A program made the translations under genes and the position numbers. From Rhodospirillales bacterium (GTDB taxonomy: Bacteria; Pseudomonadota; Alphaproteobacteria; Rhodospirillales; Casp-alpha2), in NCBI GenBank assembly GCA_028825025.1, contig JAPKAX010000009.1, positions 1 to 33,751 of the forward strand: a DNA stretch of 33,751 bases, given 5' to 3'. Within the stretch, counting starts at the first letter, position 1. The number at the start of each line of letters is the position of its first letter. The notes under the pieces were generated by a model. The model searched no databases, was not told the DNA's origin, and saw only the letters and a list, made by a program, of their open reading frames with translations. Of the stretch, positions 1 through 33,751 are shown piece by piece.

Positions 1-45
1 TTTGTTCTATATATATTATAAAGTAAAACCGACGTATGTCCACTT

Positions 46-619
46 GTGACCCGAGCTATAAATATCGATATAGATGTTAAAACGGTGTATTTGGGTGCCC
101 TGACAATGTGTGATGCAACTGGCTACAAAATTTGAAAAATGTTTGAAGAAGGTCTGTTAGGACAGTTCTATGATGCTAGTTTTGGTTTGGTCTATCCGGT
201 CTTGAATGCGTTGTTGAAACAGGAGTATGTTTCGGTGACTCAAGTGGCTCAGGAAAAGTGGTCGGATAAAAAGACCAATAGCCTGACACCAGTGGGGCCC
301 GGGTTTTTCAAACGCGCTTTAGTAAAACCACCAACAAAAGATAAAATTCATTCAGGACATGTCCCTCGGTTATTTTGTTGTCGATTATATGACCAAACTA
401 GATTTGATTGCCGTTTACGATTCTTGTCTCCAACATTTTGAAGAACAAGCAGCCGGCGTTCGTAGCTTGGATAATGATGGCACCAAAATCGGGAAAGTTC
501 TTCGCCGTAATTTGGGGTTAAATTTATACGAAACAATGAGCCGTTATCTGATTGAAAACCGTAACGAGTTATTCGATAGCACTTTAATAAATGAACTCGA
601 AGGATTGAGTGATGACTGA
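46..619 (+). pseudogene. PadR-family transcriptional regulator, broken (nonsense codon plus frameshift)
   Basis: PadR proteins are winged-helix repressors that often sit upstream of efflux genes. Reading from a GTG at 46 gives VKTVYLGALTMCDATGYKI, then a TGA at 133-135, then KMFEEGLLGQFYDASFGLVY, which is the usual PadR winged-helix pattern. The frame runs on through NSLTPVG to about position 354. The PadR C-terminal part (MSLGYFVVDYMTKLDLIAVY and onward to the stop at 617-619) continues in the next frame. Removing one G of the GG at 355-356 would join them as KIHSDMSLGYFVVDYM. Only GTG 46 is available as a start after the in-frame TAA at 19-21. The last bases overlap the adaptor gene. The gene looks like a recently inactivated local repressor. 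Two sequencing errors are possible but less likely. Family assignment is firm; loss of function is inferred. Confidence 0.8.
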
Positions 620-1751
620 CCCGATTAAACCCAAACGACGTATAAAATCATCTCATATCATGGCGGCTATTTTGGCGCTTGGAACAATGGCCTGGATTGG
701 CTCTGGTGTTGTTGGTAGCAATGAGCCCATAGCGAATACTGATGCGAATGCCCTTAAGGCCGAAACGCCATTGCCGTTTGTACGTGTTGCCCATTCGGTT
801 GCTCAGTCTGTTGATCGGGAGGTTGTTTTGTTTGGCCATACGCAAGCCATTAAACAAGCTGATATTGCTGCTGAAATTTCAGGTCGGATTGTTAAAAAGT
901 CGGCAAATAAAGGTGATGTGGTCAAAAAAGGTCAAGTTTTGTTCACTCTTTCAATCGAAGACCGCCTAAGTCAATTGAGTGAAGCAAAAGCGAAATTAGA
1001 ACATAAAAAAATTGCTTATAACGCAGCTCAACGATTGTCAAAAAAACAGTTTCAGTCGAAAGTGAAATTGGCCGAAGAAAAAGCAAATTTAGAAGCAGCG
1101 AAAGCGACTTTGAAAGCCATTCAAATTGATATCTCAAAAATCTCAATTCGGGCTCCCATTGATGGATTGGTGAATGAGTTGCCTTTAAGCGTTGGGGATT
1201 ATGTTAAGTCGGGCGATGTTGTTTCTGTAATAGTAGATTTGAATCCCATTAAAATTGTTGGCCAAGTTTCTGAACGCGATGTTTCACGCGTTCGTCTTGG
1301 TGCCAATGCAATGGCTCAATTAGCGGATGGCCAAAAGGTGCAGGGTGTAGTTAAATATATTTCCCGCATTGGGTCATCCACAACCCGCACATTTACCATC
1401 GATGTTTGGGTTGACAATGCGTCTAGCGCAATTCCAGAAGGCTTGACGGCGGAGCTTCATTTACCAGCAGAAAATGAGCGCGCCCATTTTGTATCTCCCG
1501 CAGTCTTATCACTAGATAGGGAAGGGGCCATCGGCGTCAAAGCTGTAAATAATAAAGGTATTGTGACGTTTCATCCTGTCCAAATCATTTCCGATACAAC
1601 GGAAGGCATTTGGCTGGGTGGATTGCCTGAGCGAATTACGGTGATTACCGTCGGCCAAGAATTTGTTTTGGAGGGGCATAAAGTCCGAACGGCTACGGAT
1701 GCTGAAATAAATTCAGGTGCAGTTGTCAAAAGCTTGAAAGTATCACCCTAA
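612..1751 (+). CDS. RND efflux periplasmic adaptor (membrane fusion protein, HlyD/AcrA family)
   Basis: This protein is expected to link an inner-membrane RND pump to an outer-membrane channel. The N-terminus is basic (KPKRRIKSS), followed by one hydrophobic anchor at about residues 18-37. A biotinyl-lipoyl-like half follows (VLFGHTQAIKQADIAAEISG, then KGDVVKKGQVLFTL). Next come an alanine/lysine-rich helical hairpin at about 118-170, the second lipoyl half (ISIRAPIDGLVNELPLSVGD) and beta-barrel domains. The length of about 379 aa is normal for the family. I chose ATG 612 over GTG 609 because a GAAGGA sequence lies about seven bases upstream of the ATG. The stop overlaps the pump start by one base (TAATG), so the two are translationally coupled. 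No outer-membrane TolC-like gene is in the window. The substrate is unknown. Confidence 0.93.
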   Translation: MTDPIKPKRRIKSSHIMAAILALGTMAWIGSGVVGSNEPIANTDANALKAETPLPFVRVAHSVAQSVDREVVLFGHTQAIKQADIAAEISGRIVKKSANKGDVVKKGQVLFTLSIEDRLSQLSEAKAKLEHKKIAYNAAQRLSKKQFQSKVKLAEEKANLEAAKATLKAIQIDISKISIRAPIDGLVNELPLSVGDYVKSGDVVSVIVDLNPIKIVGQVSERDVSRVRLGANAMAQLADGQKVQGVVKYISRIGSSTTRTFTIDVWVDNASSAIPEGLTAELHLPAENERAHFVSPAVLSLDREGAIGVKAVNNKGIVTFHPVQIISDTTEGIWLGGLPERITVITVGQEFVLEGHKVRTATDAEINSGAVVKSLKVSP

Positions 1752-4700
1752 TGAACTCCCTTATTGATTCGGCCCTTAGCCATTCCCGAATGGTTATTGC
1801 ATCGTTGGTTTTAATACTCATATCTGGCGCTGTTTCGTATATGAATATTGCCAAAGAAGCGGAACCTGATGTTAATATCCCAATTATTTACGTATCCATG
1901 CATCACGACGGAATCTCCCCTGAAGACGCAGAGCGCCTCCTTATTCGGCCCATGGAGCAAGAGCTTCGGGTAATTGAAGGCGTTAAAGAAATGCGGGCTT
2001 CAGCTTTTGAGGGCGGTGGTAATGTAACGCTAGAATTTGAAGCCGGGTTTGATGCTGATAAGGCGTTGACAGATGTCCGTAAAAAGGTTGATCTAGCAAA
2101 ACCTGAATTGCCAAGCGAAAGTGACGAGCCAGAGGTTCATGAAGTAAATATCAGCTTGTTCCCAGTTGTTGTTGTGGCACTGTCTGGCGCTATTCCTGAG
2201 CGGGCTTTGTTGAAAATTGCGCGTGATTTAAAAGATAACATCGAAGGCATTTCATCTATTTTAAAGGTCACGATTGCCGGTGACCGTGATGAAATGGTCG
2301 AAATTTTAATTGATCCAATCAAGATTGAAAGCTATGGGTTATCGCCCATTGATACGGTCAATGCCATTCGCAGCTCTAACTTGTTAGTTGCTGCTGGAGC
2401 GCAAGATACAGGGCGTGGGCGATTTAGCTTAAAGGTTCCAGGCTTGTTTGAATCGTCAAAAGATATCATGCAGATGCCTATAATGGTTGATGGTGATGCG
2501 GTTGTCACATTAGGTGATATTGGCGAGGTTCGAAGAAGTTTTAAAGACCCAGACAGTTTTGCACGGGTGGATGGTAAAACAGCAGTTACCTTGGAAGTGT
2601 CGAAACGGACAGGCGAAAATATTATAAAAACTATAGCGATGGTTCAGAAAGTTGTTGCCGACCAACAAGCGATTTGGCCCAAAACCCTTCAAGGGATGGT
2701 TGGTGTTAGTTACCTGAATGATAAATCAGATATCATCCGTGAACGTTTGAACGATCTACAAAATAGCGTCATTGCGGCTATAGTGTTGGTCATGATTGTT
2801 GTTGTTGCAGCATTAGGGCTTCGAACCGCGACATTAGTTGGCATTGCCATCCCGGGATCATTTTTAGCAGGCATTCTGGTTCTGTATGCCAATGGTTTCA
2901 CCATTAACATGATTGTTCTGTTCGGTCTGATTTTGGCTGTTGGCATGTTGGTCGATGGAGCCATTGTTGTGACCGAATACGCAGACCGGAAAATGACCGA
3001 AGGTGAAACTCCAAAAGTTGCCTATGGCATGGCGGCAAAGCGAATGGCTTGGCCAATTATTGCATCCACAGCAACAACGCTGGCGGCGTTTCTACCTTTG
3101 TTGTATTGGCCCGGCATTGTTGGTGAATTTATGAAGTATTTACCAATCACATTGATTGCGACCCTAAGCGCTTCCCTTTTTATGGCATTAATTTTTATAC
3201 CTACTTTGGGCAGTGTTTTTGGCAAAGCTGCTGGTACGGCTGAATTAAATACGGTTCGGGGATTATCTGGAAACGAGCGCGATAGTGTCTTAAACGTATC
3301 CGGATTTACCGGCACATATATTAGTGTATTGGCCGCAGCGCTTCGCCATCCGGCAAAGCTATTGTTCTTATCGGTTATCTTACTAGGGGTTATATTTGCA
3401 ACGTTTGCAAATGTCGGAAAAGGGGTCGAGTTCTTCCCGGATGTTGAGCCTGAATTTGCAAAGTTACAAGTCAAAGCCCGCGGCAATTTGTCGGTTTTAG
3501 AAAAAGACCAACTGATGGCACAGGTCGAAAAACGCATTATTGCGCTAAACGACACCCATCATGAAATAGATACCATATATTTGCGTACCGGTGGTGCTAC
3601 AAATTCCAATGAGGCAGAGTATATTATAGGTACCGTTAGCCTTGAATTTTCCGATTGGGATAAGCGCCGCAAAGCCGAAGTGATCTTGGCTGAAATTCAA
3701 ACCCATACCAACGACTTAGCAGGCATTATAATCGACCGTCGTGTTCAAGAATCAGGCCCGCCTGTTGGTAAAGCTTTTCAACTTCAATTGTCATCGCGGG
3801 CACCAGAAGCCATTGCCCCAATGATCGATAAGGTTTTGCAGGGGCTTAATGAAATTGGCGGGTTCATTAATGTGGAAGACAGCCGCCCCTTGCCCGGTAT
3901 TGATTGGGTGCTAACAACGGATCGGGCGCAAGCCGCTAAGTTTGGAGCAAGTGTAGATTTGATTGGGCGTACGATACAATTGGTTACAACAGGAATTAAA
4001 CTTGGCGAATACCGCCCGGATGATTCCGACGATGAGCTTGATATTCGCGCCCGTTATCCAAAGTCGTACCGGACGATTGATCATTTAGATGACATTCGTT
4101 CAGTGACGCCTATGGGGCAAATCCCCTTAAGCAATTTTGTGAAGCGTAACGCCAAACCGCACACCGGAAAACTTCAACGTTCCGATGGCAAACGCGTCAT
4201 GACAATCAAAGCGGATGTTGTTGAAGGCCAATTGCCAGACAACAAAGTGAAAGAAGTTGTTGCTTGGTTAAAAACGGCTAACTTAGACTCCCGTGTATCG
4301 ATCACCTTTAAAGGTGAGAATGAAGAACAAAAAAAGGCGCAGCAGTTTTTGAGTAAAGCCTTTGGAGTCGCCCTGTTTATTATGGCGGTTATTCTGGTTA
4401 CTCAATTCAACAGTTTCTATTCAGCTGGGCTTATTCTGTTTGCTGTTGTTATGTCAACGGGGGGCGTGTTGATTGGCTTAATGATCACCGATCAGCCGTT
4501 TGGCATTGTTATGAACGGGATCAGTGTGATCGCGTTGGCTGGTATTGTTGTGAATAACAACATTGTATTGATTGACACCTACGACCGTTTGAAAAAAACA
4601 GAAATTGACGCTCTAACGGCAATTTTGAAAACCGGTGCACAGCGGTTGCGTCCAGTATTGCTGACAACGATTACCACCATATTGGGATTATTACCCATGG

Positions 4701-4951
4701 TGCTAGGCGCGAATATCGACTTTTTTGATCGAACCGTTCAAATGGGTGCACCATCATCACAATGGTGGCAACAATTATCCACTGCTATTGTTTATGGGTT
4801 GGGCTTTGCAACCATACTAACGCTTTTGATTACTCCTGCGGCCCTAATGATGCGGGCGAATGTCCGGGCATGGTTGGACCATAAAAAAGCAAAAAATAAG
4901 AAACGTTTGTCGCTTAACTTAACGAAGGTACGGATTGACGGCGTAAATTAA
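1751..4951 (+). CDS. RND efflux transporter permease (AcrB/HAE family)
   Basis: This is an inner-membrane proton-driven efflux pump of 1066 aa, the normal length. It has the two-fold repeat of this family: TM1 near residues 13-33, a large periplasmic domain, a TM2-6 block at about 335-485, TM7 near 535, a second periplasmic domain, and TM8-12 from about 870 to 1030. The RND signature is visible at GMLVDGAIVVTEYADR. Compared with AcrB, the Asp407-Asp408 pair reads Asp402-Gly403, and the TM10 Lys940 position reads Asn935 (GIVVNNNIVLIDTYDR). The proton relay is therefore not the AcrB one and points to another HAE subclade. The gene follows the adaptor with a one-base overlap, and its own regulator (46-619) is broken. 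The substrate cannot be read from the sequence. The 3' end overlaps the convergent response-regulator pseudogene. Confidence 0.95.
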   Translation: MNSLIDSALSHSRMVIASLVLILISGAVSYMNIAKEAEPDVNIPIIYVSMHHDGISPEDAERLLIRPMEQELRVIEGVKEMRASAFEGGGNVTLEFEAGFDADKALTDVRKKVDLAKPELPSESDEPEVHEVNISLFPVVVVALSGAIPERALLKIARDLKDNIEGISSILKVTIAGDRDEMVEILIDPIKIESYGLSPIDTVNAIRSSNLLVAAGAQDTGRGRFSLKVPGLFESSKDIMQMPIMVDGDAVVTLGDIGEVRRSFKDPDSFARVDGKTAVTLEVSKRTGENIIKTIAMVQKVVADQQAIWPKTLQGMVGVSYLNDKSDIIRERLNDLQNSVIAAIVLVMIVVVAALGLRTATLVGIAIPGSFLAGILVLYANGFTINMIVLFGLILAVGMLVDGAIVVTEYADRKMTEGETPKVAYGMAAKRMAWPIIASTATTLAAFLPLLYWPGIVGEFMKYLPITLIATLSASLFMALIFIPTLGSVFGKAAGTAELNTVRGLSGNERDSVLNVSGFTGTYISVLAAALRHPAKLLFLSVILLGVIFATFANVGKGVEFFPDVEPEFAKLQVKARGNLSVLEKDQLMAQVEKRIIALNDTHHEIDTIYLRTGGATNSNEAEYIIGTVSLEFSDWDKRRKAEVILAEIQTHTNDLAGIIIDRRVQESGPPVGKAFQLQLSSRAPEAIAPMIDKVLQGLNEIGGFINVEDSRPLPGIDWVLTTDRAQAAKFGASVDLIGRTIQLVTTGIKLGEYRPDDSDDELDIRARYPKSYRTIDHLDDIRSVTPMGQIPLSNFVKRNAKPHTGKLQRSDGKRVMTIKADVVEGQLPDNKVKEVVAWLKTANLDSRVSITFKGENEEQKKAQQFLSKAFGVALFIMAVILVTQFNSFYSAGLILFAVVMSTGGVLIGLMITDQPFGIVMNGISVIALAGIVVNNNIVLIDTYDRLKKTEIDALTAILKTGAQRLRPVLLTTITTILGLLPMVLGANIDFFDRTVQMGAPSSQWWQQLSTAIVYGLGFATILTLLITPAALMMRANVRAWLDHKKAKNKKRLSLNLTKVRIDGVN

Positions 4952-5292
4952 ACTTTCTGTTGTGAGCGGTTTGGCTAAAACTGCATTTTCGCCAATCTTT
5001 CGGGCTGCGCTCAGATCAAAATCTTACAGCATATTTTTGTAAACCAGTCGATATGGCAATAATCGGCATCTTAGAGTTTTCTTTTCTTATCTGAATCATA
5101 CCCTCAGTTCGGCCCATCCCTGACATAAATAAATCTGTAATAACTAGTTCATACTCAACATTAGAAAACCCAATCAAGGCATTTCCAATAAAATCACTTG
5201 AGATAACGGTTACATTATACTTTTTGAGCACAGCCGAAATAAAACTGTGAATTGGACTGTCATCGTCTAAGGCCAACACTTTTATTGTGCAT
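4919..5292 (-). pseudogene. Single-domain response regulator (CheY-like receiver), frameshifted twice
   Basis: The middle of the gene reads VLALDDDSPIHSFISAVLKK, then ELVITDLFMSGMGRTEGM and MPIIAISTG. These are the acidic pocket, the phospho-acceptor Asp in ITDLFM, and the Thr-containing switch of a receiver domain. The frame then stops at TGA after YAVRF. The missing end lies one frame over: DLSAARKIGENAVLAKPL, including the conserved Lys-Pro, and ending YLR at 4919. Dropping one T of a TTTT run restores it. At the 5' end the ATG at 5292 has an AGGA ribosome site but reaches VLALDDD only if one A of an AAAA run is removed (MHNKVLALDDD). A GTG at 5279 would start in frame without that change. 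Restored length is about 120 aa, normal for a receiver-only protein. Both lesions sit in homopolymers, so sequence error must be considered. Confidence 0.72.
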
Positions 5293-5800
5293 AATTTTCC
5301 TAGCAGATAAAATTAATTCAAATCGGGGCGGTTTGGTCTTGAAGAAATATTTGATCGAAGTTTATAGGGCAAAAGCCTGTTAGGCTATTTTCTACGGATG
5401 CTTATTTAATTATGCGTATTGACATGTAGCTAATAAATGAAGAGCTGGTTATTCTTGTGATTTGGCTGGAACACTATGTCAAAATGGGTGAAGGCCGAAA
5501 AGCTGCTCTTAAAGCGGAACGGGGTTGCCACAGACGTTTCGTGGGTGCCACGAGCGTTACATATACCAATGGACAATCCTGAGGCTTGTGGTCGTGATTA
5601 GATTGACGATAAATATATTATATTTTTATCAGGTTGAGGACTGAACATCTAGACCTTGAGTATTTTGCGTGACGTTAAGTGAACGTTGTGGGAGATTGTG
5701 GTATATGGGTTCAATTTTTGCGCACTTCTGAAGTCGCCGAAAATCTATCCAAAATTAATAATTATTCATTTTGAACAAGCTTTCGGCTTGAGGGAAATTC
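5293..5800. other. Intergenic stretch, no recognisable gene
   Basis: I find no convincing coding sequence here. A short open stretch from about 5458 to 5586 (plus) matches nothing I recognise. A five-base-pair hairpin (AGCCT/AGGCT, 5374-5386) is followed by ATTTT and could be a weak terminator. The segment 5521-5560 contains two imperfect copies of GGNTGCCAC. The last 15 bases before 5801 carry the ribosome site of the next gene. Confidence 0.5.
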
Positions 5801-6061
5801 ATGACTAAAGAAAAAACCCAAACGACTGATACGAAACCCGCCAAAGATAGTGTTTCGACCAAAACCGAGACCAAAATTAAAAAAGATGATAGCCCCTCCA
5901 CACCATCGCCTGCTAAACCGTCAACCGATGGAAAAGATGCTAAACCCACGCCATCTGATTCCCCTGCAACAAAAAAGAAGCCCCATGTTCGCGGTGAGAC
6001 ACAGAAACCCGTTAGTAAAGAGTATCTGAATAATTGGAATTCAATTTTTAAGAAAAAATAG
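5801..6061 (+). CDS. Small Lys/Thr/Ser/Pro-rich disordered protein, function unknown
   Basis: This 86-residue protein begins MTKEKTQTTDTKPAKDS. About the first 65 residues are low-complexity Lys, Thr, Ser, Pro and Asp with no hydrophobic segment, so they are probably disordered and cytoplasmic. The last 25 residues are different and look conserved in style (HVRGETQKPVSKEYLNNWN, then IFKKK), with aromatic and hydrophobic residues that could bind a partner. A GAGGG ribosome site lies about nine bases before the ATG. Composition and the good ribosome site support a real gene. I do not recognise the family with confidence. It stands alone between long non-coding stretches. Confidence 0.65.
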   Translation: MTKEKTQTTDTKPAKDSVSTKTETKIKKDDSPSTPSPAKPSTDGKDAKPTPSDSPATKKKPHVRGETQKPVSKEYLNNWNSIFKKK

Positions 6062-6477
6062 TAGCTTCCATCTGTTCATTCCGTCGAATTCTGAAATGGT
6101 GATATCTTCGGCGTACGATTCCCAATGCCATGCTGGCACGATGCTCGTTCGATGATCTCTTACTTTCAAGGTTATCCTAGGTGCCAGATGTGCAGCAGTT
6201 TGAGGTCAATATAGTAGTGCCTCGAACGGGGTGAGCACTGCTGTATAGGACGAAAATATAACATTAAATTCGACCAAAATCTTGTCTCAGTTCTTAATGT
6301 GCAACGGGTCAAAACGATCGTTGGTGTAGCGAGTGAATATAATTGCCACATAGCTACGCCTGCCGGGGCACGAAAACTTCTTGGCATATCCGAAAATTAA
6401 TTGAAGAAGACAATATGATGAATTCAACAATGGCATTCACTTCTTTCTCGAGCCCGGCCAAAGGAAATCCGTTGCCT
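6062..6477. other. Non-coding stretch downstream of tctA; unidentified open-frame scraps
   Basis: On the minus strand two short open stretches in different frames follow the tctA stop. One contains FPLAGLEKEVNAIVEF (about 6410-6475) and the other MPRSFRAPAGVAMWQLY (about 6335-6387). They could be pieces of one decayed gene that followed tctA, but I cannot assign a family. No clear terminator was seen for tctA. Confidence 0.35.
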
Positions 6478-7959
6478 TTATTTTCGCTTGTTGCGTATCC
6501 AAGCCAAGATTGGAGAACCAAATAATCCAAGAAAAGCGAAAATAAGGAACATTGCGGCCAGCGGCTGCATGGGGATTTGCCACCATTCACCATCGAACAT
6601 TTTGAGAGAGTTTTGGAAATTTGTTTCCACCATCTCACCTAAAATAAGCCCGACGGCAATCGGGGCCACCGCAAAGCCGTTACGTCGCGCAAAAAATCCG
6701 ACAACGCCAAATATAAGCACAATCCAGACATCCAAAAGAGAGGAGCTCAGCGCATAAGCACCAATAACTGCGAGCGCGAAAACAATGGGCCAAAGAAGTT
6801 GCAACGGAACCAGAGAAATACGGGCGAACAGTTTAGCCGCGTAGAGCCCCATAAACAAAAACATTAGATTAGCGATCAGCATTGCGCCAAAAATTTGATA
6901 TACCGTTCCAACTTGTTCGGTAAATAAATAAGGGCCGGGGCGCAAACCATGAACCATAAGACCAACAAGAATAACCGCCGTTGTTCCGCTACCTGGAATA
7001 CCGAGCACCATGGTTGGTACCATTGCACCACCGGTTGCCGCATTATTGGCGGCTTCCGCGCCGGCAATGCCTTCGATCGAACCTTTACCAAATTCCTCTT
7101 TGTGTTTTGACCATCTGCGTGCTTCAGAATAACCAATCATCGATGCCACCGTCGCACCTTCGGCTGGAAGGATGCCGATAAAGGTGCCAATGCCACAAGA
7201 GCGGGCAACTGTTTTCCAAATGCGTTTGTAATCCTCGCGGGTTGGTAGTTTTACTGCCTTCATGCCAATCGTGTCGACGACCTGATTAATCCTATCCGAT
7301 TGTATCAGGAGTTCTGAAATGGCGAACAAACCAATAAACACGGGGACAAAAGCAAGACCTTCGTATAGTTCATAATTGCCAAACATAAACCGTTCAATAC
7401 CCGTAGTGGGTTCCGCGCCAATTGTTGCCAACCAAACGCCAAAGCAGCCCCCAATTAAGTTTCGAACTGTGCCACCAGCGCTAATGGAAGCGAGCATCGA
7501 GAGGCCAAATAGGGTAAGCGCAAAATATTCAGGAGGCCGGAATTCATAAGCAACACGCGCGAGCATGGGAGCCGCAATGCACAAGACAAGAACAGAAAAA
7601 ATGCCACCAATTGTGCTTGAGACAACAGCGATCCCTAACGCGCGCCCCGCTTCACCCCGCTGGGCAAGTGGGTATCCGTCGAACGTTGTCGCAGCAGCAG
7701 CAGAGGTTCCAGGTGTGTTAATTAAAATGGCGGTAATTGAGCCGGCAAAAGTTGCAGACACGTATATAGTTGCAAGCACAGTAATCGCGTGCACCGGTTC
7801 CATCGTCAGGGTGAAGGGTAATAAAAGGGCTGCACCCGTTGTAGCACCTAGGCCGGGAAGTACGCCAATGATAACACCCAAAACTGTCGTGGCGAAAATA
7901 AGGAAAAGAAGGTAAGGGTCCGTCACCACTGATGCCATCGCTTGTATCGCTTCGATCAT
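6478..7959 (-). CDS. tctA: Tripartite tricarboxylate transporter, large permease TctA
   Basis: This is the large membrane subunit (493 aa, normal about 500) of a TTT-family secondary importer for carboxylates, which works with TctB and the periplasmic TctC. It has about 11-12 hydrophobic segments. The conserved N-terminal repeat reads [18 protein letters not shown] followed by [18 protein letters not shown], and the mirrored repeat in the second half reads [20 protein letters not shown] and [15 protein letters not shown]. Start ATG 7959 has an AAGGAG site eight bases away. It lies 12 bases after tctB in the order tctC-tctB-tctA, below a local FCD-type GntR gene. The substrate is not readable from the sequence; the neighbouring pdxA2-like gene suggests a hydroxylated or aromatic acid (inference). 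Confidence 0.95.
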
Positions 7960-7971
7960 ATCTGGCGCTCC

Positions 7972-8427
7972 TTAACCATAATACCAGTTGGTGAGAAGGC
8001 CCCTTGGGAAACGGACTCTCAAAACCAAATCAAACAAAAAAAACACTGTGATTGGCGTAACAAGTGCTACGGCCCCAGCGACCAGAATTCGCCGCTCCCC
8101 CCACAACAAACACATAGCAAACATAACAACTGCAATACCTATGAACATGTCGAGATAAATCGTCAGGAGATAAAAAACGACGAAAAGCAACATTGTGCAC
8201 CACGTATGATAGGTATCAGGTTTTGCTTTTTTTGGTGGGTTGTTACGGTATTGAATGGTTAGAAATGCTGCCAATACTAAATTAATAATCATCAGAAAAA
8301 TCGGAAAAACACGTGGTTGCATGCTGTCGCCAACGATCATTTCTGGTGACAAATCGAGCTGTAGCGCTGCCCAGATTACGATAAGCGAAAAAGCAGAAAC
8401 AAGTCCGGGAATTGCGAAAATTTTCAT
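7972..8427 (-). CDS. tctB: Tripartite tricarboxylate transporter, small permease TctB
   Basis: This is the small, poorly conserved membrane subunit of the TTT transporter (151 aa). Four hydrophobic segments are visible: IFAIPGLVSAFSLIVIWAAL, then FPIFLMIINLVLAAFL, then a long segment around LLFVVFYLLTIYL and GIAVVMFAMCLLW, and a C-terminal VALVTPITVFFLFDLVL. It ends RFPRGLLTNWYYG; a closing RFPxG-type motif is common in TctB. I place the start at ATG 8427. The longer frame begins with a TTG that lies inside the U-tract of the upstream hairpin and adds only MFFV. No good ribosome site is visible before 8427, so its translation may be weak. Confidence 0.88.
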   Translation of the reverse strand: MKIFAIPGLVSAFSLIVIWAALQLDLSPEMIVGDSMQPRVFPIFLMIINLVLAAFLTIQYRNNPPKKAKPDTYHTWCTMLLFVVFYLLTIYLDMFIGIAVVMFAMCLLWGERRILVAGAVALVTPITVFFLFDLVLRVRFPRGLLTNWYYG

Positions 8428-8428
8428 A

Positions 8429-8465
8429 ACAAAAAACAAACGGTGCTTCCCGAAGGAAGCACCGT
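8429..8465 (-). terminator. Hairpin with U-tract between tctC and tctB (terminator or attenuator)
   Basis: On the minus strand a perfect 11-bp stem (ACGGTGCTTCC pairing with GGAAGCACCGT, 8440-8465) is closed by a TTCG loop. A T-rich run (TTTGTTTTTTG) follows at once. It lies just after the tctC stop and directly before tctB. It should cut most transcripts after tctC, giving excess binding protein over the membrane subunits. It may also protect the tctC mRNA end. Confidence 0.85.
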
Positions 8466-8486
8466 CTCCATAGATTAAAGCAGGAT

Positions 8487-9470
8487 CTATTTAACCAGAC
8501 CCATTTCTTTCAAAGCCGGGCCGAACTCGCCGACCATGGACTTGATTTGTTTAGCCCAAGCTGTTGAGCCCTGAGGTGATGTTGAATCGAGGCCAGAGTT
8601 TCCAAGATAAGCCTGATACATAGAATGCTTCATTGCCTTCGCCATGCCTTTTTCAAGCGCCGCAACGCGTTCCTTTGGAGCACCCGCATGCGTAACGAAG
8701 CCACGTGTCGTCGAAAGAACAAGATTGATACCCAACTCTTTAGCTGTTTTTGCTTTTGGAATTGGAGCCATTCCTTGCTCGGCCAAAATTACCAATGGGC
8801 AAATATCACCAGCTTCGACCGGAGCCGCCGCTTCAGATAAATTCAAAGTTCCAACATCAACAGAACCTGCAACCAACTGTGTTGCTAATTCCCCGCCGCC
8901 CTTGAACGGAATATAAGTTGGCATTGGCAATCCAAGACGCTTCGCCCACAAATAAACCGTAATGTGATCAATAGTCCCACTTTGGGTTCCGCCAAACTTA
9001 ACTTTGTCGCCGTTTTTGAGGCCAGCAACGAATTCTTCAGGCGTTTTGTAAGGGCTTGTTTTACAGTTAACCATTAAGATTTGTGGATCATTGGTACCAC
9101 GAGCAATCGGCGCCATGTCTTCAACTCTGAGCTTGGTTTTACCTTTGGCCATTGTAATGGCGTGACCAACGGTGAAGGTTAAAATCGTGTTTCCATCAGC
9201 GGGTCGGCTCATGAAGTAGTTCATCGCAGCAGCGCCACCACCACCCCGTTTGTTCACAACGACCATGTCTTGCTTCAATGTACGGCGACTGCGCAACATC
9301 ATCATTCGTGAGTTTACGTCTGTTCCCCCACCGGCACCCGCATGGGTGACAACTTCAATTGTAGGCTTATCTGCAGCTTGACTGGCGGCACTTGTTAGGC
9401 CTACCAAACCAAGACCAGATGTTATTGCTGTAAGCATTAAGACGCCTGTTCGTGTTGAGTTATTTGACAT
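8487..9470 (-). CDS. tctC: Tripartite tricarboxylate transporter substrate-binding protein TctC/BUG family
   Basis: This is a periplasmic binding protein of 327 aa, the usual BUG length. An N-terminal signal peptide is visible (hydrophobic VLMLTAITSGLGLVGL, likely cleaved after SQA near residue 32). The mature part starts with the BUG pattern KPTIEVVTHAGAGGGTDVNS, then VVVNKRGGGGAAAMNY, and the later KFGGTQSGTIDH and YIPFKGGGELATQLVAG segments that line the ligand site. Start ATG 9470 has a strong GGAGAGGAAG site. It is the first transporter gene after gntR, and a TGGTATACCA palindrome lies about 120 bases upstream of it. A strong hairpin follows the stop. Ligand unknown; BUG proteins bind carboxylates, aromatic acids and related compounds. 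Confidence 0.94.
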   Translation of the reverse strand: MSNNSTRTGVLMLTAITSGLGLVGLTSAASQAADKPTIEVVTHAGAGGGTDVNSRMMMLRSRRTLKQDMVVVNKRGGGGAAAMNYFMSRPADGNTILTFTVGHAITMAKGKTKLRVEDMAPIARGTNDPQILMVNCKTSPYKTPEEFVAGLKNGDKVKFGGTQSGTIDHITVYLWAKRLGLPMPTYIPFKGGGELATQLVAGSVDVGTLNLSEAAAPVEAGDICPLVILAEQGMAPIPKAKTAKELGINLVLSTTRGFVTHAGAPKERVAALEKGMAKAMKHSMYQAYLGNSGLDSTSPQGSTAWAKQIKSMVGEFGPALKEMGLVK

Positions 9471-9589
9471 AGAATCTTCCTCTCCGTTATTACATTTTGA
9501 TATCGCAAGTTGATGGGGTGTTTTAGAAAACCCTTCTTTTTGATATTCACTGAACAGTGGCGGAAATTTTTAACGCGGTCAACAAAAAA

Positions 9590-9599
9590 TGGTATACCA
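9590..9599. promoter_or_regulatory. Candidate FCD-type GntR operator upstream of tctC
   Basis: The ten bases TGGTATACCA form a perfect palindrome between gntR and tctC, flanked by A/T runs. FadR-type (FCD) GntR regulators typically bind short TGGT-N-ACCA palindromes of this kind. The site fits control of tctCBA by the adjacent GntR protein. Binding itself is inferred. Confidence 0.6.
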
Positions 9600-9648
9600 A
9601 AATTTTCATTGGTTGGAACGACCTGTGAAGCCAAATGAAAGTAGGCGA

Positions 9649-10392
9649 TCATCCAGCCGAGCCCTCGGCATAATCTTCTTTACTAACTTTAGCCCAAGTC
9701 GCCCCAAGGTGACTGGAAAGCCGAGCTGCCAACAGCTCACCATCGCGGGCCTCAAGTGCCTTAATAAGGCCTTCATGCTGATCAATCGCTTCGTGCCATT
9801 TAGCGTTCCGTTGATTTGAGCGGTAACGCACACGGTACAGCCGGGCATTAAAATGGCTGTGCGTTTCGATAAGTGATGAATTGCGGCTGGCATTCATAAT
9901 GCTGGAGTGAATCTGTTGATTAAGTTTAAAATAAGCGAGACGATCTTCACGGCTGTATGCCGCCAGCATTTCATAGTGCAAAGCCTTGATCTCTGCTATA
10001 TCAGCGTCGCGTGCATTTTCGGCCGCAAGGCGACCCCCGAGCGCCTCAAGAGCACCCAGAACCTGAAGCAACTCACGGATTTCATCGGGTGCCGGGTCGG
10101 CAACGATTGCGCCGCGATTAGGCAGCAAAGCGATTAGTTTTTCCCCCTCAAGAATTTTCAAAGCTTCACGCAATGGCGTTCGGGAAACATTCAATTCTAC
10201 AGAAAGTTGGCGTTCGCGAATGCGCTCACCTGGTTTGATCAAATCTTGAACGATCATGTCTCGAATGGTTATTGCGACCTGACTTGCAAGCGGTAAACGC
10301 GAGGTGTTGTGGCCTGTTACATCATCGACAGTCGCAAGATCGGGGTCACCCCCCCCATCCTTTAGGGCTTTTAGCAGGTTTTGTACGGTCAT
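9649..10392 (-). CDS. GntR-family transcriptional regulator with FCD ligand domain
   Basis: This is a metabolite-responsive DNA-binding regulator of 247 aa. After about 30 leading residues, the winged helix covers about 35-98 (PLASQVAITIRDMIVQDLIK, then the recognition region ELNVSRTPLREALKILEGEK and the wing LLPNRGAIVA). The all-helical FCD effector domain covers about 105-230 and contains the His-bearing helices typical of this domain (FKLNQQIHSSIMNASRN, HSHFNARLYRVRY). Start ATG 10392. It heads the minus-strand gntR-tctC-tctB-tctA run and is divergent from pdxA2, so it probably controls both directions. Candidate operators lie at 9590-9599, 10442-10481 and 10609-10619. Confidence 0.92.
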   Translation of the reverse strand: MTVQNLLKALKDGGGDPDLATVDDVTGHNTSRLPLASQVAITIRDMIVQDLIKPGERIRERQLSVELNVSRTPLREALKILEGEKLIALLPNRGAIVADPAPDEIRELLQVLGALEALGGRLAAENARDADIAEIKALHYEMLAAYSREDRLAYFKLNQQIHSSIMNASRNSSLIETHSHFNARLYRVRYRSNQRNAKWHEAIDQHEGLIKALEARDGELLAARLSSHLGATWAKVSKEDYAEGSAG

Positions 10393-10441
10393 TTGTTTTT
10401 TCCATTGTCCGTATTTATATCCTTTACTTTAGATGAAAATA

Positions 10442-10481
10442 ATTTGGTATGCAAAAACATTAGATATTTTATTTTGTATGC
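10442..10481. promoter_or_regulatory. Two direct repeats resembling the GntR operator half-site
   Basis: ATTTGGTATGC (10442-10452) and ATTTTGTATGC (10471-10481) are near-identical and 29 bases apart in the gntR-pdxA2 intergenic space. Both resemble the arm of the palindrome at 9590-9599 as read on the minus strand (ATTTTGGTATACC). They are candidate binding sites for the local GntR protein. Confidence 0.5.
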
Positions 10482-10608
10482 TGTATTTACTTTGGGTCAA
10501 AAATATGGAGTAACCTAATGATATTGAACATAAATTTAAAAATTTTTCTTCAATACTTCGATAAATTATACCTCGAAGGATTGAATTTTGTTGGTGAATA
10601 AAGATAAT

Positions 10609-10619
10609 GTATGCCAAAT
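10609..10619. promoter_or_regulatory. Inverted copy of the GntR half-site in front of pdxA2
   Basis: GTATGCCAAAT lies 56 bases before the pdxA2 start. Its reverse complement ATTTGGCATAC matches the 10442 and 10471 repeats except at two positions. The location fits control of the divergent dehydrogenase gene by the same regulator. Confidence 0.45.
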
Positions 10620-10674
10620 CTAGAAATCTGCTATATATTTGTGGCCCCATCGACCCCAACAACAGGATTAAAAC

Positions 10675-11679
10675 ATGAAACCGCGCATTGCCGTTACCCA
10701 CGGAGAACCGGCTGGAATTGGCCCTGAATTGGTCGCCAAGTTACTCTCTGAGCCTGATCTCCACGATTTGGCAGATATTGTTTTGATTGGTGACCGGCAT
10801 GTGTTCGAGCTTGGGCAGCAACACGCCAGAACAGATTGGAAAATGCGTGAAGTTAACCCCGATTACCCTGCGGACTGGTGGCAAGGGGATAATTTCGCGT
10901 GGTTGCCCATGGAAACCATTGCATCTGAAGACATTCAAATTGCCCAAGTCAGCGAAGCCGGCGGGCGAGCAAGCCTGCGTGGGCTGGATTGCGCTGTCGA
11001 TTTGACAACAGCCGGTATCGTCGATGCGATCTTATTTGGCCCCTTTAATAAAACATCGTTGCATTTAGGCGGCATGGGCGCTGAAGACGAACATCGCTAC
11101 ATAGCCAAATATTTAGGCTTCACCGGCTACCATTCCGAAATTAACATGTTGGACGAATTGATTACGACCCGGGTTACCAGCCATATCGCATTGAAAGATG
11201 TTGTTGCCAACATTAATCAAGATAATGTGATTGACGCGATAAATTTGGCTAACGACACGTTGAAATCGATGGGTCTAGCCCGGCCGCGGATCGGCGTTGC
11301 GGCGATTAATCCGCATGCGGGCGATACCGGAAACTTTGGCACTGAAGAAATTGATATTCTGACCCCGGCGGTAAAACGCGCCAACGATCTACAAATTGAT
11401 GTAGATGGTCCCTGGCCTTCAGATACAGTTTTCCTAAGAGCGCGTGATGGGCTTTTAGATGCCGTAGTGACCATGTATCACGATCAGGGCCAGATCGCCA
11501 TGAAGCTAATGGGTTTCGAGCGGGGCGTCACAATCGCTGCCGGTCTTCCCATTGCCGTTGCAACACCTGCCCATGGCACGGCGTTTGATATTGCAGGCGA
11601 AGGGATTGCAAACCTTGGTGCCATGCGAAAAGCCTTTGATATACTTTGCCGCATGGCTCCGAACTTCCGAGATATCTAA
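10675..11679 (+). CDS. PdxA2-like NAD-dependent dehydrogenase (4-hydroxythreonine-4-phosphate dehydrogenase family)
   Basis: This metal- and NAD-dependent enzyme of 334 aa belongs to the PdxA family. The N-terminus PRIAVTHGEPAGIGPEL is the family signature. The three metal-binding histidines of E. coli PdxA (166, 211, 266) correspond by spacing to H170 (VTSH), H214 (NPHAG) and H269 (MYHDQGQ). The closing ATPAHGTAFDIAGEGIA motif is intact. An AGGA site precedes ATG 10675 by eight bases. Its place opposite a GntR-TctCBA import operon argues for a catabolic PdxA2 role, not vitamin B6 synthesis. Known catabolic relatives oxidise phosphorylated C4 acids, or cis-dihydrodiols as in TphB. The usual DUF1537 kinase partner is absent, so the substrate stays open. 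Confidence 0.92.
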   Translation: MKPRIAVTHGEPAGIGPELVAKLLSEPDLHDLADIVLIGDRHVFELGQQHARTDWKMREVNPDYPADWWQGDNFAWLPMETIASEDIQIAQVSEAGGRASLRGLDCAVDLTTAGIVDAILFGPFNKTSLHLGGMGAEDEHRYIAKYLGFTGYHSEINMLDELITTRVTSHIALKDVVANINQDNVIDAINLANDTLKSMGLARPRIGVAAINPHAGDTGNFGTEEIDILTPAVKRANDLQIDVDGPWPSDTVFLRARDGLLDAVVTMYHDQGQIAMKLMGFERGVTIAAGLPIAVATPAHGTAFDIAGEGIANLGAMRKAFDILCRMAPNFRDI

Positions 11680-11765
11680 TTATAACTTTTGGAGAATTAA
11701 GTGTCGTCGTGATCTGAGTTTACAGATTCCAATGATGGCATCTGATAGCGGTATTCAGGGTTGAG

Positions 11766-12282
11766 CAGCCCTTAAAGTTAGGTTTGCGCTTTTCTGAGAA
11801 GGCGGAGCAGGACACCGTTAGGTCATTCTTAAAGCCTGGTCGTGCAACGCTGTCGCCAAACGGCTCAAATCTTGTGTGATTTGTGGCCGCATCTGGCGCT
11901 TCATGTGAACGGTGTTGACCAGCGATCCTGGTGGCAATGTCAGCATGTATTCGGCCATTTGATATTCAGTTAGGATCAAACCGTCGGGATCCACCAGCCT
12001 CTTCAAGAAACCAACTTCATAAATCTATTCTGCTGTAAATCTAAAACCAAGCGCCATCTCCCTTGCTATAAGATTAGGGAGGCCCGCCAAATGGCCAAAG
12101 TTGTATCCGCTAAACAGTCACCGTTTTGATTCGGATACTTTAAATACAGCACCGCTTACCGCAACGCGCTGATACGTGAGTTCAGCCAACATAAATCCAC
12201 CACCCATAGCAAAACCGTTTATGGCAAAAATCACAGGTTTTAAAGTCTGGGTTTGTTGAACAGGAGCAATGCCCCGCGCTAA
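11766..12282 (-). pseudogene. Enoyl-CoA hydratase/isomerase (crotonase) remnant, N-terminal half missing
   Basis: Directly after the CoA-transferase stop, the minus strand reads LARGIAPVQQTQTLKPVIFA and INGFAMGGGFMLAEL. This is the crotonase oxyanion-hole region. It continues through VSESKR, a TGA stop, LFSGYNFGHLAGLPNLIARE, a TAG stop, and then YEVGFLKRLVDPDGL and LPPGSLVN. A frameshift after ALRMT moves the last part (EKRKPNFKGC) into another frame. About 90 N-terminal residues with the first substrate-binding loop are absent. The deletion edge coincides with the end of the CoA-transferase gene. Two nonsense codons, a frameshift and a deletion make this a clear pseudogene. It once probably worked on the product of the neighbouring CoA transferase. 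Confidence 0.85.
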
Positions 12283-13497
12283 TTAAACAGCACCCCCGTT
12301 CCGCAGGTCCTTAATTTCGGCTTCGGAATAACCCAAATCGCTCAAGATATTATCCGTGCTTTCGCCGAGTTTTGGGGCAATTCCAATTTGTGCAGGTGTT
12401 TCTGAAAACTTCCATGGCGATCCATGAACTTTTACTTTTTTATTATGTTCTGGATATTCAACTTCCGTGATGTAGCCGTTTGCCAAAACATCCGGATCAT
12501 TGGACGCTTCAAGCATTGTATTGACCGGAGCCGTTACAATATCGGCCTCGCGCAAAATACCGACCCACTGATCGCGTTGACCACGAGCAAAGCAGACATC
12601 CAATGTCGACAACATCGTTTCGCGCATTTCCTCAGAAGTGACAATGACACCTAGATCAGCAAGCCCTACAGCTATCAGTTCTTCATAAAAACCAAGAGCC
12701 GTCATCGCCGCTTGCCATGTTTTTCCATTTAGTTGAAAGACAAAAGGCTTCCCGTTTTGATCTGCAAAATTGGCGCTGATCGCAGGCTTATCGGCAGTTC
12801 CGGCTACTCGAACCTGGCCCGTCACTGGATTTTGATCTTTCCACATGGTGGTGGTCAACGTCCAACCCATCAACCGAATTTGCCCACCCAACAACGAGGT
12901 CTCAACTTTTTGGCCGACGCCCGTTTTCTCGGCGCTATGCAAGGCCGCAAGAATTCCACCAAACGTCAAATAGGCGCAGGTCTCATCAGCCACCGACACA
13001 ACCCCAGTTCGAAGTGGCTGACCTGGTGTTGCATACGCCTCGGCAATGCCGCCCAGCGCTTGCCCCATTGCATCTGTTCCCGGCAGGGCAGCATTTGGTC
13101 CATCTGGCCCATAACCAGAAATTGATGCATAGACGAGTTTTGGGTTAATTTTTTTCAAAGCCTCATACCCAAAACCGTTTTTATCAGCTGCTCCGGGCCT
13201 AAAATTTTGGCCAAAAACATCAGCTTGGGCTACTAGTTTATAAAGAATTTCAAGTGCACGCGGGTCTTTGAGATTGAGTGTCAGGCTTTTTACACCACGA
13301 TTATTCGTCTCAAAAAATGTACTGGGGAGACCCGGCAATACGCTTTGGGTTCGGGAATTGTCACCAATTCCCGGAATCTCAACTTTAATGACCTCAGCAC
13401 CCAAATCAGCCATCAAACTATACGGAACCGTGCCCGCTTGCGCCGTTGAACAAGATACCACTTTCACGCCATCTAGCGGGCCTTTATTTTGCTTCAT
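12283..13497 (-). CDS. CaiB/BaiF (class III) CoA transferase
   Basis: This enzyme moves CoA between carboxylic acids (404 aa, normal length). The start shows the class III pattern GPLDGVKVVSCSTAQAGTVP, then MADLGAEVIKVEIP and NRGVKSLTLNLKDP. The catalytic Asp is D142 in LPGTDAMGQALGGIAEA, corresponding to Asp169 of formyl-CoA transferase. The C-terminal segment VTAPVNTMLEASNDPDVLAN is also typical. The frame is intact from ATG 13497 to the stop. The ribosome site is weak. It survives in an operon whose other members (enoyl-CoA hydratase, AtuA-like, DUF4387, deacetylase) are dead, so it may be active alone or not yet hit. The acid substrate cannot be told from the sequence. Confidence 0.93.
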   Translation of the reverse strand: MKQNKGPLDGVKVVSCSTAQAGTVPYSLMADLGAEVIKVEIPGIGDNSRTQSVLPGLPSTFFETNNRGVKSLTLNLKDPRALEILYKLVAQADVFGQNFRPGAADKNGFGYEALKKINPKLVYASISGYGPDGPNAALPGTDAMGQALGGIAEAYATPGQPLRTGVVSVADETCAYLTFGGILAALHSAEKTGVGQKVETSLLGGQIRLMGWTLTTTMWKDQNPVTGQVRVAGTADKPAISANFADQNGKPFVFQLNGKTWQAAMTALGFYEELIAVGLADLGVIVTSEEMRETMLSTLDVCFARGQRDQWVGILREADIVTAPVNTMLEASNDPDVLANGYITEVEYPEHNKKVKVHGSPWKFSETPAQIGIAPKLGESTDNILSDLGYSEAEIKDLRNGGAV

Positions 13498-14309
13498 GAT
13501 TTACACTTTTCTATTTCTGCTAAATTCACACCTTTAACTGGATAACATAAATATTATCTTTCTGAAACTCTGCTAAGCCTCAATTTTGGTATTGTGTCCG
13601 CCGTCATGCAATAGGAACATAGAACTTAATCACCTAAAGGAATATCTGGCTCATCTAATTCAAGATATTAAGCGGAGTGTTTTTGGTGTTAGAAAGGTGG
13701 CAAAACGTATCAGTTTCTTTCAAGGCAGTTGCGGTTTTCTGTTGGTCAATATTCATGAAGAACAATGCTGTTTACGTGTTGTCATGCGGAGGTTTTGGCT
13801 TTAGCCCTTGCCGTTTTTTGATATATCAGGTTAATTGTTAAGGCTTTAAATTTTTCAAACCCTGAATGATCCGGCTAACCTGATCATCTATTCTTTTACC
13901 GTTCCACAATAATGGGTACGAATTTCCATCTTTGTATGTGTTGGAAAATCTGTGAAGTAGAGTTGAAATAAGGGTAAATTAGCAGCACGGTTACAGTGTT
14001 TGCGGAATGTCTCGTTGACGTCCGTATCCGAGATTGGTTCCGGTATATCAGATGGGTTAAATAGTTTTCGAAATACTAGCTAAACCCTTTAGAATATTAC
14101 AAATCATCGCAGCGGTTGAGAATGATATTTCTAGTCGGACTGAATATTGAGACCGGGAACGATCTTTCCCAAACTAAAAAAGCATATTTAGTATGACCAA
14201 TCGATTGTGTTCTCATTTTGGGTTCATACGGGGTCCCGACATTCCCCGCCAGATTACCCATGGGATGTAAGCAATTCAGCTATGTCTCAATTCGGCTTTT
14301 CTGCGGCTC
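13498..14309. other. Long non-coding stretch, probably the deleted and scrambled rest of an AtuA-like gene
   Basis: No intact gene was found. On the minus strand several unaligned open pieces occur: GNLAGNVGTPYEPKMRTQS (about 14191-14262), then NRAANLPLFQLYFTDFPTH (about 13938-13995) and SYPLLWNGKRIDDQVSRIIQ (about 13856-13916). They look like protein-coding remnants rather than random DNA, but I cannot assign them. They may be the C-terminal part of the AtuA-like gene at 14310-14530. A plus-strand frame at 13586-13804 has no ribosome site or family likeness and was not accepted. Confidence 0.4.
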
Positions 14310-14530
14310 TCTTTCAGACTATGGCTTTCGAGAACGAGACCGTTCTAACACCAATATAACTGATGACTACGTATTTGATGACGACGTTAATTGTAGGAGC
14401 TACAGTCCTAACGGGTATCCGCGGCAATCACATGTGATTTGCTATCAATAACAGCTTCAAATGCGGCTTTGTGAATACCATAGCCCAATTGCCCAGACGC
14501 CGATAATATGCGCAGAGGCGGCGAGGGAGA
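14310..14530 (-). pseudogene. DUF1446/AtuA-like protein, N-terminal remnant
   Basis: The minus strand reads LRILSASGQLGYGIHKAAFE and AVIDSKSHVIAADTR before a TAG stop. This matches the start of DUF1446 (AtuA-family) proteins, which begin with an RILSPxGxLGYGxPExSF-type segment followed by a DxIAxDAG-type segment. In another frame a little further on, SYIGVRTVSFSKAIV resembles the following YLGxGxSFxSxAxV part. Everything after that is unrecognisable. It lies directly after the broken DUF4387 gene, and DUF1446 and DUF4387 proteins are commonly neighbours. That independently supports the call. Recognition is from memory of the family, so moderate confidence. Confidence 0.55.
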
Positions 14531-14558
14531 TTGACTGCAAAATTTCGATAATAATTTC

Positions 14559-14869
14559 TCAATATCGCACATAATTTAAGGTCCAATAAGAGACCTTGCT
14601 GTTGGGCTCCATAGACATCCCGTCACCGGGTTTTACGGCAATGACGATACGATCCACAACAATGTTTAGGGCATACGTGGGTGGATAAGGAATGTTCTGC
14701 AGCTGTTCAGCCCGAAGGCCATACAGCTTAGCAATATGGGTATTTGTCAGGTTTTTGAAGCGCATGCCGATTTAGATGCTGCGTCTTCATCAAACAAGAT
14801 ATCGATAGTCAATTTTGTTGGGCCGGCATTTTTACAACAAATAACGCGAGCACTATCAACCAGCTTCAT
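14559..14869 (-). pseudogene. DUF4387 domain protein, frameshifted
   Basis: An ATG at 14869, overlapping the end of the MmgE/PrpD gene, opens MKLVDSARVICCKNAGPTKL followed by TIDILFDEDAASKSA. This is the DUF4387 start (SKNAGPxxLTxDIxF). The frame stops at TGA near 14748. The rest continues one frame over as LTNTHIAKLYGLRAEQL, INVV-type strands (ALNIVVDRIVIAVKPGDGM) and SYWTLNYVRY to the stop at 14559. Adding one A to the AAAAA run at about 14752-14756 would restore a protein of about 103 aa, the usual length. DUF4387 proteins are small partners of DUF1446/AtuA proteins in acyl-CoA-type catabolic clusters; their exact role is not known. Confidence 0.72.
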
Positions 14870-16226
14870 CGGCGGCCGCCTGATGGATCAAATCGCTAAG
14901 GGGAGTAATAGATGGCGATGTCTCTATGGCCATAACGGCATCGTAAATATGACTTGAGTGCTCTGCTGACCAAGCGCAGGCAGTTAAACTGTTATATTTT
15001 TCGATTATTTCATCAGTACTATATGGGTCGCCCCAGTCCCCCCGGTTGGTTTCAGTCTTAGCTTCTAAAACTCGGCCATTTTTCAATGTAATTGCGACGG
15101 AAGCCGGACGTAAATCAGGCAACTTTTTTGACATTTCAGGATTATCGCTGACGGTTACTTTACGAGCCAAAGATTGAATAAATGGGTTTCGGATCGCGTC
15201 CCAGGTAAAGCTGGTGACACCGCTTGATTTGTTGATCAAAGTTGTTGCGATGGCAAACGGTACACTGAATTTTCCTGCCAAGGTGTTTTGCGGGTTTTGA
15301 TCATCAAGCTCTGCAGCCAAAAAATAAGTATCTACATGGATGGATGCAATCTCATCAATAACTAATGTGCTCTGATGAGATTGAACAATTTTATCAAGCG
15401 CATCTAACGCGGCGTGGTTAAACCGGCAACACGAATGCATCTTAAAATAATTGCGGGTGATTTCCCAATGGGTCCCTAAATTTTCCGTCATTGCATCTGA
15501 ATTAAATTCATCAGATACCACTTTGCCGAAAACGTTACCAATGCCGTCGTGCTCACCGGTAAAGCCAGACAAGACCAAATCACACGCTAGAACCCCCATT
15601 TGGTTGCTAACCCCGGTGAACAGGTTTCGGACTGTTCCACCTTCCAGCATGGTTCGCCGGCTTGTTGCTAAACTCATGTTTGAGCTGACATTGAGAAGTG
15701 TTTTCATTTGTTCCGTATTAAACCCAGCCAAACGTGCAACTCCAACTGCGGCACATATCGTCCCCCACGTCCCATGTGGATGCATCGACATGCGTAGTTT
15801 TGTCGCTATTCCAACGCGGGCGCCGACTTCATACCCAATGGCAATCGCCGTAATTAAATCTTTGCCACTGGCCCCGTGGGTTTGGGAATAAGCGAAGGCT
15901 GCGGGAAAGGTGTGCATGCCCGGATGGCCTTTGCAAAACTGATTGCCTTCATCCATTTCTAAAAAGGTTCCAGCGGTACCATTTAAAAGCGCTGCTTTTG
16001 CGGGGTCCGTTTTCAAAGAAGTGCCAATAACCAAAACCGTTCCGACCCCAGACTGGGCGGTTAAGCGGGTTGAAAGCTCTTTCATTTCTGGTTCAACCGA
16101 CCCACCCACAATCGCAGCTATGCAATCAGCGATAACGTGTTTTGTGCGTTCAATGACGGGCGCAGGCAAATCTTCAAATTTCGTTGTTGCCGCAAATTCA
16201 GCAACTTGATCCAGATAAAAAGTCAT
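14856..16226 (-). CDS. MmgE/PrpD family protein (2-methylcitrate dehydratase-like)
   Basis: This family includes 2-methylcitrate dehydratase, cis-aconitate decarboxylase and iminodisuccinate epimerase, acting on tricarboxylates or related diacids. The 456-residue frame is full length and intact. It shows the family patterns RTKHVIADCIAAIVGGSVEP, AALLNGTAGTFLEMDEGNQF followed by KGHPGMHTFPAAFA, and MHPHGTWGTICAAVGVARLA. The segment YFKMHSCCRFNHAALDALDK contains the Cys-Arg-His positions typical of the family. I start at ATG 16226, which has a GGAG site; a longer frame begins at TTG 16238. It lies in the decayed minus-strand catabolic run between dead deacetylase and DUF4387 genes. Substrate unknown. 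Confidence 0.93.
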   Translation of the reverse strand: MTFYLDQVAEFAATTKFEDLPAPVIERTKHVIADCIAAIVGGSVEPEMKELSTRLTAQSGVGTVLVIGTSLKTDPAKAALLNGTAGTFLEMDEGNQFCKGHPGMHTFPAAFAYSQTHGASGKDLITAIAIGYEVGARVGIATKLRMSMHPHGTWGTICAAVGVARLAGFNTEQMKTLLNVSSNMSLATSRRTMLEGGTVRNLFTGVSNQMGVLACDLVLSGFTGEHDGIGNVFGKVVSDEFNSDAMTENLGTHWEITRNYFKMHSCCRFNHAALDALDKIVQSHQSTLVIDEIASIHVDTYFLAAELDDQNPQNTLAGKFSVPFAIATTLINKSSGVTSFTWDAIRNPFIQSLARKVTVSDNPEMSKKLPDLRPASVAITLKNGRVLEAKTETNRGDWGDPYSTDEIIEKYNSLTACAWSAEHSSHIYDAVMAIETSPSITPLSDLIHQAAADEAG

Positions 16227-16248
16227 ATAAAACTCCAACTCATTAGAA

Positions 16249-16638
16249 TTACGAACTCATGCTTTTGCGATAATGAGCCACTATTTCGCGCGGTGTTGTT
16301 TGCCAAACATCTTTAAACGTCATGATGTCTGATAACGCTTGTTCCAAATATTTAATCCGTTGCATTTGGCCAGTGAAAAGCCAAACAAGCGGACGATGTT
16401 TTTCCTTCTTCATATAGACACCAAACGCCAACCCGATTACCATAATCCTTGCCGCCATAACCAATGACATCAGGGTGCGGGGCCATGGGTCGCGTGTGGG
16501 AGATGGTAACGGTTGATGCTCGTAATGCCCTGTATTTGGAACCACCCAAGGTGCTATGCGTGCGCCATTTGGCAATTTGAGCCGGGGCCTAGTGGGGATA
16601 GGGGAACATGGCGCAGAGTCGGCATTGTTAAACATCAT
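16249..16638 (-). pseudogene. Polysaccharide deacetylase (PuuE/allantoinase-type), internally deleted and frameshifted
   Basis: The N-terminus reads MMFNNADSAPCSPIPTRPRL, then KLPNGARIAPWVVPNTGHYE, which is the start of the large PuuE-type deacetylase subfamily. The next conserved block, HPDVIGYGGKDYGNRVGVW, lies in a different frame. The original frame then resumes and jumps to the C-terminal end, TGQMQRIKYLEQALSDI and DVWQTTPREIVAHYR. The family is about 300 aa; only about 130 codons remain. The catalytic Asp-His-His core (expected between these ends) is entirely gone. The single open frame of 129 codons is therefore a deletion product, not a new small gene. It lies 22 bases upstream of the MmgE/PrpD gene, in the same direction. 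Confidence 0.75.
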
Positions 16639-16715
16639 TGTTTAGGTTCAATCTTTGTTAGGATTAGTGTTTCGTGGTCTAATAATTAATTTTATGTCCT
16701 CTATTGAACTTCAGG

Positions 16716-16740
16716 CAAATGATATGCCACTATACCAACT
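16716..16740. promoter_or_regulatory. CAAATGATAT element upstream of the first flavoprotein gene
   Basis: CAAATGATATGCCACTATAC lies about 60-75 bases before the 16792 start. Its first ten bases match the elements found at 23002-23016 and 23923-23939 around the UTRA GntR gene. It is a candidate site for that regulator, but the right half differs, so confidence is modest. Confidence 0.4.
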
Positions 16741-16791
16741 GAGATCAATTAAATTTATACGGACTAAGAATAATAGAACTGGGATAACGTG

Positions 16792-18189
16792 ATGGGTATC
16801 ATTGAAGCATCAAATAAAACATTCGATATCAATGTACCTGTTCTCGTTATTGGCGCTGGCGCTTGCGGTTGTTGTGCTGCCTTAGCTGCCCATGACGCCG
16901 GTGCCGAAGTTATGATTTTGGAGCGCGATGAAACACCCAGCGGTAGCACTTCATTGTCAGGAGGGCAGGTCCCTGGTGCCGCTTCTCATTTACAAATCAA
17001 GGCTGGGGTTAATGATCCGCCAGACATTCTTGCAAATGATTTGATAAAAAAAGCCAAAAATCAAAACGATCCAGAAATGGCCCGCCATATTGCCGGAGAA
17101 TCTGGAACGACGATCAATTGGTTATCCGAACAACACAATATCCCATTTTCTGTTCAAAATATATTCCTTTACCCTGGGCATTCTGAACAACACATGCATG
17201 TGACGCCTGAGTTAAGTGGAGGCGAGCTGATAACCTGCCTTCTTAATGCCGTTTCCGCCAAAGACATTGATGTTGTGGTTTCTGCCCATGTTACAGACCT
17301 CTTTGCAGATGCCGATGGTCGCGTTGTTGGTGTACAGATTACACGGCCTGATCAAACTCTTGAAACCATTGGATGCCAGGCTTTGATTTTAGCCTGTAAT
17401 GGGTATGGCGGCAGCCCTGAAATGCTAGAGCGCTATATGCCCGAAGTAGCCAAAATCCATTATCACGGGCATGTTGGAAACCAGGGCGACGCTGTGAATT
17501 GGGGGATCGAGCTGGGGGCTAGCGTCTCAGATATGGGCAGTTATCAAGGTTTTGGCGCTGTTGTCACTCCTTTGATGATCCATTTGACGTGGGCCAGTAT
17601 CACCGAAGGTGGTTTTCAAGTTAATAAAGATGGCGTTCGGTTTTCGCATGAAAACCAAGGGTACTCTGAACAAGCACGGAAGGTCTTATCTCAAGAAGAT
17701 GGTATCGCTTGGACGATTATGGACCAGCGTGTGCAAGACGTCGCAATGAGGTTGCAAACGCAGCGTGATGCGTTTGAGCTCGGTGGAATTAAGCATGCCG
17801 AAAATATTCAAGAATTAGCTGATATTACGGGCTGCGACTTGGATACGTTGACCACAACACTAAACGGTGTGGCTGCCATGACGCGGGGTGAAGAGGATGA
17901 CCCGTTTGGGCGTGATTTTTCAACCCATCCTGCTTTGTCAGCCCCTTATTATGTGGCGAAAGTAACCGGCGCACTCTTCCACACTCAAGGTGGGCTAGAT
18001 GTTGATTTAAATGGTCGTGTGCTGCGCGAGGATAGCACTCCTCTTCCTAATTTGTTTGCCGGAGGTGGTGCAGCGCGCGGACTATCGGGCCCTTCTGATT
18101 GGGGTTATTTATCTGGAAGCGGATTAATGATGGCAACAACACTAGGGCGGCTGGCTGGAAGAAAGGCAGGTGAAAGTATAGAGGGCTGA
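16792..18189 (+). CDS. FAD-dependent oxidoreductase, fumarate reductase/3-ketosteroid dehydrogenase-like (copy 1)
   Basis: This 465-aa flavoprotein of the FAD_binding_2 family (PF00890 type) has the dinucleotide fold PVLVIGAGACGCCAALAAHD (GxGxxG at residues 21-26) ending at E44 in MILERDETPSGSTSLSGG. A central substrate domain carries HVGNQGDAVNWGIELGASV. The C-terminal FAD site reads LFHTQGGLDVDLNGRVL and PSDWGYLSGSGLMMATTLGR. Relatives reduce or dehydrogenate alpha,beta-unsaturated acids and ketones. No signal peptide or heme-binding part, so it is cytoplasmic and needs a partner electron donor or acceptor. ATG 16792 is chosen over GTG 16789, with GGGATA upstream. It precedes the ABC importer genes and is closely related to the gene at 29253. 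Confidence 0.92.
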   Translation: MGIIEASNKTFDINVPVLVIGAGACGCCAALAAHDAGAEVMILERDETPSGSTSLSGGQVPGAASHLQIKAGVNDPPDILANDLIKKAKNQNDPEMARHIAGESGTTINWLSEQHNIPFSVQNIFLYPGHSEQHMHVTPELSGGELITCLLNAVSAKDIDVVVSAHVTDLFADADGRVVGVQITRPDQTLETIGCQALILACNGYGGSPEMLERYMPEVAKIHYHGHVGNQGDAVNWGIELGASVSDMGSYQGFGAVVTPLMIHLTWASITEGGFQVNKDGVRFSHENQGYSEQARKVLSQEDGIAWTIMDQRVQDVAMRLQTQRDAFELGGIKHAENIQELADITGCDLDTLTTTLNGVAAMTRGEEDDPFGRDFSTHPALSAPYYVAKVTGALFHTQGGLDVDLNGRVLREDSTPLPNLFAGGGAARGLSGPSDWGYLSGSGLMMATTLGRLAGRKAGESIEG

Positions 18190-18331
18190 TTATGACGTCT
18201 ATATCCACAGGCTTACTTGCCTGCTAGGCGGCTAATATATAGTTTTCAAATGAAGCCTCGTATAGGGTACAATTAAAACTGAATACAAATTATAAAAACG
18301 TAACAATTCAAAACATAAATAGGAGAGTAAC

Positions 18332-19183
18332 ATGTCTAAAATAATTACATACGTAAAGCAGGCCGCTTTGGTAACTTGCTTAGGATTTGCTTGTGTCAGC
18401 GTCGCCAACGCTGAAACCGTTAAAGTTGCTGTTGATGTGGGCTATGCACCGCATGTTATGGCAAAAGCATCTGGTGGAGTTGAAGGCTACAACGTTGACT
18501 TGATGGCTGCTTTGGGTAAAGAAATGGGCATTGAGTACGAAATTATCGATCAGGCATGGTCGGGCATTTTTGCGGGCCTGAACTCAGGAAAATTTGATGC
18601 CATTATCGTACCAACCACAATCACCAAAGAGCGCGCTGCCAAATTGTTATTCAGTGAAGGATATCAAAACGTATCTTACCAATTTCTGCTCAAGCGTGGC
18701 AATTCACAGATTGCAAAGCTAGAAGACCTTCGGGGCAAAGTGATTTCTGTCAACAAAGGCAACTATTTTGATAAGTGGATTTCTGCACGGTCTGAGAAAT
18801 ATGGCTGGGAAGTTCTCCGCTTTGGCAAAAACTCTGAAGCCATCTTAGCTGTTACAACGGGCCGTGCTTATGCCAGCATAGCTGGAAGCACTGTTGCGGG
18901 TTGGACTGCTAAAAAGAACCCTAATGTGGTTGGATCCAAGCTAATTGTAAACTCAGGGCAATCTGCGGGATTTGTTTTCCGGACTAAAGATAAAGCAAAT
19001 CGCAAACGCTTTGAAGTGGCTATCGAATGCTTGAAAAAATCAGGTGTTATTGCCAAAATTCATGAAAAGTGGACCGGTAATATGCCTGCCAAAGATAGCG
19101 CATCTTTTAAAATTCGTGATGGGCTAGGTGAGCCTGGATTTAACGGACATGACGCGACCCCTCATGGTGGTAGCTGCTCATAA
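18332..19183 (+). CDS. Polar amino acid-type ABC transporter substrate-binding protein
   Basis: This is a periplasmic family 3 solute-binding protein of 283 aa. The signal peptide is clear (VKQAALVTCLGFACVSV, cleavage likely after ANA, residue 27; no lipobox). The mature start ETVKVAVDVGYAPHVMAK and GYNVDLMAALGKEMGIEY are family patterns, followed by GKFDAIIVPTTITKERAAK and the hinge region LEDLRGKVISVNKGN. The C-terminal tail after residue 255 (ASFKIRDGLGEPGFNGHD and beyond) is a short His/Gly-rich extension. AGGAG precedes the ATG by seven bases. The downstream ATPase and two permeases are in the same direction, beyond a strong hairpin. The ligand is not readable. Confidence 0.93.
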   Translation: MSKIITYVKQAALVTCLGFACVSVANAETVKVAVDVGYAPHVMAKASGGVEGYNVDLMAALGKEMGIEYEIIDQAWSGIFAGLNSGKFDAIIVPTTITKERAAKLLFSEGYQNVSYQFLLKRGNSQIAKLEDLRGKVISVNKGNYFDKWISARSEKYGWEVLRFGKNSEAILAVTTGRAYASIAGSTVAGWTAKKNPNVVGSKLIVNSGQSAGFVFRTKDKANRKRFEVAIECLKKSGVIAKIHEKWTGNMPAKDSASFKIRDGLGEPGFNGHDATPHGGSCS

Positions 19184-19208
19184 AGCGGCACTTCGGATAA
19201 AACACTCT

Positions 19209-19239
19209 ATAACCGGGCTGAGGGTTTCAGCCCGGTTAT
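19209..19239 (+). terminator. Strong hairpin between binding-protein and ATPase genes (attenuator or mRNA stabiliser)
   Basis: A perfect 13-bp inverted repeat (ATAACCGGGCTGA pairing with TCAGCCCGGTTAT) with a five-base loop GGGTT follows the binding-protein stop. Only three Ts follow the stem, so it is a leaky terminator or a 3'-end protector rather than a full stop. It would give more binding protein than membrane components. Confidence 0.8.
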
Positions 19240-19273
19240 TTCCGAATACCAAATTCAGGATACACACATTTAA

Positions 19274-20017
19274 ATGAGTAATTCCCCGCTGCTTGAAGTA
19301 GTTAACCTTAGAAAATCTTTTGCAACTCTTGAGGTGCTCAAAGGTGTGGACTTTACAATCTTACCACAAGAACTGGTCTTTATTATTGGCCCGTCGGGAT
19401 CAGGTAAAAGCACGATGCTTAGGTGTTGTAATCTTTTGGAAGAACCAACTGCGGGAAGCGTTTTATTCAAAGGTCAGGAAATCAGTAAGCCCAACGTTGA
19501 TATTGACACCATACGCCAACACATCGGCATGGTTTTCCAGTCGTTCAATCTTTACCCCCACATGACGGCGCTTCAAAATATTACATTGGCTTTAAGAAAA
19601 GTTAAAAAAATTCCAACCTCTGAATCCCAAGACCGTGCGATGAGCGCCCTAGAGCAAGTAGGCCTTGCTGAAAAACATGATTCACATCCTAATCAGCTAT
19701 CGGGCGGTCAACAACAACGTGTTGCCATCGCGCGTTCCATTGCAATGGAACCCGACGTCATGTTGTTCGATGAACCCACATCAGCGCTTGATCCAGAACT
19801 GGTTGGCGGCGTTTTAAATGTTATGCATAAATTACGAAATGACGGCATGACTATGATTGTCGTTAGCCATGAAATGCGGTTTGCTCAAGAGGCCGCGGAC
19901 CGGGTTTTGTTTGTTGATGGTGGATTAATTATTGAGCAAAATACGCCGGAAGAAATTTTTAATAATCCGCAAAATCAGCGGACACGTGAGTTCTTATCAC
20001 GCGTCAGCGACCATTAG
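19274..20017 (+). CDS. Amino acid ABC transporter ATP-binding protein (GlnQ/HisP type)
   Basis: This 247-aa cytoplasmic ATPase powers import. All motifs are present: Walker [10 protein letters not shown] (39-47), Q-loop [13 protein letters not shown], signature LSGGQQQR (142-149), Walker B VMLFDEP, D-loop SALDPE and switch His in [12 protein letters not shown]. Length and sequence fit the polar amino acid uptake (PAAT) group. It lies between the binding protein and the first permease. There are 11 bases to the next gene, so the three following genes form one unit with it. Confidence 0.96.
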
Positions 20018-20028
20018 GGCGCCGGAAT

Positions 20029-20700
20029 ATGGACGCGTTCGCAGAAGAATTCCTGAACTGGGAAGTTATGGTTAAGTATTTCCCAGATATTGTTGCCGGG
20101 TTATGGGTGACGATGGGCCTTGCCCTTATGGTCATTGTCTCAGGGTTGATACTTGGTCTTGTATTAGCTGTCATCAGGGCTTTTCAAATTCGCCCTATCA
20201 ATTTGTTGATTATCGCCTTTGTTGATATCTTCCGCTCCTTGCCACCGCTTGTGATCATCATCCTTCTTTATTTTAGCATACCCATGTTTGGCCTGAATTG
20301 GTCTGGCTTTATATGTTCATGGATTGCGCTATCGCTTGTTCTGGCTTCTTTCGTCGAAGAAATTTATTGGGCCGGAATCACATCCGTTCATAAAGGTCAG
20401 TGGGAAGCCGCTCGCTCTACTGGTTTGAGCTTTTTTGAGACGTTGATTTATGTTGTGTTGCCGCAAGTGATCAGAATGACGATTCCCCCGTTGACCAACC
20501 GAACCATTGTTATTGCTAAAAATACGGCCCTTGCTTCTGTTGTTGCGGTTCAGGAAATGTTAACCGTCGCACAAACTTCACTGGCTTATGCCGCCAATTC
20601 CTCACCCCTTACTTTGGCAGCGCTTGGTTATCTTATGATGTTCTTGCCCTTGGTTATACTGAGCCGCTACATCGAATCCCGTTTTGCGTGGAAGCGTTAG
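20029..20700 (+). CDS. Amino acid ABC transporter permease (HisM/GlnP family), first
   Basis: This is an inner-membrane permease of 223 aa with about five hydrophobic segments, starting at GLWVTMGLALMVIVSGLILG. The family loop is present: FVDIFRSLPPLVIIILLYFS. The ATPase-contacting EAA loop reads WEAARSTGLSFFETLIYVVL, followed by PQVIRMTIPPLTNRTIV. It overlaps the ribosome-site region of the next permease; its stop lies 11 bases before the second ATG. Two different permeases imply a heterodimeric channel. Confidence 0.94.
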   Translation: MDAFAEEFLNWEVMVKYFPDIVAGLWVTMGLALMVIVSGLILGLVLAVIRAFQIRPINLLIIAFVDIFRSLPPLVIIILLYFSIPMFGLNWSGFICSWIALSLVLASFVEEIYWAGITSVHKGQWEAARSTGLSFFETLIYVVLPQVIRMTIPPLTNRTIVIAKNTALASVVAVQEMLTVAQTSLAYAANSSPLTLAALGYLMMFLPLVILSRYIESRFAWKR

Positions 20701-20711
20701 GAGAGAAAAAT

Positions 20712-21389
20712 ATGGATTTAGAACTCTTACGCTTTAACTTTTTCAATATTGATTCAGTCATCAATGTGTATCCTTTGATATTAAAGGGGCTTTGGATGAC
20801 CATTAAGCTATGCCTTTTGGTCGGTCCAATTGGCTTTATTTCTGGTATGACCTTAGCTGGAGTTTATAGCCTTCATATTCGGAGCTTAAATTGGTTCTTG
20901 ATGGTTTATGTCGACTTTTTCCGCTCAGTCCCTCCTCTTGTTTTGCTGATTTATGTGTATTATGGATTACCATTCTTTGGTATAGAAATACCTGCATTTT
21001 TAGCCGTTCTTATTTCGTTTACGCTCAACAGTTCTTCTTATTATGGGGAAGTGGTGCGGGCTGGGATCGAGAGCATTCCGGCGGGTCAAATGGAAGCCGC
21101 GCGCTCAAGCGGATTAAGCCGTACCCAAGCCATGATTTACGTAATCTTGCCTCAAGCTTTAAGGAACGTTGCACCGGATTTGATTTCAAACACGGTTGAG
21201 CTGATCAAAGCGACTTCTATCGCCAGCGTTGTCGCCTTACCAGAACTTTTACGGATGGCGCGGGTTGGTCAAGATCTGGAATACAATGCAACACCGTTAG
21301 TGGCTGCCGCACTGATTTATTTAATTATGTTATGGCCTGTCGTTCGACTGCTTAGCCGGTTGGAACGACGCATGATGTCTTCACATTGA
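20712..21389 (+). CDS. Amino acid ABC transporter permease (HisQ/GlnP family), second
   Basis: This is the second channel half, 225 aa. The same family blocks as its partner are present: GLWMTIKLCLLVGPIGFISG, VDFFRSVPPLVLLIYVYYGL, and the EAA loop MEAARSSGLSRTQAMIYVIL followed by PQALRNVAPDLISNTVEL. I start at ATG 20712, which has an AGGAG site eight bases upstream. A longer frame begins with GTG 20688 inside the first permease and is less likely. It ends nine bases before the racemase-fold gene, suggesting co-expression of uptake and first catabolic step. Confidence 0.93.
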   Translation: MDLELLRFNFFNIDSVINVYPLILKGLWMTIKLCLLVGPIGFISGMTLAGVYSLHIRSLNWFLMVYVDFFRSVPPLVLLIYVYYGLPFFGIEIPAFLAVLISFTLNSSSYYGEVVRAGIESIPAGQMEAARSSGLSRTQAMIYVILPQALRNVAPDLISNTVELIKATSIASVVALPELLRMARVGQDLEYNATPLVAAALIYLIMLWPVVRLLSRLERRMMSSH

Positions 21390-21398
21390 GGTTTTTTC

Positions 21399-22163
21399 AT
21401 GCATAAAGTTCTAGTAATCGTTCCGTTCCCCATGAGCGAAGAAAACCGTGATCAGCGCCGTGATCAATTGAAAGCTGTGCAATTAGGGAAGGATATTTCT
21501 TTCGAATTTGAATCCGTACGCGTTGCACCCAGAAATTACGTTAGTCAATATGACATGGTGTTGGCAGATGTAGGTATTATGGAGGCGGGGTTAAATGCTC
21601 AGGAAAGAGGCTTTAGTGCCGTTTGTGTAGATACCATGAGCGATTCAGGTGTTGCTGCTTTACGCTCCGTTCTTGATATACCAGTTATCGGCCCCTGCCG
21701 GGCATCGATATTGACCGCTTTAATGTTTGGAGATCGGTTCTCGATTATAGCCATGTGGGGGCATTGGAACCACTTATATGCCAAAGTGTTGAAGGACTTA
21801 AGGCTTTCAGACCATTGTGCTTCCGTCCGCTCAATAGACATGCAGCCCGATAACCAAGGGCTTTTGGGCGGTAAAGAAAAAGATGTGTTTCCACTTCTCC
21901 TTAGCGCAGCCAAGCAATGCATTGAAGAAGATGGAGCCCAAGTTATTTTGCTCGGGTCAACAACCATGCATCAAGCTCATACTTATTTATCTGAACATCT
22001 GAACGTCCCTGTTATTAATCCTGGGCCGCTTACATACAAGATGGCTGAAGCCGCATTGGGGTTAGGGCTCACACATAGCCGACAAGCGTACCCATCACCT
22101 CCCGCCCCAAAAAATGATGTTGTGCAAGCGATGCTAGATACAGCTAGTAAGTTCGATCACTAG
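21399..22163 (+). CDS. Asp/Glu/hydantoin racemase-fold protein lacking both catalytic cysteines
   Basis: Family members (hydantoin racemase, maleate isomerase, aspartate racemase) use two cysteines as acid/base pair. The 254-aa protein has the fold's features: KVLVIVPFPMSEENRDQR, VCVDTMSDSGVAALRS after strand two, IPVIGPCRASILTAL, and ILLGSTTMHQAHTYL in the second half with VPVINPGPLTYKMAE. At the usual ACxxDPG-type position the sequence is DTMSDSG, with Thr79 instead of Cys. In the usual LGCxxM position it is LGSTTM, with Ser187 instead of Cys. Other cysteines (C76, C100, C140, C174) are not at catalytic positions. The fold assignment is good, but a standard two-Cys racemase reaction is unlikely. 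It ends the plus-strand operon 16792-22163 and stops three bases before the convergent SnoaL-like gene. Confidence 0.85.
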   Translation: MHKVLVIVPFPMSEENRDQRRDQLKAVQLGKDISFEFESVRVAPRNYVSQYDMVLADVGIMEAGLNAQERGFSAVCVDTMSDSGVAALRSVLDIPVIGPCRASILTALMFGDRFSIIAMWGHWNHLYAKVLKDLRLSDHCASVRSIDMQPDNQGLLGGKEKDVFPLLLSAAKQCIEEDGAQVILLGSTTMHQAHTYLSEHLNVPVINPGPLTYKMAEAALGLGLTHSRQAYPSPPAPKNDVVQAMLDTASKFDH

Positions 22164-22166
22164 CAT

Positions 22167-22550
22167 TTATTCATTTTTTAAGGTGTTCTGGCCGGTCATA
22201 TAAACCGCGACACGATTGAATTTTTCGCCCTCTACTTCAAAAAAGTTACAATTTGATTTGTGAACCTTTTGCCCATCCAGAAGGATGTTATCAATCTCAA
22301 ACCGAACCGCAATTCGGTTCTCATCAGGGCAGGGAACATAAACAAATTTATGGTGCTTTAGGGTGTCGTGGTTGTCCCAAAGGCGCTTAAACATGCTCTC
22401 GATCTGATTATGCCCCTGAAGTTCAACGCCATGTGTTTCAACAGAAAAATTACAATCTGGTGTTAAAGCCTCTTTGATTGCGGAGATATCTCTTCCGTCT
22501 ACTCCTGCAAAATATTTATTTACTAAATCTATCATTTGTTGGCGTGTCAT
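22167..22550 (-). CDS. SnoaL-like/NTF2-fold small protein
   Basis: This 127-aa protein has the NTF2-like cone fold pattern: an N-terminal helix MTRQQMIDLVNKYFAGVDGR, LTPDCNFSVETHGVELQG, a middle KRLWDNHDTLKHHKFVYV and the strands NRIAVRFEIDNILLDGQ and KFNRVAVYMTGQN. Family members are small isomerases, hydrolases or binding proteins; the active site cannot be inferred. ATG 22550 is chosen because GAGGAAAG lies seven bases before it; the longer frame starts at GTG 22592 inside the leader. Its coding strand is opposite to the flanking operons. A second, dead NTF2-like gene lies immediately upstream, so the two were probably an operon. Confidence 0.82.
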   Translation of the reverse strand: MTRQQMIDLVNKYFAGVDGRDISAIKEALTPDCNFSVETHGVELQGHNQIESMFKRLWDNHDTLKHHKFVYVPCPDENRIAVRFEIDNILLDGQKVHKSNCNFFEVEGEKFNRVAVYMTGQNTLKNE

Positions 22551-22579
22551 TTGTCTTTCCTCATGTTTTATCTGGCTCC

Positions 22580-22954
22580 TTATTGGGAGCACATTTCTGC
22601 CATATCATTTCATACCCGCTGAGATTTCAATTTGCCATCTACAATTTGAAATCGGTCGACAAATCGAATGCCCTCGAACAATCGGCCATCGTTGCCTTGC
22701 CCTGATAGGGTGCCAAAACAATAGATGACGGTTTCTTCTTCATTGGACATGTCATCAAATTTTTCAAACGTTTTACCTATCGATTTGTACCTAGACCTTG
22801 ACCAATCTATCAGTTGCTTCAATTCATGGAACACGACTGCTCCGGGAAACGTCATTTCGAAATCATGAGCGAGCATTTCCTTTGCCTTTACAATATCTCG
22901 GGCTTCCATCGCATTTAAAAATTAGCGAACAAGATCAATGGGAGAGGTAGGCAT
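22580..22954 (-). pseudogene. SnoaL-like/NTF2-fold protein with two nonsense codons
   Basis: From ATG 22954 the frame reads MPTSPIDLVR, TAA, then FLNAMEARDIVKAKEMLAHD and FEMTFPGAVVFHELKQLIDW, GTLSGQGNDGRLFEGIRFVD and GKLKSQRV. A TGA follows, and then NDMAEMCSQ to a stop at 22580. The first stop interrupts the N-terminal helix (LVR-FLNAMEARD). The second replaces the Trp expected in a closing QRVWNDMAE pattern (TGG to TGA). All pieces are in the same frame, so these are point nonsense changes, not indels. A 99-codon internal frame from ATG 22909 could still be made but would lack the first helix and tail. A product with function is doubtful. Confidence 0.72.
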
Positions 22955-23001
22955 ATTTATACGAACTCCAACAGATAAATATTTGATGTTAAAAATAAGT
23001 G

Positions 23002-23016
23002 CAAATGGTATACATA
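23002..23016. promoter_or_regulatory. Candidate operator upstream of the UTRA GntR gene
   Basis: CAAATGGTATACATA lies 59 bases before GTG 23075. The reverse strand of 23923-23939, in front of the next gene, reads CAAATGATATAGACATA. The shared CAAATGRTATASAYA pattern near the regulator gene and its neighbour suggests self-control plus control of the catabolic genes. Confidence 0.5.
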
Positions 23017-23074
23017 CGATATAGTTTTGCTTCTTCTCATCAAGTGCCAAGTTTTGGCTGAAAGAATCACGCAA

Positions 23075-23875
23075 GTGTCCGTCATATCTTTAGGCCATCA
23101 CATAAACCAAAAAACCGATAATAAACTACCAACTCCTCTTTATCACCAAATCTACGTCATACTACGTAATAAGATTATTGATCAGGAGTTTGCATTAGGC
23201 GATTTTTTGCCAAGCGAAGATGAAACAGCTCAGGCCTTTGGTGTTTCACGGATCACATCGAAACGCGCCCTTAATGAACTCGCCGATGAGGGCCTTGTTG
23301 TTCGCGAACGCGGGCGCGGAACCCGCGTCATCCATAAAGACCCAACAGCACCTCAAGGGGCTAATATAGAAGGCATGCTTGAAAATGTCATGGCAATGGG
23401 GTTGAAAACAGAAGCCACGTTGCTCGAGTTTGGTTATGTCAAACCAACAGACCGCGTTGTTCAGGCATTAAAATGTTCACCAGATTCTCGCGTTCAGCGG
23501 GCCGTACGCTTGCGCTCACACGAAGGACAAGCCTTTTCTCATTTGCTTACATTTGTCCCCGAACCTGTCGCCAGCACTTATACTCAAGAAGACTTGGCAA
23601 ATACTCCATTACTTGTTTTGCTTGAGCGTGGGGGGATTGCTGTCTCTCGAGCAGAGCAATCCCTAACAGCAACTTTGGCTGATGCAAACGTTGCCCCATT
23701 GTTGAACTTAGACATCGGCGCGCCATTGCTCAGAATTCGCCGAATCGTTTATGATCAGAACAACCAGCCCGTTGAATTTATTACTGGATTATATCGGCCA
23801 GATAGATATCAATATAGGATGAATTTATCACGCGTGTTAACCGAACATTCCAATACTTGGGCACCAACCAGTTAA
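23075..23875 (+). CDS. GntR-family regulator with UTRA ligand domain (HutC subfamily)
   Basis: This is a ligand-responsive regulator. The winged helix reads LPTPLYHQIYVILRNKIIDQ, LPSEDETAQAFGVSRITSKR and NELADEGLVVRERGRGTRV. The UTRA domain follows: VQRAVRLRSHEGQAFSHLLT, SRAEQSLTATLADANVAPLL, LLRIRRIVYDQNNQPVEFIT, and the terminal GLYRPDRYQYRMNLSR. The start is uncertain: GTG 23075 gives 266 aa, near the family norm. A TTG at 23027 would add 16 residues; neither has a good ribosome site. It heads the plus-strand run 23967-30650 and probably controls it and itself. Confidence 0.9.
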   Translation: MSVISLGHHINQKTDNKLPTPLYHQIYVILRNKIIDQEFALGDFLPSEDETAQAFGVSRITSKRALNELADEGLVVRERGRGTRVIHKDPTAPQGANIEGMLENVMAMGLKTEATLLEFGYVKPTDRVVQALKCSPDSRVQRAVRLRSHEGQAFSHLLTFVPEPVASTYTQEDLANTPLLVLLERGGIAVSRAEQSLTATLADANVAPLLNLDIGAPLLRIRRIVYDQNNQPVEFITGLYRPDRYQYRMNLSRVLTEHSNTWAPTS

Positions 23876-23916
23876 CTCCTTTTTCTGTGTTTCTAACGTA
23901 GACATCTGAAACTCAT

Positions 23917-23939
23917 ATGATATATGTCTATATCATTTG
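23917..23939. promoter_or_regulatory. Inverted repeat upstream of the lyase gene, candidate UTRA-GntR operator
   Basis: ATGATATA and TATATCAT form a perfect eight-base inverted repeat around TGTC (23917-23936), 31 bases before the lyase ATG. It includes the CAAATGATATAGACATA element shared with 23002-23016. Its size and symmetry fit a HutC-type dimer site. Confidence 0.6.
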
Positions 23940-23966
23940 TATTTTGGCCAGTTGGAATTCACAATT

Positions 23967-24848
23967 ATGAAAACACTTAGTCTTAAGGCTCAATTAGCGC
24001 GCGGTGACACCATTGTTGCTCCAGGTGTCTTTGATGCCTTTAGCGCATCAAGCGCAGAAAAAGCAGGCTTCAGTGCCGCCTACATATCAGGAGCTAGTGT
24101 TTCTTATTCCCACTTTGGGCTTCCAGATATTGGCCTTGTAAGCATGAGAGAAGTCGCTGACACGCTTTCTAATATTCGCGAGCGCGTCGACATTCCGCTG
24201 ATTGTTGATGCGGACACTGGGTTTGGTAATGCGATTAATGTGCAACGAACCGTTAAACTATTCGAGCGCAATGGAGCTAATTGTATTCAGCTCGAAGATC
24301 AAACAATGCCAAAACGGTGCGGTCATTTAAAAGGTAAGGGACTTGTGAGCACGGCCGAAGCTGTCGGCAAAATCAAAGCTGCCGTTGATGCACGGGCCAG
24401 CGAAGAAACATTGATTATGTCGCGTACCGATGCCATAGCGGTTGAAGGCTTCGATGCAGCTTTAGAGCGCGCTGAACGCTACCTAGAGGCGGGGGCAGAT
24501 ATTCTATTTATTGAAGCCCCTAATAATGAAGACGAAATGCGAACCCTAACCGCGCAATTCAAAGCCCGCGTCCCGTTGTTGGCAAACATGGTCGAAGGCG
24601 GCTTTACCCCCATGTTTGATGCAGAAAAGTTGACTGAAATTGGCTACCGAATTGTGATTTTCCCGGGCGGATTATTTAGGGCCAGATCGTTTATGGAACA
24701 AGAGTATTTCACCAGCTTAAAAAAACATGGTTGGAACAAGCCCTATCAAGACAGAATGCTTGATTTTAAACAAATGAACGAAGCTCTAGGCACTCAAGAT
24801 ATACTTGATGCAGGAGCAAAATATGATGCAGAGAACTTTGATGATTGA
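23967..24848 (+). CDS. PEP mutase/isocitrate lyase superfamily C-C lyase
   Basis: This superfamily cleaves or forms C-C bonds next to carboxylates (methylisocitrate lyase, 2,3-dimethylmalate lyase, oxaloacetate decarboxylase). The 293-aa protein has the metal motif VDADTGFGNA (D81, D83), LEDQTMPKRCGH with the general-acid Cys118 in KRCGH (116-120), and later MSRTDAIAVEGFDAALERA and LFIEAPNNEDEM. KRCGH with length about 290 aa fits the PrpB/dimethylmalate-lyase branch rather than isocitrate lyase. The catalytic Cys makes PEP mutase or phosphonopyruvate hydrolase activity unlikely. ATG 23967 is chosen over TTG 23937. The end overlaps HyuB by 26 bases, indicating coupled translation. Substrate unknown. 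Confidence 0.9.
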   Translation: MKTLSLKAQLARGDTIVAPGVFDAFSASSAEKAGFSAAYISGASVSYSHFGLPDIGLVSMREVADTLSNIRERVDIPLIVDADTGFGNAINVQRTVKLFERNGANCIQLEDQTMPKRCGHLKGKGLVSTAEAVGKIKAAVDARASEETLIMSRTDAIAVEGFDAALERAERYLEAGADILFIEAPNNEDEMRTLTAQFKARVPLLANMVEGGFTPMFDAEKLTEIGYRIVIFPGGLFRARSFMEQEYFTSLKKHGWNKPYQDRMLDFKQMNEALGTQDILDAGAKYDAENFDD

Positions 24849-26571
24849 TCCCGTAACCCTAGCCGTTCTTAAGGGCCGACTTGAGCAAATTGCAGATGAA
24901 ATGGATGCTACCTTATTTCGAAGTGCCTTCAACCCAATCATTGCTGAAGCCCACGATGCTTCTCATGGCATTTACGATGCCATAACCGGTAAAACATTAG
25001 TGCAAGGTAAATCCGGCCTTCCGGTTTTTGTAGGTGCGATGGCATTTGCGGTAAAAGCTGTAATCGATAAAGCAGCAAAAGATGGTAACCTTTCAGAAGG
25101 CGATGTTTATATTTTTAACGACCCGTATGATGGCGGCACGCACTTATCTGACTTTAAACTCGTGAGCCCTTATTACCGGGACGGTAAGCTGTATTGTTAT
25201 TTGGCATCGGTTGGTCACTGGCACGATGTGGGTGGAAATGTGCCGGGTAATTATAATCCAGAAGCAACTGAGTGTTTTCAGGAAGGTATGCTTATCCCAC
25301 CGGTTAAACTCATTGAAGCCGGTAAATTTAGACAAGATATTGTCGATATTATGCAGGCAAACTCTCGTCAACCGATCAGTCTATATGGCGACCTGAACGG
25401 CCAAATTAACGCCCTTGAATTGGGTGAGCGCCGCTTAACCGCATTGTTGGACGAATATGGTGACGCCACCGTTCAAGATGCATTAGTCGAGCTGCAAGTC
25501 CGTGCCGCACAGTTGATGCGAATGAACATTGCCGAACTTCCTGATGGTACATACTCGTGCGACGACTGGCTGGATAACGACGGCATTGTTGATGAGCCGC
25601 TTAAAATTGCACTCGATCTGACCATTTCAGGCGAGACCATGATGCTTGATTTTTCACGATCATCCCCGGCTTGCGCTGGACCGGTTAATATTTCTCTTTC
25701 GACGGCGGTTGCTTCTGTTTATGTGGCAATTAAGCACGTGTTTAACGATGTTCCGGCAAACTCTGGCGTTCTTGATCCCATTGAAATTGTTATTCCAGAG
25801 CATACAATGCTTGCCGTTAAAGCCCCTAAACCCGTGGGTGGCTATACAGAAACGATTTTGCGGCTGATCGATGTTGTTTTTGGTGCGATGGCAAAAGTAG
25901 CTCCTGAACGGAGTAATGGATGTGCGTATGGAACCATTAATGCGTTGTCTTTAGCGGGGCACCGCCGGGATGGTCGACGCTGGGTGATGTTTAGCTTCTT
26001 TGGCGGTGGTCATGGTGGACACCCAGAAGGGGATGGCCTTAATCATGGCAACGCACCGATTTCAACAGCAACCATTCCCCCGTTGGAAATTTTGGAATCC
26101 GCATACCCTATGTTCTTCACTAAATGGGCATTACGCCCCGATAGCGGCGGAGCCGGACAGAACCGGGGCGGCTTGGGTGCTATTTACGAAATAGAATTGT
26201 TAGAAGAAAACGCTGACGTCTTTTTGTTTGGGGAACGCGGGCGTTATGCGCCAGCGGGTGTTCATGGGGGTGGGTATGGGGCTCTCAATACATTCAGTTA
26301 CGAACAAGATGACGGATACCACAAGCCGCCCATGGTATCCAAAATGGTTGGTATTAAAATCAAAAAAGGACAACACCTACATTTGGAAACCCCCGGTGGC
26401 GGAGGTTACGGAAAGGCAAGTGAACGCGACCCCAAAGCCGTCGTGCGCGATGTTGGGTTGGGCTATGTAACTCCTGAAGGGGCAAAGCGTGATTATGGTG
26501 TTGTATTAAATAAAAACGGAACGGTCGATCAAGAACAGACCGATAAATTAAGGGCATCGGTATCTCAATGA
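24823..26571 (+). CDS. hyuB: Hydantoinase B/oxoprolinase family protein (HyuB)
   Basis: This is the B subunit of ATP-dependent hydantoinases, 5-oxoprolinase, and acetone/acetophenone carboxylase-type enzymes. The 582-aa protein has the family start IDPVTLAVLKGRLEQIADEM, the conserved VGAMAFAVKAVIDKAAKDGN then FNDPYDGGTHLSDFKL, HVFNDVPANSGVLDPIEIVI, and the C-terminal glycine-rich RPDSGGAGQNRGGLG and HLETPGGGGYG. The start is ATG 24823 with AGGAG six bases away (a second ATG at 24826 is equally possible). It overlaps the lyase gene and joins HyuA by ATGA. B-before-A order is seen in many bacteria. Which amide or carbonyl compound is used is not visible. Confidence 0.93.
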   Translation: MMQRTLMIDPVTLAVLKGRLEQIADEMDATLFRSAFNPIIAEAHDASHGIYDAITGKTLVQGKSGLPVFVGAMAFAVKAVIDKAAKDGNLSEGDVYIFNDPYDGGTHLSDFKLVSPYYRDGKLYCYLASVGHWHDVGGNVPGNYNPEATECFQEGMLIPPVKLIEAGKFRQDIVDIMQANSRQPISLYGDLNGQINALELGERRLTALLDEYGDATVQDALVELQVRAAQLMRMNIAELPDGTYSCDDWLDNDGIVDEPLKIALDLTISGETMMLDFSRSSPACAGPVNISLSTAVASVYVAIKHVFNDVPANSGVLDPIEIVIPEHTMLAVKAPKPVGGYTETILRLIDVVFGAMAKVAPERSNGCAYGTINALSLAGHRRDGRRWVMFSFFGGGHGGHPEGDGLNHGNAPISTATIPPLEILESAYPMFFTKWALRPDSGGAGQNRGGLGAIYEIELLEENADVFLFGERGRYAPAGVHGGGYGALNTFSYEQDDGYHKPPMVSKMVGIKIKKGQHLHLETPGGGGYGKASERDPKAVVRDVGLGYVTPEGAKRDYGVVLNKNGTVDQEQTDKLRASVSQ

Positions 26572-28634
26572 GTGATCAAGCAAAATATATAGTTGGTGTT
26601 GATGTTGGTGGCACATTTACCGATGTGTTTTTTCTGGATGAACAAAGCGGCGAATGTTCCGTCGCCAAAGTCCCTTCAACCCGACCCAACCAATCTAAGG
26701 GCTTCATTGAAGGTATTAGGTCTGGCGTCGAAGATTTTTCTGAACTTGCTACTGTTGTTCATGGAACCACTGTTGGCACCAATGCACTGCTGGAGCGCAA
26801 AGGAGCTAAAACTGGTATTATTACGACCGAAGGATTCCGCGACGTTCTTGAAATGCGCCGCCGGGACCGGCCAACAACTTGGGGGCTTTGGGGTCAGTTT
26901 GAACCCATTATCCCCCGCAACTTACGACTAGAGGTTCCGGAACGAACGCTTGCCGATGGAACAATTTATAAGGCTGTAAACCCTGATGACGTAAAAGCCG
27001 CCGCTCAAGAATTAATTGATGCTGGAGCTGAATCCGTTTGTGTTGCTTTCATGAATTCCTATGCTAATTTCGACAACGAACAAATCGCGGTTAAAGCTGT
27101 ACGCGATATTTGGCCGAACGAGCACGTAGTTGCTTCAAGTGAAATATTGCCTGAAATTCGCGAATTTGAACGCACATCAACAACAGCTTTAAACGCCTAT
27201 TTGCAGCCCCCCGTTGGCAACTACTTACAGCGCTTAGAAACAGCCCTTCAAGACGATGGTTTCAAAGGGCAAGTTTTGATCGTTCAATCGAACGGCGGTG
27301 TTATGTCTGTTGATGTGGCTCGGCGTTTGCCAGTGCGCACGGCCCTTTCCGGGCCGGCTGCTGGTGTCATTGCCAGTGCTTATATCGCTACCGTTGCTGG
27401 GTTCCCAAATGTCATTACGTGTGACATGGGTGGCACAAGCTTTGATGTTTCTTTGGTTGCTGATGGCGAAAGTTCGCTTAGTGCTCAAACATCCATTGAT
27501 TACGGAATGATTATCCGAACCCCAATGATTGAGATTACGACCATTGGCGCTGGTGGCGGCTCCATTGCTTGGGTTGACCGGGGTGGGTTGTTACAAATCG
27601 GGCCAGAATCAGCAGGTTCAGACCCGGGACCCGTCTGTTACGGGCTTGGCAATGATCGTCCTACCGTAACCGATGCAAACCTTGTTCTGGGGCGCATTAA
27701 TGCAGACCGTCCGATCGGCGGGAAACTTGATCGATTGGATGTGGGTGCGGCAAAATTAGCGATTGAAGCCCATGTAGGAAAACCTTTAGGGCTCGAGATA
27801 ATGGAAGCGGCTGAAGCCATTGTTCGTGTTGCAAATTCAAAAATGGCAGGCGCGATCCGATTGGTTTCTGTTGAACGTGGTCACAGTCCTAACGAATTCT
27901 CGGCCATGCCTTTTGGTGGTGGTGGAGCTCTTCATGCAGGTGCGTTAATTAAAGAAGTGGGATTGAAAAGCGCCCTCGTTCCTCGCTATCCGGGTGTAAC
28001 CAGCGCTTTGGGCTGTACAATTGCTGACATGCGCCATGATTTTGTTCAAACCATAAGCTGCATGCTCGCCGATATGGATATTGCAGGTCTGCAAAACCAC
28101 ATGGGTGAAATGGCGGCTGAAGGAAGAAAGCTGCTTGAGGATGCAAAAGTCAAATTTGGCTCTCTTGATACAGTGTTCGAATTGGATATGTCCTATTTGG
28201 GTCAAACCCATACAGTCGATGTTGCTTTGCCTGTTGAATTTAAAAACGGTGTTGTTCCTGTTTCCGTTAAATTAATCGAAGAAAGTTTCATCGCAAGATA
28301 TGCGCAGGTTTATGGCCGTCCATTGGAAGGTATTCCTGTTCGGGTTCTTAATCTTCGGGTTTCCGTTATTGGCCGTCGATCAAAATTTGACTTACAGCTT
28401 TTAGCGCCTAAAGGTGACAACAGCATTAAAGATGCTGTGCTTGGGCACCGGGATGTTTGGGTCGATGGCGGCTGGCATCAAGCAACGCGGTATGAGCGAT
28501 TGGTGCTGCCTGTTGATGCTGAAATTTTCGGCCCGGCGTTATTAGAACAGCCCGACACAACCATTTTCATCGAGCCTGATTTGGTTGGTACCGTCGATAG
28601 TTATGGTAATCTTATTATTACCCGTCAGGAATAG
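26568..28634 (+). CDS. hyuA: Hydantoinase A/oxoprolinase family protein (HyuA), ATP-binding subunit
   Basis: This is the ATP-using partner of HyuB (688 aa, normal length). The sugar-kinase/actin-like phosphate loop is at YIVGVDVGGTFTDVFFLD (DVGGTFTD, residues 12-19), then VVHGTTVGTNALLERKG. The middle domain shows GPAAGVIASAYIA, then CDMGGTSFDVSLVADGES and TIGAGGGSIAWVDRGG. The C-terminal domain has FGGGGALHAGALIKEVGL. Known members phosphorylate an amide or enol oxygen so that HyuB can open or carboxylate the substrate. The ATGA overlap with HyuB implies a 1:1 complex. Nothing is missing in the motifs seen. Function in this cluster is inferred from neighbours only. Confidence 0.94.
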   Translation: MSDQAKYIVGVDVGGTFTDVFFLDEQSGECSVAKVPSTRPNQSKGFIEGIRSGVEDFSELATVVHGTTVGTNALLERKGAKTGIITTEGFRDVLEMRRRDRPTTWGLWGQFEPIIPRNLRLEVPERTLADGTIYKAVNPDDVKAAAQELIDAGAESVCVAFMNSYANFDNEQIAVKAVRDIWPNEHVVASSEILPEIREFERTSTTALNAYLQPPVGNYLQRLETALQDDGFKGQVLIVQSNGGVMSVDVARRLPVRTALSGPAAGVIASAYIATVAGFPNVITCDMGGTSFDVSLVADGESSLSAQTSIDYGMIIRTPMIEITTIGAGGGSIAWVDRGGLLQIGPESAGSDPGPVCYGLGNDRPTVTDANLVLGRINADRPIGGKLDRLDVGAAKLAIEAHVGKPLGLEIMEAAEAIVRVANSKMAGAIRLVSVERGHSPNEFSAMPFGGGGALHAGALIKEVGLKSALVPRYPGVTSALGCTIADMRHDFVQTISCMLADMDIAGLQNHMGEMAAEGRKLLEDAKVKFGSLDTVFELDMSYLGQTHTVDVALPVEFKNGVVPVSVKLIEESFIARYAQVYGRPLEGIPVRVLNLRVSVIGRRSKFDLQLLAPKGDNSIKDAVLGHRDVWVDGGWHQATRYERLVLPVDAEIFGPALLEQPDTTIFIEPDLVGTVDSYGNLIITRQE

Positions 28635-28643
28635 GTGAGACGC

Positions 28644-29249
28644 ATGATTCAATTTGATCCGAAACGAACTGGTTTTGTTATTTGCGATATGCAAAATGAT
28701 TTTGTTCACCCAGAAGGGGCATATGCACGAGCCGGACAAAAGTCTGCCGCCATTGCTGCCCTTCCTCCGCGTCAGAAAACGGTTGCGGATGCTGCTCGGA
28801 AAACGGGGGCATGGGTTATTTCAACGCACTTTACTTTGGTTCCGGGCAAGGGGGGAAAACCTTTTATTTCGGAACATCTTCATAAAAAACGTCCCTTCCT
28901 TGGGAAAGGAGATTTCGTTCCGGGTAGCTTTGGTCAGGACTTGATTGAAGAACTTCAACCTGCAGATATGAAGGTCGAAAAAGTAGCCTTTTCAGCCTTT
29001 TTCATGAGCCGCCTAGAATGGGTTTTACGCCGCGCTGATTTGGAAACACTTTTGTTTTGTGGCATCGTCACTAATGGCGGCGTTGCTTCAACCGTTCGCG
29101 ATGCACATGTTCGGGATTTCAAGTGCATTGTCTTAGAAGATGGATGTGCCGCTTTTAGTGAAAACGACCATACGTCGACCATCGGTTCCCTTTCTACAAT
29201 CGCAACCATTGCCACCTGCGCTGATGCTGTGGCTGCATTCGAAGGATAA
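28644..29249 (+). CDS. Isochorismatase-fold hydrolase lacking the nucleophilic Cys
   Basis: This 201-aa protein belongs to the isochorismatase/cysteine-hydrolase superfamily. Catalytic Asp15 is in CDMQNDF and Lys113 in VEKVAFSAFF. In amidohydrolases such as N-carbamoylsarcosine amidase and maleamate amidase, a Cys sits in a TxxCV motif. Here the segment is IVTNGGVASTVRDA, with Gly146 at that position. The protein thus resembles the true isochorismatases, which lack the Cys, more than amidases in this respect; its length and GVASTVRDA surroundings are otherwise amidase-like. ATG 28644 is chosen over GTG 28635 because GGTGAG precedes it. It lies between hyuA and the second flavoprotein gene. 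Confidence 0.87.
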   Translation: MIQFDPKRTGFVICDMQNDFVHPEGAYARAGQKSAAIAALPPRQKTVADAARKTGAWVISTHFTLVPGKGGKPFISEHLHKKRPFLGKGDFVPGSFGQDLIEELQPADMKVEKVAFSAFFMSRLEWVLRRADLETLLFCGIVTNGGVASTVRDAHVRDFKCIVLEDGCAAFSENDHTSTIGSLSTIATIATCADAVAAFEG

Positions 29250-29252
29250 CAA

Positions 29253-30650
29253 ATGGCAGTTCTTTCATCCGAAGGCGTTGAGTTTAAAATATCAGTCCCC
29301 GTTGTTGTCATCGGCGCAGGCGCGTGTGGTATGACGGCGGCACTTACTGTGGCTGATGCGGGGGTTGAGGTTCTTGTTCTTGAACGGGATTCCGTCCCCC
29401 AAGGCTCAACCGCTTTATCATCGGGGATGATCCCTGCCTGTGAAACATATATTCAGAAAGCTAAAGGTGTCGAAGATACCGTTGATGCTATGACTGCTGA
29501 TATTCTAAGCAAAGCCCACAATGAAACCGATGCGGACATGGTTAAAGTCCTGTGCCAAGAATCTGGCCCGGCGATCAACTGGTTGACGGAAACACATGGT
29601 GTTGAGCTTGCCTTGGTAGACGGGTTTTTATATCCCAACCACAGCTATTTACGCATGCACGCTCCCGCATCCAGAACCGGTGCTGATTTGATCGGCTCGA
29701 TGACACAAGCTGTCGAGCGGGCAGGAGTTGATGTTTTAACCGATTCAACAGTTACTGATTTGTATGCCGACACAACAGGACATATTTCCGGAATTCGTTT
29801 CACAAGACCAGATGGAACCATTGAGTTGCTGGGGTGTTCGGCTCTGATACTTGCGTGCAACGGATTTGGCGGTAACCCAGAAATGGTCAAACAGTTAATC
29901 CCTGATATGGCAGACGCCAATTATTTTGGCCACACCGGAAACCAAGGCGAAGCCATTCAATGGGGTGAAGCGCTGGGTGCTGCTATGGCCGATTTAGGGT
30001 CCTACCAAGGTCACGGTTCCGTTGCTCATCCACATGGAATTTTGATCAGTTGGGCGCTTATGATGAACGGTGGTATTCAAGTTAATATTCATGGGCAGCG
30101 ATTCTCGAACGAGCATCAAGGGTATTCTGAACAAGGGCGACGGGTCATCGCACAACCAAAATCCATTGCTTGGAATATTCTAGACGCCCGGCTTTATAAA
30201 ATGGGCCAAGGCTTTGAAGATTTCCGCCAAGCGGTATCAGCTGGTGCTCTTATCAAAGCCGATACGCTTTCCGAACTTGGAAATAAATGCGGCTTACCTG
30301 AAGACAGTTTAGCTGCAACGTTGAACGAAAATTCTGAATTGTCATCGGGGAAAGGCACAGATTCTTTTGGACGTGACTTTACATCCAAACCAGACTTACA
30401 GCCGCCTTATTATGCAGTAAAAGTAACGGGGTCGTTATTTCATACGCAAGGGGGATTAGTGGTTGATGCTAATGCGCGTGTTTTGCGCCCAGACAACTCC
30501 CCGTTGCCTAATCTATATGCGGGTGGGGGCGCTGCGCGGGGTATTTCTGGCCCATCCGACTGGGGGTATCTATCTGGTAACGGGCTTCTAACCGCGGTTG
30601 CTCTGGGGCGCATTGCAGGGTGTTCAGCAGTGGAGCTTTGCTCTGATTAA
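29253..30650 (+). CDS. FAD-dependent oxidoreductase, fumarate reductase/3-ketosteroid dehydrogenase-like (copy 2)
   Basis: This 465-aa flavoprotein is a close paralogue of the gene at 16792. The GxGxxG motif lies at the same residues (21-26, VVVIGAGACGMTAAL) and long stretches match, e.g. YYAVKVTGSLFHTQGGL and PSDWGYLSGNGLLTAVALGR. The substrate domain reads HTGNQGEAIQWGEALGAAMA and LGSYQGHGSVAHPHGIL, where copy 1 has MGSYQGFGAVVTPLMIHL. The substrate region therefore differs and could give a second specificity. Its ATG lies three bases after the preceding stop, with AGGAT upstream, so it is the last gene of the 23967-30650 operon. No signal peptide or redox partner domain. Reaction direction (reduction or dehydrogenation) is not visible. 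Confidence 0.92.
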   Translation: MAVLSSEGVEFKISVPVVVIGAGACGMTAALTVADAGVEVLVLERDSVPQGSTALSSGMIPACETYIQKAKGVEDTVDAMTADILSKAHNETDADMVKVLCQESGPAINWLTETHGVELALVDGFLYPNHSYLRMHAPASRTGADLIGSMTQAVERAGVDVLTDSTVTDLYADTTGHISGIRFTRPDGTIELLGCSALILACNGFGGNPEMVKQLIPDMADANYFGHTGNQGEAIQWGEALGAAMADLGSYQGHGSVAHPHGILISWALMMNGGIQVNIHGQRFSNEHQGYSEQGRRVIAQPKSIAWNILDARLYKMGQGFEDFRQAVSAGALIKADTLSELGNKCGLPEDSLAATLNENSELSSGKGTDSFGRDFTSKPDLQPPYYAVKVTGSLFHTQGGLVVDANARVLRPDNSPLPNLYAGGGAARGISGPSDWGYLSGNGLLTAVALGRIAGCSAVELCSD

Positions 30651-31082
30651 GGCTGCCTATGCCTAGCCGTCATATCAATTCCTCAAGGATATTCCATCAC
30701 TATTGAATATATGCACCAACTTCGCATCGATGTTGAATTAAACTTTATCTCCGGCTTTCTTGTCTGAGGTACTGGGTAAGCTTGCAATAAATGAGTGCAC
30801 ATCATCTGTTCTTATATGTCATTACGTAATATGTTATCTCCAGAAATTTAGAGACCAATTTAATACCTCATGTTTAAAGTTAATGGGTTTTTTTTTAGAG
30901 AGTAAAATAAAGAATTTGATTTACGACGGTGTCAGCGCGTTTGGGGACATTTTTGAGAAGACAGCGGGCTTTGATTTGTATAGACAAGCTTGTTGAATTC
31001 TCAGTGGTGATGAATTGGTATTAAATTTTGAATGAATTATCAGTATTGTATTTAGAGCTTAGAACATGAAAAGGATCATTCT
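30651..31082. other. Intergenic stretch between the catabolic operon and the amino-sugar genes
   Basis: No recognisable gene on either strand. A plus-strand frame with a TTG start (30760-30996) has no clear ribosome site and no family likeness. A run of nine or ten Ts at about 30886-30896 has no stem before it, so it is not a clear terminator. AAGGAT at 31071-31076 is the ribosome site of the next gene. Confidence 0.5.
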
Positions 31083-32258
31083 GTGAGTTTGCGAACTGAA
31101 TTTGAACCCTTTTTTTTAGGTGTAGATGGTGGCGGTACAAGTTGCCGTACCCGTCTGTGCAATATGGCGGGGGTCGAGTCGGGTGTCGGTGTTGCGGGAA
31201 GCGCTAATACCACTTTGGGCGTCGATGCTGCATTTCATAAAATAGTTATAGCAATAAAAATGGCTGTTCTTGATGCGGGGCTCATTGATCAATGTTTTGG
31301 CCGCATTTATGCCGGATTAGGTCTAGCCGGTTTATCCTTGCGCCGTGATTATGAAGCCGTCAATTCATATCATCACCCATTTGCAGAACTTTCTGCTGAA
31401 ACTGATGCTTATATCGCCTGTTTAGGTGCGCATCAGGGGCAAGATGGGGGAGTTCTAATTATTGGCACCGGTAGCTGTGGATTATTAATAATGGGTAATA
31501 GTTCTGTTGCCGTCGGAGGGTGGGGCTATTTGATGTCAGACCTTGGCAGTGGCGCGCAATTGGGTCGCTCTGCATTGCGTGGTGCTCTTGAAGAGTGTGA
31601 TGCGTTGTTACCCAAATCAGGTTTAGGTACTGCGCTTATGGCGCATTTTGATGAAAACCCAGAATCACTGGTTACTTGGTCTGAAACAGCAACACCAAAA
31701 TCCTACGGGAGTTTTGTTCCTGAAATTATTAGCCATGCAATTAATAAAGATGAAGCAGCTATCGCCCTCGTAAATTCAACAGCTAATGACATAGAACGAA
31801 TGATCTTGACGCTTATTTCAAAAGGAGCTGCGAAAATTGCTCTAATTGGTGGCCTTGCTGAGCCGATGCTGCCGTGGCTTTCAGAAACAGTTTTGGGTTA
31901 TTTGACGAAAGCGAAGGGTGACCCATTGGACGGTGCTTTGATGTTAGCTCGACAGAAATACAAGCTGGTCGAAGAAGGATTGTTGAGCCAACGACAAGGA
32001 GCAGGGACATTTGTTTCGTCGAGGGTTGAGCAGCTGTTAACAGAGCTGACGGGTTATAGGGAAGATATGGCGGCTTGGGGTATGGCCCCAGATGTTCATG
32101 GCGAGCATAATCTTCCCGTTGTTCAGAACATCAATCTAATCAGTGCACCCATTACCATGATCCAGTTCTTTTATCTTTTTGCCAAATCGCTCTCTCTCGC
32201 AAGAGGGATGAACCCCAATGCTCCTGAGCATCTTCTTAAAGTGGCGGAAACAACATGA
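31083..32258 (+). CDS. BadF/BcrA-type N-acetylglucosamine kinase fused in frame to GntR and SIS-deaminase fragments
   Basis: Residues 1 to about 292 are a complete BadF/BadG-type sugar kinase: FFLGVDGGGTSCRTRL, GRIYAGLGLAGLS, GGVLIIGTGSCGL, WGYLMSDLGSGAQLGRSALR, IALIGGLAEPMLPWL and the natural end GDPLDGALMLARQK. Residues about 293-333 are a different protein: LVEEGLLSQRQGAGTFV and RVEQLLTELTGYREDMAAWG, the wing and first UTRA segment of a GntR regulator. Residues about 334-391 are the C-terminus of a SIS-domain (NagB-II type) aminosugar-phosphate deaminase: LPVVQNINLISAPITMIQFF and LARGMNPNAPEHLLKVAET. Two deletions that kept frame explain this best. The kinase part may work; deaminase and regulator are lost. 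GTG 31083 has AAGGAT upstream. It overlaps nagA by ATGA. Confidence 0.85.
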   Translation: MSLRTEFEPFFLGVDGGGTSCRTRLCNMAGVESGVGVAGSANTTLGVDAAFHKIVIAIKMAVLDAGLIDQCFGRIYAGLGLAGLSLRRDYEAVNSYHHPFAELSAETDAYIACLGAHQGQDGGVLIIGTGSCGLLIMGNSSVAVGGWGYLMSDLGSGAQLGRSALRGALEECDALLPKSGLGTALMAHFDENPESLVTWSETATPKSYGSFVPEIISHAINKDEAAIALVNSTANDIERMILTLISKGAAKIALIGGLAEPMLPWLSETVLGYLTKAKGDPLDGALMLARQKYKLVEEGLLSQRQGAGTFVSSRVEQLLTELTGYREDMAAWGMAPDVHGEHNLPVVQNINLISAPITMIQFFYLFAKSLSLARGMNPNAPEHLLKVAETT

Positions 32259-33397
32259 TGGAAGCTTTAAGCGGCGGGCAAATATTTGATGGGCAATCAA
32301 TCATCAACGATTATGCAGTCCTTATTGAAGACGACAAAATTGTTTCTGTCATTCCAATTAGTGACATTCCACAAGCTGCCAAGGTTATTGATCTTGAAGG
32401 AAGCCTGCTTGTTCCCGGATTTATTGATATACAAGTCAATGGTGGCGGTGGCGTGATGTTGAACGACAAATCTGATGTTGATACATTGAAGATAATCGCT
32501 GAAAGCCATCGCCAGTTTGGCACAACGGCCATGCTCCCCACATTGATAAGTGATGATTTTGTGACTATGCGCGCCACGGCAGATGTAATTTCAAAGGCTA
32601 GGCAACAAAAAATACCGGGTATCATTGGTGTGCACTTTGAAGGGCCATATCTGAGTATCAAACGAAAAGGGGTTCACGATCCCTTAAAAATTCGCCCCTT
32701 TGAAGATCAAGCAAAGGCACTTTATTGTGAACCTGATCTGGGAGTGGTTATTGCAACTCTTGCTCCTGAAAACTGCCCAGAAGGTTTGATACGCGAATTA
32801 TCAGAATCAGGTGTTCGTGTTTTTGCGGGGCATACCGCAGCAAATTATAAAGAAATAAAACACGCAATTACAGAAGGACTGATTGGTTTTACGCATCTTT
32901 TTAACGCAATGACACCAATGGAAAGCCGTGCCCCCGGTGTTGTTGGTGCTGCGCTTGAAGATGCTGAAACGTGGTGTGGCCTTATCGTTGATGGAATACA
33001 CGTCCATCCCGCCACCTTAAAAGTTGCCATTAGCGCCAAACAAGTGGGGAAGATGGTGCTCGTTACCGATGCCATGTCGACGGTCGGAGCAGTAGAACAA
33101 ACGTTCACCATTCGGGGTGAAGCAATAACCGCCATTAATGGCGTTTGTGCGACGGCTGATGGCACTCTGGCTGGATCTGATTTGAATATGGCTTCTGCGG
33201 TTCGAAATACGGTGGAGCTTTTGGGGCAGCCCATTGAAGAAGCCTTACGGATGGCATCCTTATATCCGGCAGAACTGTTAGGGCTGTCAGGCACCGTGGG
33301 ACAGATCAAAACTGGTTTTCAGGCAGATCTTGTTTTGTTGGATAACGCGCTGCGTGTAAAAAGAACTTGGATCTCAGGTCAAGTTCAGTTTCACTAA
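32255..33397 (+). CDS. nagA: N-acetylglucosamine-6-phosphate deacetylase
   Basis: NagA removes acetate from GlcNAc-6-phosphate. The 380-aa protein is full length: LLVPGFIDIQVNGGGGVMLN, metal ligand Glu in GVHFEGPYLS, His in VFAGHTAANY, His in FTHLFNAMTPMESR, catalytic Asp in VLVTDAMSTVG, then ATADGTLAGSDLNMA and ASLYPAELLGL. ATG 32255 overlaps the preceding stop; a GGCGGA site precedes it. Upstream lies the kinase part of the fusion gene that would supply GlcNAc-6-phosphate. The following step, deamination by NagB, survives here only as a C-terminal scrap. So the pathway must use another deaminase elsewhere or end at glucosamine-6-phosphate. Confidence 0.95.
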   Translation: MMEALSGGQIFDGQSIINDYAVLIEDDKIVSVIPISDIPQAAKVIDLEGSLLVPGFIDIQVNGGGGVMLNDKSDVDTLKIIAESHRQFGTTAMLPTLISDDFVTMRATADVISKARQQKIPGIIGVHFEGPYLSIKRKGVHDPLKIRPFEDQAKALYCEPDLGVVIATLAPENCPEGLIRELSESGVRVFAGHTAANYKEIKHAITEGLIGFTHLFNAMTPMESRAPGVVGAALEDAETWCGLIVDGIHVHPATLKVAISAKQVGKMVLVTDAMSTVGAVEQTFTIRGEAITAINGVCATADGTLAGSDLNMASAVRNTVELLGQPIEEALRMASLYPAELLGLSGTVGQIKTGFQADLVLLDNALRVKRTWISGQVQFH

Positions 33398-33751
33398 AAT
33401 ATACATTGGAGAGATACATATGACTTAAAAGGTACGCGTTATTGTTGTTGGTCTATACCGTAAAAGCGGCAAGTGATGGGGAGGTGGATAACGTCCTGGT
33501 TATGTCGATTTTTAATAGCTCTACCCCGTATTGAGTGATTATGCTTGTTTGTATGGTCGCTATTCTTGTCTTCCCAGAAATAGTAATGTTTCTTGCAAAT
33601 GATTTGTTCTAGAGCGTGCTTCTAACTGTAATTAACCGTGCCTGTTTGAATCCATAAAATTGACTCGTTACGTGCTATAAAATGTACGTAGCAGATGCAC
33701 ATCATGAATAAATGTCCAGTTTGCAACATAAGAAACTTTTAAATAGAATAA
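33398..33751. other. Downstream stretch with gene remnants
   Basis: After nagA, GGAGAG and an ATG at 33420 open MT, then a TAA, then KVRVIVVGL, which looks like the nucleotide-binding start of a Gfo/Idh/MocA dehydrogenase cut off after a few residues. The TRAP-like remnant at 33502-33612 follows. Nothing recognisable is seen from 33613 to the window end, and no hairpin terminator follows nagA. Confidence 0.35.
33502..33612 (+). pseudogene. TRAP transporter large permease (DctM) C-terminal remnant
   Basis: The frame reads MSIFNSSTPY, TGA, then VIMLVCMVAILVFPEIVMFL and ANDLF before a TAG. DctM proteins end with a PFLLxMLxxxxLxxxFPxLxLWLPNLLF-like segment, and this scrap has its layout and stop position. 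One internal stop and no upstream DctM sequence mark it as a remnant. The assignment rests on about 35 residues of mostly hydrophobic sequence, so it is tentative. Confidence 0.42.

Follow-up and report, generated by a model that had tools for sequence, protein, structure and literature searches.

A three-part kinase, GntR and deaminase reading frame as a probable by-product of operon decay in a Rhodospirillales genome

The N-acetylglucosamine (GlcNAc) pathway of Shewanella comprises the kinase NagK (SO3507), the deaminase NagB-II (SO3506), and the deacetylase NagA. As reported in an excerpt of PMC2996990, the activities of NagK and NagB-II were confirmed, and the route to fructose-6-phosphate was rebuilt in vitro; the regulator in that system is of the LacI type. 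In alpha- and betaproteobacteria, GlcNAc genes are controlled by the GntR-family regulator NagQ, according to the part of PMC5343134 that covers these regulons. The locus described here draws on the same enzyme families and the same pathway as Shewanella, with kinase and deaminase parts that match the corresponding models under their cut-offs. It differs in that NagB-II is cut to its last 51 residues and in that the regulator of the ancestral operon was of the GntR type. Of this regulator, 43 residues are left, and the likeness to NagQ is one of GntR family membership.

The locus lies near the end of the window, by which we mean the whole stretch of 33,751 nucleotides that was analyzed (G000:C339:1-33751), from a draft genome of 3.45 Mb in 402 contigs (96% complete). 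An open frame of 391 codons starts with GTG at 31083 and ends with TGA at 32258 on the forward strand. It joins a GlcNAc kinase (to codon 295, position 31967), a 43-residue GntR piece (to codon 338, position 32096), two junction codons, and the C-terminal 51 residues of a NagB-II deaminase (from codon 341, position 32103, to the stop) (Table 1). The start of nagA (32255) overlaps the stop of the fusion by 4 bases.

Table 1. Features of the fused frame and its downstream neighbors (positions in the window)
Feature	Position	Strand	Evidence
GlcNAc kinase (BadF/BadG/NagK type), 295 codons, a few residues short of the normal C terminus	31083..31967	+	PF01869, NF046058, kinase of G002, pLDDT
GntR fragment, 43 residues: wing and start of effector domain	31968..32096	+	Alignment with GntR of G002; NF008491; YvoA/DasR
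gntR/nagB junction, common to sibling G003/L007	32097..32102	+	Identical join in L007
NagB-II (SIS) GlcN-6-P deaminase, last 51 residues and stop	32103..32258	+	NF046059 positions 287-329/330; alignment with NagB of G002
nagA, GlcNAc-6-P deacetylase, 380 aa, start overlaps fusion stop	32255..33397	+	TIGR00221; dN/dS 0.18 vs sibling
Possible Gfo/Idh scrap after nagA, stop at codon 3	33420..33455	+	9-residue colinear match, 6/9 identical, E 0.34: weak

Among the NCBIfam models, residues 5 to 293 matched NagK_SO3507 (E = 5e-72), residues 294 to 336 matched the GntR regulator model NF008491 (E = 9e-4), and residues 348 to 390 matched positions 287 to 329 of 330 in NagB-II SO3506 (NF046059; E = 1e-4); all three part matches were under the respective whole-protein cut-offs. 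A search of PDB sequences aligned residues 10 to 291 with the probable GlcNAc kinase 1zc6, residues 287 to 337 with YvoA (2wv0), residues 292 to 337 with DasR, and residues 342 to 390 with positions 301 to 349 of the 350-residue entry 7kqa, whose depositors' name, "FecR," is in itself no deaminase label. YvoA and DasR, the nearest solved relatives of the GntR fragment, are amino-sugar regulators. With the intact genes of G002, a genome of the same genus, as the reference, the junctions fell at 31967/31968 and at about 32097 to 32102. Since the three comparisons were concordant, the three-part make-up is confirmed: the in-frame kinase/GntR/deaminase chimera proposed in the initial annotation, which was made from the sequence alone, is real. 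The two junctions it had placed at 31958 and 32081 also exist, about 10 and 16 to 21 bases further downstream, and the GntR and NagB pieces are 43 and 51 residues long rather than the 41 and 58 it had given.

The ancestral gene order is preserved in relatives. G002 carries the kinase (300 amino acids [aa]), gntR (255 aa), NagB-II (343 aa), and nagA (379 aa) in this order, and in genus g42 the same order was intact in all eight genomes fetched (of 20 matching). These loci supplied the comparison with intact operons that had been suggested as a check, and they agree with the order kinase-gntR-nagB-nagA assumed at the outset. We searched 297 genomes of the order, a sample drawn from a larger group, and scored at most 6 candidates per genome. 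Matches occurred in 39 genomes, and in 21 of these (20 from g42, plus G002) the kinase, GntR wing, and NagB end were colinear, separated by gaps of 194 to 224 bases (kinase to wing) and 1,256 to 1,293 bases (wing to NagB end). The bases missing in the window, 219 by the measure of its sibling species and 1,299 by that of G002, are close to these gaps. A single match spanning all three parts was found in the window's own genome and in no other (one among the 297 genomes sampled from the order and among the 48 of the family), so the fusion is not conserved in many genomes, a pattern that would have pointed to a selected protein. The sibling (G003, contig L007; metagenome-assembled, 89% complete) matched in two pieces, 8 to 297 and 295 to 391.

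This sibling locus gives the order of events. Its kinase sequence is 94% identical to that of the window (833/883 bases), and it has the same gntR/nagB join. Its kinase/gntR boundary is still in place: 219 bases separate the kinase from the wing and include a kinase stop, a gntR start, and a broken half of gntR bearing a one-base gap and a TGA. Because the join is common to both and the boundary is retained in L007, the large deletion is the older one and the small deletion belongs to the window's lineage. In the sequence of events that we propose, a deletion of about 1.3 kb in the common ancestor with G003 would first have taken everything between mid-gntR and the final 51 codons of nagB out of an operon of kinase, gntR, nagB(II), and nagA. 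In the window's lineage, about 220 bp would then have been deleted, comprising the kinase gene's end and the half of gntR that codes for DNA binding; the kinase would thereby have come into frame with what remained of gntR and nagB, from then on a neutral, probably unfolded C-terminal extension. Relative to the G002 frame, the GntR fragment has lost the 76 N-terminal residues and hence a complete helix-turn-helix domain, and the rest of the regulator is also gone; in the deaminase, the SIS domains are absent. The predicted loss of regulator and deaminase at this locus is thus borne out by remnants of 43 and 51 residues. The explanation by two internal deletions likewise holds in outline when set against the G002 and g42 operons and L007, with the amendment that the deletions differ in age and that the larger is common to the sibling species.

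A wrong join of three pieces in the draft assembly would produce the same picture. The genome is split into 402 contigs, and the kinase/gntR join was seen in this one draft assembly. The gntR/nagB join was, however, also present in the separate assembly of the sibling, and the window's genome has one place that matches any part of the fusion at an E value of 0.001 or better, so the search gave no intact copy of gntR or nagB on which a wrong join could draw. We consider misassembly extremely unlikely on these two grounds.

To compare constraint across the operon, we counted synonymous and nonsynonymous changes between the window and its sibling by the Nei-Gojobori method, with Fisher tests. The deacetylase gene nagA was the best constrained part of the operon (dS, 0.116; dN, 0.021; ratio, 0.18; P = 2e-8), followed by the kinase (dS, 0.118; dN, 0.039; ratio, 0.33; P = 3e-4), whereas the tail behaved as expected of neutral sequence (dS, 0.080; dN, 0.081; ratio, 1.0; 17 nonsynonymous and 5 synonymous changes; P = 1.0). 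The nonsynonymous rate of the tail exceeded that of the kinase (P = 0.03) and that of nagA (P = 1e-4). We also divided the tail at codon 41, two codons short of the end of its GntR part. The last 55 codons held 12 nonsynonymous changes and 1 synonymous change; the first 41 codons alone (5 nonsynonymous, 4 synonymous; dN/dS, 0.36) count against neutrality, with just nine changes. Tail identity was 266/288 (92.4%; 22 differences), about that of intergenic DNA (92.3%; upstream, 398/431; downstream, 325/353). The kinase, with 50 of 883 bases different, was not clearly less divergent than the upstream intergenic DNA (33/431; P = 0.18), and nagA was (47/1,140; P = 0.007).

These rates bear on whether the fusion is a selected new protein in which the tail lends the kinase something new, for instance binding or stability. 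The frame is open through 391 codons to the start of nagA, but openness proves little about function: with simulated neutral substitutions (indels excluded), the kinase stayed open in 27 to 65% of trials and the whole frame in 19 to 56%, and we rejected the open frame as a sign of function. AlphaFold, given an alignment of 11 sequences without relatives for the tail, gave a mean pLDDT of 81, with 208/391 residues reaching 90. The last kinase helix runs on into the tail (residues 281 to 331), as a selected extension might, with low confidence beyond about residue 300. By blocks, the pLDDT of the tail was 31 to 63, values that the absence of aligned relatives can by itself lower; the tail models poorly and is probably unfolded. 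With a neutral tail rate, a poor predicted fold, and an absence from the other genomes sampled, a selected fusion is very improbable, and we rejected it. Our preferred reading is that the fused frame is a by-product of operon decay, in which two successive deletions left a neutral tail and the kinase and nagA then served in salvage. We hold this to be very probable, and we infer its flux, expression, and activity components from the genes present.

The kinase part was compared with family models and with its relatives. PF01869 was the sole Pfam match of the whole frame at E values up to 1 and scored above its gathering threshold (E = 1.8e-30; 106.8 bits against 31.5), while the NagK_SO3507 equivalog NF046058 gave 242.8 bits, under its cut-off of 370. 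The sequence is 57% identical to the intact G002 kinase. Predicted confidence in 10-residue blocks was 75 to 98 across residues 11 to 300, and the top Foldseek match was the Chromobacterium GlcNAc kinase 1zc6 (E = 4e-24). Of the 11 kinase loci fetched, we left out L047, a frame with an over-long start, and compared the remaining 10 relatives. The window kinase kept 64 of the 69 sites invariant among them, and 2 of its 5 departures (L33S and E53K) are private to it. In the sibling, a single-base frameshift near codon 8 and a TGA at codon 265 disrupt the kinase, whose private changes where all 10 relatives agree are G133R and A203V. Since each branch has two such changes, the window kinase, although open, is not visibly better kept than the broken copy. 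When changes were polarized with G002, the window branch had 8 amino acid and 5 synonymous changes and the sibling branch had 7 amino acid (one of them the stop) and 10 synonymous changes; 10 amino acid and 8 synonymous changes were left unassigned. A ratio of 0.33, well below 1 (P = 3e-4), indicates that the kinase was under constraint during some or all of the period since the split; the gene is loosening and may be on its way out.

Six control gene pairs from fetched loci of the same two genomes had dN/dS values of 0.05 to 0.18. At 0.18, nagA equals the loosest control pair, and the kinase lies outside the control range. NagA passed the curated cut-off of TIGR00221 (333.8 bits against 225.65). 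Among 136 positions that do not vary in 11 relatives, the NagA encoded in the window differs at 6, and three of its changes are private (A53V, N134S, and P275S); the sibling NagA has 5 departures at those sites, two of them private. From these counts, nagA may also be eroding. The flanking enzymes had been described as kept, which fits nagA (dN/dS, 0.18) and fits the kinase less well (0.33, and broken in the sibling).

The retention of nagA raises the question of translational coupling, under which in-frame deletions reaching the old nagB stop were favored because they kept nagA expressed. The four-base overlap between the fusion stop and the nagA start is what this would predict, and in 9/9 intact loci the kinase and gntR overlap and nagB and nagA overlap or abut (some starts being automatic); the strong constraint on nagA points the same way. 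Set against this, the sibling has an intact nagA, with a low pair dN/dS, despite its broken kinase and gntR frames. The two genes gntR and nagB lie 18 to 52 bases apart in 7/9 intact loci, so coupling is incomplete there. Two in-frame joins would also arise without selection with a chance of about 1 in 9, and open cases are the ones that get noticed. On balance, coupling is an improbable explanation.

Under the preferred account of operon decay, the fate of the pathway depends on whether the genome encodes a deaminase. PF01182 found none in 4/4 genomes of the genus, and the same model had matches in 9/14 named control genomes. In the window's genome, PF01380 matched a 627-aa GlmS-like and a 342-aa KdsD-like frame (named by length and context) and no deaminase, and the NagB-II model NF046059 matched the GlmS-like protein alone. 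A deaminase encoded elsewhere in this draft genome was rejected on these results. Across the comparison set, NF046059 had matches in 39/48 family and 14/14 control genomes, none over the cut-off of 430: NagB of G002 reached 336.7 bits, and all others reached at most 141.4 bits. Outside the NagB of G002, all but two of the matches lay on frames of 536 to 729 aa, as expected of GlmS. A full-length NagB-II was therefore found in 1/48 family genomes (G002, itself under the cut-off). By comparison, nagA was found in 5/48 family genomes at E values up to 1e-30, and in four of these five no full NagB-II was found. In one of them, G001, nagA is retained, and the 11 kb fetched contained neither a kinase gene nor gntR or nagB.

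Glucosamine-6-phosphate (GlcN-6-P) is the substrate of GlmM. GlmM was present above its cut-off in the window's genome, with a weaker match under the cut-off in the sibling (89% complete). As GlcN-6-P feeds GlmM and GlmM is in the genome, losing the deaminase would divert the pathway, and an exit would remain. The initial claim that the pathway was left open-ended therefore does not follow, even though no deaminase was found. The gene content suggests that UDP-GlcNAc can be an end point of the pathway. A glycoside hydrolase of family 3, to which NagZ belongs, is present in 4/4 genomes of the genus, including that of the window. The MurQ model gave only weak matches in the window's genome: the GlmS-like protein and, on contig C355, a frame of 197 aa. 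An excerpt of PMC13046382 describes GlcN-6-P as both the product of NagA and a precursor for cell wall synthesis in a known branch of GlcNAc recycling, and the same fork appears in the part of PMC12617635 that treats it. With regulator and deaminase gone, kinase and nagA would have fed GlcNAc via GlcN-6-P to GlmM and UDP-GlcNAc; cell wall sugar salvage would have replaced catabolism, with nagA still constrained. These observations hint that the neighboring enzymes were kept for such salvage. There is a small chance that the lineage went further and turned a catabolic operon into an unregulated UDP-GlcNAc salvage line, with the in-frame fusion favored because it kept translation running into nagA. 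If so, its general sign would be that NagB is lost repeatedly while NagA is kept; no full NagB-II was found in four of the five nagA-bearing family genomes. The locus also suggests that the kinase and NagA do not necessarily lose their use as soon as a GlcN-6-P deaminase is lost.

The surroundings have drifted in composition. Third-position GC of nagA is 0.39 in the window and 0.66 in G002, a shift towards A+T, and the 23 frames taken as genes cover 79% of the window; both would fit general genome erosion. Gene loss in small blocks is described for insect symbionts in an excerpt of PMC1544356. Scans of the window for tRNA genes and Rfam families were empty. Long stretches without a long frame at 4952-6477 and 13498-14855 are possibly more decayed genes, and a piece at 5016-5312 (minus strand) resembles a response-regulator receiver by eye. 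Two adjacent small frames at 22167-22921 (minus strand; 145 and 103 codons, stop to stop) look SnoaL-type by eye. The frames at 16789-18189 and 29253-30650 are similar FAD-dependent oxidoreductases (466 and 465 aa), paralogue-like and named by eye.

Around the G002 operon, a Gfo/Idh gene follows nagA, and a MurQ-like gene (230.4 bits, under the MurQ cut-off of 302) and a sugar ABC transporter lie on the other side (names by eye). The nag neighborhood of the window instead has hydantoinase/oxoprolinase-like genes: B and A subunits and then an isochorismatase-like frame occupy 24805-29249, upstream of the nag remnant (by eye). Upstream of the kinase, a block at 31013-31033, aattggtattaaattttgaat, resembles one upstream of the intact G002 operon and is possibly an old operator left without its regulator. 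The short match after nagA, to the opening residues of the Gfo/Idh gene of G002, is perhaps another decayed member of the operon. L007 has a matching short frame at 3035-3070, also after nagA and with a stop at codon 3 (E = 1.3), as well as a Gfo/Idh-like stretch with no single long frame at 4429-4688, downstream of an SDR gene (two tblastn pieces, 32 to 34% identity, E = 1e-6).

The fused frame is a clean example, with a readable event order, of a three-part open frame produced by two separate deletions, and it warns against taking such frames for designed multidomain enzymes. Our literature searches for in-frame chimeras formed by decay found no case like this kinase/gntR/nagB frame. In-frame fusion by deletion across neighbors is already known from the mycobacterial PE/PPE genes, where, as an excerpt of PMC2758852 describes, a deletion across adjacent genes leaves one fused gene in frame. 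Homologous recombination between similar genes is implicated there, whereas the genes joined here are unrelated; the present case is tidy but ordinary operon decay. Within the family, a genome of another genus (G021, locus L040) has a kinase followed directly by nagA, with no regulator or deaminase between them and no full NagB-II found. It differs from the window in having no scraps and no fusion, and the two kinases are 40% identical. The GlcNAc branch of peptidoglycan recycling in Caulobacter and E. coli may be a functional parallel: in the part of PMC13046382 that describes it, a GlcNAc kinase and NagA return GlcNAc to GlcN-6-P, which goes into cell wall synthesis. The Caulobacter kinase described there is a ROK-family homologue of E. 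coli NagK, and that bacterium has a NagB homologue and two NagA proteins, whereas the window's kinase is of the BadF/BadG type and stands in a genome in which no deaminase was found.
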